A stretch of DNA of 64,000 nt, taken from contig NZ_MLHN01000003.1 in assembly GCF_001999285.1 (NCBI RefSeq), positions 124,001 to 188,000 on the forward strand, read 5' to 3'. Source of the DNA: Rodentibacter genomosp. 1 (GTDB taxonomy: Bacteria; Pseudomonadota; Gammaproteobacteria; Enterobacterales; Pasteurellaceae). The notes beneath the pieces were generated by a model that was given only the letters and a program-made list of their open reading frames with translations, ran no database searches and was not told the DNA's origin. Shown piece after piece: positions 1 to 64,000 of the stretch. Position 1 is the first letter of the stretch. Every line of letters begins with the position of its first letter. Position numbers and translations under genes: made by a program.

Positions 1-1219
1 GATGAGTATCTTTATCAAAGATAAGTTTTGTCATCCCTTCTGAACATTCAGAGGCAATAGCACGACCGGACGCTGCCCATGGGAATTTCGCGACTTCGTA
101 ATTCAACCCCTCTTGCTTACATTCTTTTTCTGTTTTACCAACCCATGCGACCTCTGGTTCGGTATAAGCAATTGATGGAATCACTTTTGGATCGAAATAA
201 TGTTTTTGTCCCGCAATAACTTCTGCCGCAACATGACCTTCGTGAACACCTTTATGAGCAAGCATTGGCTGACCGACAATATCACCGATCGCAAAGATAT
301 GCGGTACATTAGTACGCATTTGTTTATCTACATGAATGAAACCACGTTCATCAACTTCAACACCGGCCTTACCTGCATCAATCAATTTACCATTTGGTAC
401 ACGACCGATAGCAACCAATACGGCATCATAACGTTTCGTATCGTTGCAGGCTTTACCTTCCATTGAAACATAAATACCATCATCTTTCGCTTCAACAGCT
501 GTAACTTTAGTTTCAAGCATGAGCTTAAATTTTTTCTCAATTTGTTTGGTATAAATGGCAACGACATCTTTATCCGCAGCAGGGATAACTTGATCAAACA
601 TTTCAACCACTTCAATCTCTGAGCCTAATGCGTGATAAACCGTTCCCATTTCTAAACCGATAATACCGCCGCCCATGATAAGTAATTTTTTAGGTACTTC
701 TTTTAATTTAAGTGCATCGGTTGAATTCCAAATACGTGGATCTTCATGTGGAATGAAAGGTAATTCGATTGGTCGAGAACCTGCCGCAATGATCGCATTG
801 TCGAATTTGATCGTGGTTGGGTTACCATCGCGATCACGGGCAACTAAAGTATTTGGATCAGCAAATGTCGCTAAACCTTCAACGACGGTGACTTTACGCT
901 GTTTCGCCATACCCGCTAAACCACCGGTTAATTTTGCTACTACAGCATCTTTACCCGCACGAACTTGGTCTAAATCAATTTTAGGTTCACTAAAATAAAC
1001 CCCATTTTTCTCCGCATGTTTTGCTTCTTCAATCACTTTAGCAACGTGCAATAAGGCTTTGGATGGAATACAACCTACATTCAAACATACACCACCCAGC
1101 GTAGAATAACGTTCAACAAGCACTGTTTCTAAGCCAAGATCTGCGCAACGAAACGCAGCGGAATAACCAGCCGGACCGGCACCAAGTACAACAACTTGGG
1201 TTTTAATTTCTTTACTCAT
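1..1219 (-). CDS. lpdA: Dihydrolipoyl dehydrogenase (E3), 3' end beyond window
   Basis: E3 subunit of the pyruvate and 2-oxoglutarate dehydrogenase complexes: an FAD flavoprotein that reoxidises dihydrolipoyl groups with NAD+. About 406 residues are visible of a family length near 475, so roughly 70 C-terminal residues lie off the left edge. The N-terminus has the FAD-binding GAGPAG at residues 13-18, and the redox-active cysteines are Cys45 and Cys50 in GGVCLNVGCIPSKAL. The ATG at 1219 is preceded by ACGAGGT. It is the last gene of the aceE-aceF-lpdA block, 93 bp after aceF. A terminator-like hairpin in that gap suggests that lpdA is at least partly expressed separately, as in enterobacteria (inference). 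Confidence 0.97.
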   Translation of the reverse strand, partial: MSKEIKTQVVVLGAGPAGYSAAFRCADLGLETVLVERYSTLGGVCLNVGCIPSKALLHVAKVIEEAKHAEKNGVYFSEPKIDLDQVRAGKDAVVAKLTGGLAGMAKQRKVTVVEGLATFADPNTLVARDRDGNPTTIKFDNAIIAAGSRPIELPFIPHEDPRIWNSTDALKLKEVPKKLLIMGGGIIGLEMGTVYHALGSEIEVVEMFDQVIPAADKDVVAIYTKQIEKKFKLMLETKVTAVEAKDDGIYVSMEGKACNDTKRYDAVLVAIGRVPNGKLIDAGKAGVEVDERGFIHVDKQMRTNVPHIFAIGDIVGQPMLAHKGVHEGHVAAEVIAGQKHYFDPKVIPSIAYTEPEVAWVGKTEKECKQEGLNYEVAKFPWAASGRAIASECSEGMTKLIFDKDTH

Positions 1220-1277
1220 TTTTACCTCGTAAAAACGTTGAAATTATTGACCGCTCTTTGAGCAATCAGGAACATTT

Positions 1278-1307
1278 AAAAAACGCCCCTCAATCACGAG
1301 AGGCGTT
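1278..1307 (-). terminator. Rho-independent terminator after aceF
   Basis: Read on the minus strand this is a 10-bp stem (one G-U pair) with a 6-nt loop, followed by six U residues. It begins a few bases after the aceF stop and ends before the lpdA ribosome-binding site. Some readthrough into lpdA is likely. Confidence 0.8.
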
Positions 1308-1312
1308 ACTTA

Positions 1313-3229
1313 TTACATAATTAAACGACGTAAATCCGCTAATACAGCACCAATATAGCTAATAAAACGAGCGCCGTCAGCGCCATCAATCACACGGTGA
1401 TCGAAAGACAATGACATTGGAAGAATTAAACGAGGTGCAAATTCTTTACCATTCCATACCGGTTCCATAGAGGATTTGGAAACTCCTAAAATCGCGACTT
1501 CAGGTGCATTTACAATTGGTGCAAAGTGCGTTGTACCGATACCACCGAGGCTTGAAATAGTGAAACAACCACCCTGCATATCAGAGGCGGTTAATTTACC
1601 TTCACGTGCTTTTTTCGACACTTCCATTAATTCACGGGAAAGCTCAATAATCCCTTTTTTGTTCACATTTTTGAACACCGGTACCACTAAACCGTTTGGT
1701 GTATCCACCGCCACACCGATGTTGATATATTTTTTCAAGATCAGGCGTTGTGCATCTTCAGTAATTGAACTGTTAAAACGTGGATAAGCTTCCAACGCTT
1801 TTGCCACAGCTTTCATGATGAATACAACAGGGGTAATTTTCACACCTAATTTTTGTTTTTCAGCCAACACATTTTGTTCTTTACGGAACGCTTCTAAATC
1901 GGTGATATCCGCTTTATCGAAATGAGTTACATGTGGAATCATCACCCAGTTACGATGTAAGTTTGCCCCGGAAATTTTATTAATACGGCTTAATTCTACT
2001 TCTTCAATTTCACCAAATTTGCTGAAATCTACTTTCGGCCATGGTAATAAACCAAGACCCGCGCCATTTGCCACACCGTTTCCAGCGGCTGAAGACGCTG
2101 TTGTTCCACTTTCATAAGCTTTAACCGCAGTCTTAACATAAGCTTGAATATCTTCTTTAACAATACGTCCTTTACGTCCCGTACCTTTTACTTTGTCTAA
2201 ATTTACACCAAATTCACGGGCTAAACGGCGAATAACAGGGGTTGCATGCGCATAACTTGCACTTGCTACTACTTGCTCTTGGCTTAAACCTGATACATTG
2301 CCGCTTTCTGTTGTGGAGGATTGAGACGGAGCCGCTGTTGTTTGTGCGGTAGGTGCAACTTGCGATACAGGTGCTGTAGCTTGAACCGGTGTAGCCCCCG
2401 CCACTTCAAAGCGCATAATTAATGAACCGGTAGAAACTTTATCACCTGATTTCACTAAAATTTCTTTTACGACACCCGCAAATGGTGCCGGAACTTCCAT
2501 TGAAGCCTTGTCACCTTCAACCGTAATTAAAGATTGCTCTTCCGAAACGGTATCACCTACTGCAACCATAATTTCAGTGACATTGACTTCATCGCCACCG
2601 ATATCCGGTACATTTACATCTTTAACTGCAGATGTTGCCAGTGCAACTGTCGCAGGAGCTGACTCTTGAACCGGTGCAGAAACAGCCGGAGCTGAGCCTG
2701 CCACTTCAAATTTCATAATCAATTTACCTGTAGAAACTTTATCACCCACATTGATTAAAATTTCTTTTACCACACCAGCAATTGGTGCAGGCACTTCCAT
2801 AGATGCTTTGTCACCTTCTACGTTAATGATAGATTGATCCACTTCAACGGAATCACCGACTTTCACCATAATTTCAGTGACATTGACTTCATCAGAACCA
2901 ATATCAGGCACATTGACTTCTATTACGCTTGCTACCACAGGTGCATCAACCGGTTTCACTTCTTGTACAGGCGCTGCTGATACCGGAGCCGCTGTTTCTG
3001 CAGAATCCAATATCAACATTGGTGTACCGGTAGTGACTTTATCGCCGACTTTCACCAAAACTTCTTTTACCACGCCTGCTTCCGGTGCCGGTACTTCCAT
3101 TGAAGCCTTATCACCTTCTACATTAATAATACTTTGATCTACCGCAATAGTATCACCGACTTTTACCATGACTTCCGTTACAGTAACTTCATCGCTACCA
3201 ATATCAGGAATTTGAATTTGTTTTGACAT
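1313..3229 (-). CDS. aceF: Pyruvate dehydrogenase E2, dihydrolipoyl acetyltransferase (three lipoyl domains)
   Basis: Core E2 subunit that moves the acetyl group from E1 through lipoyl-lysine to CoA. Three tandem lipoyl domains lie at about residues 2-75, 105-180 and 208-282, each with the GDKASMEVP lipoylation motif (Lys41 in the first). They are joined by Ala/Pro-rich linkers. The E3/E1-binding domain follows at about 328-368 ([20 protein letters not shown]). The catalytic CAT domain fills the rest, with the active-site motif [11 protein letters not shown] near the C-terminus. The length of 638 aa and three lipoyl domains match the enterobacterial type. The gene lies 63 bp downstream of aceE, and its start is preceded by AAGGAAC. 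Confidence 0.97.
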
Positions 3230-3245
3230 ATTTTGTTCCTTTATA

Positions 3246-3283
3246 AAGTGCGGTCAAATTTATAAAAATTTTTGACCGCAGTT
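3246..3283. repeat. Inverted pair of uptake signal sequences between aceE and aceF
   Basis: AAGTGCGGTCAAA and its complement (one mismatch) face each other around a 12-nt AT-rich centre. On the transcribed strand no U-tract follows, and the aceF ribosome-binding site comes directly after the hairpin. It is therefore read as an intra-operon hairpin and not as a strong terminator. Confidence 0.75.
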
Positions 3284-3292
3284 TTCCATCAA

Positions 3293-5950
3293 TTACGCAT
3301 AGAGCGGATTGATACGCTCAACATTCAAACCGAATTTTGCAATAGCATCCGCAACAACTTGATTTGTTACAGTCCCCTCTTTAGCCAATTGAGAAAGGGC
3401 AGCAACAACGATATAACGCTCATCGACTTCAAAATGTTCACGTAAGTTTGCACGGCTGTCAGAACGACCAAAACCATCCGTACCTAATACGTGATAATGT
3501 TTCGTTGGCACAAAGGCACGGATTTGATCTGCATAACCTTTAATGTAATCCGTTGACGCCACAGTTGGTAAATCTGCAAGTACTTGTGCAACATAAGGGA
3601 TTCGTTGTTCTGAAGTTGGGTGTAACAAGTTCCAACGTGCAACATCATGGCCATCACGTGCCAATTCATTAAATGATGGTGCCGAGAAGACATCCGAAGT
3701 GACACCATAATCATTGGCAAGGATTTGTGCAGCTTCACGAACGTGACGCATAATCGCACCGGAGCCTAACAATTGAACGTGGCCTTTACCTTTACCTTCT
3801 ACCGTTTCAAATTTATATAAACCTTTGCGGATACCCTCTTCCGCACCTTCAGGCATTGCCGGTTGCTCTGTTATTTCATTCAATGTGGTGATGTAGTAGA
3901 ACACATCTTCTTGTTTTTCACCGTACATGCGTTGAATACCATCTTGAATGATTACAGCAACTTCAAAGGCAAATGATGGATCGTAAGTCACACAGTTAGG
4001 AATCACACCCGCTTGAATGTGGCTATGGCCGTCTTCGTGTTGTAAACCTTCTCCGTTTAAGGTTGTACGACCTGATGTCCCTCCAATCATAAAACCACGA
4101 GCCAATTGGTCGCCCGCTAGCCACATCATGTCACCCACACGTTGGAAACCAAACATTGAGTAATAGATGAAGAATGGAATCATTGGTTGATTATTCACCG
4201 AGTATGAGTTCGCTGCGGCTAACCAAGATGCTGTCGCACCCAATTCATTGATCCCTTCTTGTAATACTTGGCCATCTTTCGCTTCACGATAGTACGCCAC
4301 TAAATCACGATCTGAAGGCACATAATTTTGACCATGTGGATTGTAAATACCAATTTGACGGAACAAGCCTTCCATACCGAAAGTACGCGCTTCATCTGCA
4401 ATGATCGGCACAATTGTTTTACCAATATTTTTGTCTTTTAATAAGGTATTTAATACACGTGAAAATGCCATAGTGGTCGAAATACCACGAGGTTGAGCAT
4501 CCAATAAAGCGTTAAATTCATCTAATGCCGGAACTTGATATTCCACATCAAATTTCGATTTACGTGCCGGCACATAACCATCTAGTGCTTTACGCTGACC
4601 ATGCAAGTAATTATATTCTTCAGATCCTTCAGGGAATTTAATGTATTCAAGATTTTCAACTTGCTCGTCAGTTAATGGTAGTTGGAAATAATCACGGAAC
4701 CCCTTAAGGCTTTCGTAAGACATTTTTTTCGATTGGTGAGCAGTATTTTTACTTTCCGCTTCAGGAATTTTATAACCTTTCACTTGCTGCGCTAAAATCA
4801 CAACCGGTTTTGTTGCATTTTGAGCTTTAGCGTAAGCGGCATACAGTTTTTCAGAATCATGTGCACCACGACGTAACGCCCAAATTTCATCATCTGTCAT
4901 ATCGGCGACTAATGCAGCTGTTTCCGGATAACGACCAAAGAAATGTTCACGGACATAAGCACCATCTTTGGATTTGAAAGTTAAATAATCGCCATCGACC
5001 ACTTCCATCATTAACTGGGTTAATTTACCGGAAGTATCTTTCTCAAATAATTTATCCCAGTTACCGCCCCATAATACTTTAATCACTTCCCAACCGGCAC
5101 CGGTAAATAGTCCCTCTAATTCCTGAACGATTTTACCGTTACCATTTACCGGACCATCTAAGCGTTGTAAATTACAGCTTACGGTGAAAATGAGGTTATC
5201 CAAGCCTTCACGTGCAGCAAAGGTTAATGCACCTTTAGACTCAATTTCGTCCATTTCACCATCACCGAGGAAGGCATAGACTTTTTGGCTTTTCGTATCT
5301 TTTAAACCACGGTTATCTAAGTATTTTAAGAAACGGGCTTGATAAATTGCATTAACCGGGCCCAACCCCATTGACACAGTTGAGAATTGCCAGAATTCAG
5401 GCATTAATTTCGGGTGTGGATATGAAGATAATCCATCAACAAAGGCTTCTTGACGGAAATTATCCATTTGTTCTTCCGTTAGACGACCTTCTAAAAAAGC
5501 ACGGGCATACATCCCCGGTGCAGCGTGACCTTGGAAGAAAATTAAATCACCACCGTTTTTCTCAGTTGCGGCTTTAAAGAAGTGGTTGTAGCATACTTCG
5601 TACATGGTTGCCGCAGATTGGAAGGTAGAAATATGACCACCTAAGTCGAGATCTTTCTTCTGGCTACGTAAAACCATCGCAATCGCATTCCAACGCACCG
5701 CTGAACGAATACGACGTTCAATTTCGCGATTACCCGGATAAGCCGGTTGCTCAGATACCGGAATAGTATTCACATAATCCGTAGTCACGCCTGTTGGCAA
5801 CGAAACTCCGCTAGTACGCGCTTGACCGATTACTTGCTCAATGATGTATTGCGCACGCTCAATGCCTTCTTCACGAATCAAAGAATCTAATGATTGTAAC
5901 CAATCTTGCGTCTCGATTGGATCAACGTCATTTTTTAAAATCTCAGACAT
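3293..5950 (-). CDS. aceE: Pyruvate dehydrogenase E1, homodimeric type
   Basis: Thiamine-diphosphate-dependent E1 that decarboxylates pyruvate and reductively acetylates E2. The 885 aa are almost the same length as the E. coli enzyme (887). The ThDP/Mg motif begins with GDG at residues 229-231 (AFLGDGEMDEIE) and runs on to the conserved asparagine in CNLQRLDGPVNGNGKI. The C-terminal region keeps the expected GTDGFGRSDSRANLR. It is the first gene of the operon. The ATG at 5950 has AAGGAAAA about 6 nt upstream. Confidence 0.98.
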   Translation of the reverse strand: MSEILKNDVDPIETQDWLQSLDSLIREEGIERAQYIIEQVIGQARTSGVSLPTGVTTDYVNTIPVSEQPAYPGNREIERRIRSAVRWNAIAMVLRSQKKDLDLGGHISTFQSAATMYEVCYNHFFKAATEKNGGDLIFFQGHAAPGMYARAFLEGRLTEEQMDNFRQEAFVDGLSSYPHPKLMPEFWQFSTVSMGLGPVNAIYQARFLKYLDNRGLKDTKSQKVYAFLGDGEMDEIESKGALTFAAREGLDNLIFTVSCNLQRLDGPVNGNGKIVQELEGLFTGAGWEVIKVLWGGNWDKLFEKDTSGKLTQLMMEVVDGDYLTFKSKDGAYVREHFFGRYPETAALVADMTDDEIWALRRGAHDSEKLYAAYAKAQNATKPVVILAQQVKGYKIPEAESKNTAHQSKKMSYESLKGFRDYFQLPLTDEQVENLEYIKFPEGSEEYNYLHGQRKALDGYVPARKSKFDVEYQVPALDEFNALLDAQPRGISTTMAFSRVLNTLLKDKNIGKTIVPIIADEARTFGMEGLFRQIGIYNPHGQNYVPSDRDLVAYYREAKDGQVLQEGINELGATASWLAAANSYSVNNQPMIPFFIYYSMFGFQRVGDMMWLAGDQLARGFMIGGTSGRTTLNGEGLQHEDGHSHIQAGVIPNCVTYDPSFAFEVAVIIQDGIQRMYGEKQEDVFYYITTLNEITEQPAMPEGAEEGIRKGLYKFETVEGKGKGHVQLLGSGAIMRHVREAAQILANDYGVTSDVFSAPSFNELARDGHDVARWNLLHPTSEQRIPYVAQVLADLPTVASTDYIKGYADQIRAFVPTKHYHVLGTDGFGRSDSRANLREHFEVDERYIVVAALSQLAKEGTVTNQVVADAIAKFGLNVERINPLYA

Positions 5951-5978
5951 AGGTTTTCCTTATCTGTTAATCAAGTGA

Positions 5979-6007
5979 AAATTAGTTCGACTACTTATTA
6001 AAGTCAA
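5979..6007 (-). promoter_or_regulatory. Candidate sigma-70 promoter of the pdh operon
   Basis: On the minus strand TTGACT is followed after 17 bp by TAATTT, about 30 bp before the aceE start codon. The surrounding 5951-6261 gap (311 bp) is AT-rich. It also holds a TTTGTTAAATGTTTGTAAA stretch (about 6040-6060, minus strand) that loosely resembles an ArcA-type site, and one uptake signal near 6147. No clear PdhR palindrome was seen. The mgsA promoter must also lie in this gap but was not resolved. Confidence 0.45.
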
Positions 6008-6261
6008 ACACGAATATCAAAATGCCTGTTTCGATTTACAAACATTTAACAAATCTTGTAAATTTTAGAAGATTTTTTTAAATAAAGATAGTAAATTTTC
6101 ACCAAACTGACGCTTTTATCCGCAAAACATTACGCGATATCATAGAAGTGCGGTTCTTTTCTGAAAAGTTTTAACGAAGTAATGAAAGCAATGCTCAAAA
6201 CCTTGCATAGCCCTTGTCTTTAATTTAAAGTTTTCTCATCTCTTAACATAAGGAAATCACG

Positions 6262-6720
6262 ATGAAATCAACACTTCGCTCGCTCTCACCACATAAACGT
6301 ATTGCTTTAGTGGCACATGATAGTTGCAAACAAAGCCTCATAAAATGGGCCAAAAAACATCAAATTGCTCTCGGCTCACATCAACTTTATGCAACAGGCA
6401 CAACAGGACACTTGCTCGCACGGGAAACAGGTTTAACCATTCAACCTTTATTAAGCGGGCCAATGGGCGGCGATCAACAGCTAGGCGGGCTTATTGCAGA
6501 AAAGAAAATGGATATAATGATCTTTTTTTGGGATCCCATGAATGCTGCGCCTCATGATCCTGATGTGAAAGCCCTAATGCGTATTGCAACCGTCTGGAAT
6601 ATTCCTGTTGCAATCAATCAAGCCTCGGCTGATTTTTTACTCACTTCACCTCTTTTTAAACAAAGCATGGATATTGAAATTCCGGATTACGAAGATTATC
6701 TAAAAGAACGTTTAGGATAA
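6262..6720 (+). CDS. mgsA: Methylglyoxal synthase
   Basis: Converts dihydroxyacetone phosphate to methylglyoxal plus phosphate, the bypass that relieves sugar-phosphate stress. The length of 152 aa is the family norm. The active-site motif GPMGGDQQ places the catalytic Asp at 71, and the conserved His98 and Asp101 (PHDPDVKAL region) fall at the E. coli numbering. The start has TAAGGA 8 nt upstream. It is monocistronic, divergent from aceE and convergent with the YdgA-like gene, and ends at a shared hairpin. Confidence 0.97.
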
Positions 6721-6754
6721 AATCAGGTAAAATTAACCGCACTTTAAAATACGA

Positions 6755-6783
6755 AAAGGAGATAAATCACCTTTATCTCCTTT
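6755..6783. terminator. Bidirectional terminator between mgsA and the YdgA-like gene
   Basis: A perfect 12-bp stem (AAAGGAGATAAA and its complement) with a 5-nt loop lies between two convergent genes. The U-run is short on both sides. A single uptake signal sits just upstream (about 6737). Confidence 0.7.
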
Positions 6784-6815
6784 AATCAACACCATCAATG
6801 TAACCCCGAAGAAAC

Positions 6816-8285
6816 TTAACGCTGCATCGCTGCGCCCATTAACAACATAAAGATCACACCTTGAACTTGTTCTTCAGGCACAGGTTGACCATTTAATTTC
6901 AACTCCCCATTTTCCAGTACCAGTTTCATCACCACAGATTTTTCATTATTTACGGCAATGCCCTTGCTCGCCACTTCAGCTGCCATTTCCTCAATTTTAG
7001 CCTTAGTACTTGCTTTATCTTCTTCTGAAACAAACTTCATCATAAGATTCTCAGCCGTTGCTTTATCTACCTGAATATCAATAGAAAAATCCGTAAATTG
7101 TTGATATAAATGACTGCGCATAAAATCAAATTTAGGCTCTTTGGCTAAGGCTACATTCAGCTCTAATGCCACCTTTCCTTGGTCATCGGAAACTGAAATA
7201 GGATTAAATTTCAGCTGAGGTTGATGATTGAAAATCGCCATTCCATATTGCTTACCCCATGTTTCAACAATTTGGTTTAGCATTGAGATATTGCCGATAC
7301 TTCCCTCTTTTAATACTTTAATGAGAGATTCAAACAACGCATTAATCGCATTGGCTTCAAGATGATTGAGTTCAAAATTGTAGGCTACTTTACCTAAGTT
7401 TTTACTATCAATGATGAAAGAATCTATATTATTTGTGCCTTTAAGACTTAAAAAATCGTTATCTAAAGTCACCTCTGATGTTCCTCTTACACCTTTTTCC
7501 ATAAAAGATATTGCCGTTCCATTTTGAGCCAGATTCGTCATTTCGACACTTTCAATAGAGGATGTTCCTTTTCCCGTATAGAGGTATGCCCACTTCGTTG
7601 GTGCAAAAGTCGTACTAGACTTAATACCTTTCCACTGAAGTTTTGCTGATTCAAGATTATTTTCATCGCTAGGATTTTTTGTCTCAAATACCACATTATC
7701 AATTGAAGTATCATACATACCCGAAAGATCTTTATTGACCTCAAAGCCAATGACCACATCTGACCAAATCAATTTATTTTTGTCTGATTTAGGCCCTACA
7801 AACTCTCCGGCTAATACCTTCAGTGCGCCTTTTGTTGTTAAATCATAATTTGTTGAGGATTGATACTGAATAAGCTTATCTGATTTAATCACATCAAACA
7901 ATGGTTGTGTCGTCTCATTTTTACCCATCGTGCCTTCTAAAGAAAACATTGTCGGCATCAAATTAAATTTAACCAATTGATTAAGAGGCAGCGGTCCATG
8001 ATAAAGTGTCGTGGAAAAAGGAATTATCCATTGTTTTTCGTCCTGTGGTAACGTAATCACAGCCTCATCTTCGATTTGAGAACTAAAAAAACCACGTTCA
8101 AATTGCTTATTTTTAAATTCAACCTTGAACGTATCCGACAGCTCCAAAGTTTGAAACCTTTGATTTGCCTGATCAATTTGACGTTGATACGCCACCTCTG
8201 CTTTTTGACCGGTAAACCATGTTCCCCCCACCCAGGCAAGTGCAAGAACTGCCACAACACTCATCGCAATTTTTGATTTTTTCAT
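6816..8285 (-). CDS. YdgA-like (DUF945) exported protein
   Basis: Unknown biochemical function. The N-terminus MKKSKIAMSVVAVLALAWVGG is a signal peptide or single membrane anchor, followed by a long periplasmic region. Length (489 aa), the N-terminal TG..AE..Y..Q motif and the overall pattern match the DUF945/YdgA family, and H. influenzae has such a gene just before dnaK. Catalytic motifs are not visible. It is transcribed away from dnaK, with a 267-bp shared upstream region, and is convergent with mgsA. Confidence 0.8.
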   Translation of the reverse strand: MKKSKIAMSVVAVLALAWVGGTWFTGQKAEVAYQRQIDQANQRFQTLELSDTFKVEFKNKQFERGFFSSQIEDEAVITLPQDEKQWIIPFSTTLYHGPLPLNQLVKFNLMPTMFSLEGTMGKNETTQPLFDVIKSDKLIQYQSSTNYDLTTKGALKVLAGEFVGPKSDKNKLIWSDVVIGFEVNKDLSGMYDTSIDNVVFETKNPSDENNLESAKLQWKGIKSSTTFAPTKWAYLYTGKGTSSIESVEMTNLAQNGTAISFMEKGVRGTSEVTLDNDFLSLKGTNNIDSFIIDSKNLGKVAYNFELNHLEANAINALFESLIKVLKEGSIGNISMLNQIVETWGKQYGMAIFNHQPQLKFNPISVSDDQGKVALELNVALAKEPKFDFMRSHLYQQFTDFSIDIQVDKATAENLMMKFVSEEDKASTKAKIEEMAAEVASKGIAVNNEKSVVMKLVLENGELKLNGQPVPEEQVQGVIFMLLMGAAMQR

Positions 8286-8376
8286 CAGTTATCCTTTTGA
8301 TTATAAAACATAAAAAACTTCGCCAATTCTACCTTACTTTTCTTTTTTATCCACTTGTTTATAAAAAAACATGCTT

Positions 8377-8409
8377 CCCCCTTGAAGTTTGATAGTTTGC
8401 TCTTATCTT
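8377..8409 (+). promoter_or_regulatory. Candidate sigma-32 promoter P1 upstream of dnaK
   Basis: CCCCCTTGAAG (8377-8387) is an excellent sigma-32 -35 element. After 13 bp comes TCTTATCTT (8401-8409), a weaker match to CCCCATTTA. Spacing equals that of the E. coli dnaK P1 promoter. Confidence 0.55.
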
Positions 8410-8472
8410 GCAAAACAAGAACGGAAACAACCGCACTTTTATTGAGAAAAATAAAAAATTTTTTAATTTTCT

Positions 8473-8501
8473 CTTGAAATGCGAAGAAGTATCCACATCT
8501 T
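8473..8501 (+). promoter_or_regulatory. Candidate sigma-32 promoter P2 upstream of dnaK
   Basis: CTTGAAA (8473-8479), 13 bp, then CCACATCTT (8493-8501), which matches the sigma-32 -10 element CCCCATTTA at 6 of 9 positions with the correct spacing. It lies about 50 bp before the dnaK start codon, giving tandem heat-shock promoters. Confidence 0.7.
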
Positions 8502-8552
8502 ACAACTCGTAACAAATGACACTAAATTTAAAAATTTAATTAGGAGAACAAA

Positions 8553-10448
8553 ATGGGAAAAATTATTGGTATTGACTTAGGAACAACCAACTCTTGTGTT
8601 GCTGTAATGGATGGTGACAAACCTCGCGTGATTGAAAACGCAGAAGGCGATCGTACCACGCCATCAATTATTGCTTACACAAATGACAACGAAACATTGG
8701 TCGGTCAACCGGCAAAACGTCAAGCGGTGACCAACCCGAAAAATACATTATTTGCGATCAAACGTTTAATCGGTCGTCGTTTTGAAGATGAAGAAGTAAA
8801 ACGCGATATTGATATTATGCCATTTGAAATCACTCGTGCAGACAACGGCGATGCATGGGTAAATGTGAAAGGTGATAAACTGGCACCACCACAAATCTCT
8901 GCTGAAGTATTGAAAAAAATGAAGAAAACGGCGGAAGATTTCTTAGGTGAATCAGTGACAGAAGCCGTGATCACCGTTCCGGCATACTTTAACGATGCAC
9001 AACGTCAAGCCACCAAAGATGCCGGTCGTATCGCTGGTTTAGAAGTTAAACGTATCATCAACGAACCAACTGCGGCAGCATTAGCTTATGGCTTAGATAA
9101 AGGTCAAGGCAACAAAACGATCGCGGTATATGACTTAGGGGGCGGTACCTTCGATTTATCTATTATTGAAATTGATGAAGTTGGCGGTGAAAAAACCTTT
9201 GAAGTATTGGCAACCAATGGTGATACCCACTTAGGGGGTGAAGACTTTGATACCCGTGTGATCAACTACTTAGTAGATGAGTTTAAAAAAGAACAAGGCG
9301 TAGATTTACGCAACGACCCACTTGCTATGCAACGTTTAAAAGAAGCAGCAGAAAAAGCCAAAATTGAGCTTTCTTCTTCACAACAAACCGATGTAAACCT
9401 TCCTTACATCACTGCAGATGCAACGGGGCCAAAACACTTAAACATTAAATTAACCCGTGCAAAATTAGAATCTTTAGTTGAAGATTTAGTAGCGAAATCT
9501 CTTGAGCCGGTTCGTACTGCATTAAAAGATGCCGGTTTAAATGCTTCTGAAATTGACGATGTGATCTTAGTCGGTGGTCAAACCCGTATGCCACTTGTAC
9601 AACAAGAGGTTGAAAAATTCTTTGGCAAAGCACCACGTAAAGATGTCAACCCGGATGAAGCGGTGGCAATCGGTGCAGCCGTACAAGGCGGTGTGTTAGC
9701 CGGTGATGTGAAAGACGTATTATTGTTAGACGTTACCCCATTATCACTTGGTATCGAAACCATGGGTGGTGTGATGACTACCCTCATTGAGAAAAACACT
9801 ACGATTCCGACTAAGAAATCTCAAGTTTTCTCAACAGCAGAAGATAACCAAAGTGCGGTAACTATCCACGTGTTACAAGGTGAACGTAAACAAGCGTCAG
9901 CAAATAAATCTTTAGGTCAATTCAACCTTGAAGGCATTAACCCAGCTCCACGTGGTATGCCACAAATTGAAGTAACCTTTGATATTGATGCTGACGGTAT
10001 TATCCACGTTTCTGCGAAAGATAAAGGTACAGGTAAAGAGCAACAAATCACCATTAAAGCTTCTTCCGGTTTAAGTGATGAAGAAATTCAACAAATGGTG
10101 CGTGATGCGGAAGCCAATGCGGAATCTGATCGCAAATTTGAAGAATTGGTACAAGCCCGTAACCAAGCGGATCACCTTGTACACAGCACCCGCAAACAAT
10201 TAGAAGAAGCGGGTGACAAAGTGCCAGCAGCAGATCGAGGTGCAATTGAAAGCGCATTAAGCGACCTAGAAACCGCGGCAAAAGGTGAAGATAAAGCAGC
10301 AATTGAAGCGAAAATCCAAGCCCTTGCAGAAGCCGCACAGAAACTTGCTCAAACCGCCCAACCACAAGGCGAACAAGCTCAAAGCAACAACAAACCGAAT
10401 GATGACGTTGTTGATGCTGAGTTTGAAGAAGTGAAAGATAATAAATAA
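8553..10448 (+). CDS. dnaK: Chaperone DnaK (Hsp70)
   Basis: ATP-dependent Hsp70 chaperone working with DnaJ and GrpE. The length is 631 aa. The ATPase domain starts [17 protein letters not shown] and contains the phosphate-2 loop [12 protein letters not shown]. The interdomain linker is [12 protein letters not shown] near residue 390, and the lid ends in a low-complexity tail finishing [19 protein letters not shown] lies 6 nt before the ATG. Two sigma-32-type promoters lie upstream. One uptake signal sits inside the gene near 9850. In related genomes dnaJ follows directly; here another gene intervenes. Confidence 0.99.
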
Positions 10449-10466
10449 TTAGTTTCTTAAAAAATG

Positions 10467-10492
10467 AAGGGTGTAAATTACACCCTTTCTTA
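10467..10492 (+). terminator. Hairpin terminator/attenuator after dnaK
   Basis: A 9-bp stem (AAGGGTGTA and its complement) with a 3-nt loop is followed by TTTCTT, 18 bp after the dnaK stop. It should reduce transcription into the next two genes, which would set the DnaK:DnaJ ratio (inference). Confidence 0.7.
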
Positions 10493-10502
10493 AGAGTCCC
10501 AA

Positions 10503-11219
10503 ATGATAAAATTCTTACCACATAAAACTAAAATTTTATTTTTAGATTTAGAATATTATGTTCCTGAAAATGATAGGGATAACCCTAATCCTGGAGGAAT
10601 GTCATTTTCACCAACATCTCCAACCCATAAAGTAATTGGTGGGTGCTTTCAAATATATTACCCCATGAAAAATAGGCCAGAGTGCCAAATTCTTAGTTTT
10701 TGGGAATGGAAATTAGGTTCTGAAGAGAATATTATTAAAGAAATCTATAAAGTTTTTATAAGTTTGTGGAAAGGTATTCATAAATCTAATAATTGTGTTC
10801 CTATGTGTTGTGGTATTATTGGAATATCGCATAGTGATCTTCCAGTGTTATATACGAAAATGCTTCAATATAAATTAGATACCCCTGAAAATTTATTTTA
10901 TTTGATATTTGGCACTAGACAATTAGATTTAAGTTGCATTGTCGCAGGTCAATTTACTTCCAAAAAACACAACTATTTCTTTTATCCGAAAACTAAATCT
11001 CAACTTTATCAAAAATATTTACCAAAAGCCAAACGTTCTGAACACGCCATATCCGTATGGAAATACTATGATGATCGAGCTTTTGAGGAAATTGAGCAAA
11101 GGACTAGACTGGAAATAATAGATAGCCTGAAGATTTATAAAAAGTTTTTTGAAAAAAGAATGGAAACAGAAAATATTCTTAATAATGCTAAAAAGCAATT
11201 AAAAACTAATAATCAGTAA
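10503..11219 (+). CDS. Putative DEDD-family 3'-5' exonuclease (RNase H-like fold)
   Basis: No exact family was recognised, but the spaced acidic residues suggest a DEDD exonuclease. Motif I is ILFLDLE (Asp15, Glu17). Motif II is [10 protein letters not shown] (Asp112), resembling the N..FD.PvL exo-II motif of PolB-like exonucleases. TRQLDLS (Asp142) follows, and motif III is [10 protein letters not shown] (Asp207). The length is 238 aa, with a charged C-terminal tail. It lies between dnaK and dnaJ, after a terminator hairpin and 5 nt before dnaJ. It is clearly more AT-rich than its neighbours and has no uptake signal, which suggests acquisition. No strong Shine-Dalgarno is seen upstream. Function in nucleic-acid trimming or repair is inference. 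Confidence 0.6.
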
Positions 11220-11224
11220 AATTT

Positions 11225-12376
11225 ATGGCAAAACAAGACTACTACGAACTTCTCGGCATCTCAAAAGGTGCGGATGAAAAAGAAATTAAACGAGCTTATA
11301 AAAAGCTTGCGATGAAATATCACCCCGACCGTACTCAGGGCGATAAGGAGAAAGAAGAAAAATTTAAAGAAATTCAACAAGCCTATGAAATCCTCAGTGA
11401 TAAAGAAAAACGTGCTGCCTACGATCAATATGGTCACGCAGCCTTTGAGCAAGGTGGTTTTGGTGGCGGTGGATTCGGTAATGGGTTCGGCGGAGCTGAT
11501 TTCGGTGATATGTTCGGCGATATTTTTGGCGATATTTTTGGTGGCGGTAGCCGTAGTCGTCAACGTGTCGTACGTGGTGAAGATCTACGCTATGACCTTG
11601 AAATCAGCTTAGAAGAAGCGGTAAAAGGCACCACCAAAGACATTCAAATCAACACACTTGCCCATTGCGATAACTGTGATGGCAGTGGCGCAGAAAAAGG
11701 CTCAAAAGTTGAAACCTGTCCAACCTGTCACGGAGCAGGACGTGTTCGCCGCCAACAAGGTTTCTTTGTATCTGAAAGTATTTGTCCGACTTGTCACGGC
11801 TCCGGCAAGAAAATTGAAAAACCTTGCCACGCTTGCCACGGAGATGGTCGGGTTCATAAAAAAGAAAGCCTTTCCGTTAAAATTCCGGCAGGGGTGGATA
11901 CCGGCAACCAACTTCGATTGGCAGGTAAAGGTGCCGCAGGCGAAAACGGTGCACCGGCGGGTGATTTATATGTTGTGATTCACGTAAAAGATCACCATAT
12001 TTTTGAACGGGACGGCAATAATCTTTATTGTGAAGTACCGATTAGCTTTGCTACCGCAGCATTGGGTGGTGAAATTGAAGTCCCAACCTTAGACGGTCGA
12101 GTAAAACTCAAGATTCCTGCCGAAACCCAAACAGGAAAATTATTCCGTATGCGCGGCAAAGGTGTAATGTCTAATCGTAGTGGCTATGCAGGCGATTTAA
12201 TCTGCCGTATTGTGGTCGAAACACCGGTGAATTTAAACACTAAACAAAAAGAATTATTGAAAGAACTTGAGGAAAGTTTTCAGGGCAAAGAATTAAGCAA
12301 GCACAGCCCGAAATCTTCCGGTTTTTTAGATGGTGTGAAAAAATTCTTTGATAATCTGGGTAAATCCGATAAATAA
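11225..12376 (+). CDS. dnaJ: Chaperone DnaJ (Hsp40)
   Basis: J-domain co-chaperone that stimulates DnaK ATPase activity. The J domain (residues 1-70) has HPD at 33-35. A Gly/Phe-rich linker covers about 76-115. Four CxxCxGxG zinc motifs follow ([32 protein letters not shown]), then the C-terminal substrate-binding domains, for 383 aa in all. There is no recognisable Shine-Dalgarno before the ATG. The start lies 5 nt after the stop of the putative exonuclease, so translation may be coupled to it. A strong terminator follows. Confidence 0.99.
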
Positions 12377-12388
12377 AAACTTGACTAA

Positions 12389-12415
12389 AAAAGCCCGCAC
12401 TTTGCGGGCTTTTTC
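12389..12415 (+). terminator. Rho-independent terminator after dnaJ
   Basis: AGCCCGCA and its complement form an 8-bp GC-rich stem with a 3-nt loop, flanked by A-run and U-run, 15 bp after the dnaJ stop. Confidence 0.9.
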
Positions 12416-12430
12416 ATTTTGGCTGCGATA

Positions 12431-12458
12431 AAAAGTGCGGTGATTTTTGACCACACTT
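12431..12458 (-). terminator. Degenerate inverted uptake-signal pair, terminator for yfbR
   Basis: On the minus strand a slightly mismatched uptake-signal pair (AAGTGTGGTCA ... ACCGCACTT) forms a stem followed by U5. The rest of the 12459-12544 gap holds only a short CCCTACATTTCGTTGA stretch resembling the end of the dispersed repeat near 58980. Confidence 0.6.
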
Positions 12459-12544
12459 GATGATTTAAACAGAATTACACCACGATACAAATATGGCTTT
12501 GTCTATGCATATGGAGGCGGTATTACCCCTACATTTCGTTGAGT

Positions 12545-13138
12545 CTACAACGCAATCTCATCCAAAGATCGTCCAAAACTTGGCATAAAGACTTGTAAGA
12601 AGTAATCCATTTCTTGGGTATGCCATTGTTGCATTAGGGTTTCTAATCTTGTTTTTGCGGCTTTAAATTCTTGATTGCCATTGTCTAGTTCAAATTGTGC
12701 TTTAATATAAGCACAAATTAAATCCGCCTGTTTAACCAAATGTTTTTCCTCATCAGAAAAAGTTTCACTGTCTAAATAGGGCGCAAAATCACCTTGCAGT
12801 TCTTGCGGTAAAAGGCTGATTAAATGTAGCTCTGCCGCACTCTCAATTTGTTTATAGGCTTGGGTAATTTCAGGGTTGAAATATTTTATAGGGGTGGGTA
12901 AATCACCGGTAAAAATTTCTGACGTATCGTGATACATTGCCATCACAGCAATTCTTTCAGAATTCATCTTACCACCAAAAAATTTATTTTTGATAATTGC
13001 CAGTGCTTGTGCGACAAATGCGACTTGCAGACTATGTTCTGCAAGATTTTCTTTTTCAATATTACGCATTAGCGACCAACGTTGAATCAAACGTAGGCGA
13101 TCCAGACAAGCAAAAAAGTGACTGGTTTTAATTTCCAT
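12545..13138 (-). CDS. yfbR: 5'-deoxynucleotidase YfbR (HD domain)
   Basis: HD-domain phosphohydrolase that dephosphorylates deoxyribonucleoside 5'-monophosphates. The 197 aa match the E. coli family (199 aa) from start to end (SHFFA.L.RL.LI.RW.LMRN, MDYF...F.PSF..SLDEI). Metal ligands are His35 in EHSLQVAF and His70-Asp71 in MYHDTSE, with [11 protein letters not shown] following. The ATG at 13138 was chosen because AGAGG lies 6 nt upstream; an in-frame ATG 16 codons earlier falls inside degS. It is the last gene of the nrdR-ribD-degS-yfbR block, 7 nt after degS. Confidence 0.93.
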
Positions 13139-13145
13139 ATAACCT

Positions 13146-14168
13146 CTAATTAGAAGGTAATTCTTCCACGACCAAAGGTAAATCAAACACTTTCCCTAAA
13201 CGCATCACCGTCACCGTCACTGTCGTATTCGGCGGAGTATTAGAGATAATTTGCATCATTTCAGTGGTTGAAATTGCCTCTTGATTATTAAGCTTTAAAA
13301 TCACATCGCCCACTTGAATACCTGCTTTGGCTGCGGGGCTATTGGCACTCACCCCGGTGATTAAAATTCCTTGCTCTGTACTGGCACTAATCTCACTTTG
13401 TACGCCAAAATAACCGCGAATCACTCGCCCATCACGAATAATTTTATAAAGTACATCATTGGCGATATCCATTGGAATAGCAAAATTCAGTCCTTCTGCG
13501 ATTTCATTTGAGGTTTTGCCTATACTCAATGTACTAATTCCCACCAATTCACCGGCAGAATTGATCAAAGCCCCGCCAGAATTTCCTCGGTTAATCGACG
13601 CATCTGTTTGAATAAAATTTTGTCTGCCAAGGGAATCCCCCACAGCACTACGCCCTACCGCACTAATGATGCCTTGGGAAACACTTTGTCCAAGATTATA
13701 AGGATTACCGATTGCGAGAGCGACATCTCCGACATGAACTTGGCGCGTTGAATTTTGTGGGATCGTAGCAAGATTATCGGCACGAATTTTTAACACGGCA
13801 AGATCCGTTAAATTATCCGAACCTATAAGACTTGCTTCATAAATATTGCCATTTTGTAATGCTACGACAATTTGATCAGCATTTTGAATCACGTGTTTAT
13901 TGGTAAGAATATAGCCATCTTTACTCATGATCACACCTGATCCCAAATTGTTGACTTGTAATTGATCACTATCATTAATGCTAGCGGAAGAAAAAGATCG
14001 GTTATAGACATTCACCACTGCCGGGGAAGCAATACGCACAGCGTTTTTGAAGGACACAATATCGTCCGAAGTAAAAATACGACTTGAATTTAATCTGGGA
14101 ACGGCAAAGAGAATAACACCTGCTGCGGCAAGCCCCCACAGGGCGGAATGAAAAAGTTTTTTGAACAT
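13146..14168 (-). CDS. degS: Periplasmic serine protease DegS
   Basis: Inner-membrane-anchored protease that in enterobacteria cleaves RseA to release sigma-E when outer-membrane proteins misfold. An N-terminal anchor covers residues 7-24. The trypsin-like catalytic triad is His92 (TNKHVI), Asp122 (LTDLAVL) and Ser197 (RGNSGGAL). A single PDZ domain occupies about 245-335. The length of 340 aa with one PDZ separates it from DegP/DegQ. It directly follows ribD with no gap and precedes yfbR. Confidence 0.95.
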
Positions 14169-15290
14169 TTAAGATCCTTTTGGCGTGTAAATGAGCTTTA
14201 TATCCTCGCCAATTTGTTGAAATTCGTTAAGCTGCCATACCGGAGCATCAGATAACCATTCTAAATGAGGTAACTGACATAAACCACGTGCTTGATCGCC
14301 TAATAATTTCGGTGCCATATAAATAATTAATTCATCTACTAGCTTCTGCTCGATCAAACTACCGGCTAAATTTGCCCCAGCTTCTACCCAAAGAAGATTA
14401 ATTTGGCGTTTACCTAATTCAAGCATTAGCGCCTGTAATAAGTTTTCTTTAGGCAAAACAATTTGTTCACAAAAAGAGGGAAAAGTAGAAAGATCTCTTT
14501 CCTGACTAGAAACCAACCAGACCGGTGATTCAGTCTGAAATAATCGATGTGTCGGTTGAATACGATGTTGAGAATCTAAAATAACCCTAACAGGCTGACG
14601 TACTGTTTCTTTGGGATAATCTGCTTTGAGATCATCGGTAAAATCTTCCCAACGCACATTTAAACTCGGATCATCGGCTAAAACTGTTTCAGAGGTCGAT
14701 AAAAGTGCGGATGATTTAGCCCGCATTTTTTGCACATCAGAACGGGATTCCCCGCCTGTAATCCATTTACTCTCACCGCTTGCCATTGCAGTTCTTCCAT
14801 CAAGGCTCATTGCCAGTTTTAATTGGATGAAGGGAACACCTTGACGCATTCTCTTTAAAAAACCTTTATTGAGCTTTTCTGCGGAATCTTCAAACAAATT
14901 GACCGCACTTTCAATACCGGCCTCAGCCAATAAGCGCAATCCTTTCCCCGCTACCTGTGGATTTGGATCTTGCATTGCCGCAATAACTTTGGCGACCCCC
15001 GCATCAATCAAACCTAATGCACAGGGCGGCGTACGCCCATAGTGAGAACAAGGTTCTAAGGTGACATAAGCAGTCGCCCCTTTTGCCTTTTCACCCGCTT
15101 GTGCCAATGCCATCCGCTCCGCATGAGGTTGCCCGGCTTTAAAATGAAAACCTTCCCCCACAATTTCACCGTTCTTAACCAAAACACACCCTACGGCAGG
15201 ATTAGGTGCTGCGGTATAAATTCCTTTCGAGGCTAAGGCTAATGCACGTTGCATAAATTGATGATCTTGCTCGGTAAACTGATGAGACAT
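14169..15290 (-). CDS. ribD: Riboflavin biosynthesis bifunctional deaminase/reductase
   Basis: Catalyses the second and third steps of riboflavin synthesis. The N-terminal deaminase carries zinc ligands in GQPHAER (His56, with Glu58 as proton shuttle), Cys81 (EPCSHYGRTPPC) and Cys90. The C-terminal reductase (about 150-370) contains QLKLAMSLDGRTA. The length is 373 aa. It lies 2 nt downstream of nrdR, a linkage seen widely in gammaproteobacteria, and abuts degS. One internal perfect uptake signal lies near 14904. Confidence 0.97.
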   Translation of the reverse strand: MSHQFTEQDHQFMQRALALASKGIYTAAPNPAVGCVLVKNGEIVGEGFHFKAGQPHAERMALAQAGEKAKGATAYVTLEPCSHYGRTPPCALGLIDAGVAKVIAAMQDPNPQVAGKGLRLLAEAGIESAVNLFEDSAEKLNKGFLKRMRQGVPFIQLKLAMSLDGRTAMASGESKWITGGESRSDVQKMRAKSSALLSTSETVLADDPSLNVRWEDFTDDLKADYPKETVRQPVRVILDSQHRIQPTHRLFQTESPVWLVSSQERDLSTFPSFCEQIVLPKENLLQALMLELGKRQINLLWVEAGANLAGSLIEQKLVDELIIYMAPKLLGDQARGLCQLPHLEWLSDAPVWQLNEFQQIGEDIKLIYTPKGS

Positions 15291-15292
15291 AA

Positions 15293-15742
15293 TTAATCCT
15301 TCAAGCTTTCAATTTCTTTCGTAAATTGGTTGATATTATCAAAACTTAAATATACCGAAGCAAAACGAATATAAGCGACTTTATCCAACTCTTTTAGTGA
15401 GCTCATCGCTAATTTCCCGACTAATTGGCTCGGCACTTCACGCTCACCGGTAGCACGCAATTGCAAAATAATATGGCTAATGGCTTTTTCCACATCATCC
15501 GAACTCACCGGACGTTTTTCTAGCGCATGTTGAATGCCGCTACGAAGTTTCTCTTCATTAAAAGGCTCTCGAGATCCATCAGTTTTAATAATTTTAGGTA
15601 CGATCAATTCTGCCGTTTCAAAGGTAGTAAAGCGTTCGTGACAGCTGCCACACTCACGGCGGCGGCGAACTTGATAACCATCGGAGACTAAACGGCTATC
15701 AATAACCTTCGTTTCTTCAGTGGAACAAAATGGGCAACGCAT
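15293..15742 (-). CDS. nrdR: Transcriptional repressor NrdR
   Basis: ATP/dATP-sensing repressor of ribonucleotide reductase operons. The zinc ribbon is Cys3-x2-Cys6 and Cys31-x2-Cys34, with RRRREC between. The ATP-cone (about 49-139) begins [13 protein letters not shown]. The length of 149 aa is typical. It is the first gene of the nrdR-ribD-degS-yfbR block. Confidence 0.97.
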
Positions 15743-15786
15743 AGGGAATCCTCGTGAAAATGGGCGCTTATCTTAGCAAAAAAAGT

Positions 15787-18700
15787 CTATGTTGACGATT
15801 TACTTTGCTTTCCAGTGACTGATTTCTTATCTTCTTTTAGAAACAATAACCCAAACCAATCTGTCGTTTGTTTTAACAATGCCAATAAATGCTCTTGGTG
15901 TTCAAATTTTGTCGTTTGGGCAAGCATACGCATCCAATAGGGATCGGCTTTTTTGATATAGTTTCCTCGTTTTTCATCTTCTGCTAATTTTTGTAGTTTC
16001 ATCAAAATTACATCAAAATCTACCGCACTTTCATCTTTTACAATGAAATCCGATATTTTCTCTATGGTTGGAACAGGCTGAATTTCTAGCTGGCTTTGTA
16101 AATAAGCCTGTACATAGATTTGCAACTGTGCCCATGCGGTTTCAGGCGTAACCTGAGGAAATTCGATTTCTTGGTCTTTTGTTATTAATTTTGGCGGTAT
16201 TACATTTTCTTGCGTCACACATTGAATTAAATAATAAAGCCAAGGGCGAATACAATAGCGCTCTTTGTAGGTGGCAAAACGCCATTCAATCACCCGTTGC
16301 ATTTCATTGAAAAGATTATCCATATAGCCAAACAAGCGAATAGGCTGCACTTTTCCTTGCCAAGTCACATTTACTATGAAGTCAATAGAACAATGAGATG
16401 GCTCTCCTAGATCAACAATTTTTTGTTTAAACGCCAACACGGTATCACGCACGATCTCAGCGGCGACCTGCCCAAATTGGGCACGAGGCAATATACCTTT
16501 CACAGCAGCTTGTGCAAAATATGCCTCAAATTGTTGTTCATCCGCATACACCAGATCATTATTGAGCTTATAGTTATCCAATCCGTCTAAGGTAAAATTT
16601 TCGCTATCAGCAATGCGATCATCTTCATCACGGAAATACACACCGAGTTGTTTTTCAAAGAAAAATTTTACGGGATTTTCTACAAATCCAACTAAACGTT
16701 CTAGCTCAATTTCCGTCACGCTTTCTCTATTGTCCATCACCGAAGCAAACTCTTTTTGCGCAACCTTCCCACCATTTTTTACCATAGGCAACCATTTCTT
16801 GGCAAAAGAGCGGTTGAAATCATCGTCATTGTTGAAATTGCTCGGGCTAAATGCGGTCATCGTATGCAGTTGAACCTGTAACTTCTGCTTATCCGTTTTA
16901 TCTTGATTAATATAATCAAGCAGTTGGCTCACCAATACGGAAGGTTCCCTTTCTTGGTTATCAACAATTGAACGCCCGACATAACTGATATAGCAGTAAT
17001 CACGTGCGGCAAGCAAAGCCTCAAGGAATAAATAACGATCATCATCACGACGTACACGGTCGCTTTTTTGATGATGATATTGCATCAAATCAAAGCTGTT
17101 TGGTGTTTGCGAACGAGGATAATCCGCCTCATTCATACCAAGCAAACACACCACTTTAAAAGGAACGGCACGCATTGGTAACAAGGTGCAAAAATTCACT
17201 TTACCGGCCAAAAATTTCAAACTATTCGGGCTTTCTTCCAATTTGCCGGTCATCACATCGGCTATCACTTCTGCTTGTAGCGCTAAATCAAAATGAAGTG
17301 AGGAGAGTTGCTGCACCACCTCATTAATTTTCTCTTGAATATAAAGTATCGTATCGTTGGTTTCTTCATTTTTTGCAAAAAAGTTTGCCAAAAGTGCGGT
17401 GAGTATTTCATGCCATTTTTCTATTGAATGGGATTCTTGAAGCATATCATGCCAATAAGACAGCTGGGTGAAAAAACGGGATAAATTCCCAACTAATAAC
17501 CCTTTTAAACCATAACTACTATCAAACCCCAAACTATCTTGCCAAATCCCATGCTCTTCTCGCATCGCATAGCCTAATACCATACGCTCTAAACCGGCTT
17601 GCCAGGAATTGAAATTGATCCCGTCTTGGGTTTTCTTCAAACCAAAACGAATCCCCACCTCTGCTACCCACTCACGTACCAAAGGTAAATCAGAAAGGGC
17701 AATATCAAAACGCTCACGCAGTGCCGGAATATCTAATAAAGCCAGTATGGTTTCCGCAGTAAATGAGCTTTCTTTTAAACGCAATAATGTTAAATAGCAA
17801 GAAACCAACACATCGCTTTCCGATAATTTATTATCAGAAATAGAAAAAGGGATCTGTATTGCCTCCCCATTTTTCTGACCGAAAACCGCTTGAATATAGG
17901 GGGTATATTGATTAATGTCTGCGACCATCACCACTACATCTTTCGGGGTGAGCAAAGGATCTTGGTTGAATAAATGCAACAGATAGTCATACAGCACCTC
18001 AACTTCCCGCATAGCGCTATGGCAGGCATGCACCGTTAAAGAGCGGTCATTTTTTTCAAAATTTAAAGGCTGATTGTCTAAATGCAAAATATGAGATTGT
18101 AATTGTCCAAGCAATGTAGAGGCTGAAATTTCTTCATAAGCATTCACTGAATAAGTAGGCACCTTTTCTTCATCTCGAACCAATGCATAAAGAAAATCAC
18201 GCCCCATTTTTCCCCAAGCCGCCAACAGTGGATTGCCAATTTGCAGATGTTCATTATGATAAGTTGTTTCTCCCCTCCCTTGTATCAAAGCGGAACATTG
18301 CGCTTCTGAAAAGAGCGGTTGAATTTCAGAGGAATTTTGATAGCTCCGGCGTGTACGGCCGGAAAGATAATCCATACGCAAATTACGGATATCCCCCCAA
18401 TATTCTTGGCTAGGATTGTTAAAAAAGAGGTGAATATCCACTTCTGATGACATCGCTTGTAAAATAGACAAATAAGCAGCTGGTAATGCCGGAATACCAA
18501 AAATAAAAAGGCGACTTGGCAATTTTTTCGGCTGATTTTTATTATTTAATAAGGTAAGAAATTGCTCATGCAAGGCAGCACGGTGGGTAGCATATTCTCC
18601 CATATCTGCTTTAATATCCGACACTAAAGCACGCCACAATGCCCCTTGCCACGCCACATTACCGAGAATTTGTTGTAACAAGGTTTCATTTAAATGAGCT

Positions 18701-19200
18701 TGTTGTGCCTTAATTTGTGTGGCAATAAGCTCATCTTCTCCTTTTTCCCAAGCAAAAATCCATTCGGGACGATAAACCAAATATTGGTCAAAAAGATCGG
18801 CGATCTTGCGGCTTAATTGATAACGTTTATATTGTTCGGAATACGGCGAAGAAACTAAATAATGACGTAGTGGTAAAAATTCTTCCCGTTCTAAAAAATC
18901 GGGCATAAGCTTCATTAAACGCCACATTATTGAATCTTTATCAAAAGGATTTTGCAAGGAAACAGAAGACAAATTATCTGCATAGAGCTGCCAAATAAAG
19001 GTTGCCGGCATGGGAAAAGCCAAATGAGCGGAAACACCATTTTTCTTTGCTAATTCCATCTGTAACCATTGTGCCATACCGGGGCTTTGCACCAAGATAA
19101 TATCTTGTTGAAAAGGATCCTCTCGTGGAAGCGTTTTGAACAATTCGGCAAGAATATCTTTCTGTTTTTCAAGTTGATTGGAATAGTAAACGATAAACAC
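15787..19200 (-). CDS. recC: Exodeoxyribonuclease V gamma subunit RecC
   Basis: Chi-recognition subunit of RecBCD, which processes double-strand ends for recombination. The length of 1137 aa is slightly above E. coli RecC (1122). The N-terminus has the typical FQQDIILVQSPGMAQWLQMELA segment, and DVVVMVADINQYTPYI lies at about 415. Functional helicase and nuclease motifs are not expected in this subunit. It lies 51 bp downstream of comQ with no terminator seen, so it may be transcribed partly from the competence-inducible comN promoter (inference). Two uptake signals lie inside the gene. Confidence 0.95.
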   Translation of the reverse strand: MFIVYYSNQLEKQKDILAELFKTLPREDPFQQDIILVQSPGMAQWLQMELAKKNGVSAHLAFPMPATFIWQLYADNLSSVSLQNPFDKDSIMWRLMKLMPDFLEREEFLPLRHYLVSSPYSEQYKRYQLSRKIADLFDQYLVYRPEWIFAWEKGEDELIATQIKAQQAHLNETLLQQILGNVAWQGALWRALVSDIKADMGEYATHRAALHEQFLTLLNNKNQPKKLPSRLFIFGIPALPAAYLSILQAMSSEVDIHLFFNNPSQEYWGDIRNLRMDYLSGRTRRSYQNSSEIQPLFSEAQCSALIQGRGETTYHNEHLQIGNPLLAAWGKMGRDFLYALVRDEEKVPTYSVNAYEEISASTLLGQLQSHILHLDNQPLNFEKNDRSLTVHACHSAMREVEVLYDYLLHLFNQDPLLTPKDVVVMVADINQYTPYIQAVFGQKNGEAIQIPFSISDNKLSESDVLVSCYLTLLRLKESSFTAETILALLDIPALRERFDIALSDLPLVREWVAEVGIRFGLKKTQDGINFNSWQAGLERMVLGYAMREEHGIWQDSLGFDSSYGLKGLLVGNLSRFFTQLSYWHDMLQESHSIEKWHEILTALLANFFAKNEETNDTILYIQEKINEVVQQLSSLHFDLALQAEVIADVMTGKLEESPNSLKFLAGKVNFCTLLPMRAVPFKVVCLLGMNEADYPRSQTPNSFDLMQYHHQKSDRVRRDDDRYLFLEALLAARDYCYISYVGRSIVDNQEREPSVLVSQLLDYINQDKTDKQKLQVQLHTMTAFSPSNFNNDDDFNRSFAKKWLPMVKNGGKVAQKEFASVMDNRESVTEIELERLVGFVENPVKFFFEKQLGVYFRDEDDRIADSENFTLDGLDNYKLNNDLVYADEQQFEAYFAQAAVKGILPRAQFGQVAAEIVRDTVLAFKQKIVDLGEPSHCSIDFIVNVTWQGKVQPIRLFGYMDNLFNEMQRVIEWRFATYKERYCIRPWLYYLIQCVTQENVIPPKLITKDQEIEFPQVTPETAWAQLQIYVQAYLQSQLEIQPVPTIEKISDFIVKDESAVDFDVILMKLQKLAEDEKRGNYIKKADPYWMRMLAQTTKFEHQEHLLALLKQTTDWFGLLFLKEDKKSVTGKQSKSST

Positions 19201-19251
19201 GATGGCAACCTATCAAAGTAAGCAAAAATAAGGGCTAATTTTACCTGTTTT

Positions 19252-19557
19252 TTAATCATTTTTCAGCGAAAATTCCCCCATATGAGAGCGAATAACCACT
19301 TGATGACTTTGACATTGTATCTGAAACTGTGTGCCATTTTGTTTCACTTGTTGTTCACAAGGTAAACCTAAAAATTGCCGTTGCGCTTGATTTTCTGCAA
19401 TCTGTAACGCTTGAAAATCATAATAAATTTTCACCGCATTTTGACGTTGATTTGTCGTCCAGCGATTAAATACGAGAAATAATATACTTAACACCATTAG
19501 TGTAAACATCACAGAAATCAGTGACATTCCCTTATTCGCTCGGGGTTTTAAAATCAC
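19252..19557 (-). CDS. comQ: Competence pseudopilin-like protein ComQ
   Basis: Small (101 aa) protein with a type IV prepilin-like leader: basic NKG, then MSLISVMFTLMVLSILFLVF, a single hydrophobic helix. Position +5 is Ser, not the usual Glu. Order and size match HI0941 of the H. influenzae comNOPQ set upstream of recC. The predicted start is GTG inside the end of comP (26-nt overlap); no better start retains the leader. Its likely role is a minor pseudopilin of the DNA-uptake apparatus. Confidence 0.8.
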   Translation of the reverse strand: MILKPRANKGMSLISVMFTLMVLSILFLVFNRWTTNQRQNAVKIYYDFQALQIAENQAQRQFLGLPCEQQVKQNGTQFQIQCQSHQVVIRSHMGEFSLKND

Positions 19558-20224
19558 TCCAACTTTTCTCCGCTAATTGCCATTTACTGTATTGATATAC
19601 CAAGGGTTCAATGATCTTTTTGCTATAGGCAACGCTCACCCCTTCCAAAACAAGGTGTCCACCTGTAATCACTGCACCACTCACCCGACCTTTACCACGC
19701 AAGGTTAAATCCCCCTCCGCGACTAAAATTCCCAATACAGTGCCGTTCACGTCCCATTCTGCTTGCTTTCTTTGAAACCAATATAAGCGTGGCATTTTAT
19801 TCTCAATGAAAGGATTCGGAGGCGTTAAAAAGTGCGGTCTAAATTCATCAAGATTTTCTAAGTGGATAAAGTTTGTCAATAAACCTTGATTGACGCCTTT
19901 CGTTGGAGGTTTCTTGAATATTCCAACACGTTGACACCATAAAGAATATTGAATGGCATCTTCGGCACCTTGCCTATTTATAGAAACTTGCCGAACCCGA
20001 TCCGAATTATCCAAAGGCAATAATGAACAAACTTTCTGCTTCTCTTTCGATGCCATTTTTTGTAGTGCCACGGTTCGCTCCACATAATTTTTACGTTGCA
20101 TTTGTTGAGCACGAAAAAAACTCAGCGTACTATCATCAAAAAATAACATTATCGTCAGTAACCCAGAAAGAAAGATCAAAATAGTGAGTGTCACAATCCC
20201 CTTTCTTCCCCGGAATAAAATCAT
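19532..20224 (-). CDS. comP: Competence pseudopilin-like protein ComP
   Basis: 230 aa with a short basic leader RGRKG followed by the hydrophobic stretch IVTLTILIFLSGLLTIMLFF. This is prepilin-like but has Thr at +5. The rest is soluble and presumably periplasmic. The start at 20224 (ATGA overlapping the comO stop, TGGAA 5 nt upstream) is preferred over an ATG three codons earlier. Corresponds by order and size to HI0940 of H. influenzae. Confidence 0.8.
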   Translation of the reverse strand: MILFRGRKGIVTLTILIFLSGLLTIMLFFDDSTLSFFRAQQMQRKNYVERTVALQKMASKEKQKVCSLLPLDNSDRVRQVSINRQGAEDAIQYSLWCQRVGIFKKPPTKGVNQGLLTNFIHLENLDEFRPHFLTPPNPFIENKMPRLYWFQRKQAEWDVNGTVLGILVAEGDLTLRGKGRVSGAVITGGHLVLEGVSVAYSKKIIEPLVYQYSKWQLAEKSWSDFKTPSE

Positions 20225-20928
20225 TGATTCCACAATGCTACCACCATAGCCGTTTCATACTGAATCATTGGATACCTTTTTAAATGACCGGCAAGTTGAA
20301 TCTCAACACCTTTTCTTTCTGCAATAAAATTAAACTGTAAACGGGTGATTTCATATTCCCGTTCATCAAGTAAATCCGTCCAGCCTCCTCCCGCCTTACA
20401 GGCTGTTTGCTGAAGTGCTTTTTGACATTCGGTTGATCGACACTTAGCATTGATCGCACTTTTATAAGTTTGTTTCGTTTCAATCATTTTGTTATTCAAT
20501 TTATACCCGAAAAGCTCTTTTTCGATGCCTTTTGCCACATTCTGCCCCCTATTTAAACACGTATTTTTTGTGAATTTCTCACCTATGCATCCGTTTGCAT
20601 TCAAATCGTAAAAGAATAAAACACAGCTATTTTGGGGTGCATTATCCGCTTGAGAAATAAAGAGCGCAGAGCCCTGCTTATCTAACTCAAACAAAAGAAT
20701 ATTGCTTTCTATTAACTTGCTATTTAGTGCCCGAAACCCCGCACGACGAAGATCTTTACCCATAAGCTGAATCGTTCGTTGCAACTCAGACTGAAGTCTC
20801 AATTTCAACAAAATCTGCTGATTTTGAACTTGGATATGGGTATAAAACTGTGAAATCACCCATAAAAGTGCCGATGAAATGGCCAGTGAAATCATTAATG
20901 CCAACAATGTTTGCCCTTTTTTCATCAT
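20221..20928 (-). CDS. comO: Competence pseudopilin-like protein ComO (PilW/PulJ type)
   Basis: 235 aa from the ATG at 20928, which overlaps the comN stop as ATGATGA; the second ATG at 20925 is an alternative. The leader MMKKG precedes QTLLALMISLAISSALLWVI. The Glu at +5 is replaced by Ala. Several cysteines in the C-terminal half suggest disulfides in the periplasm. Matches HI0939 in position and size. Confidence 0.8.
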   Translation of the reverse strand: MMKKGQTLLALMISLAISSALLWVISQFYTHIQVQNQQILLKLRLQSELQRTIQLMGKDLRRAGFRALNSKLIESNILLFELDKQGSALFISQADNAPQNSCVLFFYDLNANGCIGEKFTKNTCLNRGQNVAKGIEKELFGYKLNNKMIETKQTYKSAINAKCRSTECQKALQQTACKAGGGWTDLLDEREYEITRLQFNFIAERKGVEIQLAGHLKRYPMIQYETAMVVALWNQ

Positions 20929-21443
20929 GATCTCGTACAAGCACTGGCTGATTGATTTGGTTTCAATTTCAAACTGCCTACATTAAAGAAAGAAAATAAT
21001 GTACGGTCATCGCCCACTTGTAATAAAAAACAGTTGGAATCTATTGTATTGCGTATGCCATTAAAACGAGCTATTTCTAGGGGGTAAATCTTTGGACTCA
21101 TAATCGTTGTTTGATCCGCAAAGTAGGGATAGTAAAAATGTGCATAAACCTCTTTTGGGCAAACTGTCGGATTCAAACAATCACAAAGTTTGTCATTCTT
21201 TACCTGAGCGGTCATACACCAGCGCTTCGTGGTAGGATGACGATTTGCCAAAATAAACCAAATCTCAGAGGAATTTTCTGCCCTCCCCTGAATTTGTCGC
21301 AAAAATAAATAAAGACGATGTTGCTCTTTGGCTAAAATCATTTTCGGATTATCAGTTTGCCAAAAGGGAATCGTAAAACTCAATGTAATACTGATAATTG
21401 TCAAAGTGATTAATAATTCTAACAATGTCGCACCTTTTCGCAT
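20925..21443 (-). CDS. comN: Competence pseudopilin-like protein ComN
   Basis: 172 aa. Classic type IV pilin N-terminus: MRKG, then ATLLELLITLTIISITLSF with Glu at +5. It is the first gene of the comN-comO-comP-comQ-recC block, in which successive genes overlap by a few bases. Transcription is probably controlled by the CRP-S site 66 bp upstream. Corresponds to HI0938 of H. influenzae. Confidence 0.85.
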   Translation of the reverse strand: MRKGATLLELLITLTIISITLSFTIPFWQTDNPKMILAKEQHRLYLFLRQIQGRAENSSEIWFILANRHPTTKRWCMTAQVKNDKLCDCLNPTVCPKEVYAHFYYPYFADQTTIMSPKIYPLEIARFNGIRNTIDSNCFLLQVGDDRTLFSFFNVGSLKLKPNQSASACTRS

Positions 21444-21508
21444 AAAACGCCCCTCATTTCAGCCGCACTTTAACGTTTTTTCTCACAGGGGCAACAATGC
21501 TGAATCAT

Positions 21509-21530
21509 TTTTTCGATTCGGATCGCAAAA
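21509..21530 (-). promoter_or_regulatory. CRP-S (Sxy/TfoX-dependent) competence site upstream of comN
   Basis: On the minus strand the site reads TTTTGCGA-TCCGAA-TCGAAAAA. It matches the Haemophilus competence site (TTTTGCGA-N6-TCGCAAAA) at 15 of 16 arm positions, 66 bp before the comN start. CRP with Sxy is expected to activate the operon on competence induction. Confidence 0.9.
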
Positions 21531-21643
21531 CCTATGGTAAAGATAAGGAAAAAACCTTGTTTTATGATTTTCAGCTGGTTATTTTCACAAATGCCGCTAT
21601 AATGGAGCGGAAATTTTTCAGTTCTTTAAAATCTGGTGGAATT

Positions 21644-22447
21644 ATGAATCCAATGTTAAATATCGCCATTCGTGCGGCACGAAGAGCGGGCAATGTCATT
21701 GCTAAAAATTACGAACGCCGTGATACTATCGAAGCAACGCAAAAAGGCATTAACGATTATGTGACCAGCGTAGATAAACTCGCTGAAGCTGAAATTATTG
21801 AGATTATCCGCAAATCTTATCCCGATCACACTATTATCACGGAAGAAAGCGGCGCAATTGAGGGAAAAGAAACTGATATACAATGGATTATTGATCCGCT
21901 AGACGGCACTCGTAATTTTATGAATGGTTTGCCACACTTTTCCGTATCAATCGCTATTCGTGTAAAAAACCGCACTGAAGTAGGCGTGGTTTATGACCCA
22001 ATACGTAACGAATTATTTACCGCTGTACGTGGTGAAGGCGCAAAATTAAACGAAGTACGCTTGCGTGTTGATGCCAAACGTGAACTTCAGGGCGCTATTC
22101 TTGCCACCGGATTCCCATTCAAACAACCAAAACTTATGCCAACCCAATTTGCCATAATGAATACCCTCATTGAAGATGCTGCGGATTTCCGCCGTACGGG
22201 TTCTGCCGCTTTAGATTTATGCTATGTAGCGGCAAGCCGTGTTGACGGTTATTTTGAAATGGGCATAAAAGCATGGGATTGTGCAGCCGGAGATTTAATC
22301 GTGCGTGAAGCCGGCGGCTTAATTTGCGACTTTGAAGCAGGTAATGGCTATTTACGCAGTGGAAATATCATTGCCGCCCCAACTCGAGTGTTAAAAGAAA
22401 TGATAAATAAAATCCGCCCTTGCTTAGGTGCTAATTTTAAAAATTAA
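21644..22447 (+). CDS. suhB: Inositol-1-monophosphatase family protein SuhB
   Basis: Inositol monophosphatase and component of Nus-factor antitermination complexes at rRNA operons. The 267 aa equal the E. coli length. Metal-binding motifs are EESGAI, DPLDGTRNF (about 84-92) and WDCAAGDLIVREAGG. The start at 21644 (MNPMLNIAIRAARRAGN) aligns with E. coli SuhB; a longer reading frame opens 49 codons earlier but is not supported. A TATAAT lies at 21598-21603, about 40 bp upstream, with no clear -35. An uptake-signal pair terminates it. Confidence 0.96.
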   Translation: MNPMLNIAIRAARRAGNVIAKNYERRDTIEATQKGINDYVTSVDKLAEAEIIEIIRKSYPDHTIITEESGAIEGKETDIQWIIDPLDGTRNFMNGLPHFSVSIAIRVKNRTEVGVVYDPIRNELFTAVRGEGAKLNEVRLRVDAKRELQGAILATGFPFKQPKLMPTQFAIMNTLIEDAADFRRTGSAALDLCYVAASRVDGYFEMGIKAWDCAAGDLIVREAGGLICDFEAGNGYLRSGNIIAAPTRVLKEMINKIRPCLGANFKN

Positions 22448-22464
22448 AAAACATTGAAAAAGAC

Positions 22465-22503
22465 AACCGCACTTTTCACATCTCAAAGTGCGGTTATTTT
22501 TAT
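22465..22503. terminator. Inverted uptake-signal pair after suhB
   Basis: AACCGCACTT and AAGTGCGGTT face each other across 11 nt, followed by ATTTTTAT. It serves convergent suhB and the XRE gene and marks the left limit of the accessory island. Confidence 0.85.
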
Positions 22504-22542
22504 CTTATTTTTTAATATATTTGGAAACAAGGATATTTTCCC

Positions 22543-22893
22543 TTAGCTGTTTTTTCTATTTCCCCATCGGATTAAACGCTCAACCAAATCCAACAACTCA
22601 CTGCGTTGATCATTCTCTAATTCTTGCAGTAAACGTTCCAATCTGCGGGCTTGATCCATTGTGCGATTGCTACTGTCAATCACAAGATCAGCAACTTCAC
22701 AATGAAAAATCTCTGATAGCTCTACCAAACGAAGAATTGTCGGCACGGTTTTCCCCCTTTCCATTCGCGATACCGCATCATTACTCATATCCAAAATTTC
22801 CGCTAATTGCGCCTGCGTTAATCCGGCAGCTTGACGATATTTCGTAATGGCACGACCAACAGTAAGCATTAATTCTTGTTTCTTGTCCGGCAT
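22543..22893 (-). CDS. XRE-family helix-turn-helix regulator
   Basis: 116 aa. A Cro/C1-type HTH at about residues 11-65 (ITKYRQAAGLTQAQLAEILDMSNDAVSRMERG, PTILRLVELSEIF) precedes a helical C-terminus rich in charged residues (RRLERLLQELEND), possibly for dimerisation. It is divergent from the HTH-membrane fusion gene across a 205-bp region. That region contains TATACCTA at 22961-22968 and again at 23072-23079, possible binding sites. It probably regulates itself and the island operon (inference). No enzymatic domain is present. Confidence 0.8.
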   Translation of the reverse strand: MPDKKQELMLTVGRAITKYRQAAGLTQAQLAEILDMSNDAVSRMERGKTVPTILRLVELSEIFHCEVADLVIDSSNRTMDQARRLERLLQELENDQRSELLDLVERLIRWGNRKNS

Positions 22894-23098
22894 TGCTTTC
22901 CCCTACATTGAAAGCAGCAATGATAAACCTTGACTTTCTCACATAAACAGCTTTTAATTCTATACCTAGGCTTAAAAAATCTAATTTAAATATAATAGCG
23001 AAAAAAACAAAAAAATTTTCGCTTGCGACACAACCTGACGCACAAGATCGGAACTTCTTTGCTAAATTATATATACCTATCCACAGCGATTTAAAAAA
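22894..23098. promoter_or_regulatory. Divergent control region of the island
   Basis: A 205-bp AT-rich region between the XRE gene and the HTH-membrane gene. It holds two copies of TATACCTA (22961-22968, 23072-23079), a TATAAT at 22991-22996, and an inverted repeat AGCGAAAA/TTTTCGCT (22997-23004, 23016-23023). No consensus -35 and no Shine-Dalgarno before 23099 were seen. Confidence 0.4.
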
Positions 23099-24007
23099 AT
23101 GAAAAAGAATAACCAACTTGCACAACGTTTAGCACTAATATTAAGCAAACTTAATCAAGGGGTTCGTCTTGATGTTCAGCAATTATCTGAAGAATTTGGT
23201 GTTTCATTACGCACCATTCAGCGTGATATCAACCGCTTTGATTTTCTCGAATGGGAAGAAAAAGGCGCAAGATATTACAAAATAGGACAGCTTGCAGGAG
23301 GAGCCGTTGCAGGGGCAGCTGCCGCTTATGCTGTTTACGGTGGAGTAATGGCACTTGCTGCTGCTTCAACTGGCACGCCTATTGCCGCATTAGCTGGGGC
23401 TGTAGCTCATAATGCAGCAATGGCAGCAATTGGAGGCGGATCACTTGCAGCTGGTGGATTTGGTATGGCAGGAGGAGCAATGGTACTTGGTGCAGTAGTT
23501 GCCGCACCTATTATTGCTATTGCAGGTTTAGGATTTAATATGCATGCAGAAAAAGCCAAACAAAATGCTGTTGCTTATAAAGAAGAAGTCAATCAAGCTG
23601 TTGAGAAGATGAAACTTTCTATTGAACATTTAAATAAAACAAGTAGTTATGTCACAGATTTAATTGTTGAAATTAAAAGAATTGATGGTCAATTTAATCA
23701 ATATTTTGACAAATTAAAATCAATTAATACGTTACTTAAAGATGGTACTTTAGATTTTGATTCGTTAAAAGACTCTATTTTACTTACCATCAATAATGGT
23801 TACATTCTTGCTGCTATCCTGACAGATATTATCACCACTCCACTATTTAAAGTGAAGAAAAATTCCTTTGATAAAATGGTCATGGATGGTGATCAACCTG
23901 TAATGGAATTAGATGAAAATGGATTACAAATTTTAAATAAAGAAGAAATGAAAACTGCTGTTCTAAAAGGTTCTAATGAAGAAATATCTAAAGCATTAAA
24001 ATCTTAA
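23099..24007 (+). CDS. HTH domain fused to Gly/Ala-rich membrane segment, unknown function
   Basis: 302 aa, not assigned to a characterised protein. Residues about 7-60 are a DeoR/WYL-type winged helix (QLSEEFGVSLRTIQRDINRF). Residues 65-155 are strikingly Gly/Ala-rich and hydrophobic (GGAVAGAAAAYAVYGG, ASTGTPIAALAGAVAHNAAM, IGGGSLAAGGFGMAGG), with two or three potential membrane helices of glycine-zipper type. From 160 there is a long charged helix (HAEKAKQNAVAYKEEVNQAVEKMK) and an alpha-helical C-terminal domain. From general knowledge, such STG...GGGSLAAGG segments recur in uncharacterised bacterial membrane proteins; a DNA-binding head on one is unusual. It is the first gene of an island operon; no Shine-Dalgarno is visible. 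A role as a membrane-tethered sensor or effector is speculation. Confidence 0.75.
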   Translation: MKKNNQLAQRLALILSKLNQGVRLDVQQLSEEFGVSLRTIQRDINRFDFLEWEEKGARYYKIGQLAGGAVAGAAAAYAVYGGVMALAAASTGTPIAALAGAVAHNAAMAAIGGGSLAAGGFGMAGGAMVLGAVVAAPIIAIAGLGFNMHAEKAKQNAVAYKEEVNQAVEKMKLSIEHLNKTSSYVTDLIVEIKRIDGQFNQYFDKLKSINTLLKDGTLDFDSLKDSILLTINNGYILAAILTDIITTPLFKVKKNSFDKMVMDGDQPVMELDENGLQILNKEEMKTAVLKGSNEEISKALKS

Positions 24008-24030
24008 TAGCTCTCTAAATTAATAATAAA

Positions 24031-24059
24031 AACCCGATTATAAATTTTTTAATCGGGTT
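24031..24059 (+). terminator. Hairpin between the first two island genes
   Basis: A perfect 10-bp stem AACCCGATTA with its complement and a 9-nt AT loop. No U-tract follows on the plus strand, so it may act as an mRNA-processing or stabilising hairpin and not as a full terminator. AAGGAG for the next gene follows directly. Confidence 0.5.
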
Positions 24060-24078
24060 ATATCAAAGGAGTATAACT

Positions 24079-24867
24079 ATGGCATTTATTATTGCTGGTG
24101 TAGCTGCAGTTGCAGCTGGATATGGTCTAAAAAAAGTATTTGATGATAAAAATAAATCTGACATATCAAAAACGTATAATACTTTAAATGAATTAGGTAA
24201 AATCTTATTAGATTTGGGAGAAGATAGCACCAAATACATAAAGTTATCTAAAAGATTATCTGAGATAATAAATAAAGAAATATATACAGGGAACGATGAA
24301 AGAATATCAAAATTTGTTAGTTATTTCTCTAACAGAGATGATGTTTCTGAAAAAAATATTACTTTTGCTGTATGGGGGAGTGAAACCTTAAATTCATTGT
24401 CATTTATGCCTCTTATGCCTCCTAAAGAATGGGTTGATGAAAATGGACTAGAAGATATTTCAGTTGATAAATGGGCAAAGAAATGTATGGGATATAGAGA
24501 AATTTCTGATTCAGATATAAAAAAGCTTGCGAAATATATAGATAAGATTGAAATTATAAAAAAACAGATAGAGCAAGTTTATGAATATGTTAAATTTTAT
24601 TCTAATTATCTAACTATAGTATTAACACGCAATGATTTAGATAATCATAAAGAAAGTATCGTAGAAGCGATTCATCAACGGCTCTGTGCTATGGATAGCT
24701 TAGTTGGAAGTCTCCCTCCAATAGATCTTTTAATTGAAGATAATATTGGCATAGCAGAGAATGCGATGAAAATGCGTATCCATCTAAATAATATGAACAT
24801 ATCAGTAAATAATTTTTCAAAAGAACTTTTTGAAAATTTACATATGGATAAATTATCTGATAAATAA
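24079..24867 (+). CDS. Membrane-anchored helical protein, unknown function
   Basis: 262 aa, family not recognised. The first 17 residues (MAFIIAGVAAVAAGYGL) form a short Gly/Ala-rich membrane helix, echoing the hydrophobic segment of the preceding gene. A Lys-rich flank and a mostly alpha-helical soluble domain follow, with coiled-coil-like stretches at about 155-190 and 215-255. No catalytic motif is seen. AAGGAG lies 7 nt before the ATG. It probably forms a membrane complex with the product of 23099-24007 (inference from adjacency and shared composition). Composition is strongly AT-rich, with no uptake signal. Confidence 0.7.
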   Translation: MAFIIAGVAAVAAGYGLKKVFDDKNKSDISKTYNTLNELGKILLDLGEDSTKYIKLSKRLSEIINKEIYTGNDERISKFVSYFSNRDDVSEKNITFAVWGSETLNSLSFMPLMPPKEWVDENGLEDISVDKWAKKCMGYREISDSDIKKLAKYIDKIEIIKKQIEQVYEYVKFYSNYLTIVLTRNDLDNHKESIVEAIHQRLCAMDSLVGSLPPIDLLIEDNIGIAENAMKMRIHLNNMNISVNNFSKELFENLHMDKLSDK

Positions 24868-24893
24868 ATCATCTATCTATAATAGAGGTAAAA

Positions 24894-25376
24894 ATGGAAA
24901 ATTTAGTTATAAATAAAGAATTTGAATGGAATAAAGAGTTAGAAAAAACGGTTATTAATTCATTAGCTACCACATTTGGATTAGACTTCCTTCTTTTTGA
25001 GGATAAAAAAGGTGGAAATGTTGATACTATTTATAATGTAAGAAAAGGAACTTGGGCAACAGAAGAAGAAAAGCAAAAGTATGATAATAGAGAAGACTAT
25101 AATCCTGAAATTTATCATAAACATGAGAACTATATTAAGAATAATAAAGAAATGTCTAATAATAAGAAGAATGGAGAAGTGGTAGATGCATACATAGGAG
25201 AGAATGTCCCAGTAAATGCAAAAATAGATCAAGATCATATAGTCTCAGCCAATGAGATACATAATGATCCAGGTAGAATATTGGCGGAGCTAAAAGGGGA
25301 AGATCTTGCAAATAGAGATGAAAACCTTGTTCCAGTAAGTAGCTCATTAAATAGATCTAAACAAGATATGTCATGA
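24894..25376 (+). CDS. HNH-like nuclease domain, N-terminal part of a split gene
   Basis: 160 aa. The C-terminal half looks like an HNH endonuclease core: DQDHIVSANEI (Asp114, His115), then NRDENLVPVSSSLNRSK with Asn144, Asn153 and Lys156. The N-terminal 45 residues (EWNKELEKTVINSLATTFGLDFLLFEDKKGG) are of unknown fold. GAGG lies 6 nt before the ATG. The frame ends in ATGTCATGA, overlapping the next frame by 4 nt. One extra A there (TCAATGAG) would fuse the frames smoothly (SKQDMSMSEF), so this is probably the 5' third of one larger gene. Alternatively the two are translationally coupled partners. Cleavage activity is inference. Confidence 0.65.
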   Translation: MENLVINKEFEWNKELEKTVINSLATTFGLDFLLFEDKKGGNVDTIYNVRKGTWATEEEKQKYDNREDYNPEIYHKHENYIKNNKEMSNNKKNGEVVDAYIGENVPVNAKIDQDHIVSANEIHNDPGRILAELKGEDLANRDENLVPVSSSLNRSKQDMS

Positions 25377-26556
25377 GTGAATTTATTAGTAAACTAGATG
25401 AAAAAATAGTAAATAAGAAGAAGGAGCTAGAGAAAATTAAGAATAGTCTAAATCAACTAGAGAATGAAACACCCCGTAATCAACATAAAATTAATGAAAT
25501 ACAAAAGAAAGTAAGAAATGCTGAAAAATATATAGAAAATCACCAAAAATTAAAAGAAGATCCAACTAAGGCATTAGAAGCAGATAAAAAGGCAAGAGAG
25601 ATAATTAACAGAGAGATTAACTGGAGTTATTACACTAGTTCAAAATTTTTCAAAAATACAGCAAAAGAAGCCGGAAAAAAGGGTTTAAAAATGGGTGTTA
25701 GACAAGCCTTAGGCTTAGTATTAGATGAAATTTGGTTTGAATTAAGAGAACAAATTCCTAAACTTTATCAAAAATGTAAAAACAAATTTAATATACAGAT
25801 TTTTCTTAATTCTATTCAAGAAACACTAAAAGGTATCTGGAAAAGAATTCAAGAAAGATTTAAAGATTTAAAGATTTACTTAATTCCTTTAAAGATAGTG
25901 TATTTGCAGGTGCATTATCAAGTGTTACTACAACATTACTTAATTGTTTTCTTACTACTGAAAAGCTGATCGGTAAAATGATCCGTGAGATATGGAATAG
26001 TTTAGTCGGCGTAATCAAGTTGGTTTTCTTTAATCCTAATAGACTGGCCATGGGAGATTTGCTTAAAGAAGCAATGCGATTACTAGGTTTAGGGGTATAT
26101 ACACTTGTTGGTACTTATATTCATACACACTTAAATACCCTATTGAACTTTCCATTAGGAGCAGAACTTTCATCTTTCGTTAGTGCAATAGTAACAGGCA
26201 TATTAAATTTAGGATTTGTTTATTTCTTAGAACATAGTGAGCTAACAAACAAAGTTTGGACATTTCTAAATCAATTTAAACCTAAACTATTAATTGAACA
26301 AGGTATTGATTATATGCGGGAAGTCAATGCTGAATTAGATCGTTATCTTCTTGAATTATCTAAAATTGAGTTCAATATGAACCCATTAGAATTAAAGGAG
26401 TTCTCAAACAATCTAGATACGGCTAACAGCGAATTAGAGAAACATTTTATTTTAAAGGCAGAAGCCAATCGTAGAGGAATTGAATTACCTTATGACTCAG
26501 ATAATCTCGAAAGTGTAAGAAATTGGTTGAAAAAGATAGGCAGCAATAAGAAATAA
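25373..26556 (+). pseudogene. Frameshifted coiled-coil/membrane continuation of the HNH-like gene
   Basis: The first frame (25373-25969) encodes a coiled coil (about 10-75) and a basic helical region, then derails into a hydrophobic nonsense tail after GIWKRIQERFKDL. The downstream frame (open well before the ATG at 25978, to 26556) continues the same protein: DLLNSFKDSVFAGALSS, then two or three membrane helices (GLGVYTLVGTYI, SSFVSAIVTGILNLGFVYFL) and a helical C-terminus. The break coincides with three tandem AAAGATTT units. Removing one unit joins the frames into a 391-residue product. No Shine-Dalgarno precedes 25373 or 25978. It is either inactivated or in an OFF state through slippage. 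Confidence 0.75.
25854..25877 (+). repeat. Three tandem AAAGATTT octamers at a frameshift
   Basis: Exact 3x8-bp direct repeat. Because 8 is not a multiple of 3, each gain or loss changes frame. Two copies (or five) restore one continuous reading frame between the two halves of the gene; three copies, as here, break it. Confidence 0.9.
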
Positions 26557-26819
26557 TGGAAGTATCATCATTCCCCTGTACAGCCTGTGGCAAATGCTGT
26601 CGTCGCGTTAATTTAAGCAAGCAAACGAGTTTTCTTGATCGTGGTGATGGTGTTTGCCAATATTTTAATGAGAAAACTAATTTGTGTAATATTTATGAAA
26701 CTAGACCACTTGTTTGTCGAGTTGAGGATTACTATAAAACATATTTATCTCATCTTTATGAATGGGATGAATTTGTTAAAGTTAATTTAGAAATTTGTAG
26801 AAATTTTAATAATGATTAA
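26556..26819 (+). CDS. YkgJ-family cysteine-cluster protein
   Basis: 87 aa, small soluble protein with the cysteine cluster of the YkgJ family (putative zinc/iron-binding): Cys8-x2-Cys11-x2-Cys14-Cys15, then Cys34, Cys44 (CNIYETRP) and Cys54 (LVCR), plus Cys81. It overlaps the preceding stop as TAATG, so it is translationally coupled to the HNH-like/membrane gene and belongs to the same operon. Biochemical function of the family is not established; here it may be a metal-binding accessory of the island system (inference). Confidence 0.85.
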   Translation: MEVSSFPCTACGKCCRRVNLSKQTSFLDRGDGVCQYFNEKTNLCNIYETRPLVCRVEDYYKTYLSHLYEWDEFVKVNLEICRNFNND

Positions 26820-26891
26820 TTTCAAACATAGAATAATTTTTTAATATATCCTCTCAGATTATTTATATCTTCCTAAACAAGGTATTTTATT

Positions 26892-27684
26892 ATGTCAAAA
26901 CAAAAAATTATAAAAAACAATATAATAAAATTATTTAATAAAATCATTTTATCATTAATTGTTATCAATGCCATTATAGTCGGTGTGGATACTTACCCTG
27001 CTCTATCTTATAAAATGGGTAATTATTTAACATTAATTAGCAATATTTGTTTAACTATTTTTGTTATAGAAATAATATTAAAAATTATTTTTATGCAAAA
27101 AAACTTTTTTAAAAACTGTTGGAATATTTTTGATTTTATAATTATCTTTATTTCTATACTTGCTGAATTTTCTCCGCTTTCCATTTTTAGAATTATTCGT
27201 GCCATTCGTATTCTACGTTTTTTATCTGTAATTCCTAAAATGAGGGTTATTACTCAAGTATTATTTAAATCAATTCATTCAATGCAAGGGATTGCAATTT
27301 TATTATGTATCGTATTATATGTGTATGCTGTATTAACTACACATTTATATAGTGATATATCCCCAAAATATTTTGGTAGTTTAACAGAAAGTTTTTATAC
27401 TCTATTTCAAATTATGACTTTTGATAGTTGGTCATCAGGTATCGTTCGACCAATACTAAGCAGCTCCCCTTACGCTTGGATAACATTCATTAGTTTCTTA
27501 CTTATTGCAAGTTACATTGTCCTAAATATTGGCGATTGGAATTATTGTTGATTGTATTACAGAAATCAAAGAATATGAGATGAATTTAAAAATTCAAGAA
27601 AAAGAAGATAAGCTCTTAGGAAAAATGAATATATTAGAAAATGAAATTAAAGAGTTAAAAGAACTTATTAAAAAAGGCTGTTAG
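26892..27684 (+). pseudogene. Bacterial voltage-gated cation channel (NaChBac type), frameshifted in S6
   Basis: A six-helix ion-channel subunit. S1-S3 lie within residues 15-92. S4 has regularly spaced arginines 100, 103, 106 and 109 (FRIIRAIRILRF). The pore loop has filter TFDSWSS (176-182), where NaChBac-type channels have TLESWxx. S6 starts ITFISFLLIASYIVLNI. The frame stops at 27551 (219 aa). One extra G at about 27531 explains this: without it translation continues IAIGIIVDCITEIKEYE into a leucine/isoleucine heptad coiled coil ending at 27684, giving 263 aa, as expected for tetrameric bacterial channels. AAGG precedes the ATG. The truncated form lacks most of the gate and assembly domain and is probably non-functional. 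Confidence 0.85.
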
Positions 27685-27772
27685 CTCCAAAGTAGAATAT
27701 AGCAATTAAAATTCCTTTAACTTAGTCAACCACTTAATTTTTTATTTTCCTCTGTGTTGAGATTCTATAAAA

Positions 27773-27826
27773 AACCGCACTTAGCCTTGAAATAAGAAAT
27801 TCTTAGACAAAGTGCGGTCATTTTTT
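27773..27826. terminator. Inverted uptake-signal pair at the right edge of the island
   Basis: AACCGCACTT at 27773 and AAGTGCGGT at 27810, followed by CATTTTTT. It separates the convergent channel gene and HAD phosphatase gene. No uptake signal was seen between this pair and the one at 22465. Confidence 0.75.
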
Positions 27827-27834
27827 ATCTGTTT

Positions 27835-28620
27835 TTATTCTGGGAAAATTTCTTCCAAAATTAGGGCTAGTCCATCTTCATTGTTGGTTGCGGTGACACG
27901 ATTGGCTGCTTGTTTGATTTCTTCGGGGGCATTGCCCATTGCGACACCCAAACCTACATTTTCCAACATATCCAAATCATTAAAATTATCGCCAAAGGCG
28001 ATGGCTTCTTCAATTTTGACCTGAAAATAATCCTCTAAGAAACGCACGGCACGGCCTTTTGTGGCAGATTGATGCATGACTTCTAAGAAATTCTGGTGAG
28101 AACGGCAGATACTTAAATGTGGAAAAGCCGCTTTTAAACGGTTTTCAACTTCAATGATTTCATCTGTTTCACCAATAATTTGAATTTTATGCGGAGAGTA
28201 AAGCGCACTTTCATCATAAGGATCAATTTGAATTTTCGTCACACTCTGCTCGAAAATAACCCATTTATTATTTATATCACGAGCCACACAATCATCATGA
28301 GTGTAGTAATTCACAGCTAATTCGGGATACTGTGCCAATAGTTGGTTAATTTGTTGAATATCTTCCACTGAAATATTCACGGAATAAAGTACATTAAGCT
28401 GACGATCTAAAATCAGCGCACCACTAAATGCGACAATGATATTGTAATGCTCAATTTGCTTGGCATAAGGCAAAATGCCTAGAGGAGAGCGGGCAGAAAT
28501 AGGAACAAAAGGAATGCCCTTACGTGTAATACGCTGAATAGCGGCTAAGGTTCTTGGGGTGATTTTATGATCTGAGGTTAACAAGGTTCCATCAAAATCA
28601 CTGAATACAGCTTTATACAT
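27835..28620 (-). CDS. Cof-type HAD-IIB sugar phosphatase
   Basis: 261 aa. HAD phosphatase with motif I DFDGTLLTSDHKITP (nucleophile Asp8, acid Asp10) and motif IV FGDNFNDLDML near residue 211, with the C2-type cap in between. Probably dephosphorylates sugar or nucleotide phosphates; the precise substrate is unknown. It lies 12 nt downstream of ybeY with GGAG before the ATG, apparently the last gene of phoH-ybeY-this gene. Confidence 0.9.
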   Translation of the reverse strand: MYKAVFSDFDGTLLTSDHKITPRTLAAIQRITRKGIPFVPISARSPLGILPYAKQIEHYNIIVAFSGALILDRQLNVLYSVNISVEDIQQINQLLAQYPELAVNYYTHDDCVARDINNKWVIFEQSVTKIQIDPYDESALYSPHKIQIIGETDEIIEVENRLKAAFPHLSICRSHQNFLEVMHQSATKGRAVRFLEDYFQVKIEEAIAFGDNFNDLDMLENVGLGVAMGNAPEEIKQAANRVTATNNEDGLALILEEIFPE

Positions 28621-28632
28621 ACTTACTCCAAA

Positions 28633-29097
28633 TTATTTTTCCGATAAATAAGGGTCGGCAAAACCTAAATTTTGCATAATCTGTGTTTCCAGGCTTTCCA
28701 TTTCTTCGGCTTCATCGTCTTCAATATGATCATAGCCCAATAAATGTAAACTACCATGCACCACCATATGCGCCCAATGTGCCATAAGCGGTTTTCCTTG
28801 TTCTTTGGCTTCACGCTCCACCACTTGGCGACAAATCACTAAATCGCCTAATAAAGGTAATTCAACTGCATCAGGACATTCAAAAGGAAAGGAAAGCACA
28901 TTTGTAGGACGATCTTTTCCACGGTAAGTGAGATTAAGTTCATGACTTTCTGCTTCATCCACAATACGCACAGTCATTTCCATATTCTCGCTTTCCGGTT
29001 GAACCGCTGCCGTTGCCCATTGAATAATTTGTTGTTCTGTTGGTAAATCTTGTATATTTTCTGTGGCGATCTGTAAATCAATTAACATACTACTCAT
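28633..29097 (-). CDS. ybeY: Endoribonuclease YbeY
   Basis: Zinc-dependent RNase involved in 16S rRNA maturation and ribosome quality control. The length is 154 aa. The H-x3-H-x5-H zinc motif appears as [15 protein letters not shown]. It starts 2 nt after phoH; GGAGAA in the phoH end serves as ribosome-binding site. An alternative ATG lies three codons in. The phoH-ybeY linkage is conserved across bacteria. Confidence 0.97.
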
Positions 29098-29099
29098 GA

Positions 29100-30182
29100 T
29101 TATTCTCCTAAATTCTCGGCTAAAATTGACCGCTCTTTTTCTCTCTCAATTTGACGTTGCTCGGCTAATTCCTTACGGCGGATTTCATCTTTTATTTCCC
29201 ATGCTTCATAGGCTTGCACCACTTTCGCCACCACAGGATGACGCACAATATCTTGACTATCAAAATAATTGAAACTTAACTCAGGTACGCTTTCAAGCAC
29301 TTCAATCGCATGGCGTAAGCCTGATTTAGTACTACGGGGTAAATCAATTTGCGTAATATCTCCGGTAATCACCGCTTTGGAATTAAACCCAATACGGGTT
29401 AGGAACATTTTCATCTGCTCGACAGTCGTATTTTGACTTTCATCTAAAATGATAAAGCTATCATTTAAGGTTCTTCCCCTCATATAGGCTAAAGGCGCAA
29501 TTTCTATTACATTGCGTTCCATCAGTTTCTGTACACGTTCAAAACCCAACATTTCAAACAATGCATCATACAGTGGTCGTAAATAAGGCTCAATTTTTTG
29601 CCCTAAATCCCCCGGTAAGAAACCTAGTTTTTCCCCCGCTTCAACTGCCGGACGGGTTAATAATATACGGCGAATTTCTTGTCGCTCTAACGCCTCCACC
29701 GCTGCAGCTACGGCTAAAAAAGTTTTTCCCGTACCCGCAGGCCCAATACCAAAACTAATATCATGGGTTAAAATGTTATGTAAATATTGAATTTGATTTT
29801 CACCACGTGGCTTAATCACGCCACGTTTCGTTTTTATCGTTGTGCTGTAAACTTTACTTTCTGTTCGTGTTAATTCCGATTGGGAAAGCATTCTGCTTTC
29901 TTGTAGAGCAATGTGCACATCCTCTAAATCCAATTCATTCACTTTCCCTTTAATCGGGGCTGTTTCCACATATAAATCTTGAATTAATTTGACTGCACTT
30001 TGCATAAGTTTTTCGTGCTGAGGCTTTGGATTATCTTCATTTGATTTGAGGGTAAAAGTGAAATTATTGCGGGCGATGTTCAAATTAAACGCTTTTTCGA
30101 TTAATCTAAGATGCTCATCAAATGCACCACAAAGAGATTGAAGACGTGTATTATCTTGAGGTTCTAGGGTGAATGTTGCCAT
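29100..30182 (-). CDS. ybeZ: PhoH-like ATPase (YbeZ)
   Basis: P-loop ATPase of the PhoH family, which partners YbeY in RNA metabolism. Walker A is [10 protein letters not shown] (about 147-156) and Walker B-like [10 protein letters not shown] follows. The C-terminus is a charged helix. The 360 aa are normal. It heads the phoH-ybeY-HAD block. Of the upstream gap 30183-30390, the part nearest the gene would hold its promoter; no clear consensus was found. Confidence 0.95.
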
Positions 30183-30331
30183 TAATATTTAACGTTGAGT
30201 GATTTAAATTTGGGCTATTTTAGCTTAATCTGATTCTATTTACATCAGCTACCTAAAAGTGATCAGGTTTCTCTTTGCTTTAATCAATTCCTTTTAAACC
30301 ATTGCTTGAAAAGTGGGGAGTATTGTCTTAT

Positions 30332-30382
30332 AAAAAACCTGCACCTTAATCGGTTATCCTTCAGGCAACCTTTAGGTGCAGG
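30332..30382 (-). terminator. Terminator downstream of terC
   Basis: On the minus strand CCTGCACCT and AGGTGCAGG (9-bp stem) flank a 27-nt loop and are followed by U6. Confidence 0.75.
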
Positions 30383-30390
30383 GAAATTTT

Positions 30391-31104
30391 CTATTTAACA
30401 GCACGTCTCATTCGGATGTTCAACATTTCTACAATTGCAGAGAATCCCATTGCAAAGTAAATGTAACCTTTTGGAATATGAATATCGAGACTTTCTGCAA
30501 TTAAGCTCATTCCAACCAAAATCAGGAAAGCTAAAGCGAGAATTTTTAAAGTTGGGTGGGTATCCACAAAATCACCGATTGGTTTTGCAGCAAACATCAT
30601 CACACCAACAGCAATAACAATTGCTAAAACCATTACAGGTAAATGCTCTGCCATACCAACAGCAGTAATAACAGAATCAAGAGAAAACACAATATCCAGT
30701 ATGGCTATTTGAATCAATACGCCAAAATAGCTGACTTTCTTTTGATTGTCATTCTCATGATGTTCTTCAGGATGGAGAGCTTCCTTAATTTCCCCGATAC
30801 TTTTCACAATCAAGAATAAGCCACCCAAGAATAAAATTAAATCCCGTCCGGAAATCTCTTGATTAAACAAAGTAAATAGCGGTTCAGTTAATTTCATCAT
30901 CCAAGTCAGCGACATCAAAAGTAAAATCCGCGTAATCATCGCTAAAGATAAACCGATAACCCGACCGGATTGACGTTGATTTGCCGGTAAACGCCCCACT
31001 AAGATACTGATAAAAATAATATTATCGATCCCCAAAACAATTTCAAGTGCGGTTAATGTTGCAAGAGAAAGCCAAGCTTCAGGGTCCGAAAGCCATTCAA
31101 ACAT
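30391..31104 (-). CDS. TerC-family integral membrane protein
   Basis: 237 aa polytopic membrane protein with the TerC-family signature near the N-terminus (LTALEIVLGIDNIIFISIL) and a second repeat at about 132-146 (LDIVFSLDSVITAVG). Conserved acidic residues sit inside membrane helices. The family is linked to metal (manganese) export or tellurite resistance; no substrate can be read from the sequence. AGGGA precedes the ATG. It lies 71 bp downstream of uvrC on the same strand, followed by a terminator. Confidence 0.9.
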   Translation of the reverse strand: MFEWLSDPEAWLSLATLTALEIVLGIDNIIFISILVGRLPANQRQSGRVIGLSLAMITRILLLMSLTWMMKLTEPLFTLFNQEISGRDLILFLGGLFLIVKSIGEIKEALHPEEHHENDNQKKVSYFGVLIQIAILDIVFSLDSVITAVGMAEHLPVMVLAIVIAVGVMMFAAKPIGDFVDTHPTLKILALAFLILVGMSLIAESLDIHIPKGYIYFAMGFSAIVEMLNIRMRRAVK

Positions 31105-31175
31105 AATGTGTCCCTATAAATAAAGTCCGAAAGCCGAGATCATAATCTCTCTACGAAGAAAAGCAACGTATTTCA

Positions 31176-33002
31176 TCAACTTCTCAATGTTTCGTAAATT
31201 GTCTCTGCCAATTTTTTTGAAATACCCGGTACTGAAGTAATTTCATCTAATGTGGCATTTTTCACGCCTTGCAAGCCCCCAAGATATTTCAATAGCGCTT
31301 GACGTCGTTTTGCACCTACTCCTTCAATGGTTTCTAAACCACTGTGAGTGAAAGCATTTTGGCGTTTTTTACGGTGTCCGCTAATGGCGTGATTGTGGCT
31401 TTCATCACGAATATGTTGGATTAAATGCAAGGCTAAACTATCATCGGGCAAGTGGATTTCACGATGTTGTTTGCTGATAATCAACACTTCCTGCCCTGCA
31501 CGACGATCTACCCCTTTCGCTACGCCAATTAAGTGCAGTCGGTTTTTATCCCATTTGACCTTCAATTGTTGAAACACGTCCAAAGCACGATTAAGTTGTC
31601 CTTTTCCTCCATCAATAAAAACAATGTCAGGGATTTTGTCTTCTTCTAAATCACGGTCATAGCGTTTTTTGAGTGCCTGTTCCATTGCCGCATAGTCATC
31701 ACCACCGGTAATGTCTTCAATGTTAAATCGCCGATAATCGGATTTTAACGGGCCTTCTTGGTTGAATACTACACAAGACGCTACCGTTTGATTGCCCATT
31801 GTGTGACTAATATCAAAACATTCCATTCGTTTAATTTCCGACATACCAAGCAATTCGCACAAAGCCTGATAACGCTCAGACATTCGTGAGGATTGTTTGA
31901 GTTGGGTGGCAAGCGCCGCTTTCGCATTCACTTGTGCTAGCTGTAAATATTTACTTTTATCGCCTTTCACACTTTCTTGAATCGTCACTTTTCTGCCCGC
32001 TTGCTCGGTAAGCAGCGTTTCCAGTTCTGCTTTTTCCGTCAGTTTCCGATCCACAATAATACTATTCGGGATACTTCTGCCTTGATGCCCTTGTAAATAA
32101 AATTGCCCAACAAAGGTTTCCGTTAGCTCAGAAAGATCCGTATTTGCCGGCACTTTCGGGAAATAACTGCGATTACCCAATACTTTTCCCTGACGGATAA
32201 ACATGACTTGCACACAGGCTAAACCGTGTTGATAAGCGATAGACATAATATCCATATCGTCTAACCGTTCATTGGACACAAACTGTTTTTCGATAACCGA
32301 TCGCACCGCTTGGATTTGATCCCGATAACGCGCGGCTTGTTCAAAATCCAACTCACGGCTTGCCTGATCCATTTTACCAATCAAATAGTCCAGCACTTGT
32401 TGATCTTTACCTTGTAAAAATAAACGTGCCAGCTCCACCTGTTGTGAATAGTCTTCATCGGTCACATAGCCTGCCACACAAGGCGCAGAGCAACGCCCGA
32501 TTTGATATTGCAAACAAGGACGCGAGCGATTGCCATAGACGGAGTTTTCACACTGCCGTACCGGAAATAATTTTTGGATTAAGGATAAGGTTTCCCGCAC
32601 CGCCCCTGCGTGAGGATAAGGTCCAAAATATTCACCGGCAATTTTTTTAGCCCCTCGGTAAGCCGTAATGCGAGGATGGCGTTCTTTGGTTAATAAAATG
32701 AAAGGATAAGATTTATCATCACGCAATAGGACGTTATAACGGGGCTGATAAAGCTTGATGAAATTGTGTTCCAGCAATAAGGCTTCTGTTTCAGAAGAGG
32801 TAATCGTGGTGTCAATATGATAAATAGACGCCACCAACGCCTCTGTTTTTTTACTGCTGAGATTGGAACGAAAATAACTCGACAGGCGTTTCTTTAAATC
32901 TTTGGCTTTGCCCACGTAAATCACCTGATCTTTATCGTCATACATACGATAAACACCCGGTTCGTGAGAAACATTCGTCAGGAATTTCTTGGCATCAAAC
33001 AT
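31176..33002 (-). CDS. uvrC: UvrABC excinuclease subunit C
   Basis: Makes the dual incisions of nucleotide excision repair. The GIY-YIG nuclease is at 16-90 ([22 protein letters not shown]). The UvrB-interacting UVR motif is at about 205-240. The endonuclease V-like RNase H domain contains CFDISHTMG and FIDGGKGQL, and a tandem HhH domain lies at the C-terminus. The length is 608 aa. It starts 1 nt after the kdsB stop, implying translational coupling. Confidence 0.98.
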
Positions 33003-33003
33003 C

Positions 33004-33768
33004 TTAATTCGCTGCTAAAATCGACCGCACTTTTTCTAAATCTTCCGCCGTATCCACTCCCACAGCCGGCACTTCTTTTGCTAATTCCACATGGATTCGT
33101 TCCCCATACCATAGCACGCGTAATTGTTCCAATTTTTCTAAATTTTCCAACTGTGTCGGCGCCCATTGCACGTATTTTTTGATAAAACCCGCACGGTAAG
33201 CATAAATACCGATATGACGCAAATATACATCCGTCAGTGTTACGTTTGCAACATCTTGTAAGTCCATAAATTGATCCCGATCGTAAGGGATAACCGAACG
33301 GGAAAAATACAGCACATAGCCCTCTTTATCCGTCAGTACCTTGACGACATTCGGGTTAAACAGTTCTTCCGGTTCGTGAATTTTCACCGCAAGGGTTGCC
33401 ATATTCACCTTAAATTTTGCTAAATTTTCCGCCACTTGACGAACAATCACAGGTGGAATAAGGGGTTCATCGCCTTGAATATTGACGATAATTTCATCAT
33501 CGGAAATAGTCAGTTTTTCCACCACCTCGGCTAAACGCTCAGTACCGGAATTATGCTGTTCCGATGTCATACACACTTCCGCTCCAAAACTTTGTGCAAC
33601 TTCTGCGACTTTTTCATTATCCGTTGCAATAATCACACGGTTTGCACCTGATTGTTGTGCCTTTTCAAAAACGTGTTGAATCATTGGCTTTCCGGCTATG
33701 TCTGCAAGGGGTTTACCCAGCAAACGTGAGGAGGCAAAACGGGCAGGGATAATCACAGTAAATGACAT
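33004..33768 (-). CDS. kdsB: CMP-KDO synthetase
   Basis: 3-deoxy-manno-octulosonate cytidylyltransferase, which activates KDO for the lipooligosaccharide core. The CTP-binding motif [16 protein letters not shown] is at residues 5-20. The 254 aa are near the family norm of 248. The start at 33768 follows AAGGAATATTTT; an ATG 14 codons upstream has no such site. It belongs to the conserved comEC-msbA-lpxK-ycaR-kdsB order. Confidence 0.97.
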
Positions 33769-33818
33769 AAAATATTCCTTCTTTTCTTTAATAATCCTAA
33801 AAATCAACAACCAAAAAC

Positions 33819-33998
33819 TTAATCAACAATCTTTTCCGCTTTTTCATCAATCAAGATTGGTACACTGTTTTTAATGGGGTAAGCCAACTGTTCATAGCGA
33901 CAAATTAATCGTTGATTTTTAGCATTATATTGCAAACGAGCAAGACAACGGGGGCAGGCGATCACTTCAAGCAATTTTGGGTTTAATCGCTCAGGCAT
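33819..33998 (-). CDS. ycaR: Trm112-family small protein YcaR
   Basis: 59 aa. Begins [18 protein letters not shown], with CPRC (Cys16, Cys19) and a later Cys34 in [19 protein letters not shown], the normal Trm112/YcaR pattern. It overlaps the lpxK end by 8 nt and lies 50 nt before kdsB, the same neighbourhood as in E. coli. Function is uncertain. Confidence 0.9.
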
Positions 33999-34989
33999 TT
34001 TTATATCGCTCCACGAGTGCCTCTATTTTTTTCCAAAAGTGCAGTAAATTTTCGCCTTGTTTTTCCGCCTCAACCAACTCGGCATCCACCGGTACATACC
34101 ACCAATTTTCTTTTGCAAACTCTCGGCATTTTACCGCATCTTTTTCCGTCATAAAGAGCGGTTGATTTTGTGGAAATTTTTCTAACTGCGAGGCACCAAA
34201 ATCTTGATGATCTTGGAAAGCCTGAGTTTGTACTAAATTTATCCCTAATTTTTCCAACATTGTAAAAAAACGTGGAGGGTGACCAATACCTGCAATGGCA
34301 GAACCGAATTGAAATTCACTTAACGGACGTTTTTCTTTGGTTTTTAAATTGATCGCATAATGAGGTACCAATGTCATCACCGCATCGGAATATTGATTTT
34401 TACCGCCGTTGGTGATCACAAAATCTACGGTTTTTAATCGACTTGGTAATTCGCGCAAAGGGCCGGCCGGTAACACAAAACCATTGCCAAGCCCCCGTTC
34501 CGCATCCATCACCACGATTTCGATATCTCGTTGTAATTGATAATGTTGCAATCCGTCATCCGAAATAATAATGTCGCAATTGCTATGCTTTAAGAGTAAC
34601 TCAATGGCTTGTCGACGGTTTGCTGAAATCACCACCGGCACACCCGTGCGTTGAGCGATGAGAACCGGCTCGTCTCCGCCTTCATGGGGATTTGTCTCTG
34701 CGGTGACGAGTAACGGATAAGTTTTCGCATGGCTACCATAGCCACGTGAAATCACCCCTACACGTAATCCACGTTTCTTTATTTCTTCCACTAACCACAC
34801 CACAACAGGGGTTTTTCCATTTCCGCCAACAGATAAATTCCCTACAATCACCACCGGTTTCGGCGCTCGATAAGAGGATTTTAGCCCAAGCCGAAATAAA
34901 ACTCGGCGAAATTGACTTATCAGCCAAAATAAAAATGAGAATGGCAAAAGAAACCAAGCGAGTTTGGAATGCGAATACCAAAATGGCAT
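33991..34989 (-). CDS. lpxK: Tetraacyldisaccharide 4'-kinase
   Basis: Phosphorylates the lipid A precursor at the 4' position at the inner membrane. An N-terminal membrane-associated helix ([18 protein letters not shown]) precedes the P-loop [11 protein letters not shown] at about 50-60. The length is 332 aa. It lies 59 bp downstream of msbA and overlaps ycaR, consistent with one transcript for lipid A and KDO functions. Confidence 0.96.
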
Positions 34990-35048
34990 AAATGTTCCCT
35001 CTAAAAAGTGCGGATAAAATGACGCGAGTTTTGCAACCCGCGTTAAAC

Positions 35049-36812
35049 CTAACCGCTAAATTGCATACTATGGAGTTGTTTGTATGCGCCCGCTAAAGCG
35101 AGCAGTTCATGATGGCTACCGCGTTCACGAATTTCACCATGTTCAATCACTAAAATTTCATCGGCATTTTCAATGGTGGAAAGACGATGAGCAATGACAA
35201 GCACGGTACGATCCTTTTTCAACTCATCCAGTGCCGATTGAATCGCCCTTTCGGATTCCGTATCAAGTGCAGAGGTTGCTTCGTCTAAAATTAATACCGT
35301 AGAATGACGCAGTAAAGCTCGAGCTATTGCCAAACGCTGACGTTGTCCACCTGATAAGCTCGCCCCATTTTCACCAATCACAGTATCAAAACCTTGTGGT
35401 AATTTTTCAATAAACTCTAATGCATAAGCTGCTTTGGCGGCTGCAATAATTTCTTCACGTGTGTATTTATCCTTTGCCGCATAAGCGATGTTGTTTGCAA
35501 TCGTATCGTTAAACAAATGCACCTGTTGAGAAACCACCGCACAATTTTGTCGCAAATTGGATAAACGGTAATCCTGAATATTCACTCCATCAAGCAAAAT
35601 TTCACCTTGTGAAATATCGTAGAAACGGGTGACGAGATTAGCAATAGTGGACTTACCGGAACCGGAACGCCCCACCAATGCCACCGTTTTTCCGGCCGGA
35701 ATGTTGAATGAAATATTATTTAATGCTAACTCATCTTTACCTTGATAAGCAAAACTCACATTCTTAAATTCTAATTCGCCTTTTGCCGGCTCCGCTTTAT
35801 AACTGCCATTATCTTTTTCCGGTTCTAAATCTAAAATTGCAAACAATGTTTGACAAGCAGCCATACCACGCTGAAATTGGGAATTAACATTTGTTAAAGA
35901 TTTAAGTGGACGCATCATCGCCAGCATAGACGAAAAAACGACGGTAAAAGATCCTGCACTTAAATTCTCCTCTGCAATTAATGGTGTTGTCGCTAAATAA
36001 AGCACTGCAGCCAAAGCAAGAGAAGCGATAATTTGTACTACGGGATCAGAAATGGCATCAGCGGTTACCATTTTCATCCCTTTGCGGCGCATATCATTAC
36101 TCACCTGATTAAAACGAGCTTCTTCCACATATTGACCGCCAAAAGATAAGACGACTTTATGCCCTTTCAGCATTTGTTCCGTGGTAGAGGTTAATTCTCC
36201 CATGGAATCTTGTAAATTTTTGCTAAGTTTACGGAAGATTTTTGACACCATACGAATCAATACAGCAATAATCGGTCCAATCACAAATAACACTAGCGTT
36301 AATTCCCAACTGGTATAAAACATCACAACGAGTAAGGAAATAATGTAAGCCCCTTCACGTACAATCGTCACAAGAGAATTGGAAGATGAATTAGCGATCA
36401 TCTCGGAATCGTAAGTAATACGAGAAAGTAATTTTCCTGAAGGATTGCTATCAAAAAAGCTCACCGGCATAAACATGAGATGTTTAAATAATCGACGACG
36501 CATGGTCATCACCACTTTTCCGGAAACCCAAGCCAAACAATAGTTAGAAATAAAGCTACTAAGCCCGCGTAAAAAAATCATTCCGACGACAACAAACGCC
36601 ATTATTTTCAAAAAAGAATGATCGGCTTTACCGAATCCCTCATCAAGTAAGGGTTTTAATAAATAAATTAAGCCGGAATCTGCCAAAGCATTAAGAACCA
36701 ACGCAACGGCAGCCACGACCAATCCTGATTTGAAGGGTTTAATCATTGGCCACAAACATTTAAAAGTCTGTATAGTGGAAAGGTCTTTATCTTGCATTTT
36801 TTGATTTTGCAT
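35049..36812 (-). CDS. msbA: Lipid A export ABC transporter MsbA
   Basis: Homodimeric flippase for lipid A-core. An N-terminal six-helix domain (about 25-320; [25 protein letters not shown]) is followed by the nucleotide-binding domain with Walker [10 protein letters not shown], signature [16 protein letters not shown] and Walker [13 protein letters not shown]. The length is 587 aa. The start [17 protein letters not shown] at 36812 aligns with homologues and has GGAAG upstream; a longer frame opening at 36872 overlaps comEC and was not used. Confidence 0.97.
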
Positions 36813-36852
36813 ATTACTTATCTTCCGAAAAAAATTCGTCGCATTGTACCTT

Positions 36853-39240
36853 TTATTCCGTTGATAATCCAATCACATACGCATACCAAGGAGAAAAAGG
36901 CATTCTTGCACGATCAATTTTCCATTCATTTTGATAAAAGCTCACCCGAATTTGTCCCGAAATTGCAGTATTTTCTATGGCAATTTGGTGTCGTTTTAAA
37001 CGTTCCACCACAGAGTGATGAGGAAATTTCCAAGGATTCCAACGCCCGCTTGAAATAATCGCCAGATCAGGCTTAGTGTGTGAAAGTAAAACCTCACCAG
37101 TGGAAGTTTTACTGCCATGGTGCCCAACCTGCAATACATCAATTTTTCCTAAAGTGCGGGTAAAAAATCGTTCATTTTGTATGTCAGCATCACCGGTAAG
37201 TAATACCCTGTAGTTACCATCGTCCACCAAAATCACACAAGAATCCGAATTATCAGCACGATTCACTTTCTTTTTCGGAGAAAGCACTTGAAAACGGATT
37301 TCTTGCCATTTCCATATTTTACCGGCAATGCAAGAAGTGCGGTTGTTTTCACCATAGTTTCTTTCTGATGAGCTGATCAATACCACGTTTGGGAAAGCAT
37401 TTAATATCGCTTTCGCTCCGCCTGAATGGTCATTGTCGTCATGGCTCAGTATTACCTTATCTAACACGATGCCCTCACGCTCCAAGTAAGGTAAAATTTC
37501 CAATTCCGCCATAGAACCCCCTACCCATGCCGCCCCTGTATCATACAAAATTCCCCGACCATTTTTGACAATCAAAGTGGCCAACCCCTGCCCGATATCT
37601 AGTGTATCAAGTTGCCACATTGGTTTTTGGGCTTGTCGGATCGTAACAACTAATAAAGACAAAATCGCTACGCCGGTTGAAATCAAAATAACTTGTGTTT
37701 TCAAAACCTTAGGTAATGATTTATTAATGTTAAGGGTAAAAAATCCTGTTGGTTTTATCGTTCTGATTTGGAGCGGCTGCGGTTTTTCACGATAAATAAA
37801 ATGAACTAGAAGAAGAAAAAGAATGCTGAAAAGTGCGGTTAATATTAAAGACAAATCAAAGGTAATACTAAACCAGTGGCCCTGAAAAAAAGCAATGGTT
37901 TGTGTCACCCCTTCAGCGAAGCCATTCGCAAGTTGCCAAGAAGAAAATGCACCGTTCGTTAATGCCGCAAACAAAATTAAAGGGACAAGGAAAAAACTAT
38001 ACAGGGGAACGGCAACTAAATTCGCAACAAAACTATTCAATGAGATGCCATTAAACAAAAATATTTGCAGTGGCGTAAACAATAATAGCAAGCCAATCTG
38101 TAAATGAAGTATCCCCAAAATCCAACGTACTTTTTGAGGGAAAGGTCGATATCGCCATTGAAATAAAGAAAGTGGCACATAGCGATACCAAACAATTAGG
38201 CAAAATACCGCACCTATCGAAAGCCAAAAACTCATCGAAAGCGACATTAACGGATCGTTCAGTAGAAGGAAAGCCACTACCAAGATAAATAATTGAAAAG
38301 CGGAATAATATCGCCGAAACATTTGAATCCCAAAAACAAACATTAACGCAGAAATTGCTCTAAAAGTGGGAATACTCGCACCTGCGAGATTGGCATAAAA
38401 TAAGGCGAACATAACGCCGAATAGAAAAGGTACAGAGGGAGAAATAAATTTTGTTGGAAGAAAAAATTGCACAATACGCATCAATAGAAATCCTATCCCC
38501 ATTGCTAATCCAATATGCAAACCGGAAATTGCTATTAAATGTGCGGTATTTGTTTGTCGATAAACCTGCCAAATGGTGTTATCTAACCAAGCTCTCTCTC
38601 CAAAGGCTAATGCAATCAATAAACCTTGTGAGGATAAATTTTCCGTTTGTTTTAGTGCTTGTTGGAGTTTTTTCTCCCGCCATGAGAAATCATCGCCAAT
38701 TTTAACCGCACTTTTTAAGGTTCCGGTGGCAATCACCCCCTTGGAAAAATACCATTGTTGACGATCAAATCCCCCAAAATTCAATCGTGCAGACAGTGGG
38801 CGGAGAGAAACCTCTCCCTGCCATCGTTCACCTAAAAAAGGACGTTCTTTCGCTTTCCAATTTAAGAAAATACGTTGTGCCTTCTCCCCTTCCTTTAATA
38901 CCGTGCGTACAATCACCGTTTGATATGTCTGTTGGTGTAATATTTCCTCAATTGTGAAGACTATCGACTGCTTTTTTACCTGAATTTTCTCCACTTGAGA
39001 CAATAAATCTAAGGCGGAAGAATGGGCATAGCCTAACGCAACTATCAGTATATTTAAACGCACGATAACACGAGAAACAGAAAATTTTTTGCCCCAATAA
39101 AAACAAACTGCTATCAGCGTGAGAACTAAATTACCTAACAACATTTGCTTTCCACTGATTAACATAAAATTGGGTAAAAAGAGCAATGACAATGATGCCA
39201 CGATCATACTTGTGGCGAACATAAACACAGTAAAAGGCAT
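36853..39240 (-). CDS. comEC: DNA uptake channel ComEC/Rec2
   Basis: Inner-membrane channel for transforming DNA. The 795 aa are close to H. influenzae Rec2 (788). N-terminal membrane helices and an OB-like periplasmic domain precede the competence domain ([20 protein letters not shown], about 230). The C-terminal metallo-beta-lactamase-like domain has [11 protein letters not shown] and [13 protein letters not shown] perfect CRP-S site lies 73 bp upstream. It is followed by msbA after 40 bp with no terminator, so competence induction could read into lipid A genes. Confidence 0.97.
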
Positions 39241-39313
39241 AAGGGGAAAATTGCACAGTAAAATAAGTGAACGCTATGTATTTTTAAGCGAATAGGCAAT
39301 CTCCCCTTATAAA

Positions 39314-39335
39314 TTTTGCGACATTGATCGCAAAA
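39314..39335 (-). promoter_or_regulatory. Perfect CRP-S competence site upstream of comEC
   Basis: TTTTGCGA-CATTGA-TCGCAAAA, a perfect match in both arms to the Haemophilus competence site. It lies in the 259-bp divergent comEC-dksA region, 73 bp before comEC and 164 bp before dksA. The rest of the gap is AT-rich and should contain the dksA promoter; no clear consensus was picked. Confidence 0.95.
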
Positions 39336-39499
39336 TACAATTTTAGTGGGGAAATTTTATTTGCTAAACGTGAAAAGTTTTGCTATTTATATCGCCCTCA
39401 AAAATCGGGTTCTCAGTCACATCATCGAGAACGAATTATAAACTATGACAGGAAGTCGTGAACTTCACGCTTAAATTCTGTTCGTATTAGGAGTGAGAT

Positions 39500-39937
39500 A
39501 TGTCAAAGGCAACGTTAAGTTTATTAGAGCTAGCCGGCGTAAAACCATATCAACCAAAAAAAGATGAAGAATATATGAATGAAAATCAACTTCTTCACTT
39601 TAAAAAAATCTTAACGGCTTGGCACGAACAAATCGTGGAAGAGGCTTCTCGTACAGTTGCACATATGCAAGATGAAGCGGCAAACTTCCCAGACCCGGCT
39701 GATCGAGCGACTCAGGAAGAGGAGTTCAGTTTGGAGTTACGCAACCGTGATCGTGAGCGTAAATTAATGAAAAAAATTGAAGCCACATTGAAAAAACTGG
39801 ATACCGATGATTTCGGTTACTGCGATTCTTGTGGCGAAGAAATCGGTATTCGTCGTTTGGAAGCCCGCCCAACAGCGGATCTGTGCATCGACTGTAAAAC
39901 CCTTGCGGAAATCCGTGAAAAACAAGTCGCCGGTTAA
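39500..39937 (+). CDS. dksA: RNA polymerase-binding factor DksA
   Basis: Secondary-channel regulator that potentiates ppGpp. The coiled coil at about 30-105 has the tip motif PDPADRATQ (Asp65, Asp68), and the zinc finger is Cys108, Cys111, Cys129, Cys132. The 145 aa are close to E. coli (151). AGGAG lies 8 nt before the ATG. An identical uptake-signal hairpin to that after tpx terminates it. Confidence 0.97.
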
Positions 39938-39955
39938 TTTATTTTGTTCAGGAAA

Positions 39956-39987
39956 TAAAAGTGCGGTTAAAATTGACCGCACTTTTT
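39956..39987. terminator. Inverted uptake-signal pair after dksA
   Basis: AAAAGTGCGGT and ACCGCACTTTT with an 8-nt loop and U-run. The 31-bp sequence is identical to the terminator after tpx (45514-45544). Confidence 0.9.
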
Positions 39988-39998
39988 GCGTTTACAAC

Positions 39999-40093
39999 AT
40001 TATGTGACAAATACACAAACAGGAATTTCAACAAAATTTAGGAACGCACACCTGTATCTGCGATAAAAAACAAATTATTTCAATATGTTAAAA
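39999..40093. repeat. Dispersed intergenic repeat, copy B
   Basis: The left part (ATTATGTGACAAATACACAA ...) matches the reverse complement of 58979-59020. The right part (CAAATTATTTCAATATGTTA) matches 58933-58952 directly. It lies between the dksA terminator and pcnB and has no coding potential. Confidence 0.65.
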
Positions 40094-40148
40094 GCTGATG
40101 CCTTTGTAGTATTCCTATCACCAATCATCAAAACAAATGGAGTTTATT

Positions 40149-41603
40149 ATTCTTACTTATATTAAAAATTTGTTTGGTAAAAAGAAAAAATCATCACAAA
40201 ATTCAAAAAAACAAACCGCCCAAACAAGTGCTCATTCTAGAGGAGTTGAGCAACCAAACGTATTACGCCACAAAAAAAACAGCCAAAAGCATCAATATAA
40301 TAAAAATGTGATTAAAGCTTCGCATTTTGGCATTCATCCTCGTATGTTTAGTCGCAATGCACTTACCGTCGTAGAAAAATTGCAACGACAAGGGTTTGAA
40401 GCCTATATTGTCGGCGGATGTATTCGGGATCTTTTATTGGGTAAACACCCAAAAGATTTCGATGTTGCTACCAATGCCCGACCTGAGCAAATTCAAAAAA
40501 TTTTTCAACGCCAATGTCGCTTAGTCGGTCGTCGTTTTCGCCTAGCACATATTATGTTTGGCCGCGATATTATTGAAGTTGCAACTTTCCGTGCCAATCA
40601 TAATGATGCCCATAGCGAACAGCAAGCAAAACAAAATGATGAGGGGATGCTTTTACGTGATAACGTCTATGGTTCTGTTGAACAAGACGCAGAACGCCGA
40701 GACTTCACCGTAAATGCTCTTTATTATAATCCTCAAGATAATACGCTACGTGACGATTTCAACGGTATTGCTGATCTCAAAGCCGGTAAATTACGTTTAA
40801 TTGGCGATCCTATCACCCGCTATCAAGAAGATCCGGTGCGGATGCTCCGCTCAATTCGATTTATGGCGAAATTAGATATGTTCCTTGAAAAACCAAGCGA
40901 ACAGCCCATTCGTGAATTAGCACATTTACTAAAAAATATTCCGCCGGCACGTTTATTTGATGAAAGTTTAAAATTATTACAAACCGGGCAGGGTGTAAAA
41001 ACTTATCGTTTACTACGTCAATACGGGTTGTTTGAACAGCTATTTCCCGGCCTCACACCTTTTTTCACGGAAAAAGAAGACAGTTTTGCCGAAAGGATGA
41101 TTATTATTGCCCTCACTTCAACAGATGAGCGTATTGCGGATAAATTACGCATTAACCCCGCCTTTTTATTTGCTGCTTTTTTTTGGTATCCATTACGTGA
41201 AAAAGTGGAAATTTTAAAAAATGAGGGGGGATTAAATAATCACGATGCTTATGCTTTAGCAGGTAATGAGATTTTAGACTTATGTTGTCACACGTTAGCG
41301 GCACCACGTCGTCATACCGCAGTGATTCGTGACATTTGGTTCTTGCAATTACAATTGCTCAAACGCACCGGTTCAACACCTGTACGCCTTCTGGAACATC
41401 CCAAATTTCGTGCAGCCTTTGACTTATTAATGATGCGTGCTGAAATTGAAGGTGGTGAGATCGTTGAACTCGCTAAATGGTGGCATGAATATCAATTCAG
41501 CAATAGCGAACAACGTCATCAACTTGTCCAAGAGCAGCAACGTTTACATCCAAAACCGAAGAAAAAATACTTCCGCCCCCGTAAACGTCGTAACCCAAAA
41601 TAA
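40149..41603 (+). CDS. pcnB: Poly(A) polymerase I
   Basis: Adds 3' poly(A) tails that promote RNA decay. Nucleotidyltransferase motifs are VGGCIRDLLLGKHPKDFDVATNA (starting near residue 75) and RRFRLAHIMFG, then RRDFTVNALYY and DPVRMLRSIRF. A basic C-terminal tail (KPKKKYFRPRKRR) follows. An ATG at 40137 opens the frame, but it has no ribosome-binding site and itself contains GGAG (40139-40142). That GGAG is ideally spaced before the ATT at 40149, whose product (M)LTYIKNLF aligns with the E. coli PcnB N-terminus MFTRVANF, known to start at AUU. The AUU start gives 484 aa, the ATG 488. Confidence 0.93.
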   Translation: MLTYIKNLFGKKKKSSQNSKKQTAQTSAHSRGVEQPNVLRHKKNSQKHQYNKNVIKASHFGIHPRMFSRNALTVVEKLQRQGFEAYIVGGCIRDLLLGKHPKDFDVATNARPEQIQKIFQRQCRLVGRRFRLAHIMFGRDIIEVATFRANHNDAHSEQQAKQNDEGMLLRDNVYGSVEQDAERRDFTVNALYYNPQDNTLRDDFNGIADLKAGKLRLIGDPITRYQEDPVRMLRSIRFMAKLDMFLEKPSEQPIRELAHLLKNIPPARLFDESLKLLQTGQGVKTYRLLRQYGLFEQLFPGLTPFFTEKEDSFAERMIIIALTSTDERIADKLRINPAFLFAAFFWYPLREKVEILKNEGGLNNHDAYALAGNEILDLCCHTLAAPRRHTAVIRDIWFLQLQLLKRTGSTPVRLLEHPKFRAAFDLLMMRAEIEGGEIVELAKWWHEYQFSNSEQRHQLVQEQQRLHPKPKKKYFRPRKRRNPK

Positions 41604-41628
41604 GTATAAGAAAATTGGAATAACAACG

Positions 41629-42105
41629 ATGATCACTGCTTATATCGCCCTTGGTAGCAATTTAAACACCCCCGTTGAGCAGCTCAATAGTGCATTAAAC
41701 GGGATTGAAAACCTACCGAAAACCCAACTTCTTGCGGTAAGTTCATTTTATCAAAGCAAACCGCTCGGTCCACAAGATCAGCCGGATTATGTCAATGCAG
41801 TAGCAAAAATTACAACCGCACTTCCCCCATTATCATTGTTAGATGAATTACAACGTATCGAAAATGAACAAGGGCGGGTACGTTTACGTCGTTGGGGTGA
41901 ACGAACATTGGATTTAGATATTCTGCTCTACGGCAATGAAATCATTCAAAATGAGCGCTTAACCGTCCCCCATTATGATATGCACAATCGGGAGTTTGTG
42001 GTTGTGCCTTTAGTAGAAATTGCACCTGATCTTATTTTTCCTGATGGGAAAAAACTTACTGAATTAGCGTTAAATTTTATCCACCATTCAATGAAAATAA
42101 TCTAA
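41629..42105 (+). CDS. folK: 6-hydroxymethyl-dihydropterin pyrophosphokinase
   Basis: Transfers pyrophosphate from ATP to 6-hydroxymethyl-dihydropterin in folate synthesis. The 158 aa start MITAYIALGSNL. The signature RWGERTLDLDILLYG is at about 92-106, and the substrate loop SKPLGPQDQPDYVNAV precedes it. The start at 41629 is set by homology (TTGGAA upstream); the longer open frame overlaps pcnB. The pcnB-folK gap is 25 bp, as in E. coli. Confidence 0.97.
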   Translation: MITAYIALGSNLNTPVEQLNSALNGIENLPKTQLLAVSSFYQSKPLGPQDQPDYVNAVAKITTALPPLSLLDELQRIENEQGRVRLRRWGERTLDLDILLYGNEIIQNERLTVPHYDMHNREFVVVPLVEIAPDLIFPDGKKLTELALNFIHHSMKII

Positions 42106-42108
42106 AAA

Positions 42109-42146
42109 GTAACCGCACTTTAATTGCTAAAGTGCGGTTGTTTTTA
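42109..42146. terminator. Inverted uptake-signal pair after folK
   Basis: AACCGCACTTTA and its mirror AAAGTGCGGTT with a short loop, then GTTTTTA. It serves folK and, on the other strand, the small coiled-coil gene. Confidence 0.85.
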
Positions 42147-42169
42147 TTGGTGATGTTTATTCTATGACT

Positions 42170-42511
42170 TTATTTTGATTTCTTTAGCAAATTTTCGTGA
42201 GATTTCTTTTGCTCTTTCATTTTTCCACTGATTTCACGGCGTTGAGTAGAAAGCTCCGCACTACGAATTGTATAATCATCAACACGTGCTTCATAATCAT
42301 CACGCATATTCTCAATAATGGCACGAACATCTTCAATATCCATATCATCACGAATATATTGATTCAAATTATCAAGTAATAATACGCGTTTTTGGTTATC
42401 GCGAATTTTACGGCTAATGTCTTCAATATCACGCTTTAATTTATTTTTTAAACGATACATACGCACATATTCTAATACTTCTTGAAAGGATTGTTTGTTC
42501 ACTGTTTCCAT
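42170..42511 (-). CDS. Small coiled-coil protein, unknown function
   Basis: 113 aa, not recognised. Almost entirely charged helix with heptad character ([40 protein letters not shown]), no membrane segment and no cysteine; cytoplasmic and probably oligomeric. AGAGAG lies 7 nt before the ATG, and composition is like that of its neighbours, supporting a real gene. Divergent from serC, convergent with folK. Confidence 0.75.
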
Positions 42512-42700
42512 AATTGCTCTCTCTATTTAGACAAAATAACTGACCGTAATTTAGCTTTTTTTTCCCCTGTCGTCAAAACCTTAAATTTAAATTTTGTGGC
42601 TTATATCAAAAAAATCTCGGTTTTTTCTAAAAACCATTGATTATCCGCTTTTCTAGTGATAAAACGTGGTCTATTATTTTTCAAAAAACAAGGAAACACA

Positions 42701-43786
42701 ATGTCTCAAGTCTTCAATTTTAGTGCCGGTCCGGCTATGATTTTTCCTGAAGTATTGCACAAAGCACAAGCGGAACTCACCAACTGGTTAGGACAAGGCG
42801 TGTCCGTGATGGAAGTGAGCCACCGTGGCAAATATTTTATGTCACTCATCGCAGAAGCAGAAAAAGATCTACGCGAAATCTATAACATTCCGGACAACTA
42901 TCGTGTGTTATTTTTACAAGGTGGTGCACGTGGTCAATTTGCTGCATTGCCAATGAACCTTATCGGCCAAAAAGGAAAAGCACTTTATTTAAATAGCGGA
43001 CATTGGTCTGCAACTGCGGCAAAAGAAGCTCGCAATTTTGCAGAAATTGATGAAATTACGATTGTTGAAAATGGCAATAATACCCGTATAACCCGATTAG
43101 ATTTCAGTGATATTGCCGATCAGTATGGTTACGTCCACTATTGCCCTAATGAAACTATTAGCGGCGTAGAAATTTTTGACGTACCAAAGGTTGGAAATGC
43201 CGTACTTGTCGCGGATATGTCCTCTAATATTCTTTCTCGTGAAATTGATATTAGCAAATTCGGTGTAATTTATGCCGGTGCGCAAAAAAATCTCGGCCCA
43301 GCCGGGATTACATTGGTGATTGTTCGTGAAGATTTGATTGGCAATGCGCGTAAAGAAACGCCTTCCATTTGGAACTATGCAATACAACGAGATGCGGATT
43401 CAATGATCAATACCCCACCAACTTTTGCTTGGTATTTATGCTCTTTAGTATTTAAACATATTAAAGCACTCGGTGGCTTGAAAATGATTGCTAAACGAAA
43501 TGAACTAAAGGCGAAAACCCTTTATGATTATATTGATTCCAGCAAACTCTACCGAAATGTTGTGGCAAAAGAAAATCGCTCCACAATGAATGTCACCTTC
43601 GTTACCGGCAACCCGGAATTAGATGCAAAATTCGTCTCAGAATCAACGGCAGCCGGCTTACAAGCGTTAAAAGGTCATAAAGTTCTGGGTGGTATGCGTG
43701 CCTCCATTTATAATGCAATGCCTTTAGAAGGTGTGGAAGCGTTAATTGAATTTATGAAAAAATTTGAAGCGGAGAATCTCTCCTAA
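42701..43786 (+). CDS. serC: Phosphoserine aminotransferase
   Basis: PLP enzyme of serine (and pyridoxine) synthesis, 361 aa. Begins MSQVFNFSAGPAMIFPEVL. The PLP lysine lies in IYAGAQKNLGPAG (about 190-202), and NMT-type substrate residues near the C-terminus are present (RASIYNAMPLEGVEAL). AAGGAA precedes the ATG at 42701; an upstream in-frame ATG 15 codons earlier is not supported. Followed by hisC after 84 bp. Confidence 0.97.
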   Translation: MSQVFNFSAGPAMIFPEVLHKAQAELTNWLGQGVSVMEVSHRGKYFMSLIAEAEKDLREIYNIPDNYRVLFLQGGARGQFAALPMNLIGQKGKALYLNSGHWSATAAKEARNFAEIDEITIVENGNNTRITRLDFSDIADQYGYVHYCPNETISGVEIFDVPKVGNAVLVADMSSNILSREIDISKFGVIYAGAQKNLGPAGITLVIVREDLIGNARKETPSIWNYAIQRDADSMINTPPTFAWYLCSLVFKHIKALGGLKMIAKRNELKAKTLYDYIDSSKLYRNVVAKENRSTMNVTFVTGNPELDAKFVSESTAAGLQALKGHKVLGGMRASIYNAMPLEGVEALIEFMKKFEAENLS

Positions 43787-43870
43787 GCGTAACAAAGGCA
43801 TAATAGTAAATTCAACGCTCAATGTTGTGGGCGTGATAAAACGCCCTTCTATCTTAATAAATGTAAAACT

Positions 43871-44980
43871 ATGCAATATATTAATATCGCCAATCAAGGC
43901 GTAAAATCGCTTTCCCCTTATCAGGCGGGTAAACCGATCGAAGAACTTGAACGTGAACTCGGTATTTCTAATATCGTTAAACTTGCCTCTAATGAAAACC
44001 CATTCGGTTTTCCCGAGAGTGCAAAACAAGCCATTATCAACCAATTGGATCAGCTCACCCGTTACCCTGATGCAAATGGCTTTGAGCTAAAGCAAACCAT
44101 CGCCAAAAAATTTGGTGTTCAGCCGAATCAAATTACCTTAGGCAACGGTTCAAATGATTTACTTGAACTCTTCGCCCATACTTTTGCCGGTGAAGAGGAC
44201 GAAATCATTTATTCACAATATGCTTTTATCGTTTACCCCCTTGTGACAAAGGCGATTAATGCCACGGCAAAAGAAATTCCGGCAAAGGATTGGGGACACA
44301 ATTTAGCGGGATTTTTGACCGCACTTTCCAATAAAACCAAATTAATTTTTATTGCGAATCCGAACAATCCGACGGGGAATTTTCTCACAGAACAGGAAAT
44401 TGATGCGTTTTTAGAAAAAGTACCGGAAAACGTACTGCTCATATTAGACGAAGCCTATACGGAATTTACCCTGCCCGAAGAACGGATCGATTCTTTCGGT
44501 TTATTGAAAAAATACCCTAATCTCATAATTTCCCGTTCACTCTCGAAAGCCTATGGATTAGCCGGCTTACGGATTGGCTATGCGGTGTCTAATCCTGAAA
44601 TTGCCGATTTATTAAACCGTGTTCGTCAGCCATTTAACTGCAATAGTTTAGCGCTTGCCTCAGCGATTGCCGTGATGAATGACGACGCTTTCATTGAAAA
44701 AGTGGCAACAAATAACCGTGCTGAAATGGCTCGTTATGAACATTTCTGCCAACAATACGGCTTGGATTATATTCCCTCAAAAGGCAATTTCATTACAATC
44801 GACTTCAAAAAGCCTGCTATGCCAATTTATGAGGCGTTATTGCGAGAAGGCGTGATTGTCCGCCCCATTGCTGGCTACGGAATGCCGAATCATTTACGCA
44901 TTAGTATTGGATTACCTCACGAAAACGACAAATTTTTTACCGCACTAATTAACGTGCTCAATTTAACTCAAGCTAACTAG
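43871..44980 (+). CDS. hisC: Histidinol-phosphate aminotransferase (HisC2 type)
   Basis: PLP-dependent aminotransferase of histidine synthesis, 369 aa. Motifs include ASNENPFGFP, LGNGSNDLLELF, NPNNPTGNF, and the PLP lysine in SRSLSKAYGLAGLRIGY. Not in a his operon: it sits between serC and tpx, as the second hisC of H. influenzae does next to serC, so it may act on other substrates such as aromatic amino acids (inference). No strong Shine-Dalgarno before the ATG. Confidence 0.94.
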   Translation: MQYINIANQGVKSLSPYQAGKPIEELERELGISNIVKLASNENPFGFPESAKQAIINQLDQLTRYPDANGFELKQTIAKKFGVQPNQITLGNGSNDLLELFAHTFAGEEDEIIYSQYAFIVYPLVTKAINATAKEIPAKDWGHNLAGFLTALSNKTKLIFIANPNNPTGNFLTEQEIDAFLEKVPENVLLILDEAYTEFTLPEERIDSFGLLKKYPNLIISRSLSKAYGLAGLRIGYAVSNPEIADLLNRVRQPFNCNSLALASAIAVMNDDAFIEKVATNNRAEMARYEHFCQQYGLDYIPSKGNFITIDFKKPAMPIYEALLREGVIVRPIAGYGMPNHLRISIGLPHENDKFFTALINVLNLTQAN

Positions 44981-44989
44981 GAGCTTTTT

Positions 44990-45487
44990 ATGACAGTAGT
45001 AACAATGATGGGAAATCCCATTGAAATTAAAGGTTATTTTCCACAAAAAGGTGAAAAAGTTGATAACCTTATCTTAACCAATAAAGATCTGGCGGATGTC
45101 ACCTTAGAAAGTTTTGCTGGAAAACGCAAAGTATTAAATATTTTCCCAAGTATTGATACCGGTATTTGTGCGACATCAGTACGTATATTCAACCAACGTG
45201 CGGCAAATTTGGAAAATACCGTCGTATTATGTATTTCAGCGGATCTCCCTTTTGCTCAAGCCCGTTTTTGTGGTGCAGAGGGCATTGAAAATGTGCAAAC
45301 ACTTTCCACTTTCCGCCATAAAGATGTTCATGAGAGCTTAGGTGTAGCTATTGCAACCGGCCCGATTGCCGGTTTAACTGCCCGCTCTGTGATCGTGTTA
45401 GATGAAAACAACAATGTGTTACACAGCGAATTGGTGTCTGAAATTAAAAGCGAACCGAATTATGATGCCGCAGTAGCAGTATTATAA
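44990..45487 (+). CDS. tpx: Thiol peroxidase (atypical 2-Cys peroxiredoxin)
   Basis: Reduces peroxides using thioredoxin. The 165 aa carry peroxidatic Cys60 in DTGICATSV and resolving Cys94 in [12 protein letters not shown], at the positions expected for Tpx. AGGAG lies 7 nt before the ATG and 9 nt after hisC. Confidence 0.97.
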
Positions 45488-45512
45488 AAAACGATTGTAG
45501 TATATAGAAAAC

Positions 45513-45545
45513 AAAAAGTGCGGTTAAAATTGACCGCACTTTTTA
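45513..45545. terminator. Inverted uptake-signal pair between tpx and serS
   Basis: Same hairpin sequence as after dksA, placed between convergent genes with A- and U-runs on both sides. Confidence 0.9.
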
Positions 45546-45562
45546 CTCGCCGAATATCGGTA

Positions 45563-46861
<1,299 letters not shown>

Positions 46862-46950
46862 TTAGTTTTTCATTGAAATAAAATGCCCTTATTCTAGCGT
46901 GGATTCACTAAATAAACCAGTTAAAACCCAATGGAGAATAAGGATTTTAT

Positions 46951-46985
46951 TTTGTGATCCGGTTCAAATTTTTGTGATTCGGTTC
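46951..46985. repeat. Two 15-bp direct repeats, 20-bp period, upstream of the YdcH-like gene
   Basis: TTTGTGATCCGGTTC (46951-46965) and TTTGTGATTCGGTTC (46971-46985) differ at one base and start 20 bp apart, about two helical turns. They lie in the serS/YdcH-like divergent region and may be tandem binding sites for a regulator. Confidence 0.6.
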
Positions 46986-47048
46986 TATTAATTTTTTATA
47001 AATAGGTTAAAGTAGAAACAGTTTTTAACCATTCACAGGAGCTTACCT

Positions 47049-47267
47049 ATGTTTCCCGAATTTAGAGAATTAATCACCAAACTTAAGAATCATGATGCTT
47101 ATTTTGATCGTTTATTTAAAAAACATAATGAATTAGATCATGATATTAAAAATAAAGAGGAAAATATTACGCTCGCAACTCATACGGAAATTGAGATCTT
47201 GAAGAAAGAAAAATTACGGATTAAAGATGAGCTTTATACTTATTTGAAGAAGAAAGCGGAGGAATAA
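47049..47267 (+). CDS. YdcH-like (DUF465) small protein
   Basis: 72 aa helical protein matching the short DUF465/YdcH family: FPEFRELITKLKNHDAYFDRLFKKHNELDHDI then a Lys-rich helix (LKKEKLRIKDELYTYLK). Cytoplasmic and probably a coiled-coil dimer; function not established. AGGAG lies 8 nt before the ATG. Convergent with rpsO. Confidence 0.88.
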   Translation: MFPEFRELITKLKNHDAYFDRLFKKHNELDHDIKNKEENITLATHTEIEILKKEKLRIKDELYTYLKKKAEE

Positions 47268-47318
47268 AAAGTAGGTTCAACCAAATCGCTCGAACTTTTC
47301 TAAGCATATTACTACACA

Positions 47319-47344
47319 CAAAAAAGCCCTCAAAATTGAGGGCT
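47319..47344 (-). terminator. Terminator after rpsO
   Basis: On the minus strand a 9-bp stem (AGCCCTCAA and complement) is followed by U6, 26 bp after the rpsO stop. Confidence 0.85.
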
Positions 47345-47369
47345 AAATTGTTTAATATTGGAATAAAAA

Positions 47370-47639
47370 TTAGCGACGTAAACCTAAACGTGCGATAGTG
47401 CTTTGATATAAAGCAAGATCCGTACGTTTTAAGTAGTCTAAAAGTTTACGACGACGAGAAACCATACGTAATAAACCACGACGACCATGGTGGTCTTTTT
47501 TATGCTCAGCAAAGTGTGCTTGCAAGTGGTTGATTTGTGCAGTTAATAATGCGATTTGAACTTCAGAAGAACCGGTATCTTTCGCATCGCGACCAAATTC
47601 AGCAACGATTGCCGCTTTTTTTTCAGTACTTAGAGACAT
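47370..47639 (-). CDS. rpsO: 30S ribosomal protein S15
   Basis: 89 aa, the standard length, binding the central domain of 16S rRNA. Typical sequence: [49 protein letters not shown]. Preceded by AGGAGT. The roughly 60-bp leader (47640-47700) has dyad character compatible with S15 autoregulation, but no structure was proven. Confidence 0.99.
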
Positions 47640-47772
47640 TTTTTACTCCTAAAAGGTAGTGTTGTTGATACATCATTCGCCGATCTCTAACTCAGCGATG
47701 ACAAGGAGTGGGCATTCTATCTATTGTGTATAACAAAAGCAAGTCATTCCTATCATATCCAAAATCCTAGGC

Positions 47773-47824
47773 TTGATTTAATCTTATTTCGTACTAAAAT
47801 AGCAAAAAAAAACCGAACGAAATA
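47773..47824 (+). promoter_or_regulatory. marR promoter and operator
   Basis: Promoter TTGATT (47773-47778), 16 bp, TAAAAT (47795-47800). Overlapping it is an inverted repeat: AATCTTATTTCGTAC (47780-47794) and, on the other strand, AGTCCTATTTCGTTC ending near 47815. The same promoter and half-sites recur at 49308-49359, so the adjacent MarR protein is the likely ligand. Confidence 0.75.
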
Positions 47825-47833
47825 GGACTAATT

Positions 47834-48268
47834 ATGCCAACACAATTCGATAAACTTTCAGATCTTTCCGCAAAGCTATCCTCTCTCTATGCAAATTGGT
47901 CTAAACAGAAAGGAATCACCTTGAACGAACTCCATTTTCTCTATCATATTGGACGCAATGGAACATCATCGCCTACTGCCATAGGGGAACGGTGGAGTTT
48001 ACCAAAACAAACTGTCACATCAATCTGTAAACAACTTGATAACAAAGGCTACTTACAATTTATCACAGATGAAAAAGATAAACGTAGTAAGCAGATTGGA
48101 TTGACTGAAGAAGGCAAAATGTTTATTGAGCCAATCATTGCAGAAATAACTCAAATTGAATGGCAGACAGAACAACAATATTCTTCTGAAAAATTGACCG
48201 CACTTTTAACCGAAGTGGAACGATTACTTGATATCTTTTCACAACAACTTAACCAAAAACGAGGATAG
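47834..48268 (+). CDS. MarR-family transcriptional regulator
   Basis: 144 aa winged-helix regulator. The recognition helix region is SPTAIGERWSLPKQTVTSICKQLDNKGYL and the wing is ITDEKDKRSKQIGLTEEGK, with terminal dimerisation helices. It starts an operon with two acetyltransferases (next start 4 nt after its stop). It probably represses its own promoter and the 49308-49359 promoter through shared operators. Confidence 0.93.
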   Translation: MPTQFDKLSDLSAKLSSLYANWSKQKGITLNELHFLYHIGRNGTSSPTAIGERWSLPKQTVTSICKQLDNKGYLQFITDEKDKRSKQIGLTEEGKMFIEPIIAEITQIEWQTEQQYSSEKLTALLTEVERLLDIFSQQLNQKRG

Positions 48269-48272
48269 GAAA

Positions 48273-48731
48273 ATGAACATTCTCATTAGAAAAGCTAAAC
48301 GACAAGATTGTGAAAAAATATGGCATTTAATGAAAGAACTCGCTATTTTTGAACACTATATTGATAACTTTGCCATTACCCCTAAAATTGTCGAAGAATG
48401 TGGTTTTAATAAAAACCCACCAGATTTTTATTGTCTGGTCGCCACTGATAAAGAAAATATTGTAGGCATTGCCGTTTATTATTTTCTGCCTTATACCGCT
48501 CAAAATCGCCCTGCTATTTACCTCAAAGAACTCTATATTGATGAACATTATCGAGGACGGAAAATCGGTGAAAAATTAATGCAAGCCTTAAAAGCTGAAG
48601 CTCAAAATTACGGTTGTCAGCAAATAAAATGGACAGTTGCTTCTTGGAACGAAAGCGGAAAACATTTTTACAAAAAGCTTGGAGCACAACAAAATAACGA
48701 ATGGGTAAACTACGAATGGAAAATCAATTAA
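48273..48731 (+). CDS. GNAT-family N-acetyltransferase (spermidine-acetyltransferase-like)
   Basis: 152 aa GNAT fold. The acetyl-CoA loop is LYIDEHYRGRKIGEKLM, followed by QIKWTVASWNESGKHFYKKLGA, a pattern common in diamine N-acetyltransferases. The start at 48273 has AGGATAGGAA just upstream; a longer frame overlapping marR was rejected. Substrate unknown. Overlaps the next gene by 16 nt. Confidence 0.9.
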   Translation: MNILIRKAKRQDCEKIWHLMKELAIFEHYIDNFAITPKIVEECGFNKNPPDFYCLVATDKENIVGIAVYYFLPYTAQNRPAIYLKELYIDEHYRGRKIGEKLMQALKAEAQNYGCQQIKWTVASWNESGKHFYKKLGAQQNNEWVNYEWKIN

Positions 48732-49240
48732 ATATCAAAAAACTCACTTTAAACGATGTTAATGCGCTACAAACTTTAAGTAAACAAACGTTCTTTGAAA
48801 CCTTTGTCGGCACTTGTAGTGATGAGGATATGCAAAACTATCTGCAAGAAAGTTTTAGTCTCACACAACTCGAAAGTGAATTAGAAAACAAAGAAATGCT
48901 CTTTTATGTGGCAGAATCCGAAGGTGAAATACTCGGCTACCTAAAAGTGAATTTAGGCGCCGCACAAACAGAAAAACAATCACCAAGTGCGGTTGAAATT
49001 CAGCGTATTTATGTATTGAATCAATATCATAGCAAAAGCGTGGGACAAGCCCTATTTCAACAAGCTTTAGATATTGCTCAAAAATACCAAGCAGACTATA
49101 TCTGGCTTGGCGTATGGGAACATAATCATAAAGCTCAAAATTTCTATCGAAAAAATGGCTTTGTAGAATTTGACAAGCACACCTTTATGATGGGAAATGA
49201 TGCTCAAACGGATATTATGATGAAAAAAATCTTAAAATAA
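48716..49240 (+). CDS. GNAT-family N-acetyltransferase
   Basis: 174 aa GNAT protein. The acetyl-CoA loop is IYVLNQYHSKSVGQALFQQAL, then LGVWEHNHKAQNFYRKNGF. The N-terminus NIKKLTLNDVNALQTLSKQTFFETF is typical of the PaiA-like subgroup. The start at 48716 is preferred over an ATG five codons earlier. Last gene of the marR operon; one uptake signal lies inside (about 48986). Substrate unknown. Confidence 0.88.
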   Translation: MENQLNIKKLTLNDVNALQTLSKQTFFETFVGTCSDEDMQNYLQESFSLTQLESELENKEMLFYVAESEGEILGYLKVNLGAAQTEKQSPSAVEIQRIYVLNQYHSKSVGQALFQQALDIAQKYQADYIWLGVWEHNHKAQNFYRKNGFVEFDKHTFMMGNDAQTDIMMKKILK

Positions 49241-49241
49241 T

Positions 49242-49265
49242 AAAAGTGGGGTATCCCACTTTTTT
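49242..49265 (+). terminator. Terminator after the marR operon
   Basis: AAAAGTGGG and its complement form a 9-bp stem with a 4-nt loop, then a U-run, directly after the second acetyltransferase. Confidence 0.85.
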
Positions 49266-49307
49266 CTTTTCTCAAAATACTATTTTACATTTTTTTACAT
49301 TCCCCTA

Positions 49308-49359
49308 TTGATTTAATCCTATATAGTACTAAAATTATAATAAAGTACGATATAGGATT
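49308..49359 (+). promoter_or_regulatory. Membrane-protein promoter with MarR-type operator
   Basis: TTGATT (49308-49313), 16 bp, TAAAAT (49330-49335): nearly identical over about 28 bp to the marR promoter. An inverted repeat has arms AATCCTATATAGTAC (49315-49329) and, reversed, AATCCTATATCGTAC (49345-49359), 14 of 15 identical, with a 15-bp spacer. The likely ligand is the MarR protein at 47834. Confidence 0.75.
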
Positions 49360-49423
49360 ATTTTCTTATTTCTACTATTAGCTCCCTTAATTCAATCAAA
49401 TAAAAATTTTATTCGAGGCTCCT

Positions 49424-50836
49424 ATGAACCAATCCAAAGAATCAAATTCTACAGAACTTGGTATTGCAGGCTATTCCTGGCAACCAATTATCAAACTATT
49501 ACTTATTGCTTTGCTCGTTTATGCAATTGGCAGTATTTTTATCTCTAATCCTTTTTCTATTTTTGTGGATCGAAAAACCCCTGTAGATTATTCACGAATC
49601 ATGTATTTCCACGGACTTACTGTTGGTTTAGCCGGATTAACGTGTTTAAGTATTAGCCAAATTTTTGATTTAAAAAATGTTTATAAAAAAATTATTTTTT
49701 ACTGCACTGTTTCTACAATTTTCTTTGGTATTACAGGTGGTGCGATTAACCGCTCTATGGAAGAAACTAAATTATGGTTATGGTACCAAACTCTCTCATT
49801 TTTTTCGTTAGATGCTATCTTAATAGCCTTATTTATCGGACTTTTAAATACCCAAAATAAAACATTAAAACATTCATCAACTTACTATCTCGTCACCACC
49901 TCCTCAGGATCTGCAATTATTGCAGCACTAATTGGCGATCTTATGGGCGTAATTTTAGATTACGGCGATATTTTGGGAATATTTAGTGCTTATGCTAACC
50001 ACATTGGCTACTCATTAACAGAATGGAATGATAATTTATTACGTGCACACTCAGATATGATTGTAATTGCCATTATTGGATTAATTCTCTCAATCATAAG
50101 TTGGAAATATAGTAAAAATCTAACAGGTATAGCCAAAACACTTAAAATCAGTGGTGAATATATGGCAACCATTGGATTAATTTTAATGACGATTATTTTA
50201 GCTGTAGCCGGTTTTGCCGGTGTAAATTGGCAAATTCCACATATATTTACAGAAAAAGGATTCTATGCTGCACGTGGACAAAGCGTAGCAGGTATTGATC
50301 TTGTTGATTTTGTGATTGGAACATTATTTCTCTTCGGAGGATTATTTATGATTCTTGCAATATTATTTGGCAAAAGAATAAATCATGAAACTTTAACTCA
50401 AACAGCTAAATATACGTTAGGCGGTCTATTATTAACTTGGACTTGTATTATTATCACTGTTGCGGGAATGGGCTTTTTACAAGAATATCAAGCTAACTTA
50501 TACAGCTCATCAAATGATGTCCCTTTAGCTGATTTTGGTTTTGCCTTCAGAATGTTACACTTAGATGTGAGCTTAATTCTATTCCCGGCTATCATGACAA
50601 TGATGCTATTTATGCAACACTTCTTGCAAGAAAAACAAAATCAAATGATTCAATGGGGATTACGTATTGGTGTGATTTTATGCACTGTTGGCTCACTCAT
50701 TTATATGACAGTCAATCCCACTGCTTTCGGTCCCGGTTATTGGATTGTTTCATTAGGTTTCACTTTTGTGATTGCAGGGATGATTTATTTTTTTGTAAAA
50801 AGTAGCGAAAAAGAGATTGAGAAATTTCATTCATAA
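49424..50836 (+). CDS. Polytopic membrane protein, unknown; distant resemblance to haem-copper oxidase subunit I
   Basis: 470 aa with about 12 membrane helices and a short charged C-terminus. Three histidines sit in or beside helices: His63 (MYFHGLTVGLAGL), His209 (LLRAHSDMIVIAI) and His379 (RMLHLDVSLILF). This is reminiscent of haem ligands of cytochrome oxidase or NO reductase subunit I, but the HxxxY and HH copper-site motifs are absent. A b-type haem membrane protein is possible but unproven. GAGGCTCCT precedes the ATG. Expression is probably controlled by the MarR protein encoded upstream. Confidence 0.7.
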   Translation: MNQSKESNSTELGIAGYSWQPIIKLLLIALLVYAIGSIFISNPFSIFVDRKTPVDYSRIMYFHGLTVGLAGLTCLSISQIFDLKNVYKKIIFYCTVSTIFFGITGGAINRSMEETKLWLWYQTLSFFSLDAILIALFIGLLNTQNKTLKHSSTYYLVTTSSGSAIIAALIGDLMGVILDYGDILGIFSAYANHIGYSLTEWNDNLLRAHSDMIVIAIIGLILSIISWKYSKNLTGIAKTLKISGEYMATIGLILMTIILAVAGFAGVNWQIPHIFTEKGFYAARGQSVAGIDLVDFVIGTLFLFGGLFMILAILFGKRINHETLTQTAKYTLGGLLLTWTCIIITVAGMGFLQEYQANLYSSSNDVPLADFGFAFRMLHLDVSLILFPAIMTMMLFMQHFLQEKQNQMIQWGLRIGVILCTVGSLIYMTVNPTAFGPGYWIVSLGFTFVIAGMIYFFVKSSEKEIEKFHS

Positions 50837-50841
50837 TTAAT

Positions 50842-50867
50842 AAAAGGTTGGGCATTCCCAACCTTTT
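50842..50867. terminator. Bidirectional terminator
   Basis: A perfect 11-bp stem AAAAGGTTGGG with its complement and a 4-nt loop between convergent genes; A and U runs on both sides. Confidence 0.9.
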
Positions 50868-50875
50868 ATTTCAAT

Positions 50876-52306
50876 TTAATCTTTCAACAATTTAATCTTT
50901 TCAATCACATTTGTGGTAGAGCAACCATTTTCAAAGTTTAATACTTTCACGTCCCCGCCATTTGCCCACACTTCTTGGCTACCGGCAATCTCTTCCGGTT
51001 TATAATCGCCGCCTTTCACCAATAAATCCGGTAAGATTTCAGCAATTAAGCGTTGTGGCGTATCTTCCGAGAAAGGCACAAGCCAATCCACGGAGGATAA
51101 CCCAGCCAATACTGCCATTCTGGAATCAAGATGATTAATTGGACGGCTTTCGCCTTTTAAGCGTTTGACAGAATCATCGCTGTTCACAGCAACAATTAAA
51201 CGATCACCTAATTTACGGGCATTTTCAAGATAAGACACATGACCCGGATGTAAAATATCAAAACAGCCGTTTGTCATCACAATTTTTTCACCACGGGCTT
51301 TCGCTTGTTTGACGACTTCTTTGAGCTTAGTTTCCGTCATAATACCAAAACCGGTTTCCGGACGTGCATGGATCGCATTTTCAAGCTCAACGTTGGAAAC
51401 TGTTGATGTTCCCAATTTCCCTACCACAATGCCTGCGGCAACATTCGCTAAATAGCAGGACTCTTCAAAAGAACGCCCATCTGCCAGTGCGGTTGCCAAT
51501 ACACTGATCACCGTGTCCCCTGCGCCAGTCACATCAAAGACTTCTTTCGCTACGGTTGGTAAATGATAAGGTTCTTGATTTGGACGAAGTAAGGTCATGC
51601 CCTTTTCTGAACGGGTCACCAAAAGTGCGGTCAATTCTATGTCAGAAATTAATTTCAAGCCTTTTTCAATGATGTCTTCTTCCGTGTTGCATTTGCCCAC
51701 TACAGCTTCAAATTCTGCCATATTGGGTGTGAGCAAGGTCGCCCCACGATAACGCTCAAAATCCGTGCCTTTTGGATCAATTAACACCGGCACATTCGCC
51801 TGACGGGCAATTTGAATCATTTTTTGCACGTCTTTCAGTGTACCTTTACCATAATCGGAAAGCACTAAAGCACCGTAATTTTTAACCGCACTTTCCAGCT
51901 TAGAAAGTAAATCCTGACAATCTACATTGTTAAAATCTTCTTCAAAATCAAGGCGTAAAAGCTGTTGATGACGGGATAATATACGTAATTTAGTAATGGT
52001 CGGGTGGGTACTTAATGCGACAAAATTACAATCAATTTTTTGTTCTTTAAGCAAATTAGACAATGCTGCACCGGTTTCATCTTGCCCAATCAATCCCATT
52101 AATTGTACAGGCACATTCAGTGAGGCAATATTCATCGCCACATTCGCTGCACCACCGGCACGTTCTTCATTTTCTTGCACTCGCACCACCGGCACCGGTG
52201 CCTCAGGTGAAATTCGGTTGGTTGCACCAAACCAATAACGATCAAGCATTACATCGCCTAATACAAGGACTTTTGCCTGTTTAAATTCTGCTAAATACTG
52301 AGCCAT
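50876..52306 (-). CDS. hldE: Bifunctional heptose kinase/adenylyltransferase HldE (RfaE)
   Basis: Makes ADP-heptose precursor for the lipooligosaccharide core. The N-terminal PfkB-type kinase (1-315) has [13 protein letters not shown] and the catalytic VTGAGDTV. The C-terminal nucleotidyltransferase has [22 protein letters not shown]. The 476 aa equal H. influenzae. The start at 52306 ([18 protein letters not shown]) is favoured over a frame 13 codons longer. Two uptake signals lie inside. Divergent from lpxL, the arrangement known in H. influenzae. Confidence 0.97.
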
Positions 52307-52335
52307 GCTATTCTCTCTTGGAAAAAATTGACGTG

Positions 52336-52364
52336 ATTTTACCACAAGTCATTTTTACGTTAAA
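52336..52364 (-). promoter_or_regulatory. hldE promoter
   Basis: On the minus strand TTTAAC, 17 bp, TAAAAT, about 30 bp before the hldE start codon, in the 86-bp divergent gap. Confidence 0.55.
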
Positions 52365-52392
52365 CTACCGCGCAATTTCATGGAGAATGATA

Positions 52393-53328
52393 ATGAAAAA
52401 TAACAAACTCCCTAGGTTTCAACGCACTTTTCTTGCCCCTAAATATTGGGGATTCTGGCTTGGACTTGCTCTTTGGCGTGCCATTTTACTGTTGCCCTAC
52501 CCAATTTTACGCCACATCGGTAACGGCTTGGGCTGGCTTTTTTCCCGATTAAAAATCGGCAAACGCCGTGCTGCTATCGCGCACCGCAATCTTGAACTTT
52601 GCTTTCCTGAAATGTCGGAAAAAGAACGGGAAAATATCCTAAAAGAGAATTTGCGTGCTGTTGGTATGGCGATTATTGAAACGGGTATGGCTTGGTTTTG
52701 GTCTGATGCCCGCATAAAAAAATGGTCGAAAATTGAGGGCTTACATCATCTCAAAGAGAGCCAACAAGACGGTATTATTTTTGTCGGTGTCCATTTTCTC
52801 ACTCTGGAACTAGGTGCGCGTATTGTGGGGTTACATCACCCGGGATTGGGCGTGTATCGCCCTAATGACAATCCTCTAATGGACTGGCTACAAACGCAAG
52901 GGCGTTTGCGTTCCAATAAAGATATGTTAGATCGTAAAGATCTTCGAGGTATGATTAAAGCCCTGCGCCAAGGTGAAACCATTTGGTATGCGCCTGATCA
53001 CGATTATGGGCGAAAAAATGCGGTATTTGTACCATTTTTTGCCGTACCCGATGCTTGCACTACCACCGGCAGCTACTATCTATTAAAATCCTCTCCGAAA
53101 AGTAAAATCGTTCCCTTTGCCCCTTTACGTAACAAAGATGGCTCAGGCTATACGGTGAGTATTTCCGCTCCTGTTGATTTTACCGATTTAGCGGATGAAA
53201 CCTCTGTTGCCGCCAGGATGAATCAAGTGGTGGAAAAAGAAATTCTAAAAGGAGTAGCACAATATATGTGGTTACACCGCCGTTTTAAAACACGCCCAAG
53301 TGAAAATGACCCAAGCCTTTATGATTAA
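52393..53328 (+). CDS. lpxL: Lipid A acyltransferase LpxL (HtrB)
   Basis: Inner-membrane enzyme that adds a secondary acyl chain to KDO2-lipid IVA. The length is 311 aa. An N-terminal hydrophobic helix (FWLGLALWRAILLLPYPIL) is followed by the catalytic Hx4E motif as HFLTLE. Its location next to hldE is that of htrB in H. influenzae, so it is called LpxL and not LpxM. The ATG at 52393 has GGAG 7 nt upstream. Confidence 0.92.
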   Translation: MKNNKLPRFQRTFLAPKYWGFWLGLALWRAILLLPYPILRHIGNGLGWLFSRLKIGKRRAAIAHRNLELCFPEMSEKERENILKENLRAVGMAIIETGMAWFWSDARIKKWSKIEGLHHLKESQQDGIIFVGVHFLTLELGARIVGLHHPGLGVYRPNDNPLMDWLQTQGRLRSNKDMLDRKDLRGMIKALRQGETIWYAPDHDYGRKNAVFVPFFAVPDACTTTGSYYLLKSSPKSKIVPFAPLRNKDGSGYTVSISAPVDFTDLADETSVAARMNQVVEKEILKGVAQYMWLHRRFKTRPSENDPSLYD

Positions 53329-53357
53329 AAGTGCGGTCGAAAATGACTGCACTTTTT
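53327..53357 (+). terminator. Imperfect inverted uptake-signal pair after lpxL
   Basis: AAAAGTGCGGTC and GACTGCACTTTTT (one mismatch) flank a 6-nt loop with a U-run. The stem begins inside the lpxL stop codon. Confidence 0.75.
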
Positions 53358-53400
53358 GATACACTCTTTCGCAATTTTTTCATATTTAACGAATAACCAA

Positions 53401-55299
53401 ATGACAGCCAATTATTCAGCTCAAGAAATTACCGTATTAAAAGATCTCGAACCGGTGAAAATCCGCCCGGGTATGTACACTGACACCACCCGTCCAAACC
53501 ACCTTGCCCAAGAAGTCATTGATAACAGTGTGGATGAAGCCCTTGCCGGATTCGCCACAAAAATTGAAGTGATTTTGCACGCTGATCAATCGCTTGAAGT
53601 CATTGATAACGGTCGGGGAATGCCCGTGGATATTCACCCGACAGAGGGCGTGTCAGGCGTGGAAGTGATTTTAACCAAACTTCACGCCGGTGGTAAATTT
53701 TCCAATAAAAACTATGAATTCGCCGGTGGTTTGCACGGCGTAGGGATTTCTGTGGTGAATGCCCTTTCCGAGCGAGTGGATATTCAAGTCAAACGCAATG
53801 GCGAAGTATATAAAATCGCTTTTGAAAATGGGCTAAAAGTGGAAGAATTGGAAGTGGTCGGCACCTGCGGCAGACGCACTACCGGTACGACCGTTCACTT
53901 CAAACCTAACCCGAAATATTTCGATAGTGCAAAATTTTCCGTCAGTCGCTTACGCCATTTATTGCGTGCCAAAGCCGTGTTATGTTCAGGGCTGGAAATT
54001 AAATTCACGGATAAAATCAACAACACACAAGATGTATGGCTATATGAAGACGGTTTGTCCGACTATCTTATTGAAGCTGTCAACGGTTATGAAACCTTGC
54101 CGGAAAAACCTTTCGTGGGCGAATTTAAAGGCAATAATGAAGCGGTCAGTTGGGCATTATTATGGCTGCCTGAGGGCGGAGAATTGATCGGTGAAAGCTA
54201 TGTAAATTTGATCCCAACTATTCAAGGCGGCACACACGTCAATGGTTTACGCCAAGGTTTGCTTGATGCGATTCGTGAATTTTGCGAATTTCGCAATCTG
54301 CTCCCTCGTGGTGTTAAGCTCACCGCTGATGATATTTGGGATCGTTGTGCTTATATTCTCTCGCTCAAAATGCAAGATGCCCAATTTGCCGGACAAACCA
54401 AAGAACGCTTATCATCTCGTCAAAGTGCAGTCTTTGTCAGCGGCGTTTTAAAAGATGCCTTCAGCCTATGGCTTAACCAAAATGTCCAAGATGCGGAAAA
54501 ACTGGCAGAAATGGCGATCAGCTCTGCCCAACGCCGTTTGCGTGCCGCCAAAAAAGTGGTGCGGAAAAAACTGGTAAGCGGCCCGGCATTACCGGGTAAA
54601 TTAGCAGATTGTGGTTCACAAGATCTGGAAAAAACTGAATTATTTTTAGTGGAAGGGGATTCTGCGGGCGGCTCGGCAAAACAAGCCCGAGATCGGGAAT
54701 ATCAGGCAATCTTGCCGTTACGGGGAAAAATTTTGAACACCTGGGAGGTTTCACCGGAACAGGTTCTCGGTTCCACAGAGATTCACGATATCGCGGTGGC
54801 ATTAGGCATCGATCCGGACAGTGATGATCTGTCCCAACTACGCTACGGAAAAGTCTGTATCCTCGCTGATGCCGACTCAGACGGTTTACACATTGCGACA
54901 TTACTTTGTGCCTTATTCTTACGTCATTTCCCCAAATTAGTACAAGAGGGACACGTTTATGTGGCAATGCCCCCTCTTTACCGCATTGATTTAAATAAAG
55001 AAGTGTTCTACGCCTTGGATGAAGGGGAAAAAGAGGCAATTTTAGATCGCCTGAAAAATAAAAAAGGTAAACCAAATGTTCAACGTTTTAAAGGTTTGGG
55101 TGAAATGAATCCTTCTCAATTACGGGAAACCACCATGGATCCGAATACCCGCCGTTTGGTGCAATTAACCTACAATTCAGAAGAAGAACAAGGTACAGAA
55201 ACCTTAGAATTGATGGATATGTTGTTGGCGAAAAAACGTTCCGAAGATCGAAAAAATTGGCTACAAACCAAAGGCGATCAAGTGGATTTAACGGTGTAA
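53401..55299 (+). CDS. parE: DNA topoisomerase IV subunit B
   Basis: ATPase subunit of topoisomerase IV, 632 aa. The GHKL ATPase has [22 protein letters not shown] and [14 protein letters not shown]. The TOPRIM domain has [17 protein letters not shown] and [13 protein letters not shown], and [11 protein letters not shown] is typical of ParE. The ATG at 53401 is chosen by homology; a longer frame starts within the upstream hairpin. Followed by parC after 13 nt. Confidence 0.98.
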
Positions 55300-55312
55300 T
55301 GGGAAAATTTAT

Positions 55313-57571
55313 ATGAGTACAAATATCAACTATGAAGGCATTGAGCAAATGCCGCTCCGCACTTTTACCGAAAGTGCCTATCTTAATTATTCCATGTACG
55401 TCATTATGGATCGTGCATTGCCTTTTATTGGCGATGGCTTAAAACCCGTACAACGCCGTATTGTCTATGCCATGTCAGAACTTGGCTTAAATGCCACCGC
55501 AAAATACAAAAAGTCCGCACGGACGGTGGGGGATGTGTTGGGTAAATTCCACCCTCACGGGGATTCCGCTTGCTATGAAGCCATGGTATTGATGGCCCAA
55601 CCCTTTTCTTATCGTTATCCATTGGTGGACGGTCAAGGTAACTGGGGTGCGCCTGATGATCCCAAATCTTTTGCGGCAATGCGTTATACGGAATCACGCC
55701 TGTCCAAAATTTCTGAAATTTTACTGTCCGAACTCGGACAAGGCACGGTAGATTATCAACCGAACTTTGACGGTACGTTAGAAGAACCGCAATATTTGCC
55801 TGCACGTTTACCCCATATCTTACTTAACGGTACAACAGGGATTGCGGTAGGAATGGCAACGGATATTCCCCCTCATAATATTAATGAAATTGCCGATGCT
55901 GCCGTTTTATTACTTGATAGTCCCAAAGCTAATCTTGATGATCTATTAAACATTGTACAAGGGCCGGATTTTCCAACTGAAGCAGAAATTATTTCGCCAA
56001 AAACGGAAATTCGTAAAATTTACGAACAAGGCCGTGGCTCGATAAAAATGCGTGCGACATGGAAAAAAGAAGACGGGGAAATTATTATTTCCGCCCTGCC
56101 ACACCAAGCTTCGCCCTCTAAAATCATTGCGCAAATTGCCGATCAAATGACGGCGAAAAAATTGCCGATGGTGGAAGATATTCGTGATGAAGCCGATCAC
56201 GAAAACCCGATTCGTATTGTCATCGTGCCTCGTTCCAATCGGGTGGATACCGATGCCCTCATGGCACATTTATTCGCCACCACCGATCTGGAAAAAAGCT
56301 ATCGGGTGAATATGAATATGATTGGGCTTGATCATAAACCGGCAGTAAAAGGGTTAGTGCAAATTCTCAATGAATGGCTACATTTCCGCCGCACTACGGT
56401 GACACGCCGTTTGCAATATCGTCTTGATAAAGTGCTTTCCCGTCTGCATATTTTAGAAGGATTAATGATTGCCTTCTTAAATATTGATGAAGTCATTGAG
56501 ATTATTCGCCATGAGGATGATCCCAAAACAGAACTCATGGCACGCTTTAACTTAAGTGATGAGCAAGCCGATGCGATTTTAAACTTACGCTTGCGTCACT
56601 TAGCAAAATTAGAGGAGCACCAACTTCGTGCCGAACAAAATGAGTTGGAAAAAGAGCGGTCAAATTTAGAAGCGATTTTAGGCTCTGAACGTCGTCTCAA
56701 TACGCTCATTAAGAAAGAAATCCAAGAAGATGCTAAGAAATACGCCAGTCCACGGATGTCACAATTAGTCGAACGTGAAGAAGCCAAAGCGATTTCAGAA
56801 AGCGAAATGACACCGGCAGAACCGGTTACTGTTATTTTGTCGGAAATGGGCTGGGTACGCTGTGCCAAAGGGCATGATATTGATCCAAAAGCATTAAGTT
56901 ATAAAGCCGGTGATGGTTATCGCGCTCATGCTTGTGGTAAAAGCAACCAAGCTGCCGTATTTATTGACAGCACCGGACGCAGCTATGCCGTTGATCCGCT
57001 CACCCTGCCCTCTGCCCGCTCACAGGGCGAACCACTTACAGGTAGATTAACTCTGCCTGTTGGTGCCACTATTGAGCATGTCATCATGGAAGCGGATCAA
57101 CAGGAATTATTGATGTCATCTGATGCGGGCTATGGATTCATTTGTAAATTTGAAGATCTAATTGCACGTAACAAAGCAGGAAAAGCCTTGATTTCTTTAC
57201 CAGAAAATGCCAAAGTGTTGCCGCCAAAAATTCTGTCGGATTCAAGCGCACTTCTCGTTGCCTTGACTTCAGCCGGCAGAATGTTAATTTTCCCGGTACA
57301 AGATTTACCGGTATTATCAAAAGGTAAAGGCAATAAAATCGTGAGTATTTCTGCGACTCATGCAAAAGATCGTAGCGAATTATTAGTGAAATTATTGCTC
57401 ATTTCAGATCAAGCCGCTCTTGAGTTCCACTCCGGCAAACGAAAAATGACATTAAAGCCAGAAGATCTGCAAAAGTTCCGCACAGAACGAGGCAGAAAAG
57501 GATCGCAACTCCCCCGAGGCTTACACAGCAATGTGGATATTACGGTGATTGATCCTGAACACAACACATAA
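55313..57571 (+). CDS. parC: DNA topoisomerase IV subunit A
   Basis: DNA cleavage/religation subunit, 752 aa. The active-site Tyr lies in [11 protein letters not shown]. The quinolone-resistance region reads [12 protein letters not shown] with the wild-type Ser85 and Glu89 (homologous to H. influenzae Ser84 and Glu88), so no known fluoroquinolone target mutation is visible there. The C-terminal beta-pinwheel follows. TGGGAAAA precedes the ATG. Confidence 0.98.
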
Positions 57572-57604
57572 ATTTTCCAAAACAAACTAAGAGGAGAATA
57601 CTTC

Positions 57605-58819
57605 GTGAATATTGTTTTCGATACTTATCAAACACTGGCACTCGCCAGCCTTGTTTTATTATTAGGCTATTTTTTAGTAAAACGCATTAGCGTACTGAAA
57701 AACTTTAATATTCCTGAACCGGTTGTCGGCGGTTTTATTATCGCTATCGCATTGACAATTTGGTATCAAATAGATGGTACTTCATTTACCTTTGAGAAAA
57801 GCCTACAAACCACAATGATGTTAGTTTTCTTCTCATCAATCGGTTTAAGTGCAAATTTTGCCCGTTTAATTAAAGGTGGAAAACCATTAATTATTTTTCT
57901 TTTTGTTGCCGCGGCGTTAATTTTCTTCCAAAACGTGATCGGTATTGCTGGCACTCAGATTTTAGGTATTGACCCTGCCTATGGTTTATTAGCGGGCTCC
58001 GTCACCTTAACCGGTGGTCATGGTACCGGTGCGGCTTGGGCTGAAACCTTCATCAAGGAATTTAACTTACCGGCGGCAACAGAAATTGCCATGGCTTGTG
58101 CTACATTCGGTTTAGTTTTCGGCGGTATTATTGGCGGCCCGGTAGCACGTTTCTTGCTAAATCGTCAAAAACAAGGGGAAAACCCGGAAAATGATGAAGT
58201 AGATGATGTCCAAGAAGCCTTTGAGCATCCAACCTACCAACGTAAAGTCAATGCACGTTCTATCATTGAAACCATTGCAATGATGTCTTTCTGTCTATTG
58301 ATCGGTCAATATCTAGACAGCGTGACAAAAGGTACGGCATTACAATTACCAACCTTCGTTTGGTGTTTATTTACCGGCGTTATCATTCGTAATGCATTAG
58401 CACATATCTTCAAATTCCGTGTGGCAGATTCAGCTATTGATGTTCTCGGCAGTGTGGGATTATCTATCTTCTTAGCCATTGCCTTGATGTCATTAAAACT
58501 TTGGGAATTAGCCGGCCTTGCAACAGATGTATTAATTATCCTAGCAATTCAAGTTGCCTTTATGGCGTTCTTCGCTATTTATGTGACTTATCGTGCCATG
58601 GGTAAAGATTACGATGCGATCGTACTCAGTGCGGGACACTGTGGTTTCGGTTTAGGTGCAACACCAACTGCAGTAGCAAATATGCAAGCAATCACTAGCC
58701 GTTTCGGTGCGTCTCACAAGGCTTTCTTAATCGTACCAATGGTGGGTGCATTTTTTATTGACTTAATTAATGCCTCACTATTAAAAGTTTTCTTAGCTGT
58801 GGTGACTTATCTACACTAA
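57605..58819 (+). CDS. gltS: Sodium/glutamate symporter
   Basis: Na+-dependent glutamate carrier of the inner membrane, 404 aa with about ten membrane helices in two inverted repeats. Typical motifs are PEPVVGG, SVTLTGGHGTGAAWAETF and, in the second repeat, LSAGHCGFGLGATPTAVANMQA. The start is GTG at 57605 with AGAGGAGA 7 nt upstream. It lies 33 bp after parC. Confidence 0.95.
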   Translation: MNIVFDTYQTLALASLVLLLGYFLVKRISVLKNFNIPEPVVGGFIIAIALTIWYQIDGTSFTFEKSLQTTMMLVFFSSIGLSANFARLIKGGKPLIIFLFVAAALIFFQNVIGIAGTQILGIDPAYGLLAGSVTLTGGHGTGAAWAETFIKEFNLPAATEIAMACATFGLVFGGIIGGPVARFLLNRQKQGENPENDEVDDVQEAFEHPTYQRKVNARSIIETIAMMSFCLLIGQYLDSVTKGTALQLPTFVWCLFTGVIIRNALAHIFKFRVADSAIDVLGSVGLSIFLAIALMSLKLWELAGLATDVLIILAIQVAFMAFFAIYVTYRAMGKDYDAIVLSAGHCGFGLGATPTAVANMQAITSRFGASHKAFLIVPMVGAFFIDLINASLLKVFLAVVTYLH

Positions 58820-58827
58820 TAATGTGT

Positions 58828-58860
58828 AAAAAAGAGCGGTAAAATTGACCGCTCTTTTTA
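58828..58860 (+). terminator. Terminator after gltS (variant uptake-signal hairpin)
   Basis: AAAAAAGAGCGGT and ACCGCTCTTTTT pair around 7 nt with a U-run. It uses the AAGAGCGGT variant of the uptake signal. Confidence 0.9.
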
Positions 58861-58909
58861 TTTTGTAACAATTGTATAAATCTGTTTTTTGGTTAGATTG
58901 TAGGAACAC

Positions 58910-59027
58910 ACTGCGTGTGTCCGCTATAAAATCAAATTATTTCAATATGTTAAAATTCGGACACACTCAGTGTGTCCCTACATATCGTTGAAATTTCTGT
59001 TTTTGTGCATTTGCTACATAATCCCCT
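58910..59027. repeat. Dispersed intergenic repeat, copy A
   Basis: Two internal dyads (GGAACACACTGCGTGTGTCC at 58913; GGACACACTCAGTGTGTCC at 58959) flank CAAATTATTTCAATATGTTA. The right end TTTGTGCATTTGCTACATAA matches the ends of copy C near metC. Non-coding, between gltS and the DUF2301-like gene. Confidence 0.65.
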
Positions 59028-59030
59028 ATT

Positions 59031-59537
59031 TTAAACCTGATATTTTGTTTTATCGCCAATATCAAAATGCAATGGCATTCGCCATTTTTGAATGGCAAGT
59101 AACAACAGTAATACCCCTACAATCATTGAGAAGATCCGAGTCAGTATTCCGCTTTCAAATACCCAAACAAACCAGAGTATCGCCACAAAAATAGGCTGTA
59201 AATTTAATAATGGCACTCGGAAACAAAAATATTCTTTAAAACAAAGCCCACCTAAGGTGACTAATGCACCGCCTAGTGCCAGTTCGTGCCAACCTAAAAT
59301 GAAGCAAACCAGAGCTAACCAAGTAGCAAATTGAAAGATTAAACGAAAATGTTTGAGATAAATATGCAAAGATGAGGCACAACAGGTCGCAGCAATTAAA
59401 ATCGTGATTTCTGCCAAACTTGGCAACCAAGTCAATAGCAAAATACCAAAAGCGGCGACAACAAACCCGGTTCGATAAATTATCACTGTGATGTTATCCC
59501 AAATATCCATTGGGGACTGAATATGTGGATCAGCCAT
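59031..59537 (-). CDS. DUF2301-like integral membrane protein
   Basis: 168 aa with about six hydrophobic helices (TGFVVAAFGILLLTWLPSL, FIGRIFSMIV-like C-terminal helix) and a conserved GGLCFKEYFCF segment, resembling the DUF2301 family. Function unknown. A strong GGAGG lies 7 nt before the ATG. It is downstream of mpl's convergent neighbour region and is separated from mpl by an uptake-signal pair. Confidence 0.75.
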   Translation of the reverse strand: MADPHIQSPMDIWDNITVIIYRTGFVVAAFGILLLTWLPSLAEITILIAATCCASSLHIYLKHFRLIFQFATWLALVCFILGWHELALGGALVTLGGLCFKEYFCFRVPLLNLQPIFVAILWFVWVFESGILTRIFSMIVGVLLLLLAIQKWRMPLHFDIGDKTKYQV

Positions 59538-59567
59538 TTTTCCTCCTTTCTAGTCAAATAATAGAAC

Positions 59568-59609
59568 AAAAGTGCGGTTAAAAAACACATGATTTTCTAA
59601 CCGCACTTT
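59568..59609 (-). terminator. Inverted uptake-signal pair after mpl
   Basis: AAAAGTGCGGTTA and TAACCGCACTTT around 17 nt, just after the mpl stop on the minus strand. Confidence 0.75.
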
Positions 59610-59618
59610 CATCAAAAA

Positions 59619-60974
59619 TTATTTTAGTCTATCTAAAATTTTTTGGTGGATACCGCCAAAACTACCGTTTGACATCACAAGGATATGATCTGTTGGTTGG
59701 GCTTCTTCGACGATCATATTAACCAACTTATCAAGGTTTGCACTCCAATATGCAGGTTGCACACATTGTGAAGCAATTTCTGCGACTTCCCAAGGAATAT
59801 TATCCGGCTGCAACATAAAGACGACATCTGCTCTGCCTAATGCCGGTGCAATTTCATCTTTATGCACGCCCATTTTCATCGTATTTGAACGAGGTTCTAG
59901 TACCGCAAGAATACGGACACCCCCACCGACTTTATCACGCAATGCCGTTAAGGTGGCAAGAATAGCTTCGGGATGATGAGCAAAATCATCGTAAACCGTG
60001 ATACCATTGACTTCCCCTTTCACTTCTAGGCGACGTTTCGCATTAATAAAAGAACCTAATGCTTCACAAGCTTTCTCAACAGATACCCCTACGTGATAAG
60101 CTGCGGCGATTGCCATTAATGCATTATGCATATTATGCACGCCAACTACATTCCATTTTACTTCAGCCACTTTTTCGCCATGATGGAATACCGCAAAATG
60201 GGAAGCGTCAGTTGTTAGACGTTCTGCAAACCATTCCTTATCTTTTCCAAGAAACTGTTGTTCAGACCAACATCCCATAGCTAATGTTTCCTTTACACTT
60301 TGCTCATCAGCAAAAGAAAGAATACGCCCACTACTTGGAATAGTCCGAATCATATGATGAAATTGGCGTTGAATCGCATTCAAATCATCAAAAATATCCG
60401 CATGATCAAAACTGATGTTATTAATAATTAAGGTTTTAGGATTGTAATGCACAAACTTAGAACGCTTATCAAAAAATGCCGTGTCATATTCATCTGCCTC
60501 AATGACAAAAAAATTGCTTTCTCCTAAACGGGCGGAAGTCCAGAAGTTACCGGCAATTCCACCAATTAAAAAGCCGGGTTTTAAGCCGTTTTGTTCCAAG
60601 ATCCAGGTCAGCATACCGGTTGTGGTGGTTTTTCCATGGGTACCTGAAACCGCCAAAACCCAACGATTTCTTAATAAATTATCATGTAGCCATTGTGGGC
60701 CGGAAGTATAAGGCAAACGATTTTCCAATACGTACTCGACACAAGGATTACTACGTTTTAGGGCATTTCCAATCATCACCATATCCGGTGCGGGTTGAAG
60801 TTGTTCAACATCATAATTAGGGATAATATCAATCCCTTGTTCTTGTAAAAAGGTACTCATCGGTGGATAGACATTCGTATCTGATCCCGTCACTTTATAG
60901 CCCATCTGTTTGGCAATCATCGCCACGCCCCCCATAAATGTGCCGCAAATACCTAAAATATGAATATGCTTCAT
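59619..60974 (-). CDS. mpl: Murein tripeptide ligase Mpl
   Basis: Reattaches recycled L-Ala-D-Glu-mDAP to UDP-MurNAc. Mur-ligase architecture: N-terminal Rossmann motif HILGICGTFMGG, P-loop SGTHGKTTT at about 110, VYDDFAHHPEA and a C-terminal domain with VLEPRSNTMKMG. The 451 aa are near E. coli Mpl (457). The preceding gap to metC carries a terminator. Confidence 0.97.
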   Translation of the reverse strand: MKHIHILGICGTFMGGVAMIAKQMGYKVTGSDTNVYPPMSTFLQEQGIDIIPNYDVEQLQPAPDMVMIGNALKRSNPCVEYVLENRLPYTSGPQWLHDNLLRNRWVLAVSGTHGKTTTTGMLTWILEQNGLKPGFLIGGIAGNFWTSARLGESNFFVIEADEYDTAFFDKRSKFVHYNPKTLIINNISFDHADIFDDLNAIQRQFHHMIRTIPSSGRILSFADEQSVKETLAMGCWSEQQFLGKDKEWFAERLTTDASHFAVFHHGEKVAEVKWNVVGVHNMHNALMAIAAAYHVGVSVEKACEALGSFINAKRRLEVKGEVNGITVYDDFAHHPEAILATLTALRDKVGGGVRILAVLEPRSNTMKMGVHKDEIAPALGRADVVFMLQPDNIPWEVAEIASQCVQPAYWSANLDKLVNMIVEEAQPTDHILVMSNGSFGGIHQKILDRLK

Positions 60975-61026
60975 TTGTAATCTCTTTTATAAAAAATGAA
61001 AAATATGATAAATCAACTCAAAGTGT

Positions 61027-61063
61027 GAGTAAACAAAGGCTTATTCTACAAGCCTTTTTACTC
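61027..61063 (-). terminator. Terminator after metC
   Basis: On the minus strand GAGTAAA-AAGGCTT and its complement form a long stem with one bulge and a 7-nt loop, 15 bp after the metC stop. Confidence 0.7.
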
Positions 61064-61076
61064 ATCATAAAACCTG

Positions 61077-62267
61077 TCACGCAATTCGTTCAAAACCGGC
61101 TTTTAAATCATTAATTAATTCATCAGGATCTTCAAAACCAATATGCACACGAATCAGTGAGCCTGTGAGTTTTCTTTTGATACTCGGGCGAATTTTGGCA
61201 ATTTCTTCCGGTTGATTGCATAAAATTAAGGATTCAAATCCTCCCCATGAATATGCCATGGTGAATAGTTTGAAATGATCCATAAATTGGGCGACTTGCT
61301 CATCTGTCAAACGTTGAGTTAATTCAAAGGAAAATAAACCGCTCGAGCCATTAAAATCACGTTGGAAAAATTCATGTCCCGGGCAACTTGGTAAAGCCGG
61401 GTGATAGACTGCCTTCATTTGTGGCTGCTCACTTAACCATTTTGCGATTTTGATACTACTTTCATGATGCTGTTTTAATCGCACCGCTAAAGTGCGAATC
61501 CCTCTTGCCGTCATATAAGCGGAATCCGCATCGACCATTTGCCCCATTAAATAGGAATGCTCTCGTAGCTGATCCCAAGTACGATCATTTGCTACCGCTG
61601 TGCCTATCATCACATCCGAATGCCCCACCAAATATTTCGTCCCAGCTTGAATAGAAATATCAATCCCATGCTCTAATGCTTTAAATAACACACCAGCCGA
61701 CCACGTGTTATCAATCATAATCACAATTTCAGGATTTACCGAACGGGCCACTTTCACGAGAGTCGGAATATCTGGCACTTCCATGGTAATAGAACTTGGT
61801 GATTCTAAAAAAAGAACCTTGGTATTTGGTTGAATAAGCTGGGCGATATTCTCACCAATTAAAGGATCATAATAGGTAGTATCAATCTGCATTTTTTTCA
61901 AAACAATATTGCAGAAATCTTGTGTAGGTTCATAGGCAGCACCGCTCATCAAAATATGATCACCCGTTTTTACAAAAGATAAGATGGTATTTGTCACGGC
62001 AGCTGCCCCACAAGGGTAAAGATAACAGCCTGCCCCCCCTTCCATTTCACACATTAGATCTTGTAACGCAAAATGCGTGAGTGTACCTCTGCGACCATAA
62101 AATAATTCACCTTTATAACGATTTTTCGTGCAGTGTTTTTTATCCGCTATCGTATCAAAAACCAGTGAAGATGCCCGTTGAACAACAGGATTAACTGCCC
62201 CCTGAGAAAATCGTTTATCTCGTCCACTATGGACAAGCAATGTGGATAATGAAGTATTTTTTGACAT
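61077..62267 (-). CDS. metC: Cystathionine beta-lyase
   Basis: PLP enzyme of the Cys/Met metabolism family that cleaves cystathionine to homocysteine in methionine synthesis; 396 aa. Motifs: [14 protein letters not shown], the PLP-anchoring lysine in [17 protein letters not shown], and the C-terminal [17 protein letters not shown], as in enterobacterial MetC. The ATG at 62267 with AGGTGAAATTT is preferred over an in-frame GTG three codons earlier. Confidence 0.93.
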
Positions 62268-62350
62268 AAATTTCACCTAATTTAAACAATACAAACAAGA
62301 TAATGAAACAAAAGCACTATAAAAGTGTGGTTAAATTTTATAGAATGTTG

Positions 62351-62464
62351 CGGCATTGTGTAGCAAATGGGCAAAAACCGAAAATCCCAACAAATGTACG
62401 GATTGTTATATGTATCCCTACAAATGCCCTACAATCACTTTTGTGCAATCGCTACATAATGCCG
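62351..62464. repeat. Dispersed inverted-repeat element, copy C (MITE-like)
   Basis: A 114-bp element whose ends are imperfect inverted repeats: CGGCATTGTGTAGCAAATGG at the left and, reversed, CGGCATTATGTAGCGATTGC at the right. The interior is non-coding and has a second dyad (ACAAATGTACGGATTGTTAT / ATGTATCCCTACAAATG). Related sequence occurs at 39999-40093 and 58910-59027. It lies between divergent metC and the peroxiredoxin gene, which otherwise share a 248-bp gap. Confidence 0.65.
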
Positions 62465-62515
62465 GAATATTACCCGTTTTTTCTATCAATAAACTTTTAA
62501 TAGAGGAATTAGACT

Positions 62516-63118
62516 ATGGTATTAGTAACTCGCCAAGCACCGGATTTTACTTCATCTGCAGTTTTAGGCAATGGTGAAATTGTTGATAATTTTAACTTCA
62601 AAAAACATATTGAAGGAAAAGCAGCCGTAATTTTCTTCTACCCATTAGATTTCACTTTCGTATGTCCGTCTGAATTAATCGCATTCGATCACCGCTATGA
62701 GGAATTCAAAAAACGTGGTGTTGAAGTCGTTGGTGTATCTATTGATTCTCAATTCACCCACAATGCGTGGCGTAATACACCAACTGAAAACGGTGGTATC
62801 GGCCAAGTTAAATATGCGTTAGCCGCTGATATTAAACATGAAATTGCCCAAGCGTACGGCATTGAACATCCAACCGAAGGTGTCGCTCTGCGTGCTTCAT
62901 TCTTAATTGACAAAAATGGTGTTGTTCGCCACCAAATCGTTAATGATCTTCCGTTAGGTCGCAATATTGATGAAATGTTACGTATGGTCGATGCCCTACA
63001 ATTCCACGAAGAACATGGTGATGTTTGTCCTGCCCAATGGGAAAAAGGCAAAGAAGGGATGAAAGATAATCCCGAAGGCGTTGCAAAATACTTAAAACAA
63101 AATGCGGATAAACTTTAA
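62516..63118 (+). CDS. AhpC/Prx1-type 2-Cys peroxiredoxin
   Basis: 200 aa peroxiredoxin. Peroxidatic Cys50 lies in FYPLDFTFVCPSE and resolving Cys171 in EEHGDVCPAQW, a typical 2-Cys arrangement; GGIG (93-96) is present but a C-terminal YF motif is not. It reduces hydrogen or alkyl peroxides with an unidentified reductase (no ahpF is adjacent). GAGG precedes the ATG. Monocistronic, followed by a strong terminator. No OxyR site was identified. Confidence 0.95.
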   Translation: MVLVTRQAPDFTSSAVLGNGEIVDNFNFKKHIEGKAAVIFFYPLDFTFVCPSELIAFDHRYEEFKKRGVEVVGVSIDSQFTHNAWRNTPTENGGIGQVKYALAADIKHEIAQAYGIEHPTEGVALRASFLIDKNGVVRHQIVNDLPLGRNIDEMLRMVDALQFHEEHGDVCPAQWEKGKEGMKDNPEGVAKYLKQNADKL

Positions 63119-63139
63119 TCTTTATCAAATCTTTACAAT

Positions 63140-63164
63140 AAAGCCACATTACGTGGCTTTTTTT
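63140..63164 (+). terminator. Terminator after the peroxiredoxin gene
   Basis: AAAGCCAC and GTGGCTTT with a 5-nt loop, then U4 and more. Confidence 0.9.
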
Positions 63165-63221
63165 ATCACCTGATATCCTTTAGAATAAGTCCATCTCTAA
63201 CCAAAGTGCGGTTAATTTTCT

Positions 63222-63782
63222 ATGAAATTTAATATTCCTACTTTTCTCACAATTTTTCGCGTCGTATTAATTCCTTTTTTTGTGATCACCTTTTATTTGC
63301 CTTTTGAATCTGCCCCATTTATTACCACGCTTATTTTCTTTATTGCCGGTGTAACAGACTGGCTCGATGGTTATCTCGCACGTAAATGGAAACAAACCAC
63401 AAGCTTTGGTGCCTTTTTAGATCCTGTGGCAGATAAAGTCATGGTCGTTGCCGCACTCGTACTTATCGTAGAATATCAACATACCTTTTGGATCACGATT
63501 CCTGCAATCATTATGATCTCTCGTGAAATTATTATTTCAGCCTTGCGTGAATGGATGGCGGAATTGGGGGAACGCAATAAAGTTGCCGTTTCTTGGTTGG
63601 GGAAAGTGAAAACGACTTCTCAAATGCTTGCACTAGGCGGATTATTATGGCGCTATAATATTTATATGGAAATTTCAGCAATTGTCTTACTTTATATTGC
63701 AGCGATTTTAACGGTTTGGTCGATGATTCAATATTTAAAAGTTGCAAAAGAAAATGTGTTAGACGAAATAGAGATGAAGTAA
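63222..63782 (+). CDS. pgsA: CDP-diacylglycerol-glycerol-3-phosphate 3-phosphatidyltransferase
   Basis: Committed step of phosphatidylglycerol synthesis in the inner membrane. The 186 aa carry the CDP-alcohol phosphatidyltransferase motif with Asp46, Asp49, Asp67 and Asp71 (DWLDGYLAR ... [11 protein letters not shown]), and several membrane helices. A single uptake signal sits just upstream (about 63205). Confidence 0.96.
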
Positions 63783-63816
63783 AAAAATCGGTACTATATG
63801 TTTATTGAAAATGAAC

Positions 63817-63885
63817 AAAAAAGTGCGGTTAAAATTTTGGGGATGTATACCGTAAACATCACAAAAAACAACCGCACTTTATTTT
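63817..63885. terminator. Inverted uptake-signal pair between pgsA and metF
   Basis: AAAAAAGTGCGGTT and AACCGCACTTTATTTT enclose about 39 nt that include a smaller dyad (GATGT/ACATC). It lies between convergent genes. Confidence 0.75.
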
Positions 63886-63902
63886 ATCCGTTAGAAAACC
63901 GT

Positions 63903-64000
<98 letters not shown>

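Follow-up and report, generated by a model that had tools for sequence, protein, structure and literature searches.

A probable decayed cassette of a conserved operon for a predicted membrane-tethered HNH nuclease in Rodentibacter

Introduction

In the Zorya and Kiwa systems, membrane-located sensing is coupled to action on DNA, and Zorya has an HNH-type component, ZorE. Two defence systems, Shango and Bunzi, contain TerB according to PMC10952713, and Dionysus (van den Berg et al. 2025 preprint) is reported as a further TerB defence system (PMC12926258), which is described as stopping jumbo phages from forming early vesicles (PMC13282480). BrxR-family regulators, which carry a WYL domain, are described as repressors of defence islands (PMC9122601).

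Two PADLOC candidates, PDC-M40 (M40A and M40B) and PDC-M09 (M09A and M09B), have models (M40B and M09A) that match genes of the locus described here and of its intact relatives. The names PDC-M09 and PDC-M40 were not found in the literature searched. Other PADLOC candidates, PDC-M63AB and PDC-S04, gave no defence when tested, as reported in PMC12409345.

In this study, we analysed a stretch of 64,000 nucleotides from Rodentibacter genomosp. 1, hereafter called the window. The original prediction had read one AT-rich block of it as a defence-type operon combining membrane proteins with a nuclease-like domain. We consider it likely that this block is the decayed cassette of a conserved operon encoding a membrane-tethered HNH nuclease, whose function would be antiphage.

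Results

Composition of the locus

The ORFs of the original prediction are present at their positions, and the features of the locus are as follows.

22466..22494, no strand: inverted uptake-signal pair behind suhB (AAGTGCGGT at 22466 and 22486)
22543..22893, minus strand: XRE-type regulator, intact, divergent (Pfam HTH_3, 6.9e-14)
23027..23039, no strand: GACACAACCTGAC, operator-like element ahead of the WYL gene (alignment of nine regions)
23099..23283, plus strand: remains of a WYL-domain regulator, N-terminal HTH part (tblastn, 72% to L030 WYL residues 1-64)
23283..24007, plus strand: PDC-M09A-like Gly/Ala-rich membrane protein, residues ~120-359 only (PADLOC, 1.8e-24; 62% to L030 residues 120-359)
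24079..24867, plus strand: 262-aa protein with a single N-terminal hydrophobic helix (27% over residues 3-97 of L029 M09A, E 4e-5)
24894..25376, plus strand: M40B piece 1, N-terminal domain with HNH motif (PDC-M40B 19-193, 6.1e-17; L030 residues 2-159)
25373..25969, plus strand: M40B piece 2, coiled coil, past the first frameshift (PDC-M40B 170-285, 3.5e-9; L030 residues 160-323)
25864..26556, plus strand: M40B piece 3, membrane domain, past the second frameshift (PDC-M40B 349-426, 2.5e-5; 63% to L030 residues 319-543)
26556..26819, plus strand: YkgJ-type CxxCxxCC protein, intact (PF03692, 7.6e-8; 77% to L030)
26892..27551, plus strand: voltage-gated-type ion channel, transmembrane part (PF00520, 7.7e-35; 77% to L032 channel residues 2-215)
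27529..27684, plus strand: C-terminal tail of the ion channel, other frame (76% to L032 channel residues 215-263)
27774..27818, no strand: inverted uptake-signal pair at the right edge (AAGTGCGGT at 27774 and 27810)

The block is AT-rich, as predicted: GC is 0.280 over 24008-27684, and the minimum elsewhere is 0.335 (103 overlapping windows of the same size across the window). The predicted inverted AAGTGCGGT pairs at both ends, with zero copies between them, were also confirmed, in a window with 37 copies of AAGTGCGGT against 0.50 expected. Two interpretations attached to them did not hold. The signal-free stretch is not distinctive, since a longer gap of 6,241 bases lies at 53329-59570 and, when 37 sites were placed at random 5,000 times, 88% of the placements left a gap of 5,288 bases or more; the missing signals were therefore rejected as a sign of foreign origin. 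The left pair is probably the terminator of the flanking gene rather than an island boundary, because it also stands behind suhB in several relatives whatever their cargo, even none (e.g., G126, G128). The site itself is an accessory cassette hotspot, as judged by comparison with relatives.

Two of the smaller components fitted their predicted descriptions, namely the XRE-type HTH domain of the divergent regulator and the CxxCxxCC domain of the cysteine-cluster protein. A similar XRE gene lies at the same place in L028, L029, L030, L031, L034, L035 and L159. The GACACAACCTGAC element is kept with at most two changes in all nine aligned regions (the window and eight relatives), and four of the nine have a GACA-N5-TGTC inverted repeat at this position; we infer an operator-like role for it.

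A deletion and three frameshifts

The ORF at 23099-24007, predicted as a single HTH-Gly/Ala membrane protein, turned out to be two gene fragments. DNA alignments to three relatives (L030, L159 and L163) all end at 23283, which marks a deletion junction, and an intact relative has 1,831 extra bases at this position, TerB included. The ORF is a deletion fusion of about 61 codons of a WYL regulator with the last two thirds of M09A, and its HTH-Gly/Ala architecture is a product of decay. The deletion takes most of the WYL gene, TerB and one third of M09A; the lost N-terminal third includes an invariant Gly.

The predicted combination of HNH-like, coiled-coil and membrane domains is real as an architecture; as an intact protein it does not exist in the window, where the gene is spread over three reading frames. 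The PADLOC model PDC-M40B (PDLC04630) matched in order across three adjacent frames, which identifies the three ORFs as one M40B gene (~550 aa) with two frameshifts. Homology in the frame of piece 2 stops at about 25870, and the ORF listed for piece 3 begins at 25978.

The ion channel has the predicted PF00520 domain; the gene is not intact, being cut short by a frameshift at about 27530. Comparative data place it as a neighbour and not a core part of the operon. Its close relatives (46-48%) in G138, G087 and G056 have no core gene in the 14-15 kb read, the G125 channel adjoins a different cassette (HerA/weakly Leo-like), and only in Muribacter does a channel lie behind M40B (L032 and L039 are one contig). 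Because the channel occurs without core genes or beside another cassette, membrane depolarisation as part of the system, which had been predicted, was rejected.

We considered whether the gene set could be a working, newly evolved variant, in which an HTH-membrane fusion works alongside nuclease pieces that act as individual proteins. The fusion has an open frame of 302 codons and ends near the natural M09A C-terminus, the conserved upstream element is kept, and the XRE, 24079 and CxxCxxCC genes are open. Set against this, 76 of 80 named loci have M40B as one ORF of 500-590 aa, the M09A third with the invariant Gly is missing, and two M40B frameshifts, a channel frameshift and a deletion within one cassette suggest decay, making this variant very improbable. 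It is also quite unlikely that the frameshifts are sequencing errors and the deletion alone is real. The assembly is a draft of 50 contigs, which speaks for such errors, but the deletion on its own costs the cassette TerB, a third of M09A and most of WYL; the channel gene of G125, a draft genome of the same genus, is likewise split, a weak argument in the same direction. The cassette is thus best read as decayed, and it is very probably inactive in this genome.

The intact operon in relatives

In intact relatives, the order is XRE (divergent), then WYL, TerB, M09A, M40B and CxxCxxCC (YkgJ-type). Plasmid p1 of Vibrio echinoideorum and Mesocricetibacter intestinalis are examples that carry the five genes from WYL to CxxCxxCC intact. 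Pfam found the WYL domain in the intact relative L028; TerB scored 24.2 bits against a Pfam cut-off of 24.4 in the intact relatives scanned and had no Pfam match within the window. Five other Pasteurellaceae genomes carry an intact single-ORF M40B (543-552 aa), and an M09A-type gene adjoins it in four of them. The M09A-type gene of G013 is a distant one (PADLOC, E 0.009; custom profile model, 1.5e-17). In Muribacter (G099), the M40B and M09A-type genes sit at contig ends.

Co-occurrence was counted for M40B relatives in 79 of the 80 named loci, many with short flanks. M09A was encoded on the M40B strand, no more than 3.5 kb away, in 71/79 loci from several phyla (39/41 where both flanks were available), and a CxxCxxCC gene was near M40B in 61/79. 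TerB (21/79) and WYL (24/79, or 34/79 with a second-round model) stood beside M40B in a minority of loci only. Seen from M09A, the class-wide survey found it in six of 369 genomes, the window's own among them; of the other five, L201 has M40B and CxxCxxCC, L199 an M09B-like gene and three have neither. The expected co-occurrence of M09A-like and HNH proteins across unrelated genomes was thus borne out; for the 24079 protein it was not: at E 0.001, neither the 139 other Pasteurellaceae genomes nor the 368 other genomes of the class contained a relative, and plasmids gave none at E 0.01. This protein, whose predicted N-terminal hydrophobic helix was confirmed (one helix), is probably a short, divergent paralogue of M09A without the Gly-rich centre.

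HNH nucleases follow a rule of DH...N...N residues on a strand-strand-helix. Among 67 M40B homologues, D113 is conserved in 66 and H114, N143 and N152 in all 67. The modelled strand-loop-strand-helix (strands 110-114 and 144-148, helix 149-155) carries these residues with a pLDDT of about 97. Pfam gave no HNH match to the window ORFs and no match of any nuclease family to the intact M40B proteins scanned, and the predicted M40B structure had no significant PDB match. Motif and predicted secondary structure together suggest that the N-terminal domain of M40B is probably an HNH-type nuclease.

The predicted M09A structure had no significant fold match in the PDB (best E 0.09). An alpha-pore-forming toxin fold had only weak, non-significant matches in its favour (AhlB/SmhB, E at least 0.25) and is not supported. 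Profile searches with M09A also matched viral fusion proteins (E as low as 0.0006) and MakB (E 0.0064), mostly within the coiled-coil segment, and these hits were taken as chance.

Genomic neighbourhood

M40B is plasmid-borne in 64 records, and both plasmid regions read have a restriction gene about 5-8 kb away. The 133 neighbour proteins matched 226 PADLOC families at 1e-8 and 61 control proteins matched 12, a crude comparison that counts families rather than proteins and takes its control from Pasteurellaceae chromosomal sequence only. Among the families shown, WYL families had 7 and 5 members and mad2 had 4, with no other above two proteins; the WYL neighbours probably include regulators that belong to the operon itself.

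M40B as a mobile phage gene was rejected: a scan requiring short exact peptide patterns gave one relative among viral contigs, and seven phage records come from four Aeromonas jumbo phages. One jumbo phage carries its own M09A and M40B pair.

The intact operon could also be a toxin or interbacterial-competition module, pairing an HNH effector with a small immunity protein and giving no phage defence. Bacteriocins and polymorphic toxins can also join an HNH domain to a membrane domain. The small CxxCxxCC gene comes immediately after M40B, as an immunity gene would, the fusion protein has a weak NCBIfam match to a binary toxin subunit (E 0.0034), and the non-significant M09A fold matches include pore-forming toxins. 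However, CxxCxxCC is conserved across phyla and is fused to M09A in a single ORF in L091, unlike a fast-evolving immunity protein; those fold matches fall short of significance; WYL regulators and defence-type genes lie nearby; and no secretion or delivery gene was recognised, by eye, among neighbouring Pasteurellaceae ORFs. We regard this module as unlikely, and the intact operon as probably antiphage. The predicted defence-type membrane/nuclease operon is supported by the PADLOC candidates, the co-occurrence, the nearby restriction genes and the hotspot, although the copy in the window is broken.

Discussion

If the intact operon is antiphage, it could work as follows. The WYL and XRE regulators would keep it repressed. 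On infection, M09A, a coiled-coil protein with a Gly/Ala-rich membrane segment, would sense or perturb the inner membrane, together with TerB where present. This would release the membrane-tethered nuclease of M40B, which has an HNH domain, a coiled coil and C-terminal membrane helices, so that it cuts DNA that enters at the membrane or lies close to it. The metal-cluster CxxCxxCC protein may work directly with M09A. No phage-resistance experiment on the operon was found in the literature searched.

An antiphage operon would unite two separate PADLOC candidates and BnzB of Bunzi in one modular family, give a role to the YkgJ-type CxxCxxCC protein and add a membrane-tethered HNH nuclease to immunity. 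The analysis also corrects database records, in which M40B appears as “cobalamin adenosyltransferase” or “ATPase” and M09A as “chemotaxis protein”. In this genome, moreover, a deletion has counterfeited a new domain architecture that could be read as a novel protein.

More tentatively, and without giving it even chances, we suggest that M09A and the YkgJ-type CxxCxxCC protein may be the constant core of phylum-spanning membrane immune operons in which the effector slot is swapped, while TerB would serve as sensor and WYL/XRE as switch. The slot would hold the M40B HNH protein, BnzB or a 136-aa protein; M09B goes with M09A alone. On this reading, no single named system would yet cover the family of M09A and CxxCxxCC. 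Among the literature matches listed, the whole operon was not recognised in titles or abstracts.

Dionysus and the operon have TerB in common, as judged from the descriptions in citing papers, and the two may or may not be one system. Shango, described as a validated antiphage system (PMC10250203), has a TerB-like component like that of the operon, but also an ATPase and a helicase, neither of which Pfam found in the ten intact-relative proteins scanned. The likeness to Zorya and Kiwa is one of mechanism only, and their models had no match in the nine window ORFs. BrxR-family repressors, as described in PMC9122601, have an HTH and a WYL domain at the head of defence cassettes, as in the intact operon, whereas the window keeps the HTH remnant alone. 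The association with TerB is common to Bunzi (BnzA/BnzB; PMC10952713) and the operon. In the nine window ORFs, there was no BnzA and the BnzB match was negligible (E 0.095, coiled coil); in L037, BnzB (4.5e-137) lies between the M09A-type and CxxCxxCC genes, in the M40B slot.

Of the two PADLOC candidates, PDC-M40 is represented in the window by the three M40B pieces, and M40A (PDLC04629) was found in none of eight genomes, the window's own included. PDC-M09 is represented by the C-terminal part of M09A; M09B is absent from the nine window ORFs scanned with PADLOC and was found in L034/L035. The CxxCxxCC protein and TerB had no PADLOC match in the copies scanned. PADLOC keeps M40 and M09 as separate candidates, whereas here M09A and M40B are joined in one operon with CxxCxxCC and TerB.

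A broken operon copy in an accessory hotspot

Sequence comparisons identify the island at 22543-27684 as the broken remains of an operon that is real, widespread and probably defensive. The original prediction of a defence-type membrane and nuclease system was right in kind and wrong about an ion channel and an HTH-Gly/Ala membrane protein. All predicted ORFs were present, and inverted uptake-signal pairs were confirmed at both ends, with zero signals in between. AT-richness is a stronger mark of the island than the absence of uptake signals: GC content is 0.280 for 24008-27684 compared with at least 0.335 in 103 overlapping stretches of the same size, whereas a longer signal-free stretch is present elsewhere in the window and a gap of this size occurred in 88% of random-placement trials of uptake signals.

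The interval from suhB to a HAD-phosphatase gene (window 22447-27835; loci L158-L174) is an accessory hotspot. Within the genus, 15 genomes have both flanks; they are on different contigs in G120, G121 and G130 and close together on one contig in the other 12, the window's included.

Content of the suhB to HAD-phosphatase site in 12 genomes
Near empty, about 0.3 kb: 2/12 genomes
Single gene of 466-476 aa: 5/12 genomes
ABC-transporter cluster: 2/12 genomes
WYL cassettes: 3/12 genomes (the window's, G125 and G124)

In G125 the cassette comprises XRE and WYL genes, a split channel and two further genes, one HerA-like and the other weakly Leo-like; in G124 it comprises WYL and Leo-like genes. A WYL-led cassette at the same site in L163:1206-8418 includes two large proteins resembling LeoA/LeoBC (4.6e-15, 1.1e-11). 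The window and G125 share 87% DNA identity at the left edge (21591-23283), and 79.5% (26919-27675) and 85% (27767-28682) at the right edge, around unrelated middles, suggesting that cassettes are exchanged by recombination in their common ends.

Decay of the window copy

The supposed HTH-Gly/Ala membrane protein, ORF 23099-24007, matches the PADLOC candidate model PDC-M09A (1.8e-24; such proteins are called M09A hereafter). In alignment, it consists of residues 1-64 of a WYL-domain regulator followed by residues 120-359 of M09A. At the DNA level, window 22604-23283 aligns to 4087-4793 of the Mesocricetibacter locus L030, and the alignment resumes at 23283 on L030 6624. The 1,831 bases absent from the window relative to L030 comprise the remaining WYL sequence, a small gene, TerB and the beginning of M09A. 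Alignments to L159 and L163, from two same-genus genomes with other cassettes, end at the identical base, 23283. Because of this common break and the WYL/M09A join, the ORF is a decay product, made of WYL and M09A fragments joined by deletion.

Three consecutive ORFs (24894, 25373 and 25978) match PDC-M40B (M40B hereafter) in profile order (PADLOC, 6.1e-17, 3.5e-9 and 2.5e-5). By tblastn, residues 2-159, 160-323 and 319-543 of Mesocricetibacter M40B fall in three frames of the window, with no residues lost between them, which implies two frameshifts. The channel carries one frameshift, at ~27530. The source genome (2.35 Mb, 50 contigs) yielded no second M09A or M40B, and the operon is very probably dead in the window. 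M40B is also in pieces in Vreelandella lionensis (L065) and Snodgrassella alvi (L070), so the window copy may not be the only one of this system to have decayed.

The channel at the right end, originally counted as a member of the system, is in our judgement not one. Another species of the genus likewise has a split channel (L159:9591-10393, reverse orientation), alongside a different cassette. Channel relatives at L190:6563-7728, L191:5631-7964 and L192:6503-7683 adjoin a protein of ~105 aa containing repeats that resemble W.CDG..LKPK.GA..SNTW; channel and protein are possibly a separate pair.

Distribution of the intact operon

Among 140 Pasteurellaceae genomes, M09A was found in 14 (10 at E <1e-19, the window's own counted in) and M40B in six, again including the window's; in the other five, M40B is a single ORF of 543-552 aa. 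The Pasteurellaceae order (e.g., L028, L030) is a divergent XRE gene followed by WYL, small protein(s), TerB, M09A, M40B and CxxCxxCC, a YkgJ-type small protein. As exceptions, TerB was not seen in L029, and M40B in L033 is accompanied by a distantly M09A-like gene (PADLOC E 0.009; own model 1.5e-17), with no CxxCxxCC ORF seen. In Muribacter, WYL-TerB-M09A is at the end of one contig and M40B-CxxCxxCC-channel at the end of another; the two parts may be adjacent.

A scan of GTDB-species genome contigs gave 98 M40B relatives, a lower bound since two short exact peptide patterns were required, and 80 were kept. Their record titles cover Gammaproteobacteria, Acetobacter, Firmicutes, Bacteroidota, Treponema, Desulfovibrio and Helicobacter-like bacteria. 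Same-strand neighbours within 3.5 kb of M40B, across the 79 kept loci with an M40B ORF, are M09A (71 loci), CxxCxxCC (61), WYL (24) and TerB (21); among the 41 loci with more than 3.5 kb on each side, the corresponding counts are 39, 31, 16 and 9. A second-round model detected WYL in 34/79 and 24/41, respectively. Gene order is variable, M09A being upstream of M40B in 30 loci and downstream in 38. A natural single-ORF fusion of CxxCxxCC (residues 2-77) and M09A (87-422) in a Lachnospiraceae genome (L091:10533-11831) argues for a direct functional link between them.

Protein features and proposed mechanism

M40B residues D113 (66/67 aligned homologues), H114, N143 and N152 (67/67 each) lie on a predicted strand-strand-helix (regional pLDDT near 97), a pattern that we take to be an HNH signature; M40B had zero matches among the curated HNH profiles and solved folds searched. 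A long coiled coil and then hydrophobic helices follow. The M09A model has a Gly/Ala-rich hydrophobic segment between two long helices, poorly modelled at 125-190 (pLDDT <50), and the fold search gave no significant match. The 262-aa product of ORF 24079 weakly resembles the M09A N-terminus and is otherwise an orphan, with no further relatives found in the genomes and plasmids searched.

Anatomy and conservation of the operon are observed; for its action, we infer sensing, cutting and protection. WYL and XRE would most likely hold the operon repressed; the nine aligned regions all retain an element ahead of the WYL gene. M09A and TerB would sense at the membrane, the membrane-tethered HNH of M40B would cut DNA, and the metal-cluster protein would act together with M09A. 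BrxR-family WYL regulators are repressors of defence islands (PMC9122601).

Plasmids, phages and neighbouring genes

M40B occurs in 64 plasmid records, 34 of them from Klebsiella. The Vibrio echinoideorum conjugative plasmid p1 carries TerB, M09A, M40B and CxxCxxCC in order, downstream of a WYL-annotated gene with an AbaSI-type restriction gene ~5 kb ahead of it. The WYL model did not match this annotated gene on p1; it matched another, more distant WYL gene. In the one Klebsiella plasmid read, a restriction endonuclease lies ~7-8 kb away, and the WYL gene, a piece of 117 aa, adjoins an IS3 transposase. M40B is also present in seven phage records, which represent four Aeromonas phages of ~260 kb (LAh10, D3, D6 and D9). 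In jumbo phage LAh10, the one phage read (L120:4973-7569), M09A precedes M40B, and WYL, TerB and CxxCxxCC were all unmatched in the 13.6 kb read. A scan of viral contigs that required short exact peptide patterns yielded one relative.

Neighbouring proteins (133 scanned of 184 selected, from 27 loci) matched 226 PADLOC families at 1e-8, mostly with one or two proteins per family, against 12 families for 61 controls, 35 of which were window proteins. The matches include type IIG restriction-methylases, SspE and WYL proteins, some of the latter probably being the operon's own regulators. As a count of families, the comparison is supporting evidence only.

Comparison with known systems

Two other PADLOC candidates failed a native-host test (PMC12409345), and antiphage function of the operon is therefore not to be presumed. 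Dionysus aside, no description of the whole operon was found in the literature searched; this TerB system may overlap with the operon. The operon differs from PDC-M40, M40A being missing in all eight genomes tested, and from PDC-M09, M09B being absent from the window ORFs scanned. Its gene set is neither Bunzi nor Shango as defined. In L037:6344-10902, a single run comprises WYL, M09A, the Bunzi protein BnzB (4.5e-137), CxxCxxCC and a 222-aa protein, BnzB occupying the M40B slot between M09A and CxxCxxCC; in L036 and L038, a 136-aa protein takes this slot. These substitutions suggest a modular family.
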